From the NCBI GenBank assembly GCA_963204835.1, contig CAUJHJ010000055.1, positions 1 through 64,000 on the forward strand: DNA of 64,000 bases, in the 5' to 3' direction. The DNA is from Pseudomonadota bacterium (lineage in GTDB: Bacteria > Pseudomonadota > Gammaproteobacteria > Steroidobacterales > Steroidobacteraceae). Below are positions 1-64,000 of the stretch, piece by piece (the first letter of the stretch is position 1; every line of letters begins with the position of its first letter). The translations under genes and the position numbers were made by a program. The notes under the pieces are model-generated. The model saw only the letters and a program-made list of their open reading frames with translations. It did not search any database and was not told the DNA's origin.

Positions 1-1
1 C

Positions 2-763
2 CTACTGCGCCGTCCATCCCCCGTCGATCGCGATCGCCTGGGCGGTCACGTTGCGGGCCGCATCCGACAGCAGGTACTCGGTGAGCGCGGCGATCTCGGC
101 CACCGTGACGAAGGCCTTCTTCGGCATCGGCCGCAGCATGATGTCGCTGACCACGCGCTCGGGCGAAATGCCGTGTTCGCGCGCCTGCGCCTCGATCTGC
201 TTCTCGACGAGTGGCGTTCGCACGTACACCGGGCAGATCGTGTTCACCGTGACGTCGACGTCGCCGTTTTCGAGCGCCAGGGTTTTCGACAGTCCGATCA
301 GCCCGTGCTTGGCGGCGATGTAGGCGCTCTTGTACGGTGAGGCGACCAGCGAATGGATCGAGCCGATATTGACGATCCGGCCGAAGTTGCGAGCGCGCAT
401 GCCGGGCAGCACGGCGCGCGCCATGTTGGCGGCGCCCGTGAGCATCACTGCGATGAGGAAGGCCCAGCGGTCCGCGGGAAACTCCTCGAGGCGCGCCACG
501 TGCTGCAGCCCGGCGTTGTTCACGAGGACGTCGACGCGCCCGGCGGCGCGCACGGCCGTCTCGATCGCCGAGGGCTGTGTCACGTCAAGGCCGTAGCCGC
601 TCGCGGTTCCACCACGCTCCACGATGTCGTCGGCCACCCGCAGGGCCGCCGCGCGATCGATGTCGGTGGCGACGATTTCGTGGCCGGCGGCGGCGAGCAG
701 TACCGCGAGCTCGGCACCGATGCCGCTGCCGGCGCCGGTGATCAGGATGCGTCGTGCAGGCAT
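2..763 (-). CDS. bdhA: D-3-hydroxybutyrate dehydrogenase (SDR family)
   Basis: Cytoplasmic short-chain dehydrogenase that oxidises D-3-hydroxybutyrate to acetoacetate with NAD+, a step of PHB and ketone-body use. The 253-residue protein has the cofactor loop TGAGSGIG (9-16), NNAG (82-85) and the catalytic S135, Y148 and K152. The substrate-binding residues known from the Pseudomonas fragi enzyme (Q94, H144, K152, Q196, W257) all match here with a constant offset of seven (Q87, H137, K145, Q189, W250), which separates it from generic SDRs. The stop codon lies at the window edge, so the gene is complete. It is divergent from the 3HB-oligomer hydrolase, with a shared palindrome between them. Function is confident by family. 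Confidence 0.95.
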   Translation of the reverse strand: MPARRILITGAGSGIGAELAVLLAAAGHEIVATDIDRAAALRVADDIVERGGTASGYGLDVTQPSAIETAVRAAGRVDVLVNNAGLQHVARLEEFPADRWAFLIAVMLTGAANMARAVLPGMRARNFGRIVNIGSIHSLVASPYKSAYIAAKHGLIGLSKTLALENGDVDVTVNTICPVYVRTPLVEKQIEAQAREHGISPERVVSDIMLRPMPKKAFVTVAEIAALTEYLLSDAARNVTAQAIAIDGGWTAQ

Positions 764-799
764 GGCGACACGCTAGCCCAGCCGCGTGCCGGAAGGCCC

Positions 800-815
800 T
801 GATACTTTAGTATCA
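800..815. promoter_or_regulatory. Palindromic operator candidate, copy 1
   Basis: TGATACTTTAGTATCA has perfect six-base arms around a TTTA core. It sits 37 bases upstream of the dehydrogenase start and 35 bases upstream of the oligomer hydrolase start. A close relative (TGGTACCTTAGTACTA) occupies the equivalent place in the next divergent promoter at 5201-5216. The binding protein is not identified. Confidence 0.6.
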
Positions 816-850
816 TTCTGCCCCCGCGCGGATCGGGTTGAACTGGCGCC

Positions 851-2725
851 ATGAACACGCAATCGCCTCGATACCTCGCCGCGACGCTCGGTGTCGTCCT
901 GTTGTCCGGATGCGCCGCCACGGCTCCAGTACCCGCATTGCACGCCGAGCGCATCGGTGAGCCGATCCGCTACGAGCTCGACGGGACCAGCGACGACCTG
1001 CTGACGGCGGGCCTCGGCGCGGCCGGGCTGCTCGGTGCGCCACCGGGGTTCGTCGATCCGTCGCATCCCACCGCGCGCGAGCTGCGCCGGCGCGCCATCT
1101 ACATGAACTACCGTGGCCTTGCCGACCTCGCCGCGGCGCCGGGTGGCGGGCCTGCAGTCGCGGGCGTCGAGCTGCTGGTCGGCCTGCGATCGGCGGCAGG
1201 CCCCTCGACGGCGATGTTGCAGGTTCCGCACAACTTCGATCCCGCGAGGCCCTGCCTCGTCGCGGTGGCGAGTTCGGGATCGCGCGGCATCTACGGTGCA
1301 CTGCCGACGGCTGGAGGCTGGGGGCTGCGCCACGGCTGCGCCGTCGTCCACACCGACAAGGGCACCGGCAGTGGGGCCTTCGACGTGGCGAGCGGCCGCG
1401 GGCTGCGCATCGACGGCACGGTGGGCATGGCCGGTGATCCGCTGCTTTCGTTCTCGCCCGATGCGGCGGCGGTCGCCCGGCTCAAGGCGAAGCGGCCCGA
1501 TGCGGTGCTCTTCCGCCACGCGAACTCCGGCCTGAATGTCGAGGCGCACTGGGGCGAGTACCTGTTGCAGGCCGTCGATGTCGCTTTCGATCTCCTGAAT
1601 CGCGAGTACCCGGGTCGCGCCGCGCCGCTTGCGCCGGCCAATACGCTCGTGATCGCCGCCGGCATTTCGAACGGTGGCGGGACGGTGTTGCATGCGATGG
1701 AACTCGACCGCGCGGGCTGGATCGACGGCGCGGTGGTCTCCGAACCGAACATCACGGTGCCGGGTTTTCGGCTGTTCGGTTATCAGGCGAGGCCCCTGTA
1801 CGACCTCGCGGTGGCGCAGCTGTTGCTGCAGCCCTGCGCCGTGCTCGCGGACGACGACCCGACCGCGCCTTTCCTGGCTGCGACCACGGCCGCACGGCCG
1901 GTACTCGAGCAATGGTGTCGCGACCTCGCGGCGCGCGGCGAGATCGCGGCGAACGGCCCGGGCGTGGCCGCGCTCGCTTCCGCCGCGCGCGAGCGCATCC
2001 TCGCACTCGGCATCCTGCCCGAGGCGCTACGGCTCGGGCACGTGAACGTGCATGCTTCGCTCTGGAGCGCAGTGGCGGTGTCGTACGCGGCGGCCTTCGC
2101 CCGAATGGCGCCCGATGAGCTGCCTTGCGGCGTGAGCTTTGGCGCGACCGACGCGAAGGGTGCGCCGCGCGCGCTCACCGGCGAGGAGTTCGCGCGACTG
2201 TTCGCCGACAGCAGCGGCATCGCGCCGACGGCGGGGATCAATCTCGTGATGCCGGATGCCACTGGCGCCCAGCGGGTCGCCAATTTCGGCAGCATCGACC
2301 TGGCGTCGTGCCTGCGCGGCCTGGGTGCCGCCGTGGCGCCGGGCACGGCCGCCGTCGCGGCGCATCCGCGCGCCGACGCGCGTCCGCTGATCGTGATGCA
2401 TGGCCGTGGCGACGGCCTCATCCCCGTGAATCACACGTCGCGACCGTACTTCGCGGCGAGCGTCGCCGCCGGCAGCGCGGGTATCCGCTACTACGAGGTC
2501 GAGCGCGGCCAGCATTTCGATGCCTTCCTGCCGCTGCCGGGCTTCGCCGGCCACTATGTCGCGATGCAGCCGGTCCTCGATGCCGCGATGGACCTGATGG
2601 CCGCGCGCCTGCGGGGCGAACTCGGCCAGCTGCCGCCGAGCCAGGTCGTCCGCCAGGAGATCCTGGCGGCTCCGGGCGCGGATGCGATCATCACCGCGGG
2701 ACGGGAGCTCCGCATTCCGAAGTGA
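851..2725 (+). CDS. D-(-)-3-hydroxybutyrate oligomer hydrolase, lipoprotein
   Basis: Hydrolyses 3-hydroxybutyrate oligomers (PHB breakdown products) to monomers. The 624-residue length fits the 3HB-oligomer hydrolase family. The N-terminus MNTQSPRYLAATLGVVLLSGC ends in a lipobox with C21, so the enzyme should be anchored in the periplasm or outer membrane. The nucleophile is likely the serine of ISNGGG near residue 273. D520 (HGRGDGL) and H555 (GQHFDAF) are plausible triad partners. It diverges from the 3HB dehydrogenase that would use its product, and shares the palindrome at 800-815. No strong Shine-Dalgarno is visible before this ATG. A 28-base stretch inside it recurs inverted just after the stop codon. 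Confidence 0.9.
   Translation: MNTQSPRYLAATLGVVLLSGCAATAPVPALHAERIGEPIRYELDGTSDDLLTAGLGAAGLLGAPPGFVDPSHPTARELRRRAIYMNYRGLADLAAAPGGGPAVAGVELLVGLRSAAGPSTAMLQVPHNFDPARPCLVAVASSGSRGIYGALPTAGGWGLRHGCAVVHTDKGTGSGAFDVASGRGLRIDGTVGMAGDPLLSFSPDAAAVARLKAKRPDAVLFRHANSGLNVEAHWGEYLLQAVDVAFDLLNREYPGRAAPLAPANTLVIAAGISNGGGTVLHAMELDRAGWIDGAVVSEPNITVPGFRLFGYQARPLYDLAVAQLLLQPCAVLADDDPTAPFLAATTAARPVLEQWCRDLAARGEIAANGPGVAALASAARERILALGILPEALRLGHVNVHASLWSAVAVSYAAAFARMAPDELPCGVSFGATDAKGAPRALTGEEFARLFADSSGIAPTAGINLVMPDATGAQRVANFGSIDLASCLRGLGAAVAPGTAAVAAHPRADARPLIVMHGRGDGLIPVNHTSRPYFAASVAAGSAGIRYYEVERGQHFDAFLPLPGFAGHYVAMQPVLDAAMDLMAARLRGELGQLPPSQVVRQEILAAPGADAIITAGRELRIPK
1756..1783 (+). repeat. Inverted repeat, arm 1 (inside the oligomer hydrolase gene)
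   Basis: These 28 bases match the reverse complement of 2732-2759 at 27 positions. They encode VPGFRLFGY of the hydrolase. The arms are about 950 bases apart, so a local hairpin is unlikely, and chance identity of this length is not credible. Confidence 0.85.
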
Positions 2726-2731
2726 AGATGA

Positions 2732-2759
2732 ATAACCGAACAACCGAAAACCCGGCACC
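2732..2759 (-). repeat. Inverted repeat, arm 2 (after the hydrolase stop)
   Basis: This inverted copy of 1756-1783 begins six bases after the stop codon and has a single mismatch. Read on the minus strand it still encodes VPGFRLFGY. It lies just before the terminator hairpin at 2767-2796. Confidence 0.85.
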
Positions 2760-2766
2760 AACGCGA

Positions 2767-2796
2767 AGGCCGCGGCAGGTTCCCCCGCCGCGGCCT
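2767..2796. terminator. Bidirectional terminator hairpin
   Basis: A ten-base perfect stem (AGGCCGCGGC / GCCGCGGCCT) with a ten-base loop lies between the convergent oligomer hydrolase and TonB receptor genes. A weak pyrimidine-rich tail (CTCTTCGTTCT) follows on the plus side. This is a conventional place for a terminator serving both genes. Confidence 0.6.
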
Positions 2797-2842
2797 CTTC
2801 GTTCTGGCTGTCAGCCGTCAGCCGTTCGCTTCAATCCTCTTC

Positions 2843-5143
2843 TCAGTACTGGTACCTCACGCTGAAGGTGAGCGTGCGCGGCGGGCCGTAGTAGCCGATC
2901 TGGCTCACGTTCGCGAAGGTGCCGGTGGTGCCGAAGTCGTAGCCGGCCGTGCGATAGGCCTTGTCGGTGACGTTCTTCGCATCGACCGCGAGGCGCCAGT
3001 GCGAATCGGCCGTCAGGTAGGACAGGCCGAGGTCCAGCAGTCCGTAAGCCGGCTGGTCGGTCGGGCTCGTCTTCGTGAACGGCGGCGGGGCGATCGAGGT
3101 GTCGTCACGCCACTGGTAGCCAAGTCGCGCCACCGCCTTGCCGGCGCCGACGTCGAAGCGGTACTGCGCGTCGAGCGAGGCGGTCCAGTCCGGCGCGTTG
3201 ATGACCGGCGTCACCGAGGCGAAATTCTGGATCGTGCCCGGGCTCGCCGGGTTCGAGGCGTAGAACTCCTTGAACTCGGCATCGAGGTAGCCGATCGAAG
3301 CCGAGAGCGTGAACGCATCGAGCGGCTGCCAGGTCGACTCGATCTCCACGCCCTGGTTCACCTGCTTGCCGGCGTTCAGCACGGCCGTCGCGTTCGTCGG
3401 CACGCCCATCACGGTGACGAACTGCTGCGTCGTGATCTGCACGTCGGTGTAGTCGGCGTAGAAGACCGTCGCATTGAAGCGCAGGCGGCCGTCGAGCACC
3501 GTGGAGCGCAGGCCGAGCTCGTAGTTGTCGACCGATTCGGGCTTGTAGCCGTCGACCGTGCCGGGGAACACCGTGGCGTTGCCGCGCATGTCGAAGCCGC
3601 CGCTCTTGAAGCCGGCGCTGTACTGCGCGTAGACCATGATGTCGTCGTTGACCTTGAAGTCGGCGCCGAGCTTCGGCGAGAGCTCGCTGTCGGTGCGCTT
3701 GCTCGTGTAGTTGCTTTGCGGCGCGCCGAGCGGGAAGACGCCCGTTGGCAGGTGCGCCGGGTCGAACATGCCCGTGTTGGCCGGGATCTGGCCGCCGAAC
3801 TGCGCGACGAACACGCGGGCATCCTTCTTGTCCTCGTTGTAGCGCGCACCGAAGTTGATGTCCCAGCGATCCGTCAGCGAGAACGTGCCGTCGAAGTAAG
3901 CCGCGACGCTCTCGGTCGAGACGGCGCCCTGCGTGAGGCCGATCAGGCCGCCGAACAGCGGGAAGGTGCCGAGCACCGCATCGAACGAGCCCGCCGCCGT
4001 GCCATCGAAGTAGTAGACGCCGCCGACGCCCTTGATGCGCCCGCCCGTGTAGTTCACCTGCAGCTCGCCGCTGCCCTGGTGGTCGGAGTACTTCGCCGGC
4101 ACGTTGAACTGGTTGACGTTGCGGGTCTCGAAGTCGAGGAAGGTGGTGCCGTCGCCCTCGCGATAGGCGCCGACCGCCTTCAGCGCCCACGCGTCGTTGA
4201 GCGACACCGTGTAGGTCGCAGCCAGGCCCTTGTTCTCGAAGTTCTCCTCGTTGACGGGCATGTCGTTGCGCACGTCGTAGCGGCTGTCGAGCCTTGGGCC
4301 GAACACGTCGTTCAGGCGCTGGCCGCCGCGCACGTTCGAGGTGTCCTTGACGAAGTCGCCCATGATGCGCAGGCGGCTCGAATCGCCCCACAGGAAGTTC
4401 ACTTCGCCGCGGCCGGCCAGGATGTTCTTGTCGCTGACGTCCTCGCCGACGTGGTTGAACTGGTAGGGGCTCGCATCCGCCACGACTTCGCCGTAGCCGT
4501 TTCGCGTGAGCTTGGCGAGCGAGGCGCCCACGTAGACGTGTTCGCCGAGCGCGTGCGAGCCCGCGAGCTTCAGGTCGAGCTGGCCGTAGCTGCCGGCCGC
4601 CACCGTCGCATCGAACGAGGGCTCCCCGACGATGTCGCGCGTCACGTACTTGATGGCGCCCGCGAGCGTGTTCTTGCCGTAGAGGGTGCCCTGCGGGCCG
4701 CGCAGGATCTCGATGCGCTGCACGTCGTAGACGTCGAGCAGCGCGCCCTGCGGGCGGGCGATGTACACGTCGTCCATGTAGATGCCGACGCCCGGCTCGA
4801 AGCCCCACAGCGGGTCGTTCTGGCCGACGCCGCGGATGTAGGCGTTGATCGTGTTGCTCGTGGCGCGACCGGGATTGACCTTGATGTTCGGGGCGAGGGA
4901 GTTGATGTCCTCGAGGTTGGTGATCGCGAGTTCGCGCAGCTGGTCGGCCGAGAAGGCCGAGACTGCCGCAGGCACGTCCTGCAGGCTTTCCTCGCGCCGC
5001 CGCGTCGTCACGACGACTTCCTCGAGCACGGGTCCAGCATTCGCGGCCGACTCCTGGGCGCGCGCCGGTGTCGCAACCACGCCACTCGCCGCGAGGCTCG
5101 CCAGCGCCGCAATGGCGAACGGCGTCGTTTCTCTGATCGTCAT
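2843..5143 (-). CDS. TonB-dependent outer-membrane receptor (candidate 3HB-oligomer uptake)
   Basis: The 766-residue receptor has a signal peptide (about 1-29, ending ATPARAQ), a TonB-box-like EEVVVTT, a plug containing IEILRGPQGTLYG, and a beta-barrel ending in an aromatic residue (FSVRYQY). ATG 5143 is chosen over upstream starts because it is preceded by a strong ribosome site (AGGAGGGG) and gives a clean signal peptide. It is divergent from the GntP-type permease, with a palindrome at 5201-5216 like that before the 3HB genes. No siderophore or heme genes are nearby, so a role in taking up 3HB oligomers or a related ester is inferred from context. The ligand is not proven. Confidence 0.9.
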   Translation of the reverse strand: MTIRETTPFAIAALASLAASGVVATPARAQESAANAGPVLEEVVVTTRRREESLQDVPAAVSAFSADQLRELAITNLEDINSLAPNIKVNPGRATSNTINAYIRGVGQNDPLWGFEPGVGIYMDDVYIARPQGALLDVYDVQRIEILRGPQGTLYGKNTLAGAIKYVTRDIVGEPSFDATVAAGSYGQLDLKLAGSHALGEHVYVGASLAKLTRNGYGEVVADASPYQFNHVGEDVSDKNILAGRGEVNFLWGDSSRLRIMGDFVKDTSNVRGGQRLNDVFGPRLDSRYDVRNDMPVNEENFENKGLAATYTVSLNDAWALKAVGAYREGDGTTFLDFETRNVNQFNVPAKYSDHQGSGELQVNYTGGRIKGVGGVYYFDGTAAGSFDAVLGTFPLFGGLIGLTQGAVSTESVAAYFDGTFSLTDRWDINFGARYNEDKKDARVFVAQFGGQIPANTGMFDPAHLPTGVFPLGAPQSNYTSKRTDSELSPKLGADFKVNDDIMVYAQYSAGFKSGGFDMRGNATVFPGTVDGYKPESVDNYELGLRSTVLDGRLRFNATVFYADYTDVQITTQQFVTVMGVPTNATAVLNAGKQVNQGVEIESTWQPLDAFTLSASIGYLDAEFKEFYASNPASPGTIQNFASVTPVINAPDWTASLDAQYRFDVGAGKAVARLGYQWRDDTSIAPPPFTKTSPTDQPAYGLLDLGLSYLTADSHWRLAVDAKNVTDKAYRTAGYDFGTTGTFANVSQIGYYGPPRTLTFSVRYQY

Positions 5144-5200
5144 GGAACTCCCCTCCTGCTGGATGACCGGCAAGCTACGCCGCCACCCCCGGGTCCGCAT

Positions 5201-5216
5201 TGGTACCTTAGTACTA
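5201..5216. promoter_or_regulatory. Palindromic operator candidate, copy 2
   Basis: TGGTACCTTAGTACTA has arms that pair at five of six positions. It shares the core TACYTTAGTA with the site at 800-815. It lies 58 bases upstream of the TonB receptor start and 40 bases upstream of the permease start. The parallel placement suggests one regulator controls both divergent pairs. Confidence 0.6.
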
Positions 5217-5255
5217 TGGAGCCCACGGCCCCGAAGCGGGCACCTTGCGTGCCCT

Positions 5256-6563
5256 ATGCTGAGTTTTTTCGGACTGCTGCTCGGGCTCGCGCTGCTCATC
5301 TGGCTGACGATGCGCGGCACCGACCTGCTTATCGCGGCGCCACTCTGCGCGCTGCTGGTAGCCGCCACGTCGGGCTTCGCGATCTTCCCGCAGCTTGCGG
5401 CCGAGGGTGCGCCGAGCTTCACCGCGAGCTACATGAGCGGTTTCGTGGGCTACGTGCAGGACTGGTTCTTCATGTTCCTGCTCGGCTCGCTCTTCGGCAA
5501 GATGATGGAATGCACCGGGGCGGCCGACAGCGTCGCCCACTGGATCGTCGGCCGGCTCGGCGCGAAGCACGCGGTCGCCGCGGTGGTGCTCGCCTGCGCC
5601 GTGCTCACCTATGGCGGGGTGAGCCTCTTCGTGGTCGCGTTCTCCGTGTATCCGATGGCCGTGAGCCTCTTTCGCCGCGCCGACCTGCCGCGCCGCTTCA
5701 TTCCATCGACCATCGCCTTCGGCTCGGTCACCTTCACGATGACCTCCGCCGGCTCGCCCGAAATCCAGAACTGGATCCCGACCCGTTTCCTCGGCACCAC
5801 GGCCTATGCGGGCTGGGAGGTCAGCCTCGTCGTCGCGCTCTTCATGCTCGCACTCGGCCAGTGGTGGCTGATGCGCATGGTGCGTGCGGCGAGCGCGGGT
5901 GGCGAGCGCTTCGAGGCGCGCGGCAACGATCCCGAGCCGCACGATCGCAACCTGCCCGCCGTCTGGCGCGGCCTCCTGCCGCTTGTCGTGGTGCTCGGGG
6001 TGTCATGGCTGCTGCATGGGCGACTGGCGCAGTCGGCGCTGATCGTCGCGCTCGGCGCGGGCGTGCTCAGCGCGCTGGCGCTCAACTTCCGCTATGCGCA
6101 GCGCATCGGCGCCGCCGCGGCGGCCGGCGCGCTCGGTGCGCTGGTCGCGATCGCCAACACGTCCGCCGTGGTCGGCTTCGGCGGCGTCGCCAAGCTCACC
6201 GCCGGTTTCCAGGCGGCGGTCGAGGCGATGACGAGCCTGCCCGGCAGCCCGCTGATCGGCGCGGCCATCGCGGTCAGCGTGATCGCGGGCCTCACCGGCT
6301 CGGCCTCCGGCGGGCAGACCATCGCGCTGCCGCTGATCGCGCCGCACTACCTCGACCAGGGTGTCGATCCCGAGGCGCTGCACCGGGTGGTTGCAATCTC
6401 CTCCGGCGGGCTCGACTCGCTGCCGCACAACGGTTACGTCGTGACCACGATCCGCGCAATCTGCGGCGAGTCGTACGCCGGGGCCTATCCGTCCCTTGCC
6501 GCGCTGACCATCATCGTTCCCGTGCTCGGCACGATACTCGCGGTGGTGCTCTTCAGCCTGTGA
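5256..6563 (+). CDS. GntP-family permease, likely 3-hydroxybutyrate importer
   Basis: Inner-membrane carrier of 435 residues with about twelve hydrophobic segments. The stretch TYGGVSLFVVAFSVYP, followed by FTMTSAGSPEIQNWIPT, resembles GntP-family permeases of the type annotated as D-beta-hydroxybutyrate permeases. Start ATG 5256 immediately precedes the first membrane segment (MLSFFGLLLGLALL); upstream in-frame codons would add unlikely sequence. It is divergent from the TonB receptor and lies 15 bases before the CrbS-like kinase. It would carry hydrolysed monomers to the cytoplasmic dehydrogenase. Family is confident; substrate is inferred from neighbours. Confidence 0.85.
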   Translation: MLSFFGLLLGLALLIWLTMRGTDLLIAAPLCALLVAATSGFAIFPQLAAEGAPSFTASYMSGFVGYVQDWFFMFLLGSLFGKMMECTGAADSVAHWIVGRLGAKHAVAAVVLACAVLTYGGVSLFVVAFSVYPMAVSLFRRADLPRRFIPSTIAFGSVTFTMTSAGSPEIQNWIPTRFLGTTAYAGWEVSLVVALFMLALGQWWLMRMVRAASAGGERFEARGNDPEPHDRNLPAVWRGLLPLVVVLGVSWLLHGRLAQSALIVALGAGVLSALALNFRYAQRIGAAAAAGALGALVAIANTSAVVGFGGVAKLTAGFQAAVEAMTSLPGSPLIGAAIAVSVIAGLTGSASGGQTIALPLIAPHYLDQGVDPEALHRVVAISSGGLDSLPHNGYVVTTIRAICGESYAGAYPSLAALTIIVPVLGTILAVVLFSL

Positions 6564-6578
6564 GACCATGACGGTGGC

Positions 6579-9500
6579 ATGTTGACACCGTGGCTGATCG
6601 CGCTCCTCGGGCTCGCCTACGTGGGCGTGCTGTTCGTGGTCGCGCATCTCGGCGATCGCATGGCGGCGGAGGGCCGCGGGCTCGCCCTGCGTCCCTGGGT
6701 CTATAGCCTGTCGCTTGCGGTGTACTGCACCTCGTGGGCGTTTTACGGCACGGGCGGCCAGTCCTCGAAGCTGGGTTGGTGGCTGCCGCCGACCTACGCC
6801 GGCACGATCCTGCTGTTCCTGCTCGGTTCGCGCTTCCTCGGCAAGATGATCCGGCTCGGGCGCAAGCAGAAGATCACCTCGATCGCCGACTTCCTCGCCG
6901 CGCGCTACGGGCGCGATCCGCGGGTGGCGGTGCTCGTCACGATCGTCGCCGTGTGCGGGCTCACGCCCTACATCGCGCTGCAGCTGAAGGCGATCGACAT
7001 CAGCTTCGTTGCGCTCGCGGGCATCGATGGCAATGCGGGCCGCGCCTTCTTCGATACCGCCATCGTCGTCGCGATCGCGCTCGCGGCCTTCGCTATCCTC
7101 TTCGGCACGCGCCACGCCGACGCGACCGAGCACCATCCCGGCATGATGCTCGCGCTCGCCTTCGAGTCGCTCGTCAAGCTCGGCGCCTTGCTCGCCGTCG
7201 GCGCCTTCGTCACCTTCGGCCTCTTCGACGGCCCGGCGGAGCTTGCCGCGCGCGTCGCCGCCGATCCGCAGGTGCGCGCATTGCGGGAGGCGGCGCGCCC
7301 CGCCGGCCACTACCTCGCGCTCACCGTGCTCGGCGTGCTTGCGATCTTCTGCCTGCCGCGCCAGTTCCATGTCGCGGTGGTCGAGAATGCGGGTCCGCGC
7401 GACCTGCAAATCGCGCGCTGGCTCTTCCCCCTGTATCTCGTCGCGATCAGCCTGTTCGTGCTGCCCGTCGCCAATGCGGGCCTCGTGACCTTCGGCGCGA
7501 ACGCGCTCGACCCCGACCTGTTCGTGCTGAACCTGCCGCTCGCGGCAGGGCAGCCGGCACTCGCGCTCCTCACTTTCATCGGCGGCCTTTCCGCCGCGAC
7601 CGGCATGGTGATCGTCGCCTGCATCGCGCTGTCGACGATGGTCTGCAACGAAATCGCGATGCCCGCGCTGCTGCATCTGTTCCCGGCCCTGCGCCGCCGT
7701 GCCGACCTCACGGGCCTGCTGCTGCGCGTGCGACGGGTCGCGATCGTGTTGCTGCTCGCGGCAGCCTATGTGTACTACCGCTCCATCGCGTACCTCGGCG
7801 CGCTCGCGGAAATCGGCGAGATCGCGATGGCGGCGGCCGCGCTCTTCGGGCCGCTCGTGTTCGCGGCGCTCTACTGGAAGCGGGCGAATGCGGCCGGCGC
7901 GCTCACCGGGCTCGCTTGCGGCTTCGCCGTGTGGCTCTACACGCTGATCGTGCCGGTGTTCGCCTCGGCGGGCTACCTGCCGGCCTCGCTCGTGGCGACG
8001 GGGCCCTTCGGCCTCGCCTGGCTGCGGCCGACCGCGCTGCTCGGCATCGAGGGCGTCAACCCGCTCGCGCACGGGCTCGCAGCGAGCCTGCTGGCGACGG
8101 CCGCGGGCCTCGTCGCGGGATCGCTTGCCACGCGCCGCACGCTGGTGGACCGCATCCAGGCGGTGGCGTTCGTCGACGCGGCCGATGGCGGGCATTCCGA
8201 GCACCCGGGCGCACGGCCCGGCGCGCTGACGCTGCGCGAACTGCGCGCGCTCGTCGCACAGTTCGTCGGCAGCCATCGCACGGCGGAGCATTTCGCCCAG
8301 TTCCACGGCGGGGAGGACGCGGCGGGCGGTGCTGCCGCGCGGCGCGCGAGCGCGGCGCAGCTCGAGTCGGCGCAACGCCTGCTCGGCTCCGTGATCGGCG
8401 CGGCGTCCGCGCGCCGCGTGATCGATGCCGCGGTGTCCGGCAAGGAACTCGTGCTCGAGGACGTCGTCTCGATCGTGGATCGCGCCTCGCGCGCGCTCGA
8501 GTTCAACCGGGACCTGCTGCAAGCGACCATGGAGAACGTCAGCCAGGGCATCAGCGTGGTGGACGACGAGCTGCGGCTCGTCGCGTGGAACCAGCGCTAC
8601 CTAAAGCTGTTCGACTATCCGCCGGACCTGCTCTACATCGGCAAGCCGATCCTGGAGGTGCTCGAGTTCAATGCGGCGCGTGGCGAGCTCGGCGCCGGCG
8701 ATGCGGCCCTGCTCGTGGCGCGGCGCATGGCACACCTGCGTCGCGGCACCGACTACGTCTACCAGCGCGTCGGGCCGGACGGCACGGTGCTCGAGATCCG
8801 CGGCAACCGCATGCCGGGCGGCGGCTTCGTGACCAGCTACACCGACGTCACCGAGTACAAGCGCACCGAGGCCGCGCTCGAGCAGCGCGTCACCGAGCGT
8901 ACCCGCGCCCTGTCGGCCATGAACGAGGAGCTCGCCGTCGCGAAGGCCGCCGCCGAGCGCGCCAACCTCGGCAAGACCCGCTTCCTCGCCGCCGCGAGCC
9001 ACGACGTGCTGCAGCCCCTCAATGCGGCGGGCCTGTTTGCCGGCGCGCTGCTGCAGAAGCTCGAGCGGCCCGAGCACAAAGGACTCGTCGGCGACATCGA
9101 GAACTGCCTGCGCACGGCGGAGGGCGTGCTGACGGACCTGCTCGACATCTCGAAGCTCGACGCGGGCGTCGTGCAGGCGCAGGAGAGCGACGTGCCGGTC
9201 CGGGAACTGTTCGGCGCGCTCGAGGCGGAGTTTGCGCTGAGCGCGCGCGCCCGGGGGCTCGAGCTGCGCATGCGATCGGGTGATGCGATCGCGCGCAGCG
9301 ATGCGAAGCTGCTGCGCAGGGTGCTGCAGAATTTCGTCGCGAACGCCATCCGCTACACCGCCGCGGGCGGCGTCCTCGTGGCATGCCGGCGGCGGGGCGG
9401 GTTGCTGCGCATCGAGGTGCGCGATACCGGTCCCGGCATCGCAAGCGACCAGCTCGGGCGCATCTTCGAGGAGTTCTACCGGGCGCCTACGGCGCGCACC

Positions 9501-10097
9501 GGCGACGCCGCCGCGGGCAAGGGCTTTGGCCTCGGGCTCGCCATCGCGGACCGCATCGCGCGGCGGCTCGGGCACCGGCTCATCGTGCGCTCCACGCCCG
9601 GGCGCGGCTCGCTGTTCGCGGTCGAGGTGCCGCGCGGCACGGCGGCGCCGGTGCTCGCGCGGCCCGCCCGACGAGCGCCGGCCACGGGCTCGCTGGATGG
9701 AGTGCGCGCGCTCGTGATCGACAACGATGCCGCAGTGCTGCGTGCGATGGTCGCGTTGCTCGAATCATGGCGCTGCGAGGTGCGTGCGGCAGGCGCGGAA
9801 CGGGAGCTGCCGCCGCTCGAGGGCTGGTGCCCCGACGTGCTGATCGTCGACTATCACCTCGACGACGGCGTCACGGGCCTCGCGGTGGCGGCGCGGATCC
9901 GTGCCGCGATCGGCGCCGACCTGCCGCTGGTCGTGATCACTGCCGACGCAGCCGACGCCATCCGCGACGAAGTCGAGGCCGCGGGCGGCGCCTGCCTGCG
10001 CAAGCCGGTGCGGCCGCTCGCACTGCATAGCGTGCTGCGCCGGGCGGTGCTGCACGCGGCCGATCAGCCGTCGAGGGACAGCGGCTCCGCGTCCTGA
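6579..10097 (+). CDS. CrbS-like hybrid sensor histidine kinase with SLC5 transporter domain
   Basis: This 1172-residue inner-membrane sensor has, in order: a sodium/solute symporter (SLC5) domain (about 1-510), a linker resembling the STAC region (about 550-620), a PAS domain from about 646, a HisKA with ASHDVLQPLNA (His near 807), a HATPase with NAIRYTA, DTGPGIAS and GFGLGLAI, and a C-terminal receiver with VDYHLDD (Asp near 1090). This is the order of CrbS/ErcS-type kinases, which act with CrbR on acetyl-CoA synthetase expression in Vibrio and Pseudomonas; CbrA lacks the receiver. It is tail-to-tail with the CrbR-like regulator, overlapping by 34 bases. Acetate or 3HB sensing is inferred. 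Confidence 0.9.
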   Translation: MLTPWLIALLGLAYVGVLFVVAHLGDRMAAEGRGLALRPWVYSLSLAVYCTSWAFYGTGGQSSKLGWWLPPTYAGTILLFLLGSRFLGKMIRLGRKQKITSIADFLAARYGRDPRVAVLVTIVAVCGLTPYIALQLKAIDISFVALAGIDGNAGRAFFDTAIVVAIALAAFAILFGTRHADATEHHPGMMLALAFESLVKLGALLAVGAFVTFGLFDGPAELAARVAADPQVRALREAARPAGHYLALTVLGVLAIFCLPRQFHVAVVENAGPRDLQIARWLFPLYLVAISLFVLPVANAGLVTFGANALDPDLFVLNLPLAAGQPALALLTFIGGLSAATGMVIVACIALSTMVCNEIAMPALLHLFPALRRRADLTGLLLRVRRVAIVLLLAAAYVYYRSIAYLGALAEIGEIAMAAAALFGPLVFAALYWKRANAAGALTGLACGFAVWLYTLIVPVFASAGYLPASLVATGPFGLAWLRPTALLGIEGVNPLAHGLAASLLATAAGLVAGSLATRRTLVDRIQAVAFVDAADGGHSEHPGARPGALTLRELRALVAQFVGSHRTAEHFAQFHGGEDAAGGAAARRASAAQLESAQRLLGSVIGAASARRVIDAAVSGKELVLEDVVSIVDRASRALEFNRDLLQATMENVSQGISVVDDELRLVAWNQRYLKLFDYPPDLLYIGKPILEVLEFNAARGELGAGDAALLVARRMAHLRRGTDYVYQRVGPDGTVLEIRGNRMPGGGFVTSYTDVTEYKRTEAALEQRVTERTRALSAMNEELAVAKAAAERANLGKTRFLAAASHDVLQPLNAAGLFAGALLQKLERPEHKGLVGDIENCLRTAEGVLTDLLDISKLDAGVVQAQESDVPVRELFGALEAEFALSARARGLELRMRSGDAIARSDAKLLRRVLQNFVANAIRYTAAGGVLVACRRRGGLLRIEVRDTGPGIASDQLGRIFEEFYRAPTARTGDAAAGKGFGLGLAIADRIARRLGHRLIVRSTPGRGSLFAVEVPRGTAAPVLARPARRAPATGSLDGVRALVIDNDAAVLRAMVALLESWRCEVRAAGAERELPPLEGWCPDVLIVDYHLDDGVTGLAVAARIRAAIGADLPLVVITADAADAIRDEVEAAGGACLRKPVRPLALHSVLRRAVLHAADQPSRDSGSAS

Positions 10098-10741
10098 ATC
10101 TCGAGCGAGCGGAACGCGAGTGTCGCCTGCGTGCGGTTGCGCGCGCCGAGCTTGGCGAGCGTCGCGGAGACGTGCGCCTTGGTGGTCTGCTCGGTGATGC
10201 CGAGCTCGGCCGCGATCTGCTTGTTGGGCTTGCCGAGCGCGAGCAACTCGAGCACGCGGAACTGCTGTGGAGTCAGGCTCGCGAGGCGCGCTGCGATCGC
10301 GACCTGGCCCGCGGCCGCGTTGCCGCCCGCCTCGAGCGCAGCCGCCGGAAACCACTGGCCGCAGTCGAGCACCGCGCGGATCGCGGCGATGAGATCGCCG
10401 AGCGGCGCCGATTTCGGCACGTAACCGGCGGCGCCGAAGGCGAGCGCGGCGCGGGCGGCGTCGGCGCCCTCGTTGGCCGATACCACGATCACGGCCATGC
10501 CGGGATGCTGGCTGCGCAGCCAGGCGAGCGGCGCAAAGCTGCGGCTGCCCGGCATCATCAGGTCGAGCAGCACGAGGTCGGCATCGGGCGCGCCGGCGGC
10601 GGCGGCGCGCAGCGCCACGGCGTCGGCCACCTCGATCACCACGGCTCCACCCATGGCTTCCTCGACCGCGCGGCGCAGCGCCGCGCGAAAGAGCGGATGG
10701 TCGTCCGCGATCAGCACCGTGCGACGGGCGGGTTCGTGCAT
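10064..10741 (-). CDS. CrbR-like LuxR-family response regulator
   Basis: The 225-residue regulator has a receiver domain (ADDHPLF near 12-18, phospho-acceptor D60 in VLLDLMMPG) and a C-terminal LuxR-type HTH from about 155 to 205 (LTPQQFRVLELLALGKPNKQ). This matches the CrbR/ErdR/AgmR group that partners SLC5-type hybrid kinases. ATG 10741 directly precedes the receiver and is better than the long upstream extension, which runs antisense through the next gene. It converges on, and overlaps by 34 bases, the cognate kinase gene, so the two are probably expressed separately. Its likely target acs begins at 63471, about 53 kb away. Confidence 0.9.
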   Translation of the reverse strand: MHEPARRTVLIADDHPLFRAALRRAVEEAMGGAVVIEVADAVALRAAAAGAPDADLVLLDLMMPGSRSFAPLAWLRSQHPGMAVIVVSANEGADAARAALAFGAAGYVPKSAPLGDLIAAIRAVLDCGQWFPAAALEAGGNAAAGQVAIAARLASLTPQQFRVLELLALGKPNKQIAAELGITEQTTKAHVSATLAKLGARNRTQATLAFRSLEIQDAEPLSLDG

Positions 10742-10825
10742 GCTTGCGCATTGTCGCAGGACGGCGGGCCGGCCGCATTCTGCCGCCCGTGCTACCCTGC
10801 ACTGCCCGGTCGCCGCGCAAGGCCC

Positions 10826-12106
10826 ATGGTTTCCGCCGAAATCCTCGTCATCCTGGTCCTCGTCCTGCTGAACGGCTTCTTCGCGCTGGCCGAAATGGCG
10901 CTCGTGTCCTCGCGGCGCGCACGCCTGCAGGTCCGGGCGGAGCAGGGCAGCCGCGGTGCTCGCGTCGCGCTCGCGCTGCTCGAGGACTCGACCAGCTTCC
11001 TCTCCGCCGTGCAGATCGGCATCACGCTGATCGGCATCGTGACGGGCGTGTATAGCGGCGCGACGCTTGCGGCGCAGCTCGACGACGTGATCGCGGCTTG
11101 GGGCGTCCCGATGGCGTACGCCGAGGAGATCGCGTTCTCGGCGATCGTCGTCGCGGTCACGTTCGTGACGCTGATCCTCGGCGAGCTCGTGCCGAAGCGC
11201 ATCGCCCTCGAGAATGCCGAGGGACTCGCGATCCTGGTCGCGCCGTTGATGCGCGGATTCTCGGTCGCGATGACACCCTTCGTGTGGCTGCTGCGCGGCA
11301 CGGTCGATGTGCTGCTGAAGATCGTGCCGGTGCCGGCGGCCTCGCAGAAGTCGGTGACCGAGGACGACGTGCGCGCGATGATCGCCGAGGGCACGCGCTC
11401 CGGCGTCTTCCTCGCGAGCGAAAAGCGGCTGATCGAAGGCGTGCTCGCGCTCGCCGACCAGCGCGTCGGCGCGGTGATGGTGCCGCGCCAGGACATCGTC
11501 TGGCTCGATCTCGACGAGCCGCTGGCGAAGCTGTGGCAGGAAGCCAAGGAGAGCGGCCATGCGCGCTTCCTCGCGGCCCACGGTTCGCTCGAGCAGCTCG
11601 CGGGCGTGCTGACGCTCGCCAACCTGAGTGAAGCCCTGCGCCGCGGCAGCCTCGACCCGGATCACGACCTGATGCCGGCGCTGCACGTGCCGGAGAGCAT
11701 CACCGTCATGCAGATGCTGGACCAGTTCCGCCGCTCGAGCACGCATCTCGCCGTGGTGATCGACGAGTACGGCGCGGTGGAAGGGGTGGCGACGCCGATC
11801 GACATCCTGAAGGCGATCGCCGGCGAGCTGCCGGACGTCGGCAGCCGCGAGCGGCCGGAGATCGTTGCGCGCGAGGACGGTTCGCTGCTGATCGACGGCC
11901 ACCTGCCGATCGACGAGCTGCAACGTGCGCTCGGGCGGCGGGACATGGCATCGGTCGACTACCACACGGCCGCGGGCTTCGTGCTCGCTCGCCTCGGCCG
12001 CATCCCGCAGGCGGGCGACGTCGTCACCTGGCGTGGCCTGCGATTCGAGGTGATCGACATGGACGGCAAGCGGATCGACAAGTTGCTCGCGGTGCGCGCG
12101 GGCTGA
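10826..12106 (+). CDS. HlyC/CorC (CNNM) family protein with CBS domains
   Basis: The 426-residue membrane protein has an N-terminal CNNM/DUF21 domain with about four hydrophobic segments (1-190, including LGELVPKRIALENAE), a CBS pair (about 205-330, with VMVPRQDI and VVIDEYGAVEGV), and a C-terminal CorC/HlyC domain (about 340-426). Such proteins are linked to magnesium/cobalt transport or resistance; older hemolysin labels are not informative. ATG 10826 is the first start that gives the hydrophobic N-terminus. It is divergent from the CrbR-like gene and convergent with the CapA-like gene. Confidence 0.9.
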   Translation: MVSAEILVILVLVLLNGFFALAEMALVSSRRARLQVRAEQGSRGARVALALLEDSTSFLSAVQIGITLIGIVTGVYSGATLAAQLDDVIAAWGVPMAYAEEIAFSAIVVAVTFVTLILGELVPKRIALENAEGLAILVAPLMRGFSVAMTPFVWLLRGTVDVLLKIVPVPAASQKSVTEDDVRAMIAEGTRSGVFLASEKRLIEGVLALADQRVGAVMVPRQDIVWLDLDEPLAKLWQEAKESGHARFLAAHGSLEQLAGVLTLANLSEALRRGSLDPDHDLMPALHVPESITVMQMLDQFRRSSTHLAVVIDEYGAVEGVATPIDILKAIAGELPDVGSRERPEIVAREDGSLLIDGHLPIDELQRALGRRDMASVDYHTAAGFVLARLGRIPQAGDVVTWRGLRFEVIDMDGKRIDKLLAVRAG

Positions 12107-12136
12107 GCGTCGGGCTGCGGGCGGGCGCCGCGCGCT

Positions 12137-13258
12137 TCAGCGGGCCGTCACGTTGCCGTCGTCCTCGAGCACGAGCGCGCCGTCCGGGAACGCCTCCGCG
12201 GTCAGCGAGCGCATGAGCAGGAGTGCCCGGCCTTCCGGATCGATCGACGGGCCGTCCGGCCGCAACTGGACCGTGGAGTCGATATGGCCGCCGCGGAAGC
12301 GGCCCTCGGCGTCGAGGCGCGCGGTGAGGATCGGCGCGATGCCGCGGTTGCCTTCGACGCGTATCCCGTAATAGGTCGCGAAATTGCCGAGGCTGTAGGC
12401 GATCAGGCGATCGCGATACAGCTCCATCGCACGCGGGACATGCGGGCCGTGGCCGATGAGCAGGTCGGCGCCGGCGTCGACCATGGCGTGCGCGAACATC
12501 ACGACGTCGCCGCGATCCTCGCCGGCGTAGAACTCGCGCGCGAACGGCAGCCTCTCCGCGCCGTCGCCCTCGGCGCCCGCGTGGAACGACACGATCACGA
12601 TGTCGTTGGCCGCGGCGAGCGCCCGCACGCGCTCCACGGCGATTTCATGGTCGTTGAGGGAGTTCGCGCCGACGTTCGGCGCAAACGCGATCATCGCGAC
12701 GCGGACGCCCTTCACGACCATCTCCGCCCACGTGCCCTCGCGGCCGGAGTGGCGGATGCCGACCGCGTCGAGCGCCGCCATGCTCGAGTCGCGGCCCGCC
12801 TCGCCGAAGTCGCGTGCGTGGTTGTTCGCGAGGCTGAGTGCGTCGAAGCCCGCGGCGGCGAGATACGCCGCGTAGCGGGTCGGCGTGCGAAAAAGGAAGC
12901 AGCGCGTCGAGCTGCCGCACTGCTTGGCGGGCTCGCCCCCGTCCATCAGCACGCCCTCGAGGTTGCCGAAGGCGATGTCCGCCGCCGACAGGATCGGCGC
13001 GACGTGGCGCAGGAAGCCGGCGCCGTCGTCGTCCGGCAGGATGTCCCTCGGGTAGTCGGTACCGAGCATGATGTCGCCGACCGACGCGATCGATACCAGG
13101 GTCGGCGGCGGTGGCGCGACGGCTTCGGCGGGAGGCGGCGCCGGTGCGGCGGGTGGCGCGGATGCGCAGCCGGCGAGTGCCGTCGCCGCGACGGCCAGGA
13201 TCGTGGCGGCCCGCCATGCGAAGCGACCGGGCGGCCTGCCCGACGGCTGCGGCCCCAT
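12137..13258 (-). CDS. CapA/PgsA-family metallophosphatase-like lipoprotein
   Basis: The 373-residue protein has a lipoprotein signal (ALAGC near residue 32), a proline/alanine linker, and a PGA_cap (CapA) domain. Conserved motifs present are SVGDIML, FGNLEG, ANNHARD, SFHAG and IGHGPH...SLGNFA. These are the usual metal-site positions of the family, so the enzyme could be active. Family members act in polyglutamate capsule synthesis or as phosphodiesterase-like enzymes of unknown substrate; no capsule genes are adjacent. ATG 13258 lies two bases after the SPOR gene; a TTG at 13264 would overlap it. It is likely the last gene of the argS-SPOR operon. Confidence 0.85.
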   Translation of the reverse strand: MGPQPSGRPPGRFAWRAATILAVAATALAGCASAPPAAPAPPPAEAVAPPPPTLVSIASVGDIMLGTDYPRDILPDDDGAGFLRHVAPILSAADIAFGNLEGVLMDGGEPAKQCGSSTRCFLFRTPTRYAAYLAAAGFDALSLANNHARDFGEAGRDSSMAALDAVGIRHSGREGTWAEMVVKGVRVAMIAFAPNVGANSLNDHEIAVERVRALAAANDIVIVSFHAGAEGDGAERLPFAREFYAGEDRGDVVMFAHAMVDAGADLLIGHGPHVPRAMELYRDRLIAYSLGNFATYYGIRVEGNRGIAPILTARLDAEGRFRGGHIDSTVQLRPDGPSIDPEGRALLLMRSLTAEAFPDGALVLEDDGNVTAR

Positions 13259-13260
13259 GC

Positions 13261-13824
13261 TCAATCCCCGACGCGGATCACGAGCGCGTCGATGTCAGCG
13301 GCCCGCAGCCGGTCGCGCACGCGGTTGAGTTCCCTGAGATCGGAGATCGGCCCGATGCGCACGCGATGCCACACGTCGGCATCGACCGCGACCCGCTGCA
13401 CCACCGCCTGGATGCCCTGCAGCGCGAGCTGCGAGCGCACGCGCTCGGCATCGGGCTGGTTGCGATAGGACCCGGCCTGCAGCACGTAGACGCCGGGCCG
13501 CTCGACCGTCGATGCGGGCGCGTCCGGCTTCACGTCACGGTCCTTCTCCGGCACCACGACTTCGAACTTCGGCAGCATCTCGTAGAAATCGTACTGCGCG
13601 CCACCCGCCTCATCGCCCGCCGGCGCGGCCTCGGCCGGCGCGGCCGCGCGCGGCTCGGGGCGGGGTTGCGCGGCGGCGGGTTGCAATGCGCGCTGGTTCA
13701 TCACGACGAACACGAGCAGCGCGACGGCTAGCCCGCAGGCAAGGCCGTAGCCGAACTGGCGATAGCGGCCGGCGTCGAAGCCGCTGCCCTTGACCGACTT
13801 GTAGTCGCGCGCGGTCGGCCTCAC
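13261..13824 (-). CDS. SPOR-domain membrane protein
   Basis: The 187-residue protein has a short cytoplasmic N-terminus, one membrane segment (about 25-42, GLACGLAVALLVFVV), an Ala/Pro/Glu-rich periplasmic linker and a C-terminal SPOR domain (about 110-187, starting VYVLQAGSY). SPOR domains bind denuded septal peptidoglycan, so a cell-division role as in FtsN is plausible. The start is GTG 13824: its GTGA overlaps the argS stop by four bases, indicating translational coupling. An FtsN-like gene downstream of argS is a common arrangement in gammaproteobacteria. Confidence 0.9.
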   Translation of the reverse strand: MRPTARDYKSVKGSGFDAGRYRQFGYGLACGLAVALLVFVVMNQRALQPAAAQPRPEPRAAAPAEAAPAGDEAGGAQYDFYEMLPKFEVVVPEKDRDVKPDAPASTVERPGVYVLQAGSYRNQPDAERVRSQLALQGIQAVVQRVAVDADVWHRVRIGPISDLRELNRVRDRLRAADIDALVIRVGD

Positions 13825-15584
13825 ATCGATTCCGGTGCGGACACGCCGAGGAGGCCGAGGCCGTTGCGCACCACCTGTTGCACGCCGAGCGCGAGCGCGA
13901 GGCGCGCATTGCGCAGCGCCGGGTCCTCGACGATGAAGGTCGCGGCGTTGTACCAGGTGTGGAAGGTGTTCGCGAGTTCGCGCAGGTAGTGCACGACCGT
14001 GTGCGGCGTGCGGTTGGCCGCGGCCTGGCGCACGGTCTCGGGATAGCGCACGAGCGCGGTGAGCACGGCCTGCTCGTGCTCGTCGGTGAGCAGGCCGAGG
14101 TTCGCGCGGGCCGCCGCCTCGTCGTAGCGATAGCCCTTGGCGGCGAGCTGCTTCATCACGCTCGCGACGCGCGCGTGCGCGTACTGGATGTAGTAGACCG
14201 GGTTTTCGTTCGAGCGCGACTTCGCGAGCTCGAGGTCGAAGTCGAGCGGCTGGTCGTGGCTGCGCATCAGGTAAAAGAAGCGGCAGGCGTCGGTGCCGAC
14301 CTCCTCGCGCAACTGGCGCAGCGTGACGAACTGCGCGTCGCGCTTGCCCATCGGGATCTTTTCCTTGCCGCGCCACAGGCTCACGAACTGGATCAGGATC
14401 GCCTCGAGGCAGTCGGCCGGTTGGCCCATTGCGACGAGCCCGCCGCGCACGCGCGCCACGTAACCGTGGTGGTCGGCGCCGAGCACGTCGACGAGCAGCT
14501 CGAAGCCCCGCTCGCGCTTCTCGAGGTGGTAGGCGATGTCGGAGGCGAAATAGGTCTTCTCGCCGTTGGCGCGCACGACGACGCGGTCCTCGTCGTCGCC
14601 GAATTCCGTGGCGCGAAACCAGGTGGCGCCGTCCTTTTCGTAGAGGCGGCCCTGGCCACGCAATACCTCCAGCGCGTGGTCGATCGCGCCGCTCGTCGTG
14701 AGCGTCCGCTCGGAGTACCAGCGGTCGAAGCCGACGCCGAAGTCCGCGAGGTCGCCCTTGATGTCGGCGAGCATCGCCTCGAGCGAGAAATCGAGCACGC
14801 GGCGGAAGTCGACGTCGCCGAGCAGGGCGCGCATGCGCTCGATGATCGCGTCGACGTACTTGTCCTTGTCGCCGCCCGCGGGCGCATCGGGCGGGAGTGC
14901 CTCGAGCACCGCGGCGGCGGGGCGGCGGAAGGCGTCGGCCGCGACCGCCTGCAGCGCGCGGGCGAGCGCTCGCACATAGTCGCCGCGATAGCCGTTCGAC
15001 GGGAACTCGAGCGCTTCGCCGCAGGTCTCGAGGTAGCGCAGCCACACGCTCGCCGTGAGGATGTCCATCTGCCGGCCGGCGTCGTTGATGTAGTACTCGC
15101 GATGCACGGCGTAGCCGGTCGCCTCGAGCAGGTTGCCGAGCGTGGCCCCGAAGGCCGCCTGCCGGCCCGTGCCGACGTGCACCGGCCCGGTGGGGTTCGC
15201 CGACACGAACTCGAGCAGCACCTTGCGTCCGCCGCCCGGCTCGGCGCTGCGGCCGTACTTCGCGCCCGACTCGAGCACCTGCCACAGCTCATCGAGGTTG
15301 GCCGCGGCGTTCAGGTGGAAGTTGATGAAGCCCGCGCCCGCGATTTCCGCGCGCGCCACGAGCGGGCTTGCCGGCAGGGCCGCAATGATCCCGGCCGCGA
15401 GTTCGCGCGGATTGAGGCCGGCGCCCTTCGCGAGGCGCAGCGCCACGTTCGAGGCGAAGTCGCCATGCCTGGGGTCGCGGGTGCGCTCGACCACGATCAG
15501 GGCGGGGTCGGTGGGCGGCAGCCGGCCTGTGCCGCCGAGGCGATCGAGGGCCGCGGCGAGCAGTTTTTCGAGTTCGGTTTTCAA
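13821..15584 (-). CDS. argS: Arginine-tRNA ligase
   Basis: Class I aminoacyl-tRNA synthetase of 587 residues, charging tRNA-Arg in the cytoplasm. It has the N-terminal Add-1 domain (about 1-100), the catalytic domain with SANPTGPVHVGTGRQ, and a C-terminal DALR anticodon domain ending near 587. Two signatures deviate from textbook forms. The HIGH motif reads HVGT, and the KMSK loop region reads PMGKRDAQFVTL. Length and the remaining sequence are normal, so it is probably active. It heads an argS-SPOR-capA-like operon. A plus-strand EF-hand gene starts 80 bases away in the divergent direction. Confidence 0.95.
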   Translation of the reverse strand: MKTELEKLLAAALDRLGGTGRLPPTDPALIVVERTRDPRHGDFASNVALRLAKGAGLNPRELAAGIIAALPASPLVARAEIAGAGFINFHLNAAANLDELWQVLESGAKYGRSAEPGGGRKVLLEFVSANPTGPVHVGTGRQAAFGATLGNLLEATGYAVHREYYINDAGRQMDILTASVWLRYLETCGEALEFPSNGYRGDYVRALARALQAVAADAFRRPAAAVLEALPPDAPAGGDKDKYVDAIIERMRALLGDVDFRRVLDFSLEAMLADIKGDLADFGVGFDRWYSERTLTTSGAIDHALEVLRGQGRLYEKDGATWFRATEFGDDEDRVVVRANGEKTYFASDIAYHLEKRERGFELLVDVLGADHHGYVARVRGGLVAMGQPADCLEAILIQFVSLWRGKEKIPMGKRDAQFVTLRQLREEVGTDACRFFYLMRSHDQPLDFDLELAKSRSNENPVYYIQYAHARVASVMKQLAAKGYRYDEAAARANLGLLTDEHEQAVLTALVRYPETVRQAAANRTPHTVVHYLRELANTFHTWYNAATFIVEDPALRNARLALALGVQQVVRNGLGLLGVSAPESM

Positions 15585-15664
15585 GCGGCCATTTTAGCGG
15601 AACCGGGCGGTCAACCGGCAGGGTCCGCTTGCGTTATAAATGCGGAAGACGACGGAGAAAGACG

Positions 15665-16147
15665 ATGAAACCGACCCTGACGATCCTCGCACTGCTGGCC
15701 GCGCCGCTCGCCGCCCTGGCGGACGAGCCGCAACCGGACCCCGGTCGCCCGATGGCGGACGAGGCATCGCTGATCCGGCATTTCGACCGGGACGGCGACG
15801 GCCGCGTCTCGCGCAAGGAGTCGGTCGATGCGGCGGTCGAGCGCGCGAACCGGCGCTTCGATGAGCTCGACACCAACAAGGACGGCTACCTGACGCAGGA
15901 TGAAGTCAACGCCGCCCGCCAGTCCATGCGCGAGCGCGTCAAGGATCGCGTGGTCGAGCACTGGAAGGCCGCCGACAAGGACGGCGACGGCGCGATTTCG
16001 CGCAGCGAGGCGGAGGCCTCCATGCCGATGCTGGCGAGGCGCTTCGACCAGCTCGACAAGAACAAGGATGGCAAGATCACGCGCGACGAAATGCCGCAGG
16101 GCAAGCGCATGGACAACCGCGGGGCGCCGCAGCGGCCGTCAGAATAG
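15665..16147 (+). CDS. Exported four-EF-hand calcium-binding protein
   Basis: The 160-residue protein has a signal peptide (1-19, ending AALA) and four canonical EF-hand loops: DRDGDGRVSRKE, DTNKDGYLTQDE, DKDGDGAISRSE and DKNKDGKITRDE. It is expected to bind calcium in the periplasm; no catalytic domain is present. ATG 15665 follows GGAGAAAGACG, and a TATAAA box lies at 15635-15640. Its 3' end overlaps the convergent priA gene by nine bases. No partner is suggested by the neighbours. Confidence 0.85.
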   Translation: MKPTLTILALLAAPLAALADEPQPDPGRPMADEASLIRHFDRDGDGRVSRKESVDAAVERANRRFDELDTNKDGYLTQDEVNAARQSMRERVKDRVVEHWKAADKDGDGAISRSEAEASMPMLARRFDQLDKNKDGKITRDEMPQGKRMDNRGAPQRPSE

Positions 16148-18367
16148 TTCGAGCGGATCCACGTCGAGCGCCCAGCGCACGCGCCGGGCGCCCGGCAGGC
16201 CCTCGGCCTGCGGCAGCCAGGCATCGAGGAAGCGGTGCAGGGCCGTGCGATCGATGCTCTCGACCAGCAACTGCGCGTGGAACCGGTCGGCGCGCCGCGC
16301 CATCGCGGCAGGCGCCGGCCCGAGCAGCCTGATCGCAGGCGGCGGTGCCAGCAGGCGCCGCGCTTCCGCAAGGAACTCCACCGCCTCATGCAGGCTGGCC
16401 GCGGACGCGCGCAGCGCGGCGAGCCGCCCGAAGGGCGGCCAACCCGCCTCGCGCCGCTCGGCGAGTGCGGTCCCGGCGAAGCCGTCGTAGCCCCGTTCGA
16501 GCAGGCTCGTGAGCAGCGGGTGGCCGGGATACTCGGTCTGGATCAGCACCTCGCCCGGCCGCGAGCCCCGGCCGGCGCGGCCGGCGACCTGCACGATCGT
16601 CTGCGCGAGGCGCTCGGCCGCGCGAAAGTCCGTGCTGAAGAGCCCATGGTCGGCATTCAGCACGACCGCGAGGGTCACGTCCGGGAAATCGTGGCCCTTC
16701 GTCACCATCTGCGTGCCGACGAGGATGCGCGCCTCGCCCGAGGCGACGCGCGCGAGGACGGCCGCGAGCTCCTCGTCGCGGCGTACGACGTCCCGGTCGA
16801 GGCGCGCGAGCGGCACCTGCGGGAACAGCATCGCGAGGGTCTCCTCGACGCGCTCGGTGCCTTGGCCGACGGCACGCACTTCGTAACCGCAGGTGGGGCA
16901 GCGGGTCGGCAGGGCGGCGTCGGCGCCGCAGTGATGGCACTTGAGGCGCGCGGCGCGCGCATGGACGGTGAGCCGCGCGTCGCAGGACGTGCAGCCCGCG
17001 ATCCAGCCGCAGGCCGTGCAGGCGAGCGTCGGCGCGTAGCCGCGGCGATTGAGGAACACGAGCACCTGGCCGTGCCCTTCGAGATGGCGGCGCATCGTCT
17101 CGACGACATGGGTCGAGAGGCCGTTGCGCAGCGCCTCGGCGCGCAGGTCGACGAGCGCGAGGCGCGGCGGCAGCGCCTCGCCGGCACGGCGCGGCAGCTC
17201 GAGTCGCGCATAGCGTCCTTGCTGCGCATTGTGCAGGCTCTCGAGCGACGGGGTCGCCGAACCGAGCACGATCGGCACGCCGGCGCGCTGCGCTCGCATC
17301 ACCGCGATGTCGCGGGCCGAGTAGCGAAAGCCGCCCTCGTGCTGCTTGAACGAGGCGTCGTGCTCCTCGTCGATCACGATGATCCCGAGCCCCGCCATCG
17401 GCGCGAACACCGCCGAGCGTGTGCCGAGCACGATGCGCGCGCGTCCCGACAGCGCATCGCGCCAGGCGGTGAGCCGCGCGGTGCCGGTGAGCGCCGAGTG
17501 CAACGTCGCGATCGGTGTCGCAAAGCGGGCCGCGAAGCGGCCGACGAGCTGCGGCGTGAGCCCGATCTCGGGCACGAGGATCAGCGCGCGCTCCCCGCGC
17601 GCCAGCACCTGCTCGACGAGCCGCAGGTACACCTCGGTCTTGCCGCTGCCGGTGATGCCATGCAGGAGAAATGCACCGAAGCGATCATGCGCGGCCGCGA
17701 TCGCATCGACAGCCGCCTGCTGTTCCGGCGTGAGTGCGAAAGGCGAGGCGCGGGCCCGCCCGCCCGCTTCGCCTTCGCCGACGGACCCCGCGCCGGTCGC
17801 CGCGGCAGGATCGGGATCGGGCGCCTCACGTGCCACCGCCCAGCCGCGCTTCACGAGGGCATGCGCGGCCTCGCGGGCATTGGTGCCTAGCGCCGCGATC
17901 GCGCCGGCGTCGAGGCGGTCGCCCTGCACGAGCGCGGACAGCACCTCTCGCTGGCGCGGGGCCCGCTTGAGGGCGCTCGCCGCGAGGGCTGCCGCGCCGT
18001 CCGCGGTCGCCGCCCACAGCGTGCGTCCCGCGCGTGCAGGCGCGCCCTCGCGCGCGAGCTTCGGCAGCGCGGCGAACAGCACCTCGCCGATGGGGTGGTG
18101 GTAGTACTCTGCGGCCCATCGCAGCAGGGCGAGCAGTTCCGCGTCGAGCACGGGCTCCGCGTCGAGGACGCTCCCGATGGACTTCAGCTTTCCGCGTGGC
18201 ACCCCGGAATCGGCCCCGAGCTCGAGCACGATGCCGACCAGCTGGCGGCGCCCGAACGGGACGCGCACGCGCGCGCCCGGCTGCGGCACCGCGCCGCCGG
18301 CGAGGTAGTCGAAGGTCCTGCGCAGCGGCGTATCCACCGCGACGCGTACTATGGGGGTCTCGGCCAA
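16139..18367 (-). CDS. priA: Primosomal replication-restart helicase PriA
   Basis: The 742-residue superfamily 2 helicase restarts collapsed replication forks. It has an N-terminal 3'-DNA-binding domain (about 1-105), Walker A GITGSGKTE near 240, the DEEH box, and a zinc-binding insert with eight cysteines (CTACGW, CTSCDA, CHHCGA, CPTCGY). Helicase motifs V/VI are present around VAGRAGRG. Length agrees with the family. It is convergent with the EF-hand gene. The divergent sigma factor gene begins about 140 bases upstream. Confidence 0.95.
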   Translation of the reverse strand: MAETPIVRVAVDTPLRRTFDYLAGGAVPQPGARVRVPFGRRQLVGIVLELGADSGVPRGKLKSIGSVLDAEPVLDAELLALLRWAAEYYHHPIGEVLFAALPKLAREGAPARAGRTLWAATADGAAALAASALKRAPRQREVLSALVQGDRLDAGAIAALGTNAREAAHALVKRGWAVAREAPDPDPAAATGAGSVGEGEAGGRARASPFALTPEQQAAVDAIAAAHDRFGAFLLHGITGSGKTEVYLRLVEQVLARGERALILVPEIGLTPQLVGRFAARFATPIATLHSALTGTARLTAWRDALSGRARIVLGTRSAVFAPMAGLGIIVIDEEHDASFKQHEGGFRYSARDIAVMRAQRAGVPIVLGSATPSLESLHNAQQGRYARLELPRRAGEALPPRLALVDLRAEALRNGLSTHVVETMRRHLEGHGQVLVFLNRRGYAPTLACTACGWIAGCTSCDARLTVHARAARLKCHHCGADAALPTRCPTCGYEVRAVGQGTERVEETLAMLFPQVPLARLDRDVVRRDEELAAVLARVASGEARILVGTQMVTKGHDFPDVTLAVVLNADHGLFSTDFRAAERLAQTIVQVAGRAGRGSRPGEVLIQTEYPGHPLLTSLLERGYDGFAGTALAERREAGWPPFGRLAALRASAASLHEAVEFLAEARRLLAPPPAIRLLGPAPAAMARRADRFHAQLLVESIDRTALHRFLDAWLPQAEGLPGARRVRWALDVDPLELF

Positions 18368-18505
18368 TGAAAACCCGTGGCTTGTCAGGAACTTGCAATC
18401 GCCGTCAACGCATCGCCCGCGGGCGCGTTATCTTGCTGCATGGACGCAGTTGCGGCCTTGCCGCGCGCTTATAGCATGACCTTTGCCCGAGGCGACGGCC
18501 ACGAC

Positions 18506-19081
18506 ATGCAGGACGCCACCCGCGCGCGCCGCGCTGCCTTCGACCAGTTTTTCATTGCGGTCGAGCGCAGGGCGTTTCGCATCGCGCAGCTCGCGCTGCG
18601 CCACGAGGACGATGCCCTCGACGCCGTGCAGGACTCGATGCTGCAGCTGGTGCGCGCCTACTCGACGCGGCCGCCTGCAGAATGGAAGCCGCTCTTCTAC
18701 CGGATCCTCGAAAATCGCATCCGCGACCTGCAGCGGCGGCGGGTGGTGCGCGGGCGGGTTTTCGCCTGGTGGCCGGTCCGCGGAAGCGGTGACGACGGGG
18801 AAGATGAGTTCGACCCCGCCGCCAATGCGCCGAGCCCCGAGGCCGGGCCGCTGGCGCGGCTCGAGACGGAGCAGTCGATGACGCTGCTCGGCGAACTGCT
18901 GGCGCAACTGCCGGCCCGGCAGCGGCAGGCGTTCCTGCTGCGCAACTTCGAGGAACTCGACGTCGCGGGCACCGCGCTTGCGATGGGCTGCTCGGAAGGC
19001 AGCGTCAAGACGCATTACTCCCGCGCCGTGCACACGCTGCGTGCGCGGCTCGGCGCGGCGGAACGGGAGGCTGCATCGTGA
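18506..19081 (+). CDS. ECF-type RNA polymerase sigma factor
   Basis: The 191-residue sigma-70 family protein has region 2 (about 15-85, with HEDDALDAVQDSMLQLVRAY) and region 4 (about 130-180, LPARQRQAFLLRNFEELDVAGTA then CSEGSVKTHYSRA). ATG 18506 starts just before region 2. An upstream in-frame ATG at 18476 abuts a TATAGC box and is less likely. It overlaps the next membrane protein gene by four bases (GTGA), the usual layout of a sigma/anti-sigma pair. The regulon is unknown. Confidence 0.88.
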   Translation: MQDATRARRAAFDQFFIAVERRAFRIAQLALRHEDDALDAVQDSMLQLVRAYSTRPPAEWKPLFYRILENRIRDLQRRRVVRGRVFAWWPVRGSGDDGEDEFDPAANAPSPEAGPLARLETEQSMTLLGELLAQLPARQRQAFLLRNFEELDVAGTALAMGCSEGSVKTHYSRAVHTLRARLGAAEREAAS

Positions 19082-19470
19082 GCGAATTCGAAGGCCGTGC
19101 GCGCGCCGCGCTCGACGCGGGCATCGAGCATCTCGACGGACGCGTGCGCTCGCGCCTCACGCGTGCACGCCATGCCGCCCTCGATGAATTGCAGCGTGCC
19201 CACCGGCGCCGCGCGGCCTGGTGGACGCTCGTGCCGGTGGCGACGGTCGGCGCCGCGGCGATACTCGCGATCGCGCTTTGGCCGCGGCAGCAGGTGATCG
19301 CGCCGCGGGCCGGGGTGCCGGTGGCGCAGACGAACGCGGCGTCAGCCGCCGTCGCGCAGGTTCAACAGGGTCCGGGCCTGCAGCTCGCCGCGCTGTCGGG
19401 CGAGGAAGTCGATTTCCTGCTGGGCGAGGACCTTTTCGACGCGGCGCTGCGGGTGGAGCCGGCCGGATAA
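19078..19470 (+). CDS. Small membrane protein, putative anti-sigma factor
   Basis: The 130-residue protein has a charged cytoplasmic N-terminus (about 1-45), one membrane helix (about 48-68, WWTLVPVATVGAAAILAIAL) and a short periplasmic tail ending in EEVDFLLGEDLFDAAL. The GTG start overlaps the sigma gene stop by four bases, so it is translationally coupled. Topology and context suggest an anti-sigma factor or a DUF3619-like partner. There is no zinc-binding HxxxCxxC motif, so a ZAS-type mechanism is not supported. Confidence 0.7.
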   Translation: MSEFEGRARAALDAGIEHLDGRVRSRLTRARHAALDELQRAHRRRAAWWTLVPVATVGAAAILAIALWPRQQVIAPRAGVPVAQTNAASAAVAQVQQGPGLQLAALSGEEVDFLLGEDLFDAALRVEPAG

Positions 19471-19522
19471 GACTGGCGTCGGTCCCCCGCTCGCGGCTCG
19501 CCGCCCCGGCGCCGCCGGGCCA

Positions 19523-19545
19523 TATCAAGAACGCATGGCTTGATA
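19523..19545. promoter_or_regulatory. Palindromic operator candidate before the TonB-AbgT-CocE-LysR operon
   Basis: TATCAAG-N9-CTTGATA is a perfect seven-base inverted repeat, 85 bases upstream of the TonB receptor ATG. It contains ATC-N..-GAT halves with LysR-like spacing. The LysR gene that ends this operon is the natural candidate to bind it. The site lies in the 160-base gap after the anti-sigma gene, where I see nothing else. Confidence 0.5.
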
Positions 19546-19630
19546 CTGGTTTTCCATCATATTGCATTGCCGGCTCTCCCCGGTACGCTCCGCTCGACCT
19601 ACAACGCCGCATCACCGGGGAGTCGAGTCC

Positions 19631-22483
19631 ATGCCATCCACGAACCATCGCGTCGGCGTAGCCGTTCGCTCGTCCATTTCGCTGGCATGGCTGCTGGCCG
19701 CCGGGGTGGCCATCGGCCAGTCGCAGGAGGACGCGCCAGCCGACGACGGTTCGGTGCAGGAAGTAGTGGTGACGGGATCGCGCATCCAGCGCTCCGACAC
19801 GAGTTCGGTGGGCCCGCTGCAGACGCTGACATCGGAGGATATCGTGGCCGCCGCGCCGACCTCGGTGGGCGACCTGCTGCAGGCGTTGCCGAGCGTCGGC
19901 ATGAGCCTCAATTCGAACGGCACGCAGGGCACCTCGTTCGGCGTGTCGTCGATCAACCTGCGCTACCTGGGGTCTGCCGAAGGTTCTGGCAATCGCACGC
20001 TGGTGCTCGTCGACGGGCACCGCTGGGTCAATGCCGTGGGCGGCCGCGGCTTCCGTGACTTCGTCGACCTGAATACGATTCCGCTCGGCATCATCGACCG
20101 CATCGAAGTGCTCAAGGACGGCGCTTCGGCCATCTACGGCGCGGACGCGATCGCCGGCGTCGTCAATATCCACACCAAGCAGCGCCTCGACGGCTTCGAG
20201 GCGGCGGCTCGCTACGGCCTCACCGATCGGGGCGACAACGAGAACGTCAGCGGTTTCGTGAACTGGGGCATGCAGGGCGAACGCGCCTCGGCATTGCTCT
20301 CGTTGAGCTACAACGATACGAAGCCCCTGCTCACCATGGATCGTGCGCTCACGGCGCGCGCGATCGTGCCGCTGACGGCGCCGCCGACTTCGCCGCGCGG
20401 CCTGTACGTGCTGCCGGGCCTCTCGAACAACGCCTTCTTCGGCACCCCCGCGGGATTCGCCGCGAACGCGCAGGGCGCGATCACCCGCCTGCCGGGGGGA
20501 GGCCCCGTGGGCGCCGGCGCCGCGGCGGACAACTCGTTCCGCGTGGCGAGCCTGCCGGCGGACGATTTCAATACCCAGTCGCAGGGCATTTACGCGATTG
20601 GCCCGAGCGAGCGCTACGGCGCGTTCGCGCGCTTCGGCTGGCGCTGGAGTGACGACCTCGAATTGCACGCCGAAGCCCTCTACAACCGGCGCGAGTCGAA
20701 CCAGCTGTTCTCGCCGGTGGGCCTCGATGTCCGCGGATCGCGGGGATTTGCGATCTCGAATGACCAGGCCTTCAATCCCTTCGGCACGGCCAACGGCGTG
20801 CCGCTGGCGAATGCCCGGGCGTTCTCGGGCAATACCTTCCGCATCCAGCGTGTCGCCGAGGAAGTCGGCAACCGCAACAACGTGCAGCGGATCGACACGG
20901 CGCGCCTTGCGCTCGGCCTCGACGGGCGGTTGCAACTCGCGGGCGAGTGGCGGTGGGACGCCTTCCTGTCCTGGTCACGCAACGAAGCCACATTCGATGC
21001 GTTCAACCAGGTGAACTACGACCACGTCTACCAGGCACTGCGCTCTCCGGCCGTCTGCGCCGCCGCGACCGGCTGCACGCCGCTCGACCTTTTCGGCACC
21101 ATGACGCCGCAGATGGCCGACTACATCCGCTACAACGGGCACGACGAGCAGGTCGCCACGCAGGTCGATTTCGCCGTCAATGCCTCGCGCGAGCTGTTCG
21201 CCTTGCCGGCCGGCGCGGTCGGATTCGCCATGGGCTACGAATACCGCCGCGAGAAGGCCGATGACCGTCCCGATGCCTTCGCGGCGTCGCTGTCCACGGT
21301 ACAGCCGCTATCGGGCGGCGCACCGCAGCCACCCACCACGGCGCAGGCGCGCGAGCCGACGGCAGGCTCCTACGACCTGCACGAGATCTACGCCGAGCTC
21401 AACCTGCCGCTGTTGCGCGACCTGCCGTTTGCCTATCGGCTCGATGTCGACGCAGCCGCGCGCTACTCCGAGTACTCGACGGTCGGTGGCGAGGCGACTG
21501 CGAAGTTCGGCCTCGCCTGGCGCCCGGTTCAGGACCTGCTGCTTCGTGGCACCTATTCGCAGGGCTTTCGCGCGCCCTCGATCCTCGAGTTGTACCAGGG
21601 AAGGCGACTCACTAACTTCCAGGCGGTCGACCCCTGCAATGGTGGCGGCGCAGGCCTGCCGGGTTGCGCCGGTGTGCCATCGACCTACAACCAGAACCAG
21701 TTCGGTGGCGGCACCATCAATGGCGTGGTCTCGGGCAACGAGAACCTCGAGCCGGAGACGGCCGACACGTTCTCGGCGGGGCTCGCCTTCACCCCGGGCT
21801 TCCTGCCGGGCGCGTCGCTGACCTTCGACTGGTTCCGCATCGATGTCGACAACGCAATCGCGGCACAGACGGCGACGCAGCTGCTGCAGGCCTGCGCGAT
21901 TCGCCAGGTCAATTGCGATCTCATTGACCGGGCTTCCTCGGGCGAAGTGCTCGAATTGCGCCAGGCCGTCGTCAACCTCTCGAGCATCCATGTGAGCGGC
22001 TTCGACACGACCCTCGGTTACGCTTTCGACACGCGCATCGGTGATTTCACCGCCTCGGTCGACGCGAGCTACCTCGATTCCTTCCGTACCACGATCGTGC
22101 AACCCGACGGGTCGACCGAGATCGACGAACGTGCCGGCAAGTCCGACCAGCCCCGCTCGACGTTTCCGCGCTGGAAGGGCCAGGCCAGCCTGCGCTACTC
22201 AAGAGGCGACTTCGACGCCGGCTACAAGGCGCGCTACATTGGCAGCAGCTACGATGTGGCGGGCAACCCGGTCAATGGCGGCGAGATCGACGCGATCACC
22301 TATCATGACCTGCAGTTGGCATACTCTTTCGGCGATTCAAAGTATCGAGTCGCGCTCGGCATCGACAATTTCACGGATCGCCAGCCGCCGGCCTCGTGGG
22401 CCAACAACCCGATCAACTTCGACATCTATACCTATGACATCCGCGGTCGCTACATGTACGCCACGTTCCGTGCCACCTTCTGA
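19631..22483 (+). CDS. TonB-dependent outer-membrane receptor
   Basis: The 950-residue receptor has a signal peptide (about 1-31), a TonB-box-like [10 protein letters not shown], a plug with [16 protein letters not shown] and [10 protein letters not shown], and a long barrel ending in an aromatic residue (YATFRATF). It belongs to the large VVVTGSRI type common in Xanthomonadales and related groups. ATG 19631 follows a GGGGAG-containing leader and gives a normal signal peptide. It is first in an operon with an AbgT-family carrier 17 bases downstream, then a CocE-type hydrolase and a LysR regulator. It probably imports the compound those proteins use; the ligand is unknown. Confidence 0.92.
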
Positions 22484-22500
22484 AGCCTGACCGCGGCGTC

Positions 22501-24012
22501 ATGGCGAAGGTGCTGGATCGCATCGAGCGTCTGGGCAATGCGCTCCCCGATCCGGTCGTCATCTTCCTGTGGCTGATCGCGGCGTTGATCGCCGCGTCGG
22601 TACTGGCGGCTGCGCTGGGTGCCTCGGCCGTGCATCCGCTCACGGGTGCGCCGGTCGTCGCCGAGAGCCTGCTGTCCGAGGCCAACGTGCGGCGCCTGCT
22701 GGCCGAGATGCCGCTGACCTTCGTGCACTTCCCGCCGCTTGGCCTGGTGGTGGTCGTCATGCTCGGAGCCGCGGTTGCCGAACGCTCGGGTCTCCTCGCG
22801 GTGCTGGTCGGGCGCGCCGTGCGCGCAGCGCCGCGTACCTGGCTGACGCCCGCCACTTTCCTCGTCGCGCTCCTGTCGCACCATGCCTCGGATGCCGCCT
22901 ACGTCGTGCTGATTCCACTCGCGGCGATCGTCTACCGGGAAGCGGGCCGGCACCCGCTGCTCGGCATGGCGGTGGCCTACGCGGGCATCTCGGGCGCCTT
23001 TGCCGGCAACCTGCTGCCGGGGCAGTTCGACGCACTGATGCTCGGGATCACGCAGGCCGCGGCGCAGTTGCTGGAGCCGGCACGTCCGCTCAATCCGCTC
23101 GGCAACTGGTGGTTCACGGCGGCGCTCGGTGTCCTGTTGCTCTGCGTGGCCTGGCCGGTCGCCGAGCGCTGGGTCGCGCCGCGCCTCGCGACAGTCGTCG
23201 TGGACGGGGAGGCGCTCGAATCCGTGGGTGCCGGCGAGGCGCCGGTCCAGTTGAGCGACCTGCAACGGCGCGGCCTGCGTCGGGCGGGTGTGGCCGCGCT
23301 CCTGATCGTTGCGCTGTTCGCCGCGCTTCGCTACTGGCCCGGCTACACGCCGCTGCTCGATCCCGCGGCGGAAGGTTATGCCCGCGAGGCGCCTTTCTAT
23401 CGCGCCCTGATCGCCGGCTTCATGCTCCTGTTCCTGGGTTGTGGCTGGGCCTACGGGCGTGCGGTGGGCAGCATCCGGACGCATCGTGACGTCGTGAAGA
23501 TGATGGTCGAGGGCCTGCGCGACATCGCCCCCTATCTCGTCATCGCGTTCGTCGCCGCGCATTTCATCGCCCTGTTCGCGTGGTCGAACCTCGGCCCCAT
23601 ACTCGCGATCCGCGGCGCGCAATGGTTGCGTGGCCTCGAGTTGACTCCCGCGGCGATGCTCGTGCCGCTGCTGGTCATCTCGTCGGTGTTCGACCTGCTG
23701 ATCGGGTCGGCGTCCGCGAAATGGAGCGCCATGGCGCCGGTGGTCGTTCCGATGCTGATGTTGCTTGGAATATCGCCGGAGATGACGACCGCGGCCTATC
23801 GCGTCGGCGATTCGATCTTCAATATCGTCACGCCCATCGCCTCGAACTTCGTGCTGGTGCTCGTGTTTTGCCAGCGCTGGGTGCGTGGCTTCGGCGTGGG
23901 GTCGCTGATCGCGATGATGCTGCCGTTCAGCGTGGCTTTCGGCATCGCGGGCTTGCTGCTCGTGGCCATCTGGGCGGCGCTCGGCCTGCCTGTCGGGCCC
24001 GGCGCGCCATGA
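22501..24012 (+). CDS. AbgT-family transporter
   Basis: The 503-residue inner-membrane protein has about eleven hydrophobic segments and the usual AbgT length. Motifs include LSHHASDAAYVVLIPLAA, NPLGNWWFTAA and SSVFDLLIGSASAKWSAMAP. AbgT proteins import p-aminobenzoyl-glutamate or export sulfonamides. Here the setting, between a TonB receptor and a cytoplasmic hydrolase, favours import of an amide, ester or peptide-like compound. Its stop overlaps the next start as ATGA, so the two are translationally coupled. No abgA/abgB amidohydrolase is adjacent, so the classical substrate should not be assumed. Confidence 0.9.
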   Translation: MAKVLDRIERLGNALPDPVVIFLWLIAALIAASVLAAALGASAVHPLTGAPVVAESLLSEANVRRLLAEMPLTFVHFPPLGLVVVVMLGAAVAERSGLLAVLVGRAVRAAPRTWLTPATFLVALLSHHASDAAYVVLIPLAAIVYREAGRHPLLGMAVAYAGISGAFAGNLLPGQFDALMLGITQAAAQLLEPARPLNPLGNWWFTAALGVLLLCVAWPVAERWVAPRLATVVVDGEALESVGAGEAPVQLSDLQRRGLRRAGVAALLIVALFAALRYWPGYTPLLDPAAEGYAREAPFYRALIAGFMLLFLGCGWAYGRAVGSIRTHRDVVKMMVEGLRDIAPYLVIAFVAAHFIALFAWSNLGPILAIRGAQWLRGLELTPAAMLVPLLVISSVFDLLIGSASAKWSAMAPVVVPMLMLLGISPEMTTAAYRVGDSIFNIVTPIASNFVLVLVFCQRWVRGFGVGSLIAMMLPFSVAFGIAGLLLVAIWAALGLPVGPGAP

Positions 24013-25853
24013 ACGCCGCGCAGGCGGAGCACCGGATCAGCGCTCGCATCGAGATGCGCGACGGCGTGCATCTCGCCACGGATATCTACCTGCCGGCCGG
24101 CGAGGGCCCGTGGCCAGCGCTGCTCGAACGCACGCCGTACGGGCGGCGCGGCACGAACCACGCCGACCGCAGCCTGCTCGATCCGGTGCCGCAGCCGAAG
24201 CCGCAGATCGCCGCGCGCTTCGCCGCAGCGGGTTATGCCTATGTGTTGCAGGATTGCCGCGGCCGCTTCGACTCCGAGGGCAAGTTCGCCAAGTACCTGA
24301 ACGAGCAGCCGGATGGGGTCGACACGCTGGCCTGGATCCTCGCGCAGCCCTGGTGCAGCGGCCGCGTGGCGACACTCGGCTTCTCGTATGGCGCTCATGT
24401 CCAGACGGCGCTCGCGGCCGCGGGCCCCGCGGGGCTCGGCGCGATGTTCGTCGATTCGGGCGGCTTCTCGAGCGCTTTCCACAGCGGCATCCGCCAGGGC
24501 GGCGCCTTCGAGCTGAAGCAGCTCACCTGGGCGCTGAAGCACGCCCGCCTCTCGCCCGCCACGGCGGCCGACCCGCAACGCCGCGCGGCGCTCGAAGCGG
24601 CGGATATCCGCGAATGGGCGCGCGTGATGCCCTGGACGAGGGGGCATTCGGCGGTGAGCGCCGCGCCGGAGTACGAGGCATACGTCGTAGAACAATGGTC
24701 GAAGGAGTGCTTCGGCCCATACTGGCAGCGGCCCGAGCTGTACGCGCGCGGCTACTACGATCGATTCCCCGACGTGCCGATGGTGCACATGTCGAGCTGG
24801 TACGACCCGTACGCGCTGACGGCGACGGAAAATTTCGCGGCGCTGTCGAAAGCGAAGCGTGGCCCGGTGCGGCTCGTGATGGGTCCCTGGACCCATGGCC
24901 AGCGCTCCGTGACCCACGCCGGCGGCGTCGATTTCGGTCCCGCCGCGACGCTTGACGGCAACCTTGCTCCCGACTACGTGACGTTGCGCCGTGATTTCTT
25001 CGATCGCCACCTGCGGGGACTCGATGCGCCCGACTGGCTGGTCGCGCCGGTGACATTGTTCGTGATGGGTGGCGGGTCGGGCGCCCGTACGGGCGAAGGG
25101 CGGCTGTTGCACGGCGGCAGCTGGCTGCGCACGACCGATTGGCCGCCGCGGGAAGCGCAGCCGACCCCGTGGTACCTCCGGGAAGGCGGAAGGCTCGACA
25201 GGGCTGCGCCGACGAGCGATGCGCAAGTCACCTGGCGCTTCGATCCGCTCGATCCAGTGCCCACCATCGGTGGCGCGATTGCGTCGGGTGCGCCGCTGAT
25301 GGAAGGTGGCGCGTTCGACCAGCGCGAAACCCGGGACACTTATGGCGCGCGCCATCCGGGGCGCGCGCTGGCTGCGCGCGAGGACGTGCAGGTGTTCGAG
25401 ACCCCGCCGCTCGCCGCGGACGTGGTCGTGGTGGGGCCGGTCGTGGCGCGCTTGTGGGTATCCACGAGCGGGCGCGACACCGACTTCACGGTGAAGCTCC
25501 TCGACGTGCATCCTCCGACCCCCGACTGGCCCGATGGTTTTGCGATGAACCTGACCAGCGGGATCCAGAGGCTGCGATTTCACGCGGGCTACGAGCAGGC
25601 CCGGCCCGTCGAGCCGGATCGTGTCTACTGCATTGAAGTCACGCTGTTCCCGACGGCCAACAGGTTCATGGCGGGGCATCGGCTCCGGGTAGACGTGTCG
25701 AGCAGCAATTTCCCGCATTTCGATGTCAATCCGAACACGGGTGCGGCGGCCGCAGTCCCGGCCGATCCCGTGACAGCGGTCAATCGCCTCCATTTCGGCC
25801 GCGATCGCCCCTCGGGCATCGTCCTGCACCTGCTGCCGGCGCCGCGCACATGA
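24009..25853 (+). CDS. CocE/NonD-family alpha/beta hydrolase
   Basis: The 614-residue hydrolase has the X-Pro dipeptidyl-peptidase/CocE catalytic domain (about 20-320) with nucleophile S127 in GFSYGA and a likely catalytic histidine near 296 (PWTHGQRS). A C-terminal jelly-roll domain follows (about 360-614, ending in RLRVDVSSSNFPHFDVNPNTG). There is no signal peptide, so it acts in the cytoplasm on imported substrate. Family members cleave esters, amides or proline peptides; which applies here cannot be told. It overlaps both neighbours by four bases (ATGA), which ties it to the AbgT carrier and the LysR regulator. Confidence 0.9.
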   Translation: MNAAQAEHRISARIEMRDGVHLATDIYLPAGEGPWPALLERTPYGRRGTNHADRSLLDPVPQPKPQIAARFAAAGYAYVLQDCRGRFDSEGKFAKYLNEQPDGVDTLAWILAQPWCSGRVATLGFSYGAHVQTALAAAGPAGLGAMFVDSGGFSSAFHSGIRQGGAFELKQLTWALKHARLSPATAADPQRRAALEAADIREWARVMPWTRGHSAVSAAPEYEAYVVEQWSKECFGPYWQRPELYARGYYDRFPDVPMVHMSSWYDPYALTATENFAALSKAKRGPVRLVMGPWTHGQRSVTHAGGVDFGPAATLDGNLAPDYVTLRRDFFDRHLRGLDAPDWLVAPVTLFVMGGGSGARTGEGRLLHGGSWLRTTDWPPREAQPTPWYLREGGRLDRAAPTSDAQVTWRFDPLDPVPTIGGAIASGAPLMEGGAFDQRETRDTYGARHPGRALAAREDVQVFETPPLAADVVVVGPVVARLWVSTSGRDTDFTVKLLDVHPPTPDWPDGFAMNLTSGIQRLRFHAGYEQARPVEPDRVYCIEVTLFPTANRFMAGHRLRVDVSSSNFPHFDVNPNTGAAAAVPADPVTAVNRLHFGRDRPSGIVLHLLPAPRT

Positions 25854-26794
25854 AGTGGAATGCCGACTTGCGCGCCTTGCGGGTGTTCCGCGCGATCGTG
25901 AGAACGGGCACCGTGACTGCCGCCGGCCGCGAACTCGGACTCACGCAGCCGGCCACGAGCCGGCTGCTGGCGCGGCTCGAGCGCAGCCTCGGTTTCGAGC
26001 TCTTCCATCGCGACCGCGGGCGGCTCGTGCCGACGAGCGATGCGCTGCTGCTGCTCGAGGACGTCGAGCTGGCGTTGGGCGGGGTGGATCGCGTCCAGGG
26101 GCTCGCCGAGGATATCGCGGCCTTCCGGGTCGGGCGCCTGCGGCTCGTGGCGCCACCGAGCTTCACCGAAGGCGTGCTGCCGGAGATTGCCGCGGCTTTC
26201 CTCAAGCGATTCCCCGATGTGTACCTGAGCATCGATTCGCGCAGCGTCGAGACCGCGCGCAAGATGATCGCCACGCGGGACGTGGACGCCGGCTTCGTCC
26301 GCCTGCCCATTGATCGAACCGACCTCGTCGCCGAAACCGTCGTCGCCAGCGCCAGCATCTGCGTGCTTCCCCAGGGGCATCGCCTCGCGCGCGAGCGCGC
26401 CCTCGACCCGGTGCGCCTGCGCGCCGAACCCCTGATCCTGCTCGGCGCCGGCCGGCAGTCCCGCATGCAGATCGAGGCTGCCTTTGCGCAGGCCGGCGTC
26501 ACGCCGCGCGTCCGCATCGATACGCACACGATCGGCTCGGCATGCGGGCTCGCCGCGCGCGGCGTCGGCATCACCATCGTCAATGGGCTGCTCGCGCGCC
26601 CCTATCTGCGGGATGGCCTCGTGGCGCGGCCGTTCATCCCGCAGATGCGCCATGAATATGCCTTCGTGACGGCTGCGGTGCCGGGCGCGACCCGCCTCGC
26701 ACGCGAGTTCCTGCAGGAAACGCGCGCCTGGTTTGCCCGCGCGAACTATGCGGCATCGAGGGTCGCCCGCTCCCCGTCGAGGCGCAAGCGGTAG
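25850..26794 (+). CDS. LysR-family transcriptional regulator
   Basis: The 314-residue regulator has an N-terminal winged HTH (about 1-62, with AGRELGLTQPATSRLLARLE) and a periplasmic-binding-protein-like effector domain (about 90-300). It starts with an ATGA overlap on the CocE gene, so it is the last gene of the TonB-AbgT-CocE operon and probably senses its substrate. The palindrome at 19523-19545 is the likely site. The 3' end overlaps the convergent CapA-like gene by 49 bases. Confidence 0.92.
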   Translation: MKWNADLRALRVFRAIVRTGTVTAAGRELGLTQPATSRLLARLERSLGFELFHRDRGRLVPTSDALLLLEDVELALGGVDRVQGLAEDIAAFRVGRLRLVAPPSFTEGVLPEIAAAFLKRFPDVYLSIDSRSVETARKMIATRDVDAGFVRLPIDRTDLVAETVVASASICVLPQGHRLARERALDPVRLRAEPLILLGAGRQSRMQIEAAFAQAGVTPRVRIDTHTIGSACGLAARGVGITIVNGLLARPYLRDGLVARPFIPQMRHEYAFVTAAVPGATRLAREFLQETRAWFARANYAASRVARSPSRRKR

Positions 26795-27945
26795 CCGAGT
26801 CGCTGCGACAGCGCCGCCACATTGCCAAGCGTGCTGCGCGCCCCGGCGGCGGTTGCCGGCGAAGGCCGGCCACGCGTGGCGTAGTCTTCAGGGCCGTCGA
26901 TGCCCGCGGGGGCGAGGGCAACCGGCGTGAGCAGGGCGCCCGCGAAGCGGCCTCGCTCGAAGCGGCATTCGACCACCAGGCTCTCCCAGTTGCGCTCGCC
27001 ATAGTCGGCGGCGGCCTTGCGTGTCTGGAAGATGAAGCTGCCGAGGCCGTGGAACAGCGGTGCGCCGCGATGAAACTCGATTCCCTGCAGCAAGGGCGCG
27101 CCGTGTGCAACGAAAGCGCCCGCGCCGGCATCGATGCAGCGACGCGCGAACTCACGCTGCCACTCCGGGGTCATGGAAATGTCCGTCTCCCAGAGGTGGT
27201 TGTGCAGGTAGGCGATCACCAGGTCGGCCTCTCGCGCGGCGCGGCGCAGCGAATCGAGCATGTGCCCGACATCGTCCTGGTCGAGTCCCGCCCTCGAGGC
27301 GCGCAGCTCGTGGACGCCCGCCCTCGTGCCGGTCGCGGCGCCACCGTCGCGAATCATGCCGGAGGCCGCGGCGACCACGGCCAGCCGGCCCGATGGCGTC
27401 TGCTGGAATCCCGGTGCCGATGCCTCGGCCAGGCTGCGCCCGCTGCCCGCGTAGGCAAGGCCACGTGCGCGCAGCGCGTCGATCGTGTCGAGGATGCCGC
27501 CCGTGCCGATGTCGAATGCATGATTGTTCGAAGTCGCGAGGAAACTCAGGCCGAAATCGCGCAGGCAATCGAGCACGACGGGGGCCGCCGTATGGAGCGT
27601 CGCGGGCGCACGGGTCGGCGCGCCAGCGCGCGGTCCGCGCAGCGCGACTTCAAGGTCTGAAAAACAGGCGTCGTTCGCGCGCAGCCGCCGCGCGAGCGGC
27701 TCGAAGCCCGGCCAGGGACGCGCGCGCAGGTCGTGGCTGATCAGGCACTGGCCGAGCAGCGCGAGGGAAAAGCGTGCAGCGGACGCACCGACCGGCAGGG
27801 CACCCGCGAATGGCAACGAGGCGGCGCCCAGCAGCAGGCGGCGTCGCAGCCTGCCGTGGGCGGGGAGCATCCCGGGGGAGATGGGCAGCATCCATCGACG
27901 ATGCGGGGCTGTCGCTATCTCGTCAAGGTCATGGCGTGGATGCAT
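26746..27945 (-). CDS. CapA-family protein with degenerate metal-site motifs
   Basis: The 399-residue protein carries a twin-arginine-like signal (RRRLLLGAASLPFAGA) and a CapA (PGA_cap) fold. Compared with the canonical copy at 12137-13258, the first motif reads LLGQCLIS instead of SVGDIML, the second reads FSDLEVA instead of FGNLEG, and the later histidine motif reads YLHNHLW. SNNHAFD and AHGAP remain. Loss of the first aspartate suggests altered or lost metal catalysis. The start is uncertain: ATGs at 27891 or 27870 would place the Arg motif nearer the N-terminus. It lies 25 bases after the FixJ-type regulator and may be co-transcribed with it. Confidence 0.8.
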   Translation of the reverse strand: MHPRHDLDEIATAPHRRWMLPISPGMLPAHGRLRRRLLLGAASLPFAGALPVGASAARFSLALLGQCLISHDLRARPWPGFEPLARRLRANDACFSDLEVALRGPRAGAPTRAPATLHTAAPVVLDCLRDFGLSFLATSNNHAFDIGTGGILDTIDALRARGLAYAGSGRSLAEASAPGFQQTPSGRLAVVAAASGMIRDGGAATGTRAGVHELRASRAGLDQDDVGHMLDSLRRAAREADLVIAYLHNHLWETDISMTPEWQREFARRCIDAGAGAFVAHGAPLLQGIEFHRGAPLFHGLGSFIFQTRKAAADYGERNWESLVVECRFERGRFAGALLTPVALAPAGIDGPEDYATRGRPSPATAAGARSTLGNVAALSQRLGYRLRLDGERATLDAA

Positions 27946-27970
27946 CGGAGCATGCGTGGCACGCCGAATG

Positions 27971-28585
27971 CTACCCGCCGCTCCCTGCCAGATCGCTCCC
28001 CGCCCGCACCACGTCCGCGAGGGTGCGGCAGCCGAGCTTCTCCATCATGCGGGCCTTGTAGACCTCGACCGTGCGCGGGCTGATCTCGAGCTGCTGCGCG
28101 ATCTCGCGCAGTTGCTGGCCCTGCGCGAGGAGGCGCAGCACGTCGCGCTCGCGCGGCGTGAGGCGCGCGAGCCGCTCCGCGGACTCGGCGCGCGCATGCG
28201 CGGCGTCGTGCCGCTCGGCGTCGAGGCGGATCGCATTGCCGAGCACGTCCATCAGCACGGCATCGTCGACGGGCTTCTCGAGGAAGTCGACCGCGCCGTT
28301 CTTGAGCGCGGCGCGCGCCGTGGCGACGTCCCCGTGGGCCGTCAGCACGATCACCGGCAGCGCGATGCCGCGGCCCTTCAGCTCGGCCTGCAAGTCGAGC
28401 CCGGACATGCCGGGCATCTGCAGGTCGGCGAGCAGGCAGCCGCGCCACTCGCTGCGATAGGTGTCGAGGAAGTGTTCCGCGGACGCAAACACCTGGGCGC
28501 GCAGGCCGCGCAGCGAGATCAGCAGGCTCAGTGCATCGCGGATCGCGGCGTCATCGTCGACGACGAATACGGTGGCCTCACCCAC
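27971..28585 (-). CDS. FixJ-family response regulator
   Basis: The 204-residue regulator has a receiver domain with VVDDD (8-12) and phospho-acceptor D54 in LLADLQMPGMSG, and a LuxR-type HTH (about 138-195, LTPRERDVLRLLAQGQQLREIA). GTG 28585 starts the protein directly at the receiver and overlaps the kinase gene by eight bases, indicating coupling with its cognate kinase. Likely targets include its own operon through the palindrome at 30296-30311. The signal and wider regulon are unknown. Confidence 0.92.
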   Translation of the reverse strand: MGEATVFVVDDDAAIRDALSLLISLRGLRAQVFASAEHFLDTYRSEWRGCLLADLQMPGMSGLDLQAELKGRGIALPVIVLTAHGDVATARAALKNGAVDFLEKPVDDAVLMDVLGNAIRLDAERHDAAHARAESAERLARLTPRERDVLRLLAQGQQLREIAQQLEISPRTVEVYKARMMEKLGCRTLADVVRAGSDLAGSGG

Positions 28586-30215
28586 GCTGCGGCTCTCCCG
28601 CCAGTGGCAGTCGCAATACGAAGCGCGCGCCGCCCGCGCCATCCGCTTGCCGGTACTCGAGCTCGCCGCCTTGTGCCCGCAGCAGCGAGCGGCTGATCGC
28701 GAGCCCGAGTCCCATGCCGCCGGGCTTGGTCGTGACGAAGGGTTCGAACACGCGCGCCGCGACGTCCGCGGCCACGCCGGGGCCGCAGTCCGCGACCGTG
28801 AGCTGCACATGGTCGCCTTGCCGCCGCGCCGAGACTTCGATGCGTTTCGGCGCGATGTCCGCTGCGGCGAGGGCGTCGATCGCGTTGGCGACGAGGTTGT
28901 GCAGCACGATCTCGAGTTGCGTCGGGTCGGCGGCGATGGCGGGCAGGTCGGCGCCGACATTGCAGGCGAGCTGCACGCCGGCGCGGCGCAGGCGTTCCTG
29001 GAAGGCGGCCGTCACGGAGCCGCACAGTGCGGCGAGCGACAGCGGCGCGCGTGCCGCCTGGCCGGTACTGTAGAAGTCGCGCAGCCGCCGCAGTACGGCC
29101 GATGCGCGGATGGCCTCGCTCGCCGCCTTGCCGAGTGTCTCGGGCAGGCGGGCGTCGCGGGATTCTCCCGGGGACGCGAGGATCTCGGCCGCGCGCAGGT
29201 AGGACACGAGCGCCGTGATCGGCTGGTTCAGTTCGTGGGTGAGCGCCGAGGCCATCTCGCCGGCTGTCGCGAAGCGCATTGCGCGCGCCAGCGCTTCGTC
29301 GCGCTCGCGCAGTTGCGCCTGGGCCCGCTGCCGCTCGCTCACCGTGGCTCCGAGGATCAGCGCCGTCAGGTTGAGCGTCAGCATCAGGAACTGCAGTTCG
29401 AAGAGCGGCGGCGCGGTACCGACGTCCTTCACCATGAAGGCGAGCCCGACCTGGATCGCGAGTGCGCCGACCACAGCGCCCACGACGCCCCAGCGCAGCG
29501 CGATCCATATCATCGGCACGAAGAGCGGGTAGAAGAACCGCAGGGCCTGGTCTGCCAGCACGACGAAAATGATCCACATCGAGAAGGCGAGCACCGCGAA
29601 CTGCAGCAGGGCCTCGCGCCAGCGCATGCGCAGCGCGCTGCGACCCTTGCGCCACGACGGCGCCCAGAGCAGCAGCGGCGTGAGGGTGAGCACGCCGTTG
29701 AAATCACCGACCCAGTAGCGCGCCACGCCACCGAGGGCCACGTTCTCGGGCAGCGCGCCCATCGCCAGCATGATCGCGATGAAGCCGGCGCCGACGAACA
29801 GCGTCGCGCCGAGGCAGGCGCCGACGAAGCGCGCGGCATCACCGGGGGTCGCGACCAGCGCCGCGGGGCCCCTGCGCCGCAAGATCGCGGCGAGCGCCGT
29901 GTAGGCGATCGCGATCCAGATCGACGTGGCGATCGCGGCGACGCTGCCGGCAGGGACGTCCCGCACGATCACTTCCGACAGCAGCGCGGCCAGGGCCACG
30001 GCGGCCGCGCCGCGCGCGCCCTGCCAGACGAGGAAGGCGAGGGCGAGCCCGGTCTGCGGGTTCCAGGGCGTGATGCCGAGTTGCAGCACGGGCTGCAGGT
30101 AGCTCAGCCAGTCGACGAGGATGTAGGCGACGATGAAGAGGGCGGCGCGAAGGAGATCGCCAGCGCCGGGCAGGGGGTGCGCCCGGCGCTGACTGGAACC
30201 CGTGTTTTCCGGCAC
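28578..30215 (-). CDS. MASE1-domain sensor histidine kinase
   Basis: Inner-membrane kinase with an N-terminal MASE1 sensor of about eight helices, a coiled linker, a HisKA-type dimerisation region with MASALTHELNQPITAL (His near 325) and a HATPase with NLVANAIDALAAAD and GMGLGLAIS. I place the start at GTG 30215 (545 residues). GGAG lies nine bases upstream and the reading before it looks non-coding: it is Pro/Glu-rich, its third-position GC is clearly lower, and it contains a palindrome and a sigma70-like promoter. ATG 30338 would give 586 residues. It overlaps its response regulator by eight bases. The ligand is unknown. Confidence 0.85.
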   Translation of the reverse strand: MPENTGSSQRRAHPLPGAGDLLRAALFIVAYILVDWLSYLQPVLQLGITPWNPQTGLALAFLVWQGARGAAAVALAALLSEVIVRDVPAGSVAAIATSIWIAIAYTALAAILRRRGPAALVATPGDAARFVGACLGATLFVGAGFIAIMLAMGALPENVALGGVARYWVGDFNGVLTLTPLLLWAPSWRKGRSALRMRWREALLQFAVLAFSMWIIFVVLADQALRFFYPLFVPMIWIALRWGVVGAVVGALAIQVGLAFMVKDVGTAPPLFELQFLMLTLNLTALILGATVSERQRAQAQLRERDEALARAMRFATAGEMASALTHELNQPITALVSYLRAAEILASPGESRDARLPETLGKAASEAIRASAVLRRLRDFYSTGQAARAPLSLAALCGSVTAAFQERLRRAGVQLACNVGADLPAIAADPTQLEIVLHNLVANAIDALAAADIAPKRIEVSARRQGDHVQLTVADCGPGVAADVAARVFEPFVTTKPGGMGLGLAISRSLLRAQGGELEYRQADGAGGARFVLRLPLAGEPQRG

Positions 30216-30252
30216 GTCCCGGGACTCCGGTTCCCCACTCTCTCGACTTGGG

Positions 30253-30281
30253 AGGCTAGGCAGCCGGGCTTCCGGCCGCAA
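30253..30281 (-). promoter_or_regulatory. Sigma70-like promoter of the MASE1 kinase/FixJ operon
   Basis: On the minus strand, TTGCGG (30281-30276) and TAGCCT (30258-30253) are 17 bases apart. Transcription would begin near 30246, about 30 bases before the GTG start at 30215. This supports the downstream start of the kinase. Confidence 0.45.
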
Positions 30282-30295
30282 TTCGGCGGCCCCCG

Positions 30296-30311
30296 TACGG
30301 GCTTGCCCGTA
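30296..30311. promoter_or_regulatory. Palindrome upstream of the kinase promoter (candidate FixJ-type site)
   Basis: TACGGGC-TT-GCCCGTA is a perfect 16-base palindrome centred about 57 bases upstream of the predicted transcription start, a typical activator position. The FixJ-type regulator encoded in the same operon could bind it for autoregulation. Confidence 0.5.
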
Positions 30312-30340
30312 TGTGTCCGCCGTGTGGGGGTCCGCCATGC

Positions 30341-30883
30341 TCAGGGTGGGGCCAGCGCATCGGCCCGCTCCGACGCCTCCTGGGCCTCGACGTTGCGCCC
30401 CCGCGCGCGCAAGGCGTCGGCGACCAGCCGCCAGGCGCCGGACTGTTCACGTGGGGCGCCGGCTGCGAGCGAGAGCGCGCGCCGCCCCATGTTCTCCGCC
30501 TGCCGCGCATCGCCGCTTGCAAGCCGCATGCGCCCCATTTCGATCCAGACGAGAGGGTTATCCGGTTCGATGCGCAGGGCGCGTTCGAGGGTCGCCGCGG
30601 CGGCGTCGAAATCTCCCTTGGCCGTGGCGCTGCGCGCCTGCGTGACGAGCGCGCTCGTCGCCGCGCTCAAGCGGTAAGACTTCGGTGAAGGCGGTGGCAC
30701 GGGCGACGGGGCGGGCGCTGGCACGGGCAGTGCCGCGCCGGCTCCCGGCTGGCCCGCGCCCGTCGCTTCCCCGCCTGCGGTCCCCGACGTCGGCACCGGC
30801 CCCGGCGCATAGGGCGGCGTCGCGCAGGCCGCGAGCGCGAGCGCCAGGACGAGGGACAGGCAGCCACCGGCACGGTGCATCAT
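30341..30883 (-). CDS. TPR-containing lipoprotein
   Basis: The 180-residue protein has a lipoprotein signal (LALALAACA, lipobox cysteine near 20), a Pro/Ala-rich spacer and two to three tetratricopeptide-like helices (about 85-175, with AKGDFDAAAATLERALRIEPDNPLVWIEMGR read across the junction of repeats). ATG 30883 overlaps the PBP1B stop by one base (TGATG), so it is coupled to mrcB. It may be a PBP1B accessory lipoprotein comparable in position, not sequence, to LpoB. That role is inference from coupling only. Confidence 0.8.
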   Translation of the reverse strand: MMHRAGGCLSLVLALALAACATPPYAPGPVPTSGTAGGEATGAGQPGAGAALPVPAPAPSPVPPPSPKSYRLSAATSALVTQARSATAKGDFDAAAATLERALRIEPDNPLVWIEMGRMRLASGDARQAENMGRRALSLAAGAPREQSGAWRLVADALRARGRNVEAQEASERADALAPP

Positions 30884-33171
30884 CAGCGGATGATGCCACG
30901 GACCCAATCGACGATGCCCGAGGGCGGCGCGCAGCCGGCCATGAACGGCGTGTCCGTGCCCCGTGGCACCGCGACGATGACCTCATCCTGCGAGCAGCCG
31001 GTCGTCACCCGCAGGCCCGAGGCGTAGTCGATCGGCATGTCCTCGAGCGACTCGGGCATGGGTGGCTGCCACGAGGTCGTGTCGAGCGCGGACAGGATCC
31101 TCTGCCACACGTGCAGCGAACCGCCCGAGCCGGTGACCCCCGTGGGCCGGTTGTCGTCGTAGCCGATCCACACGACGGCGAGGTGGCTGCCCGAGAAGCC
31201 CGCGAACCAGCTGTCGCGCAGGTCCGAGGAGCTGCCGGTCTTGCCCGCGACGATGAGCCCGCGGGGCAGGCGCGCAGCGGCCGCGCGCCCGGTGCCGCGC
31301 GCGATCACGTAGGTCATCATGCGATCGAGCTGGTAGACCGCGTCGGGCGCCGCCACGGGCGCGATTTCCACGGGGTAGGCGCCGATGCGCTCGCCGCGCT
31401 CGTCGATGACCGCGCGCACGGCGCGCAACGGCACATGGAAGCCGCCGTTCGCGAGGCCGTTGTAGAGCTGCGCGACGTCGATCGGAGGCAGGTCGACGGC
31501 GCCGAGCAGCAGCGAGGGCAGGGGCCTTGGCGCCTGTTCGAGCCCGAAGCGCGTGAACATCTGCGCCACTTTCGGCACGCCGACCTCGAGGCCGAGGTGC
31601 ACCGTGGCGAGGTTCAGCGATTCGCTGAGCGCGCGCACCATCGACACCGGCCCGTTCGCATTGCGCGAGAAATTCTGCGGGCGCCAGACCTTGCCCTTCG
31701 ACAGCGCCACTTCGATCGGGGTGTCATCGAGCATGCTGGTGGCATTCCAGCGCCCCGTCTCGAGGGCCGCGAGGTACACGAAGGGCTTGATCAGCGAGCC
31801 GATCGGGCGCGCGCCCGCGAGCGCACGGTTGAAGCCGTCGAAGTTGACGTTGCGACCGCCGACCATCGCGATGACTTCACCGCTTTGCGGCAGCGTGACG
31901 ATCGCGGCGCCCTCGAGCCCTGCCTGGCCGGCCGGCGGCTTGCGTGCGCCGTCGAGGCGGGTGAGCTCGCCCTCGATCGCCTGTTCGGCGGCGAGCTGTG
32001 CGCGCGGGTCGAAGCTCGTGAAGACGCTGAGCCCGGATTCGGTGAGGTCCGCTTCCTTGTAATCCCGCCGCAGGGTCTGGCGCACGAAATCGAGGTAGGC
32101 GGGGTAGTAGCCGCCCGACGGGCGCGCGGCGATGCCGAGCGGCTTCTTCGCGGCGGCTTGCGCCTGTTCTTCGGTGACGATGTGTTGCTGCGCGAGGATG
32201 CGCAGCACGAGGTTGCGCCGCTCGAGCGCGCGCGCCGGGTGGCGGCGTGCATCGTAGTACGGCGGCCCGCGCACGATCGCGACGAGCAGCGCGAGCTCGG
32301 ACAGGTCGACCTCGTCGAGCGGCTTGCCGAACCAGAACTGGCTCGCGAGCCCGAAGCCGTGGATCGCGCGATCGCCCTGCTGGCCGAGGTAGATCTCATT
32401 GATGTACGCGGTCATCAGGTCGCGCTTGTCGTAGCGCGCCTCGAGCGCGAGCGCCATCATCGCTTCCTCGAGCTTGCGGCCGAGGGTGCGCCGGCCGTCG
32501 AGGAAATAGCTCTTGACGAGCTGCTGGGTGAGCGTGCTGCCGCCCTGTTCGACCCGGCCGGCGCGCAGGTTGACCCACATGGCGCGGGCGATCGCCTGGA
32601 AGTCGACGCCGTGGTGCGAGTCGAACTTGCGATCCTCCACCGCCTTGATCGCCGCGGGCAGCAGCGGTGGCACTTCCTCCGGCGTCAGCACGATCCGGTC
32701 CTCGCCGTGGATCGGGAAGATGCTGCCGATGAGTTGCGGGTCGAGGCGGAAGACCGGGATGTCCTGGTTGCGCGCATCGCGCACACTCGTGACCGCGCCG
32801 CCTTCGATCGTGACGGCGACGACCTGCGCGGGGCGCTGCTCGTCCGCGAAGCGCACCGCGCGCACGGCGACCTCGAATCGCCCGCGGCGACGGCGATACG
32901 TGCCGGGGCGGGTGAGCTCGGCGGCCTCGCGATAGTGCAGGCGCGAGAGCTCGGCGAGGAGGTCCGCCGACGAAAATGGCAGGCCCGCGTACAGCTCGAG
33001 CGGCGCGGCGTAGACCTTCGCCGGCAGGGTCCAGCGCCGGCCCTCGAATTGCTGCGCGACTTCACGGTCGTAATAGAACAGGGCTGCCACGAACACGAGC
33101 GCCGCGGCGGCCACGAGCGCTGCGGCCGCGACCGCGCACCGCCGCAGCCACTTCTTCGTGCGTGCCTTCAT
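30883..33171 (-). CDS. mrcB: Penicillin-binding protein 1B
   Basis: The 762-residue bifunctional peptidoglycan synthase has one N-terminal membrane anchor (about 12-33), a UB2H-like domain (about 50-135), a glycosyltransferase domain with AVEDRKF (catalytic Glu near 177) and GGSTLTQQLVKS, and a transpeptidase domain with S-x-x-K in GSLIKP (Ser near 458), SESLN and AGKTGSS. All catalytic motifs are intact and the length is typical. It acts at the outer face of the inner membrane in cell-wall synthesis. A small lipoprotein gene is translationally coupled downstream. Confidence 0.95.
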   Translation of the reverse strand: MKARTKKWLRRCAVAAAALVAAAALVFVAALFYYDREVAQQFEGRRWTLPAKVYAAPLELYAGLPFSSADLLAELSRLHYREAAELTRPGTYRRRRGRFEVAVRAVRFADEQRPAQVVAVTIEGGAVTSVRDARNQDIPVFRLDPQLIGSIFPIHGEDRIVLTPEEVPPLLPAAIKAVEDRKFDSHHGVDFQAIARAMWVNLRAGRVEQGGSTLTQQLVKSYFLDGRRTLGRKLEEAMMALALEARYDKRDLMTAYINEIYLGQQGDRAIHGFGLASQFWFGKPLDEVDLSELALLVAIVRGPPYYDARRHPARALERRNLVLRILAQQHIVTEEQAQAAAKKPLGIAARPSGGYYPAYLDFVRQTLRRDYKEADLTESGLSVFTSFDPRAQLAAEQAIEGELTRLDGARKPPAGQAGLEGAAIVTLPQSGEVIAMVGGRNVNFDGFNRALAGARPIGSLIKPFVYLAALETGRWNATSMLDDTPIEVALSKGKVWRPQNFSRNANGPVSMVRALSESLNLATVHLGLEVGVPKVAQMFTRFGLEQAPRPLPSLLLGAVDLPPIDVAQLYNGLANGGFHVPLRAVRAVIDERGERIGAYPVEIAPVAAPDAVYQLDRMMTYVIARGTGRAAAARLPRGLIVAGKTGSSSDLRDSWFAGFSGSHLAVVWIGYDDNRPTGVTGSGGSLHVWQRILSALDTTSWQPPMPESLEDMPIDYASGLRVTTGCSQDEVIVAVPRGTDTPFMAGCAPPSGIVDWVRGIIR

Positions 33172-33181
33172 CCGCGCCAGT

Positions 33182-35401
33182 TTAATGAAAGCCGGGGCGC
33201 ACGTAGGAACCGAACGTGAGATAGAACGAGCGGTCGCCGGTATCGGCGTAACCGAAGCCGAAGCGCAGGGGACCGAGCGGCAGTGACACGCCGACGAACA
33301 CGCTGCCCGCCTTGATCAGGTCGTCTCCCGCGATGTCCTCGAAGTCCTCCCACACGTTGCCCGCTTCCGCGCTCACGCCCACGTAGAGCGGCATCTGGAC
33401 CAGCGACTCCGTCGCGCCGAAGCGGCGGTAGTACATGAGGCGCGCGAACACCATCTGGCTGCCGATCAGTTCGTTCTCGCCGAAGCCGGAAAGATAGGCG
33501 AGGCCGCCGAGATTGGCGTCGGTGCTGTAGGAGTCGACATTGTCGGTCGACACCGACGCGCGTGCGCCGATCGTGAAGGTATTGCGCCCGAAGCTCGCGG
33601 CCTGGTCCCACGAGAGGCGGGCCAGGTCGCCGCGCTCGTGCGCGCCGAGGGCGTCGCGGTAGAGGCCGTAACTCGCCTCGAGCCGGCCGCCGCGGGTCGG
33701 GAAGGCGACACTGTCGAGGCCGTCGTAGAGGAATTGCAGCCGCAGGCCCGCGATGTCCGCGCGGATGCCGTCCGGCAGCAGCGGATCGCCGACCAGGCGC
33801 TTGGCGCGATCGTGCATGCGCGAGGCGACCAGCGCGAGGCGGGTGTTCTCGCCGAAGTCCCGGCCGAAGCGCAGCTCGCCGCCGGCGCTCTCGACGCGAT
33901 AGCGCGCCACCTCGTCGTCGCCCAGGCGGACCGGCTGGTTGAGCGCGAGGTACTGCAGCTGCGGGGCGACGAACCAGCGGCCGAGCCGGCCGAAAGGCGC
34001 GTAGAACTCCGACGTGAGGCCGCCCTGGCGCCCGAGCTGCAGCAGGTTGCGCCACTCGGCGCCTGTCGAGCTGAGCCCGGTCATGCGCAGTTCGGCGTTA
34101 AGCTGGTAGTCGTCGTGGCCCTTGAAGTTGTCCTCGAACTGCAGGCCGAAGCGCAGGTAGTTCGGGCCCCAGGCCTTGTCGACGGGGCGCACGATCAGGC
34201 CGTATTCGCCCTCGTGCTCCTCGAGGCGGTAGTCGATGCGCTGGTAGGTGCCGGCGCCGAAGGCCCGGTCGATCTGTTCGCTGACCGCATCGAAATTGAA
34301 CGGCTTGTCCTCCTGCATGCCGAGCCGGTCGCGCACGAGCCCGGCGGTGCGGCTCTGGTCGCTGCGCACGTCGACGAAGGCGATGCGCGGATTGCCGATG
34401 GGCTTTCGCAGGTGCGCGCTGCGCCACGCCGCGAACTCCCCGGGGCCCACGGCGAGGTGGCGCAGCGCGCCGATCTGCGCGAGGGCGGCGGCTTCGCCCG
34501 CGCGCACGGCCACGTCGACCTTGTCGAAGTCGAGCGAGGCGATGCCCGGCATGTCGGGCCTCACGATCACGTCGTCCGGCGTGAGCGTCGCGAGCACGCG
34601 CGCGCTCTCGCGGTCGACGAGGCCCGACAGCGACTGCATCAGGATCGACACCGGCGAACCGAGTTCCTCCTCCGGCAGCAGCGGCTCGCTCACGTTGACG
34701 ACGATCAGCCGGTCTGCGCCCATCCTGCGGGCGACTGCGACGGGGATGTTGTTGGTCACCATGCCGTCGACGAGCAGGCGGCCGTCGTAGCGCACGGGCG
34801 CGAATGCGCCGGGAATCGCCGCGCTCGCGAGCACGGCGATCGTGAGGTCGCCGTCGCCGAACACGACTTCCTCGCCCTTGCCGATGTCGGTGGCGACGCA
34901 GCGAAACGGGATCGGCAGGTCGTCGAAGCTGATGTACTCGCGGCTCTGCACCAGCAGGCGGCGCAGCTCGAGGTTGAGCTTCTGGCCGTTCACGATGCTC
35001 GGCGGGAGTTTCAGGCCGTGCCGGCCGACACCGACCTCCTGCGGGATCAGCTGCGCGCGGTCGAGCTCCTTCTCGCGCATCGGCAGCGCGTTGCGCGAGG
35101 CGCCGTCGCGGAACACGTCGCCCCAGTCCATCCCGTCGAGGATCTTCTGGATTTCGTCGACCGTGTATCCCGAGGCGTAGAGCGCGCCGATGATGGCGCC
35201 CATGCTGGTGCCGGCGATGTAGTCGATCGGGATGTGCTCGCGTTCGATCGCGCGCAGCACGCCGATATGCGCCGCGCCGCGCGCGCCGCCGCCGCCGAGT
35301 ACGAGGCCTATCTTCTCGCGCGCTTCGGCGAGCGGGACGAGGGGCAGGATGGCGAGCGTGGCGGCGGCCAGCAGCCGGCGCCACGGGATTCGATGCCGCA
35401 T
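33182..35401 (-). CDS. Patatin-like phospholipase with C-terminal Omp85-type barrel
   Basis: The 739-residue protein has a signal peptide (1-27), a patatin domain (about 30-230) with the oxyanion loop GGGGARG, nucleophile Ser near 64 in GTSMG and Asp near 207 in VDGMV, a POTRA-like linker (about 320-395) and a 16-strand-type barrel to residue 739. This is the order of PlpD, the Type Vd autotransporter phospholipase. It should sit in the outer membrane and may expose or secrete the lipase domain. It is divergent from slyX by 47 bases and ends ten bases before PBP1B. Confidence 0.93.
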   Translation of the reverse strand: MRHRIPWRRLLAAATLAILPLVPLAEAREKIGLVLGGGGARGAAHIGVLRAIEREHIPIDYIAGTSMGAIIGALYASGYTVDEIQKILDGMDWGDVFRDGASRNALPMREKELDRAQLIPQEVGVGRHGLKLPPSIVNGQKLNLELRRLLVQSREYISFDDLPIPFRCVATDIGKGEEVVFGDGDLTIAVLASAAIPGAFAPVRYDGRLLVDGMVTNNIPVAVARRMGADRLIVVNVSEPLLPEEELGSPVSILMQSLSGLVDRESARVLATLTPDDVIVRPDMPGIASLDFDKVDVAVRAGEAAALAQIGALRHLAVGPGEFAAWRSAHLRKPIGNPRIAFVDVRSDQSRTAGLVRDRLGMQEDKPFNFDAVSEQIDRAFGAGTYQRIDYRLEEHEGEYGLIVRPVDKAWGPNYLRFGLQFEDNFKGHDDYQLNAELRMTGLSSTGAEWRNLLQLGRQGGLTSEFYAPFGRLGRWFVAPQLQYLALNQPVRLGDDEVARYRVESAGGELRFGRDFGENTRLALVASRMHDRAKRLVGDPLLPDGIRADIAGLRLQFLYDGLDSVAFPTRGGRLEASYGLYRDALGAHERGDLARLSWDQAASFGRNTFTIGARASVSTDNVDSYSTDANLGGLAYLSGFGENELIGSQMVFARLMYYRRFGATESLVQMPLYVGVSAEAGNVWEDFEDIAGDDLIKAGSVFVGVSLPLGPLRFGFGYADTGDRSFYLTFGSYVRPGFH

Positions 35402-35448
35402 GGTTCACCTCTGCCGCAAGCCTAGCGTATCGTGCGCAGGCGGAGGGG

Positions 35449-35658
35449 ATGATGGCCGATCAACGGATCGAGATGCTCGAGATGAAGGTGGCGCACCTCG
35501 AGCAGGCGTTGCAGCAGTTGAGCGATGAACTCGCACGCCAGCAGCGCGAGCTGGGCGACGTGCGCGCGCGCAGCCAGCAACTCGCGCAGCAGCTTGCCGC
35601 CGCGCACGACTCGACCGCGGCGTCGGCCACCGCGATCGAAGTGCCGCCGCACTACTGA
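35449..35658 (+). CDS. slyX: SlyX family protein
   Basis: The 69-residue coiled-coil protein (RIEMLEMKVAHLEQALQQL onward) ends in PPHY, a hallmark of SlyX. Function is unknown in the family. The start follows GGAGGGG directly; a second ATG at 35452 is possible. It overlaps the convergent GST gene by seven bases. Confidence 0.9.
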   Translation: MMADQRIEMLEMKVAHLEQALQQLSDELARQQRELGDVRARSQQLAQQLAAAHDSTAASATAIEVPPHY

Positions 35659-36275
35659 GGCGTGCCGAGCTTCGCGTCGATGGCGCGCACCCGCGCGACG
35701 GAAGGCCGTTCGTTCCAGCGCCCGATGTAGCCCGTGAAGGGCTCTTCGGCGGGCAGCAGCCCAAAGGAGATCATCCAGGTGAGCGCGGTGCCCCACAGCA
35801 CGTCGGCAGCCGTGAAGCGTTCGCCGAGGATCCACGGGCCGCGGGCGAGCTGCCCCTTCAGGGTCGCAATCGTCGTTTCGACGTCCCCGTAGGGCATCGT
35901 CCCGGCCCGTCCCGGCTCGCGCTTGAGCGCGCGATCGACCATCGCCGGCTCGAAAGAGGAGCCGTAGAACACGATCCAGCGCAGGTAGGGGCCGCGCAGC
36001 GGATCGCCGATCGGCGGCGCGAGCCCCGCCTGCGGCCACAGGTCCGCGAGGTAGAGGTAGATCGCGCCCTGTTCGGTGACCACCGCCTCGCCGTGGCGGA
36101 TCGCCGGCACCTTGCCCATCGGGTTCACCGCGAGGTAGGGCGGCTGGCGCTGCTCGCCGGCCTTCATGTCGAGTACTTTCAGCTCGTACGGCATGCCGAG
36201 CTCTTCCAGCAGGGTGAGCGTGCCCGACGAGCGGGTGTTCGGCGAATGGTAGAGCGTCACGGCGGCGGTCGGCAT
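35652..36275 (-). CDS. Glutathione S-transferase family protein
   Basis: The 207-residue cytoplasmic protein has an N-terminal thioredoxin-like domain (about 1-82, HSPNTRSSGTL then GKVPAIRHGEAVVTEQGAI) and an all-helical C-terminal domain (about 90-200). NTRSS supplies the likely catalytic serine region. The substrate is unknown. It is convergent with slyX and divergent from the short TonB receptor. A second, unrelated-subclass GST lies at 52863-53516. Confidence 0.9.
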   Translation of the reverse strand: MPTAAVTLYHSPNTRSSGTLTLLEELGMPYELKVLDMKAGEQRQPPYLAVNPMGKVPAIRHGEAVVTEQGAIYLYLADLWPQAGLAPPIGDPLRGPYLRWIVFYGSSFEPAMVDRALKREPGRAGTMPYGDVETTIATLKGQLARGPWILGERFTAADVLWGTALTWMISFGLLPAEEPFTGYIGRWNERPSVARVRAIDAKLGTPQ

Positions 36276-36337
36276 CCAGGTCTCCGGAAGGGTGGCGGGT
36301 AATGTCGTGATAATGCGTCCTGGGGCAGGCTAGCGCC

Positions 36338-38341
36338 ATGCGAGCACTTGCCTGGGTCCTCCTGTACTGCTGCCCGATGGTCGCCGCCGCCGCGGCGGCT
36401 GAGGCGACCGGGCGCGTCACGCCCTATCCGGCGGCATTCTTCGCGCGCGTGCAGCCGTATTCGGCATTCGACATGCTCGCCGCGCTGCCTGGCTTCACCT
36501 TCAGCGAAGGCGACGCCGAGGTGCGTGGCTTCGCCGGCGCTGGCGGCAATGTGCTGATCGACGGCGGCAGGCCCGCGAGCAAGCAGGAGACCCTCGAAGT
36601 GGTCCTGCGGCGCATCCCGGCGAGCACGGTCGATCGAATCGAGGTGATCCGGGCCGGCGCCCCCGGCATCGACATGCAGGGCGAGGCCGTGCTCGCCAAT
36701 GTGGTGCGGGTGCGTGGCGCGCAGGCCCACGGCTCGGCGGAGGCCGGCCTGGGCGCCTTCGAGCGCGGCTACTTCGCGCCGCGCATGGCCGGTGAGTATT
36801 CGCGCGACAGCGGCGATCGGCGCGTCGAGCTATCCGGCGCGCTCTATCGCACCTGGGACGACGAGCACGGCGTCGGCGACCGCCCGCGCGTGGCGCCGGA
36901 CGGCAGCGTGCTGCGCGACCCGGCCTATCGGCAGTACGAGGGCTCGAAGATCGCCGAGCTGGCGGGCGCGCTCGACGCGCCGCTCGCCGGCGGCGCGCTG
37001 CGCTCGAATGCCGCCTGGCAGCGCGAGCGCTTCGCGGCGGACATCCGCAGCCTCGACATCGGCGCGGAGTTCAAGGACGAGCGGCGCACCGAGCTCGGCC
37101 TGCGCTACGACCGCCGCCTCGGCCCGAACCTCGAGCTCGAGTCCTATGCCATCCGGCGCGACACTGACGACGACGAGGGCGAGAGCGAGCGCGACGTGGC
37201 GAGCGGTGACTCCGAGCTCTTTCGCAACCTCGAACGCTCGAGCGAAACGATTCTGCGCGGCACGCTGCGCCGCGCCCGCGGGCGCTGGACGCTCGAGGGC
37301 GGCCTCGAGGGCGCGTTGAACGTGCTCGACAGCCACACGTCGCTCACGGAGAACGGCCTCGCCGTGCCGCTGCCGACCGCCGACGTGCGTGTCGAGGAGC
37401 GGCGCGTCGAAGCCTCGGTGCTGGCGATCTGGCGGCCCGCGCCGGCCTGGACGCTCGAAGCCGGTTCGCGCTTCGAACGCTCGCGGCTCGAGCAGCGCGG
37501 CGATCACTCGCTCACGAAGGACTTCTTCTATCCGAAGCCGCGCGTGCTGCTGTCCTGGGCCCCGAACGCGGCCGATCGATGGCGCCTGTTGCTGGAGCGT
37601 GACGCGGGTCAGCTCGACTTCGGCGATTTCGCGAGCTCGGCCTCCCTGTCGGCCGGCACGGTGACCGCCGGCAATCCCGATCTCGAGCCCGACCGCACCT
37701 GGCGGCTCGAACTCGCTTGGGAGCGCCATTTCATGGACGGCGCGGGCGCGCTCGTGCTCGCCGCGCGCCACGAGGCCATCGACGATCTCATCGACCGGCT
37801 GCCGGTGACCGGGCCGGACGGCACTTTTGATGCCGTCGGCAACATCGGCACGGGCCGGCGCGACGAACTCGAGCTCGGGCTCGACGTGCCGCTCGACCGG
37901 TTCCGCATCTGCGGCGGCCTGCTGAAGCTGCAGGGCACCTGGAGAAGGAGCCGTACCCGCGATCCCGCGACGGGCCGGATGCGCGGGATATCCGAGGACG
38001 AGCCGCTCGAGGCCTCGGCGCACTTCTCGCAGCAGCTCCCGGCCTGGAGGAGCCGCTGGGGCATCGACCTGCGATTCGCGAGCCGCGAGACCGAGTACCA
38101 GTTCGACCAGGTGCAGACCGATCGCCTCGGTGCGCGCCTCGATGTCTTCGCGGAGCTGCGTCCGGCCGGAGGCTGGTTCCTGCGCCTCTACGCGCGCAAT
38201 CTCACCGACCGGGCCGCCACGCGCCGGCGCGAGATCTTCTCGGGCATGCGCGGCAGCGCGCCGCTCGAGTATGTCGAGACACGCACGCTGCACATCGGGC
38301 CGTACGTCGAGCTGACGCTGCGCAAGTCCTTCGGCGACTGA
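36338..38341 (+). CDS. Short TonB-dependent receptor
   Basis: The 667-residue protein has a signal peptide (about 1-21) and a plug with LIDGGRPASKQETLEVVLRRI and VDRIEVIRAGAPGIDMQGEA, then a barrel. No clear TonB box is visible, and the C-terminus (LRKSFGD) does not end in an aromatic residue, unlike the other two receptors here. Either the barrel closes differently or the reading is a divergent subclass. The M1 peptidase gene begins 49 bases downstream on the same strand, suggesting a peptide ligand, but this is weak evidence. Confidence 0.85.
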   Translation: MRALAWVLLYCCPMVAAAAAAEATGRVTPYPAAFFARVQPYSAFDMLAALPGFTFSEGDAEVRGFAGAGGNVLIDGGRPASKQETLEVVLRRIPASTVDRIEVIRAGAPGIDMQGEAVLANVVRVRGAQAHGSAEAGLGAFERGYFAPRMAGEYSRDSGDRRVELSGALYRTWDDEHGVGDRPRVAPDGSVLRDPAYRQYEGSKIAELAGALDAPLAGGALRSNAAWQRERFAADIRSLDIGAEFKDERRTELGLRYDRRLGPNLELESYAIRRDTDDDEGESERDVASGDSELFRNLERSSETILRGTLRRARGRWTLEGGLEGALNVLDSHTSLTENGLAVPLPTADVRVEERRVEASVLAIWRPAPAWTLEAGSRFERSRLEQRGDHSLTKDFFYPKPRVLLSWAPNAADRWRLLLERDAGQLDFGDFASSASLSAGTVTAGNPDLEPDRTWRLELAWERHFMDGAGALVLAARHEAIDDLIDRLPVTGPDGTFDAVGNIGTGRRDELELGLDVPLDRFRICGGLLKLQGTWRRSRTRDPATGRMRGISEDEPLEASAHFSQQLPAWRSRWGIDLRFASRETEYQFDQVQTDRLGARLDVFAELRPAGGWFLRLYARNLTDRAATRRREIFSGMRGSAPLEYVETRTLHIGPYVELTLRKSFGD

Positions 38342-38390
38342 CGCACGCCCTGTGCCAGAATCGCAGCCCACCTGCGATGGAGTGCCCGCG

Positions 38391-41054
38391 ATGCGCCGAG
38401 TCCTGCCAGCCTGGTGCGCCCTCGGCGTGCTGCTCGCCTGTGGCCTGCGGGGCGCACGCGCGGAAGACTATCCGCGCGGCCCGCTGCCGGACGGCGTCGT
38501 GCCGCAGCGCTACGAGCTCACGCTCAATATCGACCCGCGCGAGGAGGCCTTCAGCGGCAACGCGCGCATCGAGGTGACGATCGCCGCCCCGACACGGCGC
38601 ATCTGGCTGCACGGCCAGGGGTTGCGCGTGACCTCGGCGACCCTGCGCACGGCGGGCCGCACCGTGCCGCTCGGTTACTCCGAAGTGGACGCGCTGCGCG
38701 GGGTGGCGCGCCTCGACGCCGCGGAGCCGATCCCGGCGGGCGCGGCGACGCTGCGCATCGTCTATGCCGCCGACTTCCAGCGCGTCGCTTCCGGCCTCGG
38801 GCGTCTCGAGCGCGGCGGTGCATCCTATGCCTTCACGCAGATGCAGCCGCTCAACGCGCGCCGCGTCTTCCCCGGCTTCGACGACCCGCGCTTCAAGACG
38901 CCGTTCACGCTGATCGTGGTGGCTCGCGACGGCGATCGGGTGATCGCCAACGCCCCGCTCTCGGGCCAACGCGTGATTGGCAGCGGCCTCGTGCGCCACG
39001 AATTCGCGCCGACCCCGCCCCTGCCGACCTACCTGCTCGCGCTCGCGGTCGGACCCCTCGATGTCGTCGAAGGCAAGGCAATCCCCGCGCAGGCCGTGCG
39101 GCGCGCGCCGGTTCCGCTGCGCGGCGTAGCGACTGACGGCCAGGGACCGAAGCTTGCGTACGCGCTCGAGCACACGCCACGGATCCTGCTCGCCCTCGAG
39201 GAGTACTTCGGTAGCCCGTATCCCTTCGGCAAGCTCGACCAGGTTGCGACGCCCACCATCCGCGGCGCGATCGAGAATGCCGGCGCGGTCTTCTACGGCG
39301 ACAGCCTGCTGTTGCTCGGTGCGGATGCGCCGCCCGCCCAACTTCGCGACTACTTCGTGGTCGTCGCGCACGAGCTCGCGCACCAGTGGTTCGGCGATCT
39401 CGTCACGCCGGCGTGGTGGGACGACCTGTGGCTCAACGAGGCCTTCGCGCAGTGGCTCGGCATCCGGACCGCGCGCGGCCTGCGGCCGGATCTCGTGGCG
39501 GAGACTTCGCTCACCGAGGAAATGCTGGCGGCGATGGTCACCGATGCGCGCGCCGTCGGCCGGCCGGTCCGCCAGCCGATCGATGACGACACCCGTGTCG
39601 CAAGCGCCTTCGACGGCATCACCTACAGCAAGGGCGCCGCCGTGCTGACGATGATGGAGTCCTACATGGGAGCCGAGCGCTTCCAGCGCGGCGTGCGCGC
39701 GCACCTGGCGGCGCATGCCTTCGGCACCGCGACGGCCGACGACTTCTTCGCGGCGATGGCGCGGGCGGCGGGCGATCCGGCGCTCATCGACGCCTTCCGC
39801 TCCTTCGTCGAGCAGCCGGGCCTGCCGCTGGTGACGGTGGGGCGGCGCGCGGAAGGAACGCTCGCCCTCACGCAATCGCGCTTTGCGCCGGTCGGGTCCG
39901 CGATCGAACAGGGCCAGCGCTGGAAGATCCCGCTGTGCATCCGTTTCTACGGCGAACGGGGCGAGCGCAAGCGCTGCAGGCTGGTGCAGGATGCGCAGGC
40001 GGAGTTCGCGCTGCCCGGCGACATCGGCGCGATCGAGGCGGTCATGCCGAATGCCGACGGCGCTGGCTACTACCGGTTCGCGCTCGACGCCGCCGACGCC
40101 GCGGCACTGCTCGCGCGCGGCACACGGCTGCCCGATCGCGAGGCGCTCGTGCTTGCCGACAGCATCAAGGGGGGCTTCGCCTCCGGCCGTGTGACGCTCG
40201 CGGCCTACCTCGACGCAATGACCGCGCTCGCCGCGCACCCGAACCGCCAGGCCTCGACCCTGCTCGGCGTCGAGCTCGTCGACCTCATGAACCGCCTGGC
40301 CGACGATCCGCAGCGCGCGGCATTGCGCCGCCGTCTCGGCGAAGTCTATGCCCCGCGGCTGGCGGCGATCGGCGCGCCGCTCGAGGCAGCAAGCAACTCC
40401 CGCGACAGCGCGGACGTGCAGCAGCTGCGGCGGACGCTGCTGGACCTCGTGGCACTCGGAGCCCGCGACCCGCAGTTGCGCGCGCGCATGGCCGAGGCCG
40501 CAGTCCGCTCGCTGCGGGAACCGGCCGCGATCGACAGCGGATTGCGCGATCGCATCTGGGCGGTGGGCGTGCAGGAGCAGGCGCCGGGGGTGGCCGCTGC
40601 GATGGTCGCGGCCCTGCGTGGCGAGGATGCGCTCGCGCGCAGCCAGGCCGCATTCGCGCTCGGCTCGGCCGGTGACCCGCAGGCAGTCTCCGCCGTTCAG
40701 CGGGCCGCGCTCGATCCGGCAGTGCCGCTCGGCGAGGTCTTCGCGATGCTCTCGCTCGAAGTGCAGCAGCCCGCGCTGCGGCGCGTCGCCTGGGACTGGG
40801 TGCGCCAGAACTTCGACGCCCTTGCTGCACGCGCCTCCGTGTTCGCCCGGCCCTTCCTGTTGCAGCTCGGCGGACAGTCCTGCGACGTCGCCGCGCAGGC
40901 GGAAATGCAGGCGTTTGGCGCAGCCCGGGTGCGCGAGATGGGCTCCGGCGAGCTCGAAGTCGGCCGCACCGTCGAGTCGATCGGCCTGTGCGCGGCGCTG
41001 AGGGCCGCGCACGCCGCGGAGTTCGGGGAGCTCGTCGCGACGACCGGGCGGTGA
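38391..41054 (+). CDS. M1-family metallopeptidase (aminopeptidase N-like)
   Basis: The 887-residue zinc peptidase has a signal peptide (about 1-25), an N-terminal beta domain, the exopeptidase motif variant GAIENAG, the zinc motif HELAHQW (about 327-333) with the downstream Glu in LNEAFAQW, and an ERAP1-like C-terminal helical domain. It probably trims peptides in the periplasm. ATG 38391 is preceded by GGAG with eight-base spacing and opens the signal peptide. It follows the short TonB receptor by 49 bases. Confidence 0.92.
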   Translation: MRRVLPAWCALGVLLACGLRGARAEDYPRGPLPDGVVPQRYELTLNIDPREEAFSGNARIEVTIAAPTRRIWLHGQGLRVTSATLRTAGRTVPLGYSEVDALRGVARLDAAEPIPAGAATLRIVYAADFQRVASGLGRLERGGASYAFTQMQPLNARRVFPGFDDPRFKTPFTLIVVARDGDRVIANAPLSGQRVIGSGLVRHEFAPTPPLPTYLLALAVGPLDVVEGKAIPAQAVRRAPVPLRGVATDGQGPKLAYALEHTPRILLALEEYFGSPYPFGKLDQVATPTIRGAIENAGAVFYGDSLLLLGADAPPAQLRDYFVVVAHELAHQWFGDLVTPAWWDDLWLNEAFAQWLGIRTARGLRPDLVAETSLTEEMLAAMVTDARAVGRPVRQPIDDDTRVASAFDGITYSKGAAVLTMMESYMGAERFQRGVRAHLAAHAFGTATADDFFAAMARAAGDPALIDAFRSFVEQPGLPLVTVGRRAEGTLALTQSRFAPVGSAIEQGQRWKIPLCIRFYGERGERKRCRLVQDAQAEFALPGDIGAIEAVMPNADGAGYYRFALDAADAAALLARGTRLPDREALVLADSIKGGFASGRVTLAAYLDAMTALAAHPNRQASTLLGVELVDLMNRLADDPQRAALRRRLGEVYAPRLAAIGAPLEAASNSRDSADVQQLRRTLLDLVALGARDPQLRARMAEAAVRSLREPAAIDSGLRDRIWAVGVQEQAPGVAAAMVAALRGEDALARSQAAFALGSAGDPQAVSAVQRAALDPAVPLGEVFAMLSLEVQQPALRRVAWDWVRQNFDALAARASVFARPFLLQLGGQSCDVAAQAEMQAFGAARVREMGSGELEVGRTVESIGLCAALRAAHAAEFGELVATTGR

Positions 41055-41082
41055 AGGCGGCGGCAGCGGCGCGCTGGCCGCG

Positions 41083-42954
41083 TCACGCGCCCAACAGCTC
41101 TCCGACGGCCCGGTGCGCCTGGTCGATAGCGGCGTGCGCGTAAGCGGCCCATTCCGAGTCGGAGTTCGCGAACGCGATATTGCCGAATCGGGTGCGCGCT
41201 ATCTCGTACGGCTCCGCGCCTTTGCGCGGCGAGTCGTAGAGCGGGTTGTCACCGCCCGAATAGCCGTGGCCCCAACGGTTCACGGTGATCGCGGCGATGT
41301 CGCGATCGGCGTCGAAGCCGCCCGCGCCCAAGATGCGCGTCAGCTCGTCGCGTGCCTCCTGCTCGAAGCGCTCGAAGGGCGTCGAAAGAAGCTGGCCGCG
41401 CGCGGCGCGCAGGCCCGCGCGCGGATCGACGCCGGGCGTGAACGGCACGGTCGGCACGTGCACGAGATGAAGCAGCATCGGCTCATCGGGTGAGCGCGGG
41501 CAGCGGTAGTCGCCAAGGCTCACCGGGTAGTCGAGCTTGATGCGCGAGTAAAAGCCGATCGCGTTCGTGACCTCGTGCACGCCGCGCTTGACCCACGGCC
41601 GCCAGTTGCGGACGGCAACGTTCACGTACACGAGCGGCATCTTGACGTTCAGCTCGAGCGCCTCGCGCTGCGCGACGGGCAGGCCGGGCAGCAGGTACGG
41701 GTCCATCGAGTGATAGCACGCCATGACGACGTGCCGCGCGCGCGCGCCGCGCATGGCGCCATCCTGCGCGTAAGCCACATCGACGGCCTGCGCATCGTGT
41801 TGGCGGACCTGCACCGCGGTGCCCTTGAGACGCAGGCGCACGAGCGCGCCCCCGGAGTCGAGGCGCGAATAGTCGAATGGCGCGAGCACGATGTCTTCCA
41901 TGCCGCGCCCCGGCGCGACGCCCGCGACCAGCGAACGCGTCAGCAGGCGTGCGATCGAAGCGTTGCCGTCGGGGAAGTGGTGGATGTAGGGATCGTCCAT
42001 CTCGGCGTTGTCGGCGCCATCGCCGAGGCCGAGCCCCGCGAAACCCGGATACCCGGTTTCACGGGCCCAGCCGGCGGGCACGGCATCGATGCCGCTTGCG
42101 AAGAAATCGTGCGACCGGTCCTGGAAAGTGTCCGCGACCTGGGGCTCGAAGCCCCATACCTTCGTGATCCAGTCGCGGTAGCTCGTGTGCTCGAGCGCGT
42201 CTTCTTTCTGCGCGCGCGACTTCCCGGCGAGCGGGTCGCGCTTCGAGGTGTAGAGTTCGACGAGCTGGCGCTTCGCGAGGTCCGAAACGGGGAAGTCGGC
42301 GACGAACGCGGCAATCGGCCGCGCGTTCATGCGATCGGGCGGGATGTCGTCGGCGACCATGCGCGTCGGGTCGCCAGTGACGAGCCGATCGACGCCGAAG
42401 CTCTCGCGCTTGAAGAGGATGCCGCGCGACAGGCCGAGCCCCGGATAGAGCGCGCGATCGAAGGCCGTCTCGAAGCGATCGATGTCGACGCCGAGCGCGC
42501 GCAGCAGGCCGAGCGCCTCCTTGCTGTAGAGGGAGTGGGGCGATTGCAGCGCCTCGCTGCCGCCGTAGCCGATCAGTCGGCGGCCGTCGACCTCGAACTC
42601 GTTGCGCTGCGCGTGGCCGCCGAAGTCGTCGTTCGCCTCGAGCAGCAGGATGCGCGCATTCGGCCTCTCGCGCCGATAGAACCAGGCCGCTGCGAGCCCG
42701 CTGATGCCGGCACCGACGACGATCAGGTCGTAGCGTTCGTCGAACGACACCCCTCCCGTATCGAAGGAGCGGCCGTCGCGCAGCGCGTGCGCGACATCGA
42801 AGCTGCCGGGCGCGGAGCCGCGAAAGCCGCTGCCCGCGGGCGGGTAGGGCGCGCCGCCGCGCGCGGCGGCCAGGAGATCGATCGGCGAGAGGCCCGCGAC
42901 GATCGCGAGCGCGGTGCCATTGAGGAAGTCCCGGCGGGTGATGTCAGGCGGCAT
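41083..42954 (-). CDS. Tat-exported FAD-dependent oxidoreductase (spermidine-dehydrogenase-like)
   Basis: The 623-residue protein has a twin-arginine signal (ITRRDFLNGTALAIVAG), then an FAD-binding Rossmann fold (DLIVVGAGISGLAAAWFYRR, about 74-93) and an amine-oxidase-like C-terminal FAD segment (NRWGHGYSG). The overall order resembles periplasmic spermidine dehydrogenase SpdH of Pseudomonas; amine oxidation in the periplasm is the best guess. No polyamine genes are adjacent. It is convergent with the M1 peptidase and lies 27 bases upstream of the vapC start on the plus map. Confidence 0.85.
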   Translation of the reverse strand: MPPDITRRDFLNGTALAIVAGLSPIDLLAAARGGAPYPPAGSGFRGSAPGSFDVAHALRDGRSFDTGGVSFDERYDLIVVGAGISGLAAAWFYRRERPNARILLLEANDDFGGHAQRNEFEVDGRRLIGYGGSEALQSPHSLYSKEALGLLRALGVDIDRFETAFDRALYPGLGLSRGILFKRESFGVDRLVTGDPTRMVADDIPPDRMNARPIAAFVADFPVSDLAKRQLVELYTSKRDPLAGKSRAQKEDALEHTSYRDWITKVWGFEPQVADTFQDRSHDFFASGIDAVPAGWARETGYPGFAGLGLGDGADNAEMDDPYIHHFPDGNASIARLLTRSLVAGVAPGRGMEDIVLAPFDYSRLDSGGALVRLRLKGTAVQVRQHDAQAVDVAYAQDGAMRGARARHVVMACYHSMDPYLLPGLPVAQREALELNVKMPLVYVNVAVRNWRPWVKRGVHEVTNAIGFYSRIKLDYPVSLGDYRCPRSPDEPMLLHLVHVPTVPFTPGVDPRAGLRAARGQLLSTPFERFEQEARDELTRILGAGGFDADRDIAAITVNRWGHGYSGGDNPLYDSPRKGAEPYEIARTRFGNIAFANSDSEWAAYAHAAIDQAHRAVGELLGA

Positions 42955-42981
42955 GGCGATGGCTCCCTCGGCGGATGGCGC

Positions 42982-43407
42982 TCAGGCGGCAAGTACCGTG
43001 AAACCCTCCCGGCGCGCGGCGGCGGCCAGGCGCTCGTCGAGGCAGACGAAATCGAGCGTGCGGGCGTCGTGGTCCGCCGCGACGAGCGCCGCCGCAAGCT
43101 GCAGGCTGTCGGCCGCGCGCAGTGCGTGGGTACGGAGCAGTCTCTCCGCTGTGCGCCGCACGGCGTCGCTCGGAACCACTTCATGCCAGCCCGCGGAAAT
43201 GCCGCGCAACGCATCGTGCGCCGCGGTTGCCGCGTCTGCGGCGAGCTGCTTCTCGCGCTCAAGCCGGGCGAGTGCCGACACAATTTCGGCGGGCGTACCC
43301 CACCACACCAGCAGGTCACCGTCGTCCTCGATCAGGCGGAACAAGGACGCGCGGCGCGGCTCGTCCGCGATTGGCGGTACGATCGCCGAGGCGTCCCAGA
43401 AGCGCAT
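42982..43407 (-). CDS. vapC: VapC-family PIN-domain toxin
   Basis: The 141-residue PIN-domain ribonuclease has the four acidic active-site residues in place: D5 (FWDASAI), E41 (TPAEIVSA), D100 (AADSLQLA) and D124 (CLDERL). It is expected to cleave tRNA or other RNA when released from its antitoxin. It is ten bases downstream of the antitoxin gene on the same strand, the normal VapBC order. Its RNA target cannot be read from sequence. Confidence 0.9.
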   Translation of the reverse strand: MRFWDASAIVPPIADEPRRASLFRLIEDDGDLLVWWGTPAEIVSALARLEREKQLAADAATAAHDALRGISAGWHEVVPSDAVRRTAERLLRTHALRAADSLQLAAALVAADHDARTLDFVCLDERLAAAARREGFTVLAA

Positions 43408-43417
43408 CGGTGCCGCC

Positions 43418-43711
43418 TCAGCGATCCGCGTCGCGATCGCGGAGCATTGCGTCGAGCAGGCGTGTGCCTTGCGGCACAGGCGCCTCGCGCGAAGCCAGCT
43501 TGTGCAGATCCGCGCGACCCGCCGATGGGCGCACGAGGCCCTGCGCGCGCAGCAGAGCGAGCCGCTCCGCGCCGCGCCCAGCGGCCTCGATGCGCTCGAT
43601 GCGGGCGATCGGCAGGTCGCGGTCGTAGATCACGACGGGGTGACCGGCACGCACCTTGCACAGGTAGGCGCTCAGGTTGTTCTTGTGTCGCGAGACGGTC
43701 GCTTTTTCCAT
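43418..43711 (-). CDS. vapB: VapB/Phd-type antitoxin
   Basis: The 97-residue protein has an N-terminal Phd/YefM-like DNA-binding region (TVSRHKNNLSAYLCKVRAGH, then VVIYDRDLPIARIERI) and a C-terminal tail that would wrap the toxin. ATG 43711 overlaps a palindrome (43710-43730), so the antitoxin-toxin complex probably represses its own promoter. The gene precedes vapC by ten bases. Confidence 0.88.
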   Translation of the reverse strand: MEKATVSRHKNNLSAYLCKVRAGHPVVIYDRDLPIARIERIEAAGRGAERLALLRAQGLVRPSAGRADLHKLASREAPVPQGTRLLDAMLRDRDADR

Positions 43712-43730
43712 ATGGCCGTTATAGCCATAT
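43710..43730. promoter_or_regulatory. vapBC autoregulatory operator candidate
   Basis: ATATGGC-N7-GCCATAT is a perfect seven-base inverted repeat covering the vapB start codon. Phd/VapB antitoxins typically bind such repeats at their own promoter. Confidence 0.6.
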
Positions 43731-43815
43731 TGGGACCTGGCGTCGAACACGGCCCTGCGCAGTGCTAGCATCGCCGCAAAGTGCCCCGCCCACGGGGCCT
43801 GCAGGGGGAAAGACC

Positions 43816-44715
43816 ATGACGGACGCCAAATGGGGTCGCGGCCTCGTCCTGGCTGCGCTGTCGCTATTGGCCGCCTTTCGGTCCAGCGCATCGGTGGAAG
43901 AACCGCCGACTGCCGGGACCGCCCTCGACAGGGCATTTGCAGCAGCGAGCAAGGTGGCCGTGCGCGGGCCCGCGCAGGTGCCGTGGATCGAACAGGCCAC
44001 CCTCAGGCTGCCGGAGGGCTACGTCTACGTGCCACGCCCGGCGGCCGACCAGATCATGGATGCCTGGGGCAACAGCCATGACGAGCGTTTCCTCGGGCTC
44101 ATCTTCCCGGCGGGCGACGCGAACTGGTTCGTTGCCGCCGAATATGAGGCGTCGGGCTACATCAAGGACGATGATGCGAAGGACTGGAACGTCGAGGAAC
44201 TGCTTGCGGGCATCAAGGAAGGCACGAAGGCGCAGAACGAGCGGCGCCGCGAGATGGGCATCGGCGAGCTCGAGATCATCGGCTGGGCCGAGAAGCCGGC
44301 CTACGACGCGACGACCCATCGCCTCGTGTGGTCGCTCGCAGCGCGCGACAAGGGCAGCGCGCCGGGCGATGCACAGACCATCAACTACAACACCTACATG
44401 CTCGGTCGCGAGGGCTACATCACGATGAACCTCGTCACGGGCAGCGACGCCATCGCGACCGACAAGGCCGTAGCGCATGCTTTGCTGGGGGCGCTGTCGT
44501 TCAATCCCGGCAAGACCTACGCGGATTTCAATGAAGAGACCGACAAGGTCGCGGCCTACGGCCTCGCGGCGCTCGTCGCCGGCGTCGCCGCGAAGAAACT
44601 CGGGCTGTTCGCCGTCATCGCGGCCTTCCTTGCGAAGTTCGCCAAGGTCTTCCTGGTGGCAGGCGCGGCGGGCGGCGCGGCGCTGTGGAAGAAGTTGCGC
44701 GGCAAGGCAGCCTGA
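43816..44715 (+). CDS. DUF2167 family membrane protein
   Basis: The 299-residue protein has a signal peptide (about 1-26), a DUF2167 domain (about 50-235, with QATLRLPEGYVYVPR and LGLIFPAGDANWFV) and one or two C-terminal hydrophobic segments (about 250-290) ending in basic residues (KKLRGKAA). The function of the family is unknown. ATG 43816 follows GGGGGAAAGACC. It overlaps the next small gene by one base (TGATG), so the two form an operon. It is divergent from vapBC. Confidence 0.85.
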   Translation: MTDAKWGRGLVLAALSLLAAFRSSASVEEPPTAGTALDRAFAAASKVAVRGPAQVPWIEQATLRLPEGYVYVPRPAADQIMDAWGNSHDERFLGLIFPAGDANWFVAAEYEASGYIKDDDAKDWNVEELLAGIKEGTKAQNERRREMGIGELEIIGWAEKPAYDATTHRLVWSLAARDKGSAPGDAQTINYNTYMLGREGYITMNLVTGSDAIATDKAVAHALLGALSFNPGKTYADFNEETDKVAAYGLAALVAGVAAKKLGLFAVIAAFLAKFAKVFLVAGAAGGAALWKKLRGKAA

Positions 44716-44936
44716 TGCGCCCGCGGCCGCGGCACACGAGCCTGCTCGAGAACCTGTTCGAGTTGGTGAGCCGCCTGCCGTGGTGGGTGAGCGTCGCGTG
44801 CGCGGCCGGCTCGTACTTCGCGCTGAGTGCGATCGAAGGGGCACAGCCGCTGCGTACGGCTGCGCGCCTCGGCCGGATCATCGTGCCGCTGCTGTTTCTC
44901 GCCGGGGCGAGGATCGGGCTGATCCGCAGGCGCTGA
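44715..44936 (+). CDS. Small membrane protein, unknown function
   Basis: The 73-residue protein has two hydrophobic segments (about 20-40, PWWVSVACAAGSYFALSAI, and 53-68) and a basic C-terminus (GLIRRR). The first segment resembles the membrane anchor that precedes Mrr-type nuclease domains in some proteins, but no nuclease domain follows here. It could be a remnant or a free-standing anchor. The start overlaps the DUF2167 stop by one base, which supports real translation. Confidence 0.6.
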   Translation: MRPRPRHTSLLENLFELVSRLPWWVSVACAAGSYFALSAIEGAQPLRTAARLGRIIVPLLFLAGARIGLIRRR

Positions 44937-44970
44937 CCCGCGGCGCAGGGGCATGCGCCATAATGGGCGC

Positions 44971-45393
44971 ATGCAATGGCTCTGGCTGTCGATCGCCATC
45001 GTCGCGACGGTGGGCTATCACGTCGTGCTCAAGGTCACGCCCGCGGGCGTGAACCCCTTCCTCTCGCTCGCGATCACCTATGCGGGCGTCACCACGATCT
45101 TCGCGCTCGTCTATCTGCTGACCCCCGCTGCGGTGCCGCTGCGCACCGCGTTGCCGCAGGTCAACTGGACGGCGCTGGTACTTGCCGTGACGATCGCGGG
45201 CCTCGATGTCGGCTTCCTGCTGCTCTATCGCAGCGGCTTCGACGTGAGCCTCGGCCAGATCGTCACGCAGTCGGCGGCGGCGCTCGCGCTGCTGCTGCTC
45301 GGCGTCGCGCTCTTCAGCGAGAAGATTTCGCTCGTGAACGCGGGCGGGATCCTGCTCTGCGTCGTGGGGCTGTGGATGATGTTCCGGCGGTGA
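44971..45393 (+). CDS. EamA-like (drug/metabolite superfamily) small transporter
   Basis: The 140-residue protein has four to five hydrophobic helices and ends SLVNAGGILLCVVGLWMMF, as in single-repeat EamA/SMR-like carriers. Such half-size proteins usually dimerise; the substrate is unknown. ATG 44971 has no Shine-Dalgarno, and a CATAAT box (44959-44964) lies six bases before it, so the message may be leaderless. It converges on the helix-hairpin-helix gene, 18 bases away. Confidence 0.8.
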   Translation: MQWLWLSIAIVATVGYHVVLKVTPAGVNPFLSLAITYAGVTTIFALVYLLTPAAVPLRTALPQVNWTALVLAVTIAGLDVGFLLLYRSGFDVSLGQIVTQSAAALALLLLGVALFSEKISLVNAGGILLCVVGLWMMFRR

Positions 45394-45411
45394 ACCCCGC
45401 AGGCTGAGGGA

Positions 45412-45843
45412 CTACTTCGAACCCGCCTTCTGTGTCTCGCCGCTGATGAGCAGCAGTGGACGAATGTCGTCGACGAGTGCATCGGGCACACCGCTGACTC
45501 GTTTCAGGTCGTCGACGTTCAAATACGGCCGATGTTCGATGATCAATCGCGCGCGAGCCGGGCCGATCCCGGGCAGGGTTTCCAGTTGCTCCACCGACGC
45601 CGTGTTGATGTTGACCAGCAGCGAGCCCTCGCTCGGCGGGTCGCGGCCGAAAAGCGGCATGGCATCGCGCGCGAGCCAAACGGCGCCCGATAGCACCGCA
45701 ATGGCAGACGCGGCGATGGGCAGGACGGTGCCCCACTTGATCCGCTGCCACCAGGGGCGCGGAGTCATTTCGGGGAACGCCAGCCGTCGAGCATGGCCGT
45801 CCGGCGCGCTCCGCCGCACATAGTCCCTGTCTTGCAGTCCCAT
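45412..45843 (-). CDS. Membrane-anchored helix-hairpin-helix protein (ComEA-like)
   Basis: The 143-residue protein has a cytoplasmic N-terminus (about 1-35), one membrane helix (about 40-58, VLPIAASAIAVLSGAVWLA) and a C-terminal ComEA-type HhH domain (VNINTASVEQLETLPGIG, about 77-94, then a second HhH). ComEA proteins bind DNA at the cell surface during uptake; here the anchor and soluble side suggest DNA or nucleic-acid contact outside the membrane. The gene begins seven bases after the EVE-HNH gene on the same strand and is likely co-transcribed with it. Confidence 0.85.
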   Translation of the reverse strand: MGLQDRDYVRRSAPDGHARRLAFPEMTPRPWWQRIKWGTVLPIAASAIAVLSGAVWLARDAMPLFGRDPPSEGSLLVNINTASVEQLETLPGIGPARARLIIEHRPYLNVDDLKRVSGVPDALVDDIRPLLLISGETQKAGSK

Positions 45844-45850
45844 GGGATAT

Positions 45851-46834
45851 CTACCTTGTGGTGCGCTTCCTGAGCACGTTCTCGCGATGATATTCGAGGT
45901 AGCGGCGTTGGCCCTCGGAGAAGGCGCCGACATCGGGCGGGTCACCGGGGTCTATTCCCATCCGCCTGAGTGACATCTCATCTGCCACTGGAGACACGAT
46001 CAGTCTTCCCCTGTCCTCGAATGAAATGAAACCCTTGTCGAACAGGTGATCGACTGTCGGGGTCAACAGCAGGCCGTTCTCGGCGTCGAGCCGTTCACCG
46101 TTGGCACAGTCCCTCCAGGGCTTCGTATGGCTGGCAATCAGGTGCTCCGGACGATCGACTCGCGTCACGCGACAGGCACGCTCCACGCCCATGACCCGCT
46201 CCCGGAACAAGCCCTGGCCGCGCCGCGCCGTGATCAACGCGCTTCGTTCGGTTTCATCGAGCACCGGGTCCGCTTCGATCCGGGCTATCTCGCGCCGCTC
46301 CCACTCCACGATCAATGGCTGGGGCGCAGCTGTTTCGCGCCCGCCTCCGCCTGCGCGGGTGGCGGCGTCGGCAATGCCGAGGGCTTCACGCCCGATAAGG
46401 CCCTGCAGCGCCAGGGCGAGGGCTACGGGAATCTCCGCCAGGTACACACCCTGTAGCCCGTGCCCATTCGGGCGCAGGGGCGCGTATCTCCTGGGCAGCA
46501 ACGGCGCGAGCACAGCCATGTGGTCCATGGGGCGAATCCGGTTCCGCAGCTCGTGGAATTGCACATCCGCGCGCCAGCCGATCCGGTCCCAATACGCGCC
46601 GGCGGTGCCGAACTCCATGGGCTTCGGACTTTCGTAGCAATAGGATCTGGCGATCCCCACTGCCGCGATGCGCGTATCGCAGTACGAAAAGATGACGTCA
46701 CAGGGCGCGAGTTCACGCATGGACTCATAGAAGGCATTGCGCCGCCCATCACGATTGCGCTTGGGTGACCAGACGTAGCCGCCGCCCACTTCGTGGCGGT
46801 AGGTCTGATTCTGGTTTACCCACCAATAGCGCAC
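45851..46834 (-). CDS. EVE-like/HNH endonuclease, candidate modified-base restriction enzyme
   Basis: The 327-residue protein has an N-terminal EVE/PUA-like domain (about 1-140, YWWVNQNQTYRHEVGGGYVW) and a C-terminal HNH_2 nuclease domain (about 225-310, SHTKPWRDC, ERLDAENGLLL, DHLFDKGFISFED). EVE domains read modified bases and are fused to nucleases in modification-dependent restriction. The start is GTG 46834, where the conserved YWWVNQNQ begins; the longer upstream reading runs into the NYN gene. It follows the NYN gene by 19 bases and precedes the HhH gene by seven. Confidence 0.88.
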   Translation of the reverse strand: MRYWWVNQNQTYRHEVGGGYVWSPKRNRDGRRNAFYESMRELAPCDVIFSYCDTRIAAVGIARSYCYESPKPMEFGTAGAYWDRIGWRADVQFHELRNRIRPMDHMAVLAPLLPRRYAPLRPNGHGLQGVYLAEIPVALALALQGLIGREALGIADAATRAGGGGRETAAPQPLIVEWERREIARIEADPVLDETERSALITARRGQGLFRERVMGVERACRVTRVDRPEHLIASHTKPWRDCANGERLDAENGLLLTPTVDHLFDKGFISFEDRGRLIVSPVADEMSLRRMGIDPGDPPDVGAFSEGQRRYLEYHRENVLRKRTTR

Positions 46835-46853
46835 GCAGCGGCCCTGGGTCGCC

Positions 46854-47471
46854 TCACGCCTCGAGCTGATAGGCGACGTTCGTCCCGCTGACCTGCACGA
46901 CCCCACGACGTTGCAGCGCTTCAATGAGCGCCTGCACTTCGCGATCGCCGCCGCCCTTCGCGAAGCGTGCCTTGAGCGTGCTCGCGAGCGTCTTCAATTT
47001 GCGCGGCCGCGAGTTCTTCAGGTTGCGCAGATGCGCGATCACGGTTGTCAGCGGGTCCGGTTCGGCACGCGTTACCGGCACGGCCTTCGGCGGAGCCGCC
47101 GGCTTGAGCGCCGCGATGTCGTCGAGTGAGCCGGAACGTCGGCAGCGCACGCCGGTCGCATTCAGGTGCTTGATGAGGATGTCGTAGTCGCGGTCCTTCG
47201 AGAGGATATGGAACTGCGCGTCCGGGTGTTGCGCGGCAAGACGGCCGATGTAGTAGGCGATGTGCAGGTCGAGCGCGTTGCGGCCCGTGCCCGCGATCTG
47301 CACGTACTCGGCCTGGGTGCCGAGGGACTGCACGGTCTGCGCGAGTTCGAACGGCAGCTTCGATTGCTGGCTGCCGACGAACACCCGCAGGTGCACTGGC
47401 CGTCCGCGCAGCGCGGCGAGGCCTTTTGGCTGTAGATTCTCGAAGTCGATGAGGATGTAGGTGTTGGCCAT
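46854..47471 (-). CDS. PIN-like/NYN domain protein
   Basis: The 205-residue protein has an NYN/PIN-like nuclease domain (about 1-110) with acidic residues in ILIDFENLQ, ALDLHIAYY and LSKDRDYDILI, then a linker and a C-terminal winged-helix-like segment (about 140-205). It probably cleaves RNA. Its ATG (47471-47469) overlaps the ATG of the divergent GFA gene. It is first in an apparent operon with the EVE-HNH and HhH genes. Confidence 0.85.
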   Translation of the reverse strand: MANTYILIDFENLQPKGLAALRGRPVHLRVFVGSQQSKLPFELAQTVQSLGTQAEYVQIAGTGRNALDLHIAYYIGRLAAQHPDAQFHILSKDRDYDILIKHLNATGVRCRRSGSLDDIAALKPAAPPKAVPVTRAEPDPLTTVIAHLRNLKNSRPRKLKTLASTLKARFAKGGGDREVQALIEALQRRGVVQVSGTNVAYQLEA

Positions 47472-47898
47472 GCCACCGACAGTAGCAGATCAGCACGACG
47501 GCGGTTGTCGCTGCGGCGGTATCCGGTATCGCGTGGGCGGCGCGGTGCGCGAGCGCTTCTTCTGCCACTGCGAGAGTTGCCGGCGCTGCGCGGGCGCGTC
47601 GCCGGTGCCGTGGGTCACCGTGGCGACTTCCGCCTTCACGGTCCTGCGCGGCGAGATTTCCTGGTTCGCGTCCTCGCCGGAAGTGCGGCGCGGCTTTTGC
47701 GCGGGCTGCGGCACGCCGCTGGCCTACCTCCATGCGTCGACACCGCGGGAGATGGACGTCGTCACGCTGTCCTTTGACGACCCGGGGCCGCTTGCGCCCC
47801 AATATCACTTGTGGGTGGGCGACCAGCTGCCGTGGATCGTGATCGCCGACGCGCTGCCGCGCTACGCCGCGACGCGCGAGCAGGCGCAGCCTCGCTGA
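47470..47898 (+). CDS. GFA-family (glutathione-dependent formaldehyde-activating-like) zinc protein
   Basis: The 142-residue protein has the GFA/CENP-V zinc signature: GGCRCGGIRY near 11-20, CHCESCRRC near 32-40 and CAGCGTPL near 77-84. Most members are not proven to act on formaldehyde. The ATG shares two bases with the oppositely directed NYN start, so each gene's promoter must lie inside the other. A GAGGATG stretch 14-20 bases upstream could serve as a ribosome site. Confidence 0.88.
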   Translation: MPPTVADQHDGGCRCGGIRYRVGGAVRERFFCHCESCRRCAGASPVPWVTVATSAFTVLRGEISWFASSPEVRRGFCAGCGTPLAYLHASTPREMDVVTLSFDDPGPLAPQYHLWVGDQLPWIVIADALPRYAATREQAQPR

Positions 47899-47914
47899 CG
47901 CGGGTGCGCGTCGC

Positions 47915-48256
47915 TCAGAGATCCGTGTACTTGCGCGCGTTGCCGCGCGCCTTGTCGACCGGGTACTTCCTGGCATTGAGCGCGATCTTGTCGCGCGCCG
48001 CGGCGGCCAGGTCGATGTCGAGCTTGTCGGCGAGGCGGATGAGATAGAGCAGCACGTCGGCGACCTCTTCGCGCACCCGGGCGGGATCCGCTGCCGTCTC
48101 GCTCCACTGGTAGTGCTCGAGCAACTCCGCGGCTTCGACCGAGAGCGCCGCGGCGAGGTTTTTCGGCGAATGGAACGGATCCCAGTCGCGCGCAGCGGCG
48201 AATTCGCGCAGCGCGTCGCGCAGGGAGAGGAGCGGGTCCGCGGTGGGGGTCGTCAT
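47915..48256 (-). CDS. MazG-like nucleotide pyrophosphohydrolase
   Basis: The 113-residue all-alpha NTP pyrophosphohydrolase has the E-x-x-E near 35-45 (SVEAAELLEHYQW) and E-x-x-D near 64-69 (EEVADVLLYL) metal motifs, and a size like the dCTPase/MazG-like subgroup. It probably hydrolyses non-canonical or excess dNTPs. ATG 48256 is the start nearest the domain; ATGs at 48265 and 48277 are possible. It is convergent with the GFA gene. Confidence 0.85.
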   Translation of the reverse strand: MTTPTADPLLSLRDALREFAAARDWDPFHSPKNLAAALSVEAAELLEHYQWSETAADPARVREEVADVLLYLIRLADKLDIDLAAAARDKIALNARKYPVDKARGNARKYTDL

Positions 48257-48314
48257 GCGGCGCATATTCTGCGCCATCGCAGCCGGAATGCGACCTTTCC
48301 CCGGCGTGCGGGTG

Positions 48315-48341
48315 TCGGCCGCCGCCCGGGGCGGCGGCCGA
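48315..48341 (-). terminator. Strong GC hairpin after the ScyD-like gene
   Basis: A perfect 13-base inverted repeat (TCGGCCGCCGCCC / GGGCGGCGGCCGA) separated by a single base starts 11 bases after the ScyD-like stop on the minus strand. It is a likely terminator stem, though no U-tract follows. Confidence 0.45.
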
Positions 48342-48351
48342 CGCTGCCCCT

Positions 48352-49464
48352 TCAATCGTGGACGCTGACCTTGAGCACCTCCCCGCCGCCGGGGAAGATG
48401 CCGAAGTTCGTCAGGTAGAGCGTGCCGTCGTGCGCGATCGCGATGCCGGCCGGGAACACGAGGCCCTGGTCGAGCACCACCTCGACGGGATGTCCCTTGC
48501 GCTTGCGCAGCAGCCTGCCGACGCCGACGCCCGGATCGGCGCCCGGTCCCGGCACGAGTCCGCTTGCAATCTCGACGATGTAGAGCGTGCCGCGCCGGTC
48601 GAAGGCCATGTCGACGACGGCCGTCAGGCCCGTGACATAGGGTTGCGGCGTGCCGCCGAACGGCGGGATGCGATAGATCGTCGCAGCGCCCCGGAAGAAC
48701 GGTGCGCCGGTGAGTTGCCCGGCATAGATGTAGCCGTCAGGGCCTTCCGTCACGGTCGTCGCGACGGCGTCGAGGTCGGCCGCCGTGCGCGGCAGCACGG
48801 CGAAGGTGCGCGTGGGGTGGCCGGTGAAGATCCAGTCGAGCAGGCCGCTCGAGACGATCGAGTTGCCGCCGGCATCCGCCACCAGCCGCCGCCCGGGCTG
48901 CGCGAGGATGCCGTAGGGGTTCGAGTCGACGTGGGTACCGTCGGGATTCTCGCGCGCTTCGTGGGCGGAAATGTCACCCGCCGGGTAGTACCTGCCATTC
49001 GGCAGCGCCCACAGCACCTGGCCAAAGAGCTTGCCCTTCGGGCCGGCGCTGGCGCGCAGCGCCGGATCCCCGCCCCAACCCATGACGACGTAGGCATTCA
49101 TGCCGAAGAAGTCGACATCGACGGGGCCCGTCGCGGCAAATCCGCCCGGGACCGCCATCGAAGGCAGTCCGGTGACCACGCGCCTCATCGGCGCGATGCC
49201 GTCCGGATCGATGCGCGTCAGTGCGCCGCTCTCGCCGTAGCAGCGCGGGGGCTGCCCCGGCTCGGGATTGGGCTGGCAGCCCCCATCGCCACCGGTGCCG
49301 GTTTCGGCGACATACAGCCAGCCGTTCGGCGCGAGGGCGATGCCTCGCGGATTGTTGAGGCCTTGCGCAATCACCTGGACGTCGGCCGCGGCGAGTGCGC
49401 TGGCGCCGGCGAAAACAGCTGCCACCGTCGCGATGCAACGCGACAGCATTCCCTGGCGTTTCAT
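48352..49464 (-). CDS. ScyD/ScyE-family exported beta-propeller protein
   Basis: The 370-residue protein has a signal peptide (about 1-27, ending ALAAA) and an NHL-like propeller with repeats such as NNPRGIALAPNGWLYVAE and GPDGYIYAGQ. The ScyD/ScyE family is defined from scytonemin clusters, but no scytonemin genes are present, so the job here is unknown. ATG 49464 is preceded by AGGGG and opens the signal peptide. A GC hairpin lies just past the stop. Confidence 0.85.
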   Translation of the reverse strand: MKRQGMLSRCIATVAAVFAGASALAAADVQVIAQGLNNPRGIALAPNGWLYVAETGTGGDGGCQPNPEPGQPPRCYGESGALTRIDPDGIAPMRRVVTGLPSMAVPGGFAATGPVDVDFFGMNAYVVMGWGGDPALRASAGPKGKLFGQVLWALPNGRYYPAGDISAHEARENPDGTHVDSNPYGILAQPGRRLVADAGGNSIVSSGLLDWIFTGHPTRTFAVLPRTAADLDAVATTVTEGPDGYIYAGQLTGAPFFRGAATIYRIPPFGGTPQPYVTGLTAVVDMAFDRRGTLYIVEIASGLVPGPGADPGVGVGRLLRKRKGHPVEVVLDQGLVFPAGIAIAHDGTLYLTNFGIFPGGGEVLKVSVHD

Positions 49465-49577
49465 GTGGACATCCCCTGTAGTTGGTGGTTCTGGGTGCCA
49501 ACACTCGGGTGTGCCGGGCTGGCACGGTGGATGGGGGACGCTACGCCTGGCGCCGCGCCCCGGCAAGTGGCGCGCCG

Positions 49578-50489
49578 TCAGTTGACCAGCCGGACCTGCA
49601 TCTCCCGGCGCCGGTAGTCGAGGACCAGCGTATCGAGCACGCCGAGCACGTCCATGCCGAGCATGATCGCGGGCTCATGGGTGAGCCGCCAGTGCTTGAA
49701 TATGTAAAGATCGATGAAGGTGATGTGCGCATTGCTCACGCGCACATTGCCGAGATAGATCGGTGGAACCCGGCTCGTCGGGCCTTCCTGGATGTCGCCG
49801 GTCACCCCGATCAGCTTGTCCTGCTTCTCTTCGACGCGGCGGCGCGCGATCAACGCCTCGCGCAGCGCGAGGTTGCCGGTCGTCTGCTGCGCGCCGGTGT
49901 CGATGATCGCCTTGACCTCGATATTGCCGACGACGGCGCGCACCGTCGGCACGTGGCCGCGTATCAGCCGGATCGGCAGCGTCGTGAAGCCGGTGGGTGC
50001 GCGCTGGTTCTTCGAGCGCACGATCTCGATATGGTCCTTGCGAAACTCGATGAGGATGCGCCGGTCCTTCAGGCCGCGCGCGGCGAGAACTCCCTCGGCC
50101 CCGCCGAACGCGTCCTGCACCACGAGCAGCTTCGAGGGCTCGACGGTGAGATCGCCGATCTCGATGCTCTCGACGTCGATCAGCGGCACCATGGCCTCGC
50201 CCGTCATGCCCCTGAGCAGGACCTTCGGCGCATCAGCCGTTGGCAGGTCGAGGCGCGCAGCCGCCTCCGCGGTCACGGCCGAGCGCGTCGCGCCCGTGTC
50301 GAGCACGAGGCGCAGCGGTCCCTTGCCGTTAACGTACACCGGCGCCCAGACCCGCCCGATCCGGTCGCGCAAGGTCGGCGCGACATAGCGCGGCTCGGGC
50401 GCGGTGACGATGACTTCTTCGATCGGCTGCGCGGGCGTGGAGCCGGCGGCGCCGAGCAAGGTTGCGGACAGGACAAGCGCGCAAATCAT
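49578..50489 (-). CDS. Exported retropepsin-like aspartic protease with two DTGA motifs
   Basis: The 303-residue protein has a signal peptide (about 1-20), then two aspartic-protease-like lobes, each with its own motif: LVLDTGATRSAV and AIIDTGAQQT. Bacterial retropepsin-like proteins usually carry one motif and dimerise, so this may be a single-chain enzyme like pepsin. ATG 50489 is the first start that gives a signal peptide. It is divergent from the DUF2779 gene by about 140 bases. The substrate is unknown. Confidence 0.83.
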   Translation of the reverse strand: MICALVLSATLLGAAGSTPAQPIEEVIVTAPEPRYVAPTLRDRIGRVWAPVYVNGKGPLRLVLDTGATRSAVTAEAAARLDLPTADAPKVLLRGMTGEAMVPLIDVESIEIGDLTVEPSKLLVVQDAFGGAEGVLAARGLKDRRILIEFRKDHIEIVRSKNQRAPTGFTTLPIRLIRGHVPTVRAVVGNIEVKAIIDTGAQQTTGNLALREALIARRRVEEKQDKLIGVTGDIQEGPTSRVPPIYLGNVRVSNAHITFIDLYIFKHWRLTHEPAIMLGMDVLGVLDTLVLDYRRREMQVRLVN

Positions 50490-50628
50490 GTGCGTAGCAT
50501 AGGTGGCGGCACCGACGCGAAACGCGTCGCGGCGGTCGGTTCGCAGCGCCGCCGCCACCACTTGCCGCATGCCCCGCCAACCCGGCCGCCCATGGTGTAC
50601 GCCTCCGCCGGCCAGTATAAAGGTGCAC

Positions 50629-51981
50629 ATGGCGTGGCTCACCAAGTCCCGCTTCATGGCGGGCCGGCAATGTGCGAAGCGCCTGTGGTTCGAGGTCAAC
50701 GAGCCGCTCGAGGCGCACGCCGCCGACAGCATGCCCCTGCGTCAGGGTCGCGCGTTCGACGAGTTCGTGCGCGCGCTCTGGCCCGGCAGGGTCATCGCGC
50801 GCGGGCGCGGCATGCCGGCGGCGATCGCCGAAACCTCGCGCGTGTTCGCCGCGGGCGGCGCGCCCGTGCTGCACCAGGCGGCGGTGCGCCACGGCGATTT
50901 CGCCGTGATCGCCGATGTGCTTCGCCGCGACCGGGGCGAGTCGCAGCTCATCGAGGTCAAGGCGTCGACCAGCGTGAAGCCCGAGCACCTGCCGGATGCC
51001 GCATTCCAGGCGCTCGTGATGCGCAGCGCGCAAGTGGCTGTCGATCGCGTGCTCCTCGGGCACGTGAACAACCAGTTCACGCTCGAGCGGGCCGGCGAGT
51101 TCGACGGCCTGCTGGTCGAGGCGGACCTCACGCCGCAGGTCGAGGCCCTGCTGCCGACGCTCGGCGAGCAGGCGGTGGCGCTGCATCGGGTGATGGCGTT
51201 GCGCGCGGCGCCCGATGTCGCGATGGGCCCGCAGTGCCACTTGCCCTACGACTGCCCCTTCATCGAACGCTGCGCGCGGGGTGCGGCGCCGGCCGACCTG
51301 TCGACCCACCGTGACGAACGCGTGCGCGCCGGGGCCGTTTTCCTCGATCGCGGCGCGGCTGCCGAACTGCGCGAAGCGCCGTATCCGCACAGCTTCCTCG
51401 ACTTCGAGACGATCGCCCTTGCCGTACCCGAAGTCGTCGGCACCCGCCCCTACGAGCAGCTGCCGTTCCAGTGGTCGTTGCACGTCGAGCAGGCGAGCGG
51501 GGAGGTGAGCCATGGCGAGTATCTCGCGATCGAGGCCTTCGGCGATTTCGATGCCCTGGCAAGCGCCTTGCTCGAGGTCGTGCCGGCGCAAGGCTCCGTG
51601 TTCGCGTACAACGCGGGCTTCGAGGCACGGGCGCTCGCGTTGCTGGCGCGGCTCTGTCCCGCACACGCCACGCGCCTGCACGCGCTGGCTGCGCGCCTGA
51701 TCGACCTGCTGCCGATCACGCGGCGTGCGTACTACCACCCGCGGATGCAGGGCTCGTGGTCGCTCAAGGCCGTGATCCCGACGATCGCGCCCGACCTGGC
51801 CTATGGCGAACTCGCCGACGTGCGGGATGGCGAGGGCGCGCAACTGGCGTTCCTCGACCTGCGCGAGGGACGGGTCGACGGGAGCCGGCGGGCGGCGCTC
51901 ACGAAGGCGATGCTCGATTACTGCCGTCAGGATACCTGGTCGCTCGTGCAGCTCGCCCGCTTCCTTTCGGCCGCCGCCTAG
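50629..51981 (+). CDS. DUF2779 protein: Cas4-like nuclease fused to DEDD exonuclease
   Basis: The 450-residue protein has an N-terminal RecB/Cas4-like PD-(D/E)XK region with a D in DFAVIADV, EVK in LIEVKAS, and cysteines C15, C203, C209 and C215 spaced like the Fe-S cluster of Cas4/Dna2/AddB. The C-terminal half has DEDD-type exonuclease motifs: LDFET (I), YNAGFEA (II) and YCRQDT (III). The two activities suggest trimming of DNA or RNA ends. A TATAAA box (50616-50621) lies seven bases before the ATG, so the transcript is nearly leaderless, though an overlapping AAGG could pair with the ribosome. The pathway is unknown; no CRISPR array is nearby. Confidence 0.85.
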   Translation: MAWLTKSRFMAGRQCAKRLWFEVNEPLEAHAADSMPLRQGRAFDEFVRALWPGRVIARGRGMPAAIAETSRVFAAGGAPVLHQAAVRHGDFAVIADVLRRDRGESQLIEVKASTSVKPEHLPDAAFQALVMRSAQVAVDRVLLGHVNNQFTLERAGEFDGLLVEADLTPQVEALLPTLGEQAVALHRVMALRAAPDVAMGPQCHLPYDCPFIERCARGAAPADLSTHRDERVRAGAVFLDRGAAAELREAPYPHSFLDFETIALAVPEVVGTRPYEQLPFQWSLHVEQASGEVSHGEYLAIEAFGDFDALASALLEVVPAQGSVFAYNAGFEARALALLARLCPAHATRLHALAARLIDLLPITRRAYYHPRMQGSWSLKAVIPTIAPDLAYGELADVRDGEGAQLAFLDLREGRVDGSRRAALTKAMLDYCRQDTWSLVQLARFLSAAA

Positions 51982-52835
51982 CGCCAACAAACTTCGACGG
52001 CATCGCCCACGCGCAAGCTGCCCGGCCGCAGCACAGTCGCGTTCTCACCGAAGGTTACGCCCTTGAGTTCGCCGTTCCAGCGCTCTTTCTTGAGCGTGGG
52101 TAGAGGTTCGATGCCGCGCACGCCCGATTCCTGGTCGGTCGTCGTGACCACGCAGCGTGTGCTCGGCTTCACGAAGCGCAGTTCCGCGTCGCCGATGCGC
52201 AGCCGGTCGATGCGATCCTCGTCGAAGGGCGCAAGGCCCGCGAGCACGATGTTCGGCCGGAAGCGGGTCATGGGCAGGGGCGCTTCGCCGGGCGCCGCGC
52301 CGGACGCGACGATTGCCGCATTGAGGGCGGCCAGCGAGGCGCTTTGGGTGACGAGCACGGGGTAGGCGTCCGGGAACTTCACGGGCGCGTGATCCTCGCC
52401 CGCGAACTCCCGGTTGGCGTGCCGCACGCCGTCGTCCGGGAATCGCACGAGGCGCAACGGTCGGCCGACGATTTCCGAGAACCAGGCCGCCGCTTCGTCG
52501 CCCTGGTCTTCTGCCTCGCAGGTGTCGCTCCAGACGCGCACCAGGCGTCGCTCGCCCCGGCCGGCGAGCGGCACGCGCAAGGGTGCACGGCCGGTGGCGG
52601 CGACTGTCAGCAGGCGCTCGCCGGCGTCGAAGGCGGGTGACAGGGTCGCGAGCACAGCGTCTGTGCGCTGCGTGATGAACATGCCATTGGGCTGCACGAG
52701 CATCCACTCGCGATCGTGTCGCAGGCCGGATGGCAGCAGCTCCGCGCTCTGGCACTCGACCCGGTGGCAGCCCTTGATGGGGTAAAAGGCGAGCGACTCG
52801 ATGCGAACGGTCAAAACTGCCACACTCCGCGCCAC
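51978..52835 (-). CDS. MOSC-domain molybdenum-cofactor protein (YcbX/mARC-like)
   Basis: The 285-residue protein has an MOSC N-terminal beta-barrel (about 10-125, LAFYPIKGC) and a C-terminal MOSC domain with the family's molybdenum-ligating cysteine in TRCVVTTTDQESG (near 242). It lacks the C-terminal 2Fe-2S ferredoxin domain of E. coli YcbX, so it needs a separate electron donor. Relatives reduce N-hydroxylated compounds. It overlaps the convergent DUF2779 gene by four bases and is divergent from the GST at 52863. Confidence 0.88.
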   Translation of the reverse strand: MARSVAVLTVRIESLAFYPIKGCHRVECQSAELLPSGLRHDREWMLVQPNGMFITQRTDAVLATLSPAFDAGERLLTVAATGRAPLRVPLAGRGERRLVRVWSDTCEAEDQGDEAAAWFSEIVGRPLRLVRFPDDGVRHANREFAGEDHAPVKFPDAYPVLVTQSASLAALNAAIVASGAAPGEAPLPMTRFRPNIVLAGLAPFDEDRIDRLRIGDAELRFVKPSTRCVVTTTDQESGVRGIEPLPTLKKERWNGELKGVTFGENATVLRPGSLRVGDAVEVCWR

Positions 52836-52862
52836 TTTCCATCTTCATCGTAGCCCAAAAAC

Positions 52863-53516
52863 ATGAAGCTCATCGGCATGTTCGACTCGCCATTCGTGCG
52901 GCGCGTGGCAATCGCGCTGAAGTTGTACGGGATGCCCTTCGAGCATCTCGATTGGTCGGTCGGTCGCGATTTCGTGCGCATCCGCGAGTACAGCCCGCTC
53001 GGGCGGGTGCCCACGCTCGTGCTCGACGACGGCGAGGTGCTGGCTGAATCTTCCGCGATACTCGACAGCCTCGATGACATGGCCGGCGGGGCGCGCGCGC
53101 TGATGCCCCGCGCCGGTGCGGAGCGGCGCCGCACGCTGCAGTTGATCGCGCTGGCGGTCGGGGCCGCCGAGAAGGGCCGCGAGCAGATCTACGAAGGTGC
53201 GTTCCGTCCGCCCGAGAAGCGCCACGTTCCGTGGGTGGAGCGTTGCCGCTCGCAGATGCTGGGCGCCGTGGCGCTGCTCGAGGAGTCCTGCGCCGCCCGT
53301 GGTTCGGGCGCGTGGCTCGTGGGCGATCGCATGACCCACGCCGACATCGCAGCGGCGGTTGTCATGACGTTCCTCGCCGAAATGCCCGCGGTGGCGCTCG
53401 ACACCGCCGCCTGGCCGGCGCTGCGCGCGTTCGTCGGCCGCTGTGAAGCCCTGCCGGAATTTCGCGCGACGTATGCGCCGGCGTCCCCTCCCAAGTCTGG
53501 CGCGGGGGCCGGTTAG
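52863..53516 (+). CDS. Glutathione S-transferase family protein
   Basis: The 217-residue cytoplasmic protein has a thioredoxin-like N-domain (about 1-78, with FDSPFVRRVAIAL and GRVPTLVLDDGEVLAESSAIL) and an alpha-helical C-domain. The SPFVRR motif is that of the bacterial class with an N-terminal serine. It overlaps the convergent YceH gene by four bases. The substrate is unknown; it is only distantly similar to the GST at 35652-36275. Confidence 0.9.
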   Translation: MKLIGMFDSPFVRRVAIALKLYGMPFEHLDWSVGRDFVRIREYSPLGRVPTLVLDDGEVLAESSAILDSLDDMAGGARALMPRAGAERRRTLQLIALAVGAAEKGREQIYEGAFRPPEKRHVPWVERCRSQMLGAVALLEESCAARGSGAWLVGDRMTHADIAAAVVMTFLAEMPAVALDTAAWPALRAFVGRCEALPEFRATYAPASPPKSGAGAG

Positions 53517-54196
53517 CCGCCGCGCTTCAGTTCCTCGACCTCGGCGCGCAGCGCGCGCACTTCGGCCTCGAGCCGGGCAAGGCGATCGTCCGACGCCGGG
53601 ACCAACGCGGGACCCGGCTCCGGCGAGGGTGCTGCCGCAAGTGGTGCGGGCGCCGCCGCGGCTGGCGCGTCCTCACCCGCTTCCACCGGGCCGGTGAACA
53701 ACTGCGCCCAGCAGGCGTCGCGCCGGCCGGGCTCGCGCGCGAGGCGCACGACCATCGCGCCCGCTGCGCGCGTTGCAAGCGCCTGCAACGCCGCTTCGAT
53801 GTCGCCGGGATCGGCGAGCGCGGCCATGCGCGGCACGCGGCCGCGCAGTTCGCCTGGCGTCTGCGGCCCGCGCAGCAGCAGCTCGCAGACAATGGCAAGT
53901 TCCACCGGCGTGAACTTCAGCGACCCGTACTCCGTGTTGCAGAAATTCTGCTGGTATTTCTGCACGCGGCTGCCGAAGCCCGAGCGCTCGATCACGAAAT
54001 GCTTGCGCGACAGCGCGTCGAGCGTGCGCTGCACCTCGCCCTCGTCGAGGTCGAGCACGGGCTCGCGGTTGCTCTTCTGGTTGCAGGCGTTCGTCAGCGC
54101 ATTCAGCGACAAAGGGTACTGGTCGGGCGTGGTGACCTGTTTCTCGAGCAGGCAGCCGATGACGCGGGCTTCGGTGGGCGTGAGTTCGATCTTCAT
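53513..54196 (-). CDS. YceH/DUF480 family protein
   Basis: The 227-residue protein has the paired winged-helix DUF480 domain (about 1-165, starting IELTPTEARVIGCLLEKQVTTP), an Ala/Pro linker and a C-terminal coiled coil (about 205-227, LARLEAEVRALRAEVEELK). ATG 54196 matches the family N-terminus and overlaps the upstream gene by four bases (ATGA). The function is unknown; the fold suggests nucleic-acid contact. It is last in the LemA-LemA-GIDE-YceH operon. Confidence 0.88.
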   Translation of the reverse strand: MKIELTPTEARVIGCLLEKQVTTPDQYPLSLNALTNACNQKSNREPVLDLDEGEVQRTLDALSRKHFVIERSGFGSRVQKYQQNFCNTEYGSLKFTPVELAIVCELLLRGPQTPGELRGRVPRMAALADPGDIEAALQALATRAAGAMVVRLAREPGRRDACWAQLFTGPVEAGEDAPAAAAPAPLAAAPSPEPGPALVPASDDRLARLEAEVRALRAEVEELKRGG

Positions 54197-55017
54197 GTCA
54201 GGTACTGCTTCAGGGCGAACAGTATATAGAGGCTGCCGCCGACGAACATCGCAAGGCCAAGGCGCGAGCGCCACTTCACGCGGCGCGAGACTTCGGCTTC
54301 GGTGCGGCTCGAAACGAGCAGCGGGCGATCGTCGGGTGGTTGCCGCAGCTGGTAACCGATGTGCGCGTCGGGCGCCGCGGCGGCATCCGCCGTGGCCTGC
54401 TCGAGGGCCGCGCGCCGCGCGCGCTCCCATTCGGCGGCATCGATGCGGCCGTCGCGATTGGCGTCGAAGTGCTCGAGCAATCGTGCCTGGTCGCGCTTCC
54501 AGACGTGCAAGAGCCCCGCCGGCGCCGCGTCCGCCATGGCCACGCGGCGCTCGAGGAAGCCGAGCGCGTAGAGCGGGTCGCCATCGTGGATGCGCCAGAG
54601 CTTGTGGCGCCGCCGCGGCCCATCCTTGACGACGATGTCGGGATCCTGTTCTTCGTCGATCTTCGCCTCGCCCGGCACGATCAGGCAGGAGCCCGTTCCG
54701 TCCTCGAGCGCAAGCGGCTCGGTGCTCGCCACGCGACGCTCTACCTCCCATTGCTGGCTGCGGCTCAGGAGGCTGCGTTTCTCCGTCACGAGCTTGAACC
54801 AGAGGCATTCCCTGAACTGCACCGGGTCCCGTACCGGTGGGCCGCCGGCGGCGCGCGCCGTGCCGATCAATTCCACATAGCCCTTCGCGGCGGAAGCGAG
54901 CCGCGACGTGGCCGTGCCGTCCATCAGGTTCGCCGCGCGCATGTTCCGGCGCCACATCAGGTAGCCGCTCACCGCCCCGATCACGGCGAAAGCGAACAGC
55001 TCAACCTCGTCAGTCAT
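54193..55017 (-). CDS. GIDE-domain membrane protein with an EF-hand
   Basis: The 274-residue protein has an N-terminal membrane helix (about 5-22), a GIDE (MUL1-like BAM) domain (about 40-160, GYVELIGTARAAGG then RECLWFKL), an EF-hand loop (DANRDGRIDAAE, near 184-195) and a second membrane helix (about 250-268). There is no RING finger, so it is not an E3 ligase in itself. Topology puts both termini on the same side of the membrane. It overlaps the LemA gene before it by eight bases and the YceH gene after it by four, which marks one operon. Confidence 0.83.
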   Translation of the reverse strand: MTDEVELFAFAVIGAVSGYLMWRRNMRAANLMDGTATSRLASAAKGYVELIGTARAAGGPPVRDPVQFRECLWFKLVTEKRSLLSRSQQWEVERRVASTEPLALEDGTGSCLIVPGEAKIDEEQDPDIVVKDGPRRRHKLWRIHDGDPLYALGFLERRVAMADAAPAGLLHVWKRDQARLLEHFDANRDGRIDAAEWERARRAALEQATADAAAAPDAHIGYQLRQPPDDRPLLVSSRTEAEVSRRVKWRSRLGLAMFVGGSLYILFALKQYLT

Positions 55018-55540
55018 CGGCGAACGTCAGCGGCTCGGCCGCGCGGAAGGCGAACCAGCCGGCGAGCACGCTCGCCGGAAAGCTCTCGATGGCCACGTTG
55101 TTGATCTGCACGCTTTCGTTGTAGAACTCGCGTCGCTCGGCGATGGCCGTTTCGAGTCCCGAGATGCGCGCCTGCAGGCCGCGAAACTGCGGATTGGCCC
55201 TGAGATCCGGGTAAGCCTCGGCGATCACGGCGATCTGAGCGAGGTCGGCGCGCAATGCGCCCTCGGCGATGCCGACCGCGCGTGCGCTGGCGCCCTGTTG
55301 CGCGGCGACGGCCGCCGCCCGCGCGCTCGCCAGATGCGCCAGCAGGCCGGCCTCGAATTGCGCGTAGGTGCGGCAGGCGTCGACCAGTTTGGGGATCTCG
55401 TCGTTGCGCTGCTTCAGCAATACGTCGATGTTGGCCCAGGCCTTGCCCACGTTGTGCTTGACGAGTACGAGCTGGTTGTAGAGCGCCACGGCGTAGACGC
55501 CCGCCACGAAGAGCAGCAGGAGGAGCGTGAAGCCGATCAT
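55010..55540 (-). CDS. lemA: LemA family protein, copy 2
   Basis: The 176-residue protein has an N-terminal membrane helix (about 3-22) and a LemA helical domain (VKHNVGKAWANIDVLLKQRNDEIPKLVD read in two parts, then FYNESVQINN near 140). LemA proteins are of unknown function. It overlaps the GIDE-domain gene by eight bases and lies five bases after the other LemA gene. The two copies share the core motifs but differ along most of their length. Confidence 0.92.
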   Translation of the reverse strand: MIGFTLLLLLFVAGVYAVALYNQLVLVKHNVGKAWANIDVLLKQRNDEIPKLVDACRTYAQFEAGLLAHLASARAAAVAAQQGASARAVGIAEGALRADLAQIAVIAEAYPDLRANPQFRGLQARISGLETAIAERREFYNESVQINNVAIESFPASVLAGWFAFRAAEPLTFADD

Positions 55541-55545
55541 GCGCG

Positions 55546-56118
55546 TCAGGCGTTGAAGAGCGCCTTCACGCTGACATCGGCCTTCTCGGCGTCGGTGAAC
55601 TCGAGGAGCTTCGCCGGCTTGAAGGCGAACAGGCCGGCGATGATCGACGCCGGGAACTGCTCGATCGTGGCGTTGTTGATGTTGACGCTCTCGTTGTAGA
55701 GCTCGCGGCGATCGGCAATGCCGGTCTCGAGCTCGCTGATGCGCGACTGCAGCTGCTGGAAGGAGGCGTTGGCCTTGAGGTCTGGATAGGCTTCGGCGAC
55801 CGCGAAGAGCCTGCCGAGTTGCGCGCGCAGCCCGCCCTCCGCGGCACTCAACCCGGCGACGTCGCCCGACTCGCGCGCGGCATGCACGGCGCTGCGCGCC
55901 TGCATCACTTTTTCGAGCGTTTCCTGCTCGTACTGCATGTACTGTCGGCAGGTATCGACGAGCTTCGGCAGCTCGTCGTGCCGCTGCTTCAGCAGTACGT
56001 CGATGTTGGACCAGGCGGTCGCGACGCGGTGCTTCAATGCGACCAGGCGGTTGTAGAGGCCGACACCGCCGAAGGCCACTGCCGCGATGATCCCGACGAA
56101 GACGAGTGTTCCGAGCAT
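55546..56118 (-). CDS. lemA: LemA family protein, copy 1
   Basis: The 190-residue protein has a membrane helix (about 3-24) and the LemA domain, including LKQRHDELPKLVDTCRQYM and LYNESVNINNATIEQFPA. It is the first gene of a minus-strand run that continues with LemA copy 2, the GIDE-domain protein and YceH. It starts 31 bases after the serine hydrolase stop. The family role is unknown; tandem LemA copies point to duplication with later divergence. Confidence 0.92.
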   Translation of the reverse strand: MLGTLVFVGIIAAVAFGGVGLYNRLVALKHRVATAWSNIDVLLKQRHDELPKLVDTCRQYMQYEQETLEKVMQARSAVHAARESGDVAGLSAAEGGLRAQLGRLFAVAEAYPDLKANASFQQLQSRISELETGIADRRELYNESVNINNATIEQFPASIIAGLFAFKPAKLLEFTDAEKADVSVKALFNA

Positions 56119-56149
56119 GTCCGCTACTCCCTTGTCATGGTGACGAGGC

Positions 56150-57433
56150 TCAGTCGGCGATCGCCTGGTAGACGAGCCCGCGCAGCGTTTCGAAATCCTT
56201 GATGCCGCCCGGCGGGATCACCTGCGTGTGGTAGACGACCAGCAGGTCTTCCTTTGGATCGACCCAATAATAGGTGTTGTAGGCGCCGCCCCAGCCGTAG
56301 TCGCCCTTGCTGCCCGGCAGGCCGCGCAGGCCGAGGTCGGTGGCGATCTCGAAGCCGAGGCCCCAGCCGCGGCCGGGGCGGTCGGAGATCTTGCCGATCG
56401 CGTCGGTCGTCATCAGCTCGACCGTCTTGCGCGACAGCAGGCGCCTGCCGTCGAGCGTGCCGCCGTTCAGCATCATTTGCAGGAAGCGCGCGTAGTCGCC
56501 CGCGGTCGACAGCAGGCCGCCGCCGCCCGAGAACACCTTGCGCGGGCCGTCGACATAGAGGCCCTGGCCGATACCGGCCCCCGGATCCGGCGCGAGTTCG
56601 AGGCCGCCGCCCTTCTTCGGCGACCAGACCTTCGCGAGCCGCGCGCGCTTTTCCGGTGGCAGGTAGAAATACGTGTCGCTCATGCCGAGCGGCTCGAACA
56701 GCCGCTCGTGCAGGAAGCGGTCGAGCGACTGGCCGGTGACGCGCTCGATCACGACGCCCAGCACGTCGATCGAATAGCCGTACACCCACTTCTCGCCGGG
56801 CTGCGATTCGAGCGGCAGCGCGCCCATGCGCGCGACGATGTCGCCCATCGTCTCGTCGCGATCGGCGAAGTACCATTTCTGGATACCGGCGGCCTTCCAG
56901 CGGTCCGCCGCGATGTCGACCCCGTAACCGAGGCCCGAGGTGTGCGTGAGCAGGTCGCGGATCGTGATCTCGCGCTTCGCCGGCACGATGCGGTAGCCCT
57001 CGCCGTCGCGCTCGGCGACCACGGGCTTGGCGAACTCCGGGATGAACTTGCCGAGCGGGTCGGACAGCGCGATCCGCCCTTCCTCCACCAGCAGCATGAT
57101 GCCGGTGCTCGTGATCGCCTTCGACTGCGAGGCGATGCGGAAGATCGTATCCGCGTGCGACTCGCCGAAGGCGAGCTCGTAGGCGAGCTTGCCGTGCCGG
57201 GCAATCAGGATGACGCCGCCGGGCAGTTCATGGCGGTCGACATAGCCCTGCATCGCCGTCGTGATGCGGCCGAGCCGGGCCGGATCGAGGCCGACGGATT
57301 GCGGTGCCGCCCTGGGGAGGACGTCGCCGCGGGCGACAGCTGCGGGCGACGCGCACAACAGCGCCGCCGCCAGCGCGGCACCAGCGCCCAGGGCGAAGCG
57401 CCGGGAGAAACCTGTCGACTTGCCGGACATCAT
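56150..57433 (-). CDS. Serine hydrolase of the beta-lactamase/AmpC fold
   Basis: The 427-residue exported protein has a signal peptide (about 1-35, with SRRFALGAGAALAAALL), then the beta-lactamase-fold domain. The SxxK motif is S-Q-S-K in RIASQSKAIT, and a tyrosine motif is at VYGYSID. The family covers esterases, carboxypeptidases and EstB-like enzymes; it is not evidence of resistance. ATG 57433 begins the signal peptide, and ATG 57430 is equally possible. It precedes the LemA operon by 31 bases. Confidence 0.9.
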   Translation of the reverse strand: MMSGKSTGFSRRFALGAGAALAAALLCASPAAVARGDVLPRAAPQSVGLDPARLGRITTAMQGYVDRHELPGGVILIARHGKLAYELAFGESHADTIFRIASQSKAITSTGIMLLVEEGRIALSDPLGKFIPEFAKPVVAERDGEGYRIVPAKREITIRDLLTHTSGLGYGVDIAADRWKAAGIQKWYFADRDETMGDIVARMGALPLESQPGEKWVYGYSIDVLGVVIERVTGQSLDRFLHERLFEPLGMSDTYFYLPPEKRARLAKVWSPKKGGGLELAPDPGAGIGQGLYVDGPRKVFSGGGGLLSTAGDYARFLQMMLNGGTLDGRRLLSRKTVELMTTDAIGKISDRPGRGWGLGFEIATDLGLRGLPGSKGDYGWGGAYNTYYWVDPKEDLLVVYHTQVIPPGGIKDFETLRGLVYQAIAD

Positions 57434-57494
57434 GCGGATGGACTCCCCCGTCGCTGGATGCGGGAATGATACGGCAGCTGCCGGCCGAAGCGCC

Positions 57495-58001
57495 TCATGC
57501 GGACGGTTGCAGCGAGCGCTGCATCAGCACCACATCGAGCCAGCGGCCGAACTTGAACCCCACGTTGCGGAAGGTGCCGACGTGGACGAAGCCGAGCGTC
57601 CGGTGCAGGCCGATCGAACCGTGGTTCTCCGAGTCGCCGATCACGGCGAGCATCTCGCGCAGGCCGCGCGCCTCGCAGCCGGCGATCAGCTCACGCATGA
57701 GCGCGAGCCCGGCGCCGCGCCTCTGTGCCGCGGGCGCGATGTACACCGAATTCTCGCAGGTGCAGCGGTAGGCGGGGCGGGCGCGGAACTCGCTGGCGTA
57801 GGCGAACCCGAGCACGTCGGTGCCGTCCCGGGCGACGAGGAAAGGGTAACGTGCCTCGTCGGTCACGTGCGCGAAACGGCTGGTGATCTCCGCGAGCGAC
57901 GGCGCCTCGAGCTCGAAGCTCGCGGTGCCGGTCAGCACATGGTGGCCATAGATCGCCTGCACGGCCGGCAAGTCTGCCAGCGTGCAGGCGCGCACCTGCA
58001 T
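57495..58001 (-). CDS. GNAT acetyltransferase (phosphinothricin-acetyltransferase-like)
   Basis: The 168-residue GNAT enzyme has the acetyl-CoA loop in AAQRRGAGLALM (near 91-102) and a C-terminal LHRTLGFVHVGTFRNVGFKFGRW shared in two parts with Pat/YncA-type N-acetyltransferases. The substrate is an amine or amino-acid analogue, not determinable here. ATG 58001 overlaps the pntB stop by one base (TGATG), so it is translated as the last gene of the pnt operon. Confidence 0.9.
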   Translation of the reverse strand: MQVRACTLADLPAVQAIYGHHVLTGTASFELEAPSLAEITSRFAHVTDEARYPFLVARDGTDVLGFAYASEFRARPAYRCTCENSVYIAPAAQRRGAGLALMRELIAGCEARGLREMLAVIGDSENHGSIGLHRTLGFVHVGTFRNVGFKFGRWLDVVLMQRSLQPSA

Positions 58002-59389
58002 CAGCCGACGGCCTTCACCGCGCCGATCAGCTCGGCTGCCGCCTTCTGCCCGTCGCCGTAAAGCATTCGGGTGTTGTCGAGGTAGAAGAGGGCGTTCTCG
58101 ATGCCCGAGAAGCCGGCGCCCTGGCCGCGCTTCACCACGATGCAGTTCTTCGCCTTGTCGGCGTTCAGGATCGGCATGCCGTAAATCGGGCTCGACTTGT
58201 CGTTGCGCGCGACCGGGTTCACGACGTCGTTGGCACCGATGATCAGCGCCACGTCGGCGGTGTCGAACTCGGCGTTGATTTCGTCGAGGTCGGCGATCAG
58301 GTCGTAGGGCACGCCGGCCTCGGCGAGCAGCACGTTCATGTGGCCGGGCATGCGGCCCGCGACCGGGTGGATCGCGAACTTGACGGTGACGCCGCGATCG
58401 ATCAGCAGTTGAGTCAGCTCCCAGACCTTGTGTTGCGCCTGGGCGACTGCCATGCCGTAGCCCGGCACGATGATCACCTTGCTCGCGAACGCCATCATCA
58501 CGCCGACGTCCGTGGCCTCGATCGGCTTCATGCTGCCGGTGACTTCGCCGCTCGCGGTGCCGCCGCTGTCGCCAAAGCCCGAGAACAGCACGTTGCCGAG
58601 CGAACGGTTCATCGCCTTCGCCATCAGCTGCGTGAGCAGCGTGCCGGCCGAGCCGACCACCGTGCCCGCGATGATCATCGCGGCATTGCCGAGCACGAAG
58701 CCCTCGAAAGCGACCGCGAGGCCCGTGAGCGCGTTGTAGAGCGAGATCACCACCGGCATGTCGGCGCCGCCGATCGGCAGGGTCATGGTGAGGCCGAGCA
58801 CCAGGGCCACGACAAAGAACGCGGTGATGATCGCTGGCGAGGCATTGATCCCGAGCGCGATCAGGCCACCGAGCACCAGCGCGCCGACGAGCAGCGCGAG
58901 GTTGAACACCTGCTGGCCGCCGAAGCGGAACGAGCGCTTGATGAGGCCCTGCAGCTTGCCGAACGCGATCGCGCTGCCGCTGAACGACACCGCGCCGATC
59001 AGGCCGCCGATCACCGCGAGCACCATCGTCACGAGGCCATGCGCGTCGCCCTTGTAGAGCTCGACCGCGGCGATCGCCGCCGCCGCGCCGCCACCCATGC
59101 CGTTGTAAAGCGCGATCATCTGCGGCATGTCGGTCATCGCGACGCGCCTGCCGCTCCACCACGCTACGGCCGAGCCGACCACGATCGCCGCGATGATCAG
59201 CGGGTAGTTGGTCATCCCCGGATAGAGGAAGGTGACGAGCACCGCGAGCAGCATGCCGGCGCCGGCCCACAGGATGCCGCTGCGCGCGCTCACCGGCGAG
59301 CTCATGCGCTTGAGGCCCATGATGAAAAGGAAGGCGGTCAGCAGGTAGCTGCCCTGGATCAGCGCCTCGGCGGTAAACAGCTCCTGCAT
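58001..59389 (-). CDS. pntB: NAD(P) transhydrogenase subunit beta
   Basis: The 462-residue inner-membrane protein has about eight to nine helices (about 1-260) and a C-terminal NADP-binding domain III (about 285-462, with GYGMAVAQAQHKVWEL and INAEFDTADVALIIGANDVVNP read in parts). With the PntA subunits it couples proton entry to hydride transfer from NADH to NADP+. It begins one base after the pntA2 stop, so all pnt genes are one operon. Confidence 0.95.
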   Translation of the reverse strand: MQELFTAEALIQGSYLLTAFLFIMGLKRMSSPVSARSGILWAGAGMLLAVLVTFLYPGMTNYPLIIAAIVVGSAVAWWSGRRVAMTDMPQMIALYNGMGGGAAAAIAAVELYKGDAHGLVTMVLAVIGGLIGAVSFSGSAIAFGKLQGLIKRSFRFGGQQVFNLALLVGALVLGGLIALGINASPAIITAFFVVALVLGLTMTLPIGGADMPVVISLYNALTGLAVAFEGFVLGNAAMIIAGTVVGSAGTLLTQLMAKAMNRSLGNVLFSGFGDSGGTASGEVTGSMKPIEATDVGVMMAFASKVIIVPGYGMAVAQAQHKVWELTQLLIDRGVTVKFAIHPVAGRMPGHMNVLLAEAGVPYDLIADLDEINAEFDTADVALIIGANDVVNPVARNDKSSPIYGMPILNADKAKNCIVVKRGQGAGFSGIENALFYLDNTRMLYGDGQKAAAELIGAVKAVG

Positions 59390-59390
59390 G

Positions 59391-59702
59391 TCAGTGCGCT
59401 CCCTGCGAGCCGCCGGCCTTCTTCGCGCCGCTTGACTTGAACATCTCGAGCATGCGCTCGGTCACGACGTAGCCGCCGACCGCATTGCCGGCCGCGAGCA
59501 GCACGCCGACGAAGCCGATCGCTTTTTCGAGCGGCGTGACCGCGTTGCCGAGCGCCACCATGGCGCCGACGAGCACGATGCCGTGCACGAAGTTCGAGCC
59601 CGACATCAGCGGCGTGTGCAGGATGACGGGCACGCGGGCGATGACTTCGTAACCCGTGAAGGCCGCCAGCATGAAGATGTAAAGCGCCACGATTCCGGTC
59701 AT
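59391..59702 (-). CDS. pntA2: NAD(P) transhydrogenase subunit alpha part 2
   Basis: The 103-residue membrane subunit has three to four helices (about 5-90) with the conserved HTPLMSGSNFVHGIVLVGA. In this split-alpha form it corresponds to the membrane part of E. coli PntA. ATG 59702 starts five bases after the pntA1 stop. It and PntB form the proton channel. Confidence 0.95.
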   Translation of the reverse strand: MTGIVALYIFMLAAFTGYEVIARVPVILHTPLMSGSNFVHGIVLVGAMVALGNAVTPLEKAIGFVGVLLAAGNAVGGYVVTERMLEMFKSSGAKKAGGSQGAH

Positions 59703-59707
59703 TGCCT

Positions 59708-60832
59708 TCAGCTCTCCAGGTTCTTCCGGGTTGCCTCGTGCTTCACGGCCCCGTCGTGCGTGAGGCAGGACTGCGCGAAGACCTCGTCGGTCCAGTCGAT
59801 CTTCAGCTCGCCGCCCTTGAGCGCCGGCGAGAGGAAGTTGTAGAGGTTGCGCGCGTACATCTCGCTCGCGTTGTACGCGAGCTGCGCGGGCAGGTTCACC
59901 GGGCCGATCACCTTGACGCCCTGGTGCACGACCGTCTCGCCCGCGCGGGTCAGCTCGCAGTTGCCGCCCTGTTCGGCGGCGATGTCCACGACGACCGAGC
60001 CTGCGCGCATGCGCTCGACGGCCGCGCGCGATACGATCTTCGGTGCCGGCCGGCCCGGCACCGAGGCCGTGGTCACGACGGCGTCGGCCGCGGCGATGCG
60101 CGCATCGAGCACTTCCTGCTGCTTCGCCTTCTCCTCGGCGGTGAGTTCCCGGGCATAGCCGCCGCTGCCCTCGGCCGAAACGCCGACATCGACGAACTTC
60201 GCGCCGAGCGATTTCACCTGCTCCTTCGTGGCGCTGCGCACGTCGTAGGCTTCGACCACCGCGCCGAGGCGGCGCGCGGTCGCGATCGCCTGCAGCCCCG
60301 CGACGCCCGCGCCGATCACCAGCACCTGCGACGGGCGGATCGTACCCGCGGCGGTGGTGAGCATCGGCATGAACTTCTGCAGGTTGTCGGCCGCGATCAG
60401 CACCGCCTTGTAGCCGGCGATCGCCGCCTGGGACGACAGCGCGTCCATCGACTGGGCACGCGAGATGCGCGGCACGAATTCCATCGCAAAATGGGTGATG
60501 CGCCCATCGCGCAGCGCCTTCACCTCGGCGAGCTTCGCGTGCGCCTGCGCGTAGCCGGCGACCACCGTGCCGGCCTTGAGCGCGCCGATCTGTGCGAGCG
60601 TCAGCGGTTGTACCGTCAGCAGGATGTCGGCGGCCCCGAGCACCGCACCGGCCGAATCGGCCCATTCGACCTGCTTGTAGAGCGGATCGGGGAACTGGGC
60701 CGCTGCGCCCGCGCCGCGCTCGATGAGCACGCGCGCGCCGAGCGACGCGAACTTCGCGGCTACCTCGGGGACGAGGCTTACGCGCGCTTCCTGGGGGGCG
60801 CTTTCACGAAGCACCCCGATCGTGACCGGCAT
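59708..60832 (-). CDS. pntA1: NAD(P) transhydrogenase subunit alpha part 1
   Basis: The 374-residue cytoplasmic NAD(H)-binding subunit resembles alanine dehydrogenase. It has IGVLRESAPQEARVSLVP at the start and the Rossmann motif VIGAGVAGLQAIATA near 170-184. ATG 60832 has GGGAG nine bases upstream. The operon order pntA1-pntA2-pntB-GNAT is clear. It is divergent from an HNH gene, with a promoter on the other strand in the 122-base gap. Confidence 0.95.
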   Translation of the reverse strand: MPVTIGVLRESAPQEARVSLVPEVAAKFASLGARVLIERGAGAAAQFPDPLYKQVEWADSAGAVLGAADILLTVQPLTLAQIGALKAGTVVAGYAQAHAKLAEVKALRDGRITHFAMEFVPRISRAQSMDALSSQAAIAGYKAVLIAADNLQKFMPMLTTAAGTIRPSQVLVIGAGVAGLQAIATARRLGAVVEAYDVRSATKEQVKSLGAKFVDVGVSAEGSGGYARELTAEEKAKQQEVLDARIAAADAVVTTASVPGRPAPKIVSRAAVERMRAGSVVVDIAAEQGGNCELTRAGETVVHQGVKVIGPVNLPAQLAYNASEMYARNLYNFLSPALKGGELKIDWTDEVFAQSCLTHDGAVKHEATRKNLES

Positions 60833-60916
60833 ATCCGAAGGCTCCCTGTGGCGGGCGCGCCGTGGCGTCCGGGCCGCAGCGCGCGAAATGTCCCGCAAAA
60901 TTAGCGTCTTGCGACG

Positions 60917-60945
60917 TTGAATTGTGACATGAACCTGCCTAATCT
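60917..60945 (+). promoter_or_regulatory. Sigma70-like promoter of the HNH gene
   Basis: TTGAAT (60917-60922) and TAATCT (60940-60945) are separated by exactly 17 bases. Transcription would start near 60952, only a few bases before ATG 60955, which predicts a leaderless message. Confidence 0.5.
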
Positions 60946-60954
60946 AACAATGCA

Positions 60955-61629
60955 ATGGAAGGCATCGATCTCGACAGCGCGGATCGGGGATCCCTCCACG
61001 ATCTGCGCATCGTCGCGAGCCCGGCTGGCAGCTCGCTCTCCCAGCTCGTCCTGCGCACGGACGTATCGGGCATGCCGCTCGAGTGGATCGACTACAAGGA
61101 AGCCGCCCGGCTCTATCACCAGGAACAGGTCGCCTACACCTGCGGCCGCTCGATCTTCCGCCTGTGCGGCGGCACCAATGCCCGCACTGGCGAGCGCACC
61201 ATCCTCGACGTGAACTCGATCGTCGCGACGGTCGGCCACACCGGCAACCCGGGCAATACGCGCCACGACGACGTGCCGCCGCTCAACAACCAGACGCTGT
61301 TTCGCCGCGACGCGTTCCTCTGCATGTACTGCGCGCAGCGCTTCCCAACGCGCGAGCTCTCGCGCGACCACATCCGGCCATTCAGCCAGGGCGGCAAGGA
61401 TGTCTGGACGAACGTGGTCACGGCCTGCCGCCGCTGCAACAACCTGAAGGCGTCGCGCACGCCCGAGCAGGCCCGCATGCAGCTGGTCGCGGTCCCGTTC
61501 ACGCCGACCTATGCCGAGTACATATTCCTCAAGGGCCGGCGCGTGCTCGCCGACCAGATGGAATACCTGCTGGCGCACTTCCCGCGCCATTCGCCGCTGC
61601 ACGACCGGATCAGGAAGCTCCGGGCCTAG
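60955..61629 (+). CDS. HNH endonuclease
   Basis: The 224-residue protein has an HNH domain in its second half: CMYCAQRFP (about 122-130), ELSRDHIRPFSQGGKDVWTN (near 133-152), and CRRCNNLK, giving the two CxxC zinc ligands and the catalytic His. The N-terminal 110 residues resemble the leader of chromosomal HNH proteins found widely in beta- and gammaproteobacteria; the role is not established. No ribosome site is visible and the promoter ends close to the ATG. An out-of-frame ATG lies at 60950. Confidence 0.88.
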   Translation: MEGIDLDSADRGSLHDLRIVASPAGSSLSQLVLRTDVSGMPLEWIDYKEAARLYHQEQVAYTCGRSIFRLCGGTNARTGERTILDVNSIVATVGHTGNPGNTRHDDVPPLNNQTLFRRDAFLCMYCAQRFPTRELSRDHIRPFSQGGKDVWTNVVTACRRCNNLKASRTPEQARMQLVAVPFTPTYAEYIFLKGRRVLADQMEYLLAHFPRHSPLHDRIRKLRA

Positions 61630-61703
61630 CTTTCGCGGCGCAGCGAGGCGCGCGGGCGCGCTCGATCCGGCCGGGCGGAGAGTTCCGGCTATAGAATCGC
61701 CCC

Positions 61704-62615
61704 ATGCTGTTCCTCGTCGACGCTTCCGTGTATGTCTTCCGCGCCTACTACTCGATGCCGCCCGACATGGCGGACGGCGACGGCAACCCGACGCACGCGG
61801 CCTTCGGCTTCGCGCGCTTCCTCGGCGACCTGATCGAACGGGCGAAGCCCGAATACCTAGCGGTCGCCTTCGACGAGAGCCTCACGTCCTCGTTCCGCAA
61901 CCGGCTGTACCCCGCCTACAAGGCGAATCGCGACCCGGCCCCGCCCGACCTGCTGTGGCAGTTCGCGCGCTGCCGCGAATTCTGCGAGCTCGCGGGCATC
62001 CGCCATTTTTCGAGCAACGAATACGAGGCCGATGACATCATCGGCACGCTCGCCGCGCGCGGGCGAGCGGCCGGGCTGCCGGTCACCGTGGTCACGCGCG
62101 ACAAGGACATGGCGCAACTCGTGCGCGACGGCGACGTTTACTGGGACTACGCGGCGAACGAGCGCTACCGCCACCACGAGATCGAGGCACGGTTTGGCTG
62201 TGCGCCCGAGCGCTTCGTCGACTACCTCGCGCTCACCGGCGACAGCGTCGACAACATCCCGGGCGTACCCGGCGTCGGTCCCAAGACCGCGGCGGCCATC
62301 ATGCGGGAGTTCGCCTCGCTCGATGCGCTATACGCCAACCTCGAGCGGGCGCGCGGCCTGCCGATCCGTGGCGCGGCGAAGCTGCCGGAAAAACTGCTGC
62401 AGCACCGCGATGCCGCGTATCTCGCGCGCCAGCTCACCGCCATCGCCTGCGACATGCCGCTCGAGGTCGATCACGCGGCGCTGCGCCCGCGCGCCCCCGA
62501 CATGGGCGCGCTCACCGCGTACTTCGACCGGCTCGGCTTCGGCCCGATGCTGCGCCGGCAGGCGGAGCGGCTCGCGGCGCTCGCGCCGGCCACGGCCGCG
62601 GCTACGGTTCGCTGA
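61704..62615 (+). CDS. 5'-3' exonuclease (flap/Xni-type)
   Basis: The 303-residue protein matches the 5'-3' exonuclease domain of DNA polymerase I as a free enzyme. Motifs present are FDESLTSSFRN and YKANRD (near 65-75), EADDIIGTLA (near 111), VTRDKDMAQL (near 130) and the helix-hairpin-helix GDSVDNIPGVPGVGPKTA. It removes RNA primers or flaps. A TATAGAAT box lies seven bases before ATG 61704, with no Shine-Dalgarno. It overlaps the convergent repeat protein gene by 14 bases. Confidence 0.92.
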   Translation: MLFLVDASVYVFRAYYSMPPDMADGDGNPTHAAFGFARFLGDLIERAKPEYLAVAFDESLTSSFRNRLYPAYKANRDPAPPDLLWQFARCREFCELAGIRHFSSNEYEADDIIGTLAARGRAAGLPVTVVTRDKDMAQLVRDGDVYWDYAANERYRHHEIEARFGCAPERFVDYLALTGDSVDNIPGVPGVGPKTAAAIMREFASLDALYANLERARGLPIRGAAKLPEKLLQHRDAAYLARQLTAIACDMPLEVDHAALRPRAPDMGALTAYFDRLGFGPMLRRQAERLAALAPATAAATVR

Positions 62616-63366
62616 CCTTGCCGGCGATATTCACTTTCACGACTTCGCCACTGCCGTCGTTGCCGAGCGTGAAGTCACCGCGCACGTCCTTGACGAAGAT
62701 GCCGCCGGAGCCGTCGGCACCGATCAGCACATTGCCCTGCACGCGCTGGATGCGGATTTCGCCCGAGCCATCGCTGCCGACTTCGACATTGCCCCCGACA
62801 TCGTCGATCGAGATGTCCCCGGAGCTGTCGAAGGTCACCGTGACGTCGCCGGTCGCACCGTCCACGATGATGTCGCCCGAGCTGTCCTTGATTTCGGCGG
62901 TGCCGACCTGGCGGATGCGGATATCCCCCGAGCTGTCGTCGAGCGACAGGCGTTCGGCGCCCTGGATTTCCGTGTCGCCGCTCGAGTCGCGCACTTCGAG
63001 CGGCAACCTCGGCGGCAGCGCGATGCCCACATCGAGGCTCGCGTAGGCGTTGCCGATCACGACGATCGGGTCGCCGCCCCGCTTGCCCGCGTCGATGTGC
63101 ACGGTGTCGCCTTCGCGCCGCACCTCGAGCAGCAGGCTGTCGAGCAGCGACTGCGTGGACGCGCAGGCCTTGCCCTTGGCAACGATCCGCTGCGCCTTCG
63201 CGTCGGCGACGATGTTCAGGTCGCCGGGCCCCGCGTTGACGACCACCCGCGTGACGCCGGCGAGGTCGATCGAGCCCGCCCGCTGCGCGCTGAATGCGCA
63301 GTCGGCGCGCGCCACGCCCACGCCGGCCGCCGCCGCCGCGAGGGCCACCAGTCCGATGATCCGCAT
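62602..63366 (-). CDS. Exported DUF4097-like beta-helix protein with DSSGD repeats
   Basis: The 254-residue protein has a signal peptide (about 1-21) and a right-handed beta-helix-like region built of repeats about 18-22 residues long, centred on D(S/G)SG(D/E): VRDSSGDTEI, LDDSSGDIRI, IKDSSGDIIV, TFDSSGDISI, GSDGSGEIRI, GADGSGGIFV and GNDGSGEVVK. The fold matches DUF4097/GIN-type adhesin-like proteins. The Asp/Gly turns could bind calcium. It is divergent from acs by 104 bases. Its function is unknown. Confidence 0.85.
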   Translation of the reverse strand: MRIIGLVALAAAAAGVGVARADCAFSAQRAGSIDLAGVTRVVVNAGPGDLNIVADAKAQRIVAKGKACASTQSLLDSLLLEVRREGDTVHIDAGKRGGDPIVVIGNAYASLDVGIALPPRLPLEVRDSSGDTEIQGAERLSLDDSSGDIRIRQVGTAEIKDSSGDIIVDGATGDVTVTFDSSGDISIDDVGGNVEVGSDGSGEIRIQRVQGNVLIGADGSGGIFVKDVRGDFTLGNDGSGEVVKVNIAGKVSEP

Positions 63367-63382
63367 GTTTCTCTCCCTGTGT

Positions 63383-63396
63383 ACGCCCGCGGGCGT
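63383..63396. promoter_or_regulatory. Palindrome upstream of acs
   Basis: ACGCCCGCGGGCGT is a perfect 14-base palindrome, about 75 bases upstream of the acs start. In its flank (TACG-N8-CGTG) it resembles the 16-base site TACG-N8-CGTA before the MASE1 kinase. A LuxR-type regulator such as the CrbR-like protein could bind here; this is speculative, because GC-rich palindromes of this size occur by chance. Confidence 0.3.
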
Positions 63397-63470
63397 GCCC
63401 TTGCCGGATTGGATGCGCAGGGCGCCCCGAGGGTTGCTACGCTATGGGGGACCGACCGAGGGGTAACGCC

Positions 63471-64000
63471 GTGAGTGACAAGAATATCCGGTCCGTTCTC
63501 ACCGAGGAACGCCTGTTCGAGCCACCCGCCGGCTTCGCCGCGCGCGCGCGCGTCAAGCCCGCCGACCTTGCGCGGCTGCGCGCAAGTGCCGCGGCGGATC
63601 CCGAGGCCTTCTGGGCCGACCAGGCGCGTCGTGAGCTTGCCTGGGACCGTCCGTTCACGCAGGTGCTGGACTCCTCGCGCGCCCCGCACTACCGCTGGTT
63701 CGCCGACGGGCAACTCAATGTGTCGGCCAACTGCCTCGACCGTCACCTCGAGGCCCGGGGCCACAAGACGGCGCTGATATTCGAGGGCGAGCCGGGTGAC
63801 ACGCGCCGCCTGTCGTACCGCGAGCTGCACGCCGAGGTGTGCCGACTCGCCAATGCCCTGAAGAAGCTCGGGATCGGCCACGGGGATCGCGTGGTGATCT
63901 ACATGCCGCTGATTCCCGAGTCGATTGTCGCGATGCACGCCTGCGCGCGCCTCGGCGCGATCCATTCGGTGGTGTTCGGCGGCTTTTCGTCGGTCGCGCT
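63471..64000 (+). CDS. acs: Acetyl-CoA synthetase, N-terminal part (cut by the window end)
   Basis: About 176 residues of an AMP-forming acetyl-CoA ligase are visible, from a GTG start with GAGGGG at a good distance upstream. The N-terminal cap includes FWADQARRELAWDRPF and the ANL fold begins at LSYRELHAEVCRLANALKKLG and GDRVVIYMPLIPESIVAMHACARLGAIHSVVFGG read in parts. This matches Acs closely. It converts acetate to acetyl-CoA and is the classic target of CrbSR, whose homologues lie at 6579-10741. The catalytic core motifs are beyond the window. Confidence 0.93.
   Translation, partial: MSDKNIRSVLTEERLFEPPAGFAARARVKPADLARLRASAAADPEAFWADQARRELAWDRPFTQVLDSSRAPHYRWFADGQLNVSANCLDRHLEARGHKTALIFEGEPGDTRRLSYRELHAEVCRLANALKKLGIGHGDRVVIYMPLIPESIVAMHACARLGAIHSVVFGGFSSVA

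Follow-up and report, generated by a model that had tools for sequence, protein, structure and literature searches.

A candidate locus for TonB-dependent import of PHB hydrolysis products and its proposed CrbS/CrbR-type control

PHB is both a common natural polyester and a commercial bioplastic, and the known genes for its utilization encode extracellular PHB depolymerases, the 3-hydroxybutyrate (3HB)-oligomer hydrolases of Ralstonia and Cupriavidus (PF10605), and 3HB dehydrogenase (HBDH). In open-access papers, we found neither an outer-membrane receptor assigned to these genes nor a description of the route by which water-soluble PHB oligomers cross the Gram-negative outer membrane. A search of the open-access literature, with subscription journals and preprints outside its scope, also found no published TonB-dependent receptor (TBDR) for polyester oligomers. 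TBDRs for non-iron cargo are known from carbohydrate loci, which include SusC/D and the maltodextrin and xylan receptors. Outside carbohydrates, DdvT of Sphingobium SYK-6 is a TBDR for the lignin dimer DDVA (PMC6874591).

The genes described here lie at the left edge of a 64-kb stretch of DNA (the window; GC ~70%) from a Steroidobacteraceae-like MAG of an uncultured, soil-type bacterium. Its closest named relatives are Steroidobacteraceae bins, and its genome is labeled G000 in our comparisons. An earlier note on this DNA had described four genes at 2-6563, arranged as two divergent pairs with a common operator. Codon use and family models confirmed that all four are coding: HBDH, an (R)-3-hydroxybutyrate dehydrogenase (2-763, minus strand), is divergent from HBOH, a lipoprotein 3HB-oligomer hydrolase (851-2725, plus strand), and the TBDR, a proposed importer of 3HB oligomers or PHB hydrolysis products (2843-5143, minus strand), is divergent from a GntP/IT-superfamily permease, a proposed inner-membrane 3HB importer (5256-6563, plus strand). 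As that note had stated, the pairs share an operator-like element, since near-identical palindromes lie in the HBDH/HBOH promoter (GATACTTTAGTATC, 801-814) and in the TBDR/permease promoter (GGTACCTTAGTACT, 5202-5215). The next two genes, which the note did not include, encode a CrbS-like hybrid histidine kinase (6579-10097, plus strand) and a CrbR-like LuxR-type response regulator (10064-10744, minus strand). The window contains no Rfam match.

The hydrolase and dehydrogenase belong to the same families as those of the known PHB utilization genes. The proposed route resembles that of carbohydrate TBDR loci in oligomer entry through a receptor, periplasmic finishing, a monomer permease, and a gene order that mirrors the route. 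It differs in that the substrate would be a polyester rather than a glycan, control would be of the CrbS/R type, and no SusD-like lipoprotein gene lies beside the window's TBDR, whose neighbors are HBOH and the permease. The DdvT system is alike in having a TBDR in a catabolic locus, an inner-membrane carrier, a regulator, a non-iron carbon source, and linked breakdown genes, but differs in its aromatic-dimer ligand and MarR-type control, with no lipoprotein hydrolase named (PMC6874591).

Family models and residues support the assignments of the two enzymes. HBDH scores 340.1 bits against TIGR01963 (cut-off 307), and its closest PDB entries are known 3HB dehydrogenases (3v2h, 5yss, and 1wmb). 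The SDR active site Y148xxxK (YIAAK) and the substrate motifs LQH, SIHS, VEKQI, and GGWTAQ are all present. HBOH matches PF10605 at 435.8 bits over profile positions 24-646 of 688, carries a lipobox (LSGC) and a Ser273 within GISNG, and has conserved GDG and QHFD motifs that align with those of distant members. No solved structure for HBOH was found in a search for PDB relatives. We place it in the 3HB-oligomer hydrolase family and predict, from its sequence, hydrolysis of (3HB)n. The residue at lipobox position +2 is alanine, which under the general +2 rule would direct the protein to the outer membrane.

The two transport proteins were characterized in the same way. The TBDR contains Plug (PF07715) and beta-barrel (PF00593) domains, an N-terminal signal, and a TonB-box-like EEVVVTTRR stretch, and its AlphaFold model is a complete plug and barrel (pLDDT 82). 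By sequence, the solved structures closest to it are receptors for siderophores, heme, and PQQ, which holds for almost any TBDR. No curated equivalog model for a siderophore or B12 receptor exceeded its cut-off. The permease falls just below the PF02447 cut-off (22.1 versus 22.5 bits), which its orthologues exceed (25.2 and 44.5 bits). Its AlphaFold model (pLDDT 82) has an IT-superfamily fold that matches the DASS, TRAP-M, and YdaH carboxylate carriers; no sequence relative was found among solved structures.

The acetate switch CrbS/CrbR, known from Pseudomonas and Vibrio, shares with the window's regulatory pair a hybrid kinase with a membrane domain, a LuxR-type regulator, and an imperfect palindrome, but serves acs/actP, whereas the window's pair is tied to 3HB/PHB genes (PMC5715377). 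The window's kinase scores 400.7 bits against NF041832 (cut-off 400). It has a membrane N-terminus followed by PAS (PAS_7), HisKA, HATPase, and REC domains, while the SLC5 domain had no Pfam match at E 0.001. Its LuxR-type partner, which matches PF00072 and PF00196, adjoins the kinase in relatives. A CrbS-like kinase is kept in all g1 loci and also occurs in families f28, f195, f189, and f154. The linkage of the kinase to 3HB/PHB genes instead of acetate genes suggests that CrbS-type kinases have diversified toward the sensing of further short acids.

The two palindromes are the sole matches of their motif in 64 kb, where 0.08 would be expected, and the motif recurs at equivalent promoters in relatives. 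The strict core, TACYNNRGTA, occurs in 17/38 promoter regions of CrbS-bearing loci (shuffled mean ~0.16) and in 0/38 promoter regions of loci without CrbS, counts that include near relatives, such that the regions are not independent. A looser form adds receptor promoters, for example in L007, L008, L087, and L096. Shuffles and conservation thus reject a chance palindrome. The CrbR operator of Pseudomonas fluorescens (the ACTU motif) is an imperfect palindrome that includes TAATACTAAGGTCGTCT, and the window's receptor promoter, read on the receptor's strand, contains TACTAAGGTA, which resembles the ACTU motif at this element (PMC5715377). Because of this likeness and the co-occurrence with CrbS, the common palindrome is most likely the operator of the neighboring CrbR-like regulator.

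We examined linkage from both sides. Gene calls in relatives were made in this analysis; the genomes are mostly MAGs and the neighborhoods partly annotated. With HBOH as the sole query for family-level and class-level locus searches, the block HBDH-HBOH-TBDR-permease-CrbS-CrbR was recovered in 7/7 genomes of the window's genus and, in its entirety, in L008, L087, L089, and L096, which represent four further genera of that family; genus g13 has the variant order permease-HBOH-ligase-TBDR. At the class level, families f28, f195, and f189 contain the set of permease, TBDR, CrbS, CrbR, HBDH, and HBOH. No related TBDR was found near HBOH in genera g23 and g14 or families f47 and f166, indicating that the hydrolase does not depend on the receptor there. 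There was also none within flanks of ~7-8 kb around the betaproteobacterial-looking HBOH loci of f122, f198, and f202.

In the reciprocal search, the window's TBDR was used as the query in 20 HBOH-bearing genomes, with more than 280 bits taken as a clear orthologue. Fourteen of the 20, from four families, have one, and all remaining TBDRs in those genomes score 256 bits or less. Thirteen of the 14 orthologues have HBOH at a distance of 0.04-20 kb, and in the remaining genome (G164) the receptor and HBOH are each near a contig start. A naive estimate puts the probability of such proximity by chance at 0.001-0.01 per genome. The reciprocal search thus rejects chance adjacency of the two genes. 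The conserved pairing of this receptor clade with oligomer hydrolases, which the earlier note had proposed looking for, is present in families f1, f28, f195, and f189.

In a class-wide sample, 9/369 genomes have an orthologue at E 1e-84. Five of these nine adjoin HBOH, two (L195 and L196) lie near a gene for a secreted PHB depolymerase and have no HBOH, and two, from f158, lie in a locus with a ligase, an alpha/beta hydrolase, and a TetR regulator. Among the orthologues without HBOH in the window's family, those of g4 and g18 adjoin an HBDH that passes TIGR01963, and those of g7, G139, and G145 adjoin a ligase, a hydrolase, and TetR. Overall, most receptors without HBOH have another PHB/3HB gene as a neighbor, either a secreted PHB depolymerase (families f28, f154, and f158) or a 3HB dehydrogenase. 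Altogether, six or more bacterial families have the receptor next to enzymes of PHB degradation. A search of plasmids for relatives found distant receptors only, all without HBOH; four of these, on sphingomonad plasmids (~33-37% identity), have unrelated neighbors. The earlier note had named orthologues in siderophore or vitamin loci as contrary evidence; among ~45 neighborhoods, partly annotated, we recognized none.

We built a tree of 69 receptors, including ~19 G000 paralogues. One set of 45 holds every receptor that is linked to HBOH, a depolymerase, HBDH, or TetR/ligase, together with five plasmid relatives, and 24/24 paralogues fall outside it (branch SH-aLRT 97), a position that is expected for many of the 45 because they were fetched by likeness to the window's receptor. 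Receptors that were found through HBOH alone (L008, L087, L089, L096, L119, L121, L124, and L168) also fall inside the set. The HBOH-linked receptors do not form one clade, as six changes are needed on the tree. Thus, the link either arose early and was then lost in places or was established more than once. As the linked receptors are spread and have relatives in other contexts, we rejected a single, strictly HBOH-bound receptor clade.

Depolymerases provide a further association. In seven loci, an NCBIfam-confirmed extracellular scl-PHA depolymerase lies beside or near the receptor, of type 2 in L087, L089, L168, and L196 and of type 1 in L171, L195, and L193. The L195 enzyme (type 1, 281 bits) is the divergent neighbor of the receptor, and in L196 the depolymerase (type 2, 404 bits), HBDH, an esterase, and the permease are encoded in a row. 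Of the type-2 depolymerases in 30 genomes, 5/5 are in the receptor neighborhood, the farthest being ~15 kb away (G020). Counting HBOH and both depolymerase types, the receptor is thus linked to three distinct kinds of PHB or oligomer hydrolase. The esterase of L196 (L196:5546-6907), whose gene lies between those for the PHB depolymerase and the permease, matches NF005262 (606 bits; MetX-like putative esterase of the E22 family) and may likewise hydrolyze a polyester or its oligomers.

The window's own genus presents a different picture. No type-2 depolymerase was found in the window's genome or in six other genus members (MAG completeness 78-100%), and PF10503 exceeded its cut-off, with a weak match, in one of five members tested, an absence that refers to two depolymerase families. 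Since the genus has no clear secreted depolymerase, it may depend on scavenging oligomers released by others.

That this is a PHB/3HB utilization locus is nearly certain. It is quite likely, judging from the sequences and their linkage, that it serves TonB-driven uptake of PHB hydrolysis products under CrbS/R-type control, and the oligomer-uptake interpretation of the earlier note is supported. In the route that we propose, extracellular PHB depolymerases would make oligo-(R)-3-hydroxybutyrates, the enzyme being encoded at the same locus in some relatives; for the window's genus, the oligomers would probably be made by other organisms. The TBDR would take the oligomers through the outer membrane with TonB energy, lipid-anchored HBOH would cut them to 3HB at or inside that membrane, the IT-fold permease would bring 3HB into the cytoplasm, and HBDH would oxidize it to acetoacetate. 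The CrbS/CrbR-type pair, acting through the common palindrome, would switch on both divergent pairs. The genes, their domains, the operator-like palindrome, and the conserved linkage are what the sequences show; from these we infer what the receptor carries (oligomers, dimers, or monomers), the side on which HBOH acts (periplasm or outside), the direction of transport, the order of the route, and the activating signal. We assign a probability of roughly 0.6 to the reading that a previously unrecognized TBDR clade imports oligo-3-hydroxybutyrate as part of a widespread PHB utilization locus like those for glycans, and that the window's genus, which lost or never had a depolymerase, scavenges. 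Counting against uptake by a receptor, 3HB and its dimers are small enough for porins.

The clade's other settings leave some room for a broader role. In g7, f158, and Niveispirillum, the genes around related receptors encode an alpha/beta hydrolase, a TetR regulator, and an AMP-forming acyl-CoA ligase, and a ligase of the same family is also found beside HBDH in HBOH loci. Together with the unrelated neighbors of the sphingomonad plasmid receptors, these loci suggest that esters of other kinds may be cargo for the wider clade. The receptor could then be an importer of esters, lactones, or hydroxyacids that carries 3HB oligomers here and other acyl compounds elsewhere, a possibility that we consider doubtful, since the f158 locus L193 also has a type-1 PHB depolymerase ~3 kb away and receptors tied to HBOH or depolymerases occur across the whole clade tree.

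As a separate observation, receptor relatives in L121, L195, L193, L194, L178, L039, and L077 are accompanied by genes for an AMP-forming acyl-CoA ligase and an alpha/beta hydrolase. Both of the ligases tested fall below every listed NCBIfam cut-off. The ligases may activate acetoacetate or 3HB.

It is rather improbable that, in a PHB/3HB locus, the receptor's cargo is the monomer or dimer, with a surface hydrolase or depolymerase cutting oligomers before uptake. The alanine at +2 of the HBOH lipobox and the lipoboxes of the L087 and L168 depolymerases are compatible with such surface cleavage, but monomers cross porins easily, so an energized receptor would be of little use, and g4 and g18 keep the receptor with HBDH and without HBOH. 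A receptor for iron-siderophores, heme, or cobalamin that is a neighbor by chance, as its closest solved relatives might suggest, is very improbable and was rejected, since the linkage is conserved over several families, the CrbR-like operator is shared, and no siderophore or cobalamin (B12) gene was recognized in any of the partly annotated neighborhoods examined.

If oligomer import by this clade is correct, polyesters would join the cargo of TonB-dependent receptors. As the clade can be recognized by sequence and gene order, the question of outer-membrane uptake is testable, and the clade could serve as a marker for PHB-oligomer consumers in environmental genomes, including scavengers that have no depolymerase.

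The window contains other receptor genes. A second island (19562-26794) comprises a TBDR (19562-22483), an AbgT-family transporter (22501-24012), a CocE/NonD S15-type hydrolase (24009-25853), and a LysR regulator (25850-26794). This is again a receptor with a hydrolase, an inner carrier, and a regulator, probably for a peptide or an ester. At 36338-38341 lies a third gene of this kind, whose divergent TonB-dependent receptor-like product matches the plug domain weakly (31.6 bits). Finally, a pair of paralogous genes stands side by side at 54193-56118; their short, membrane-anchored products look LemA-like by eye, and a gene for a membrane protein comes next.
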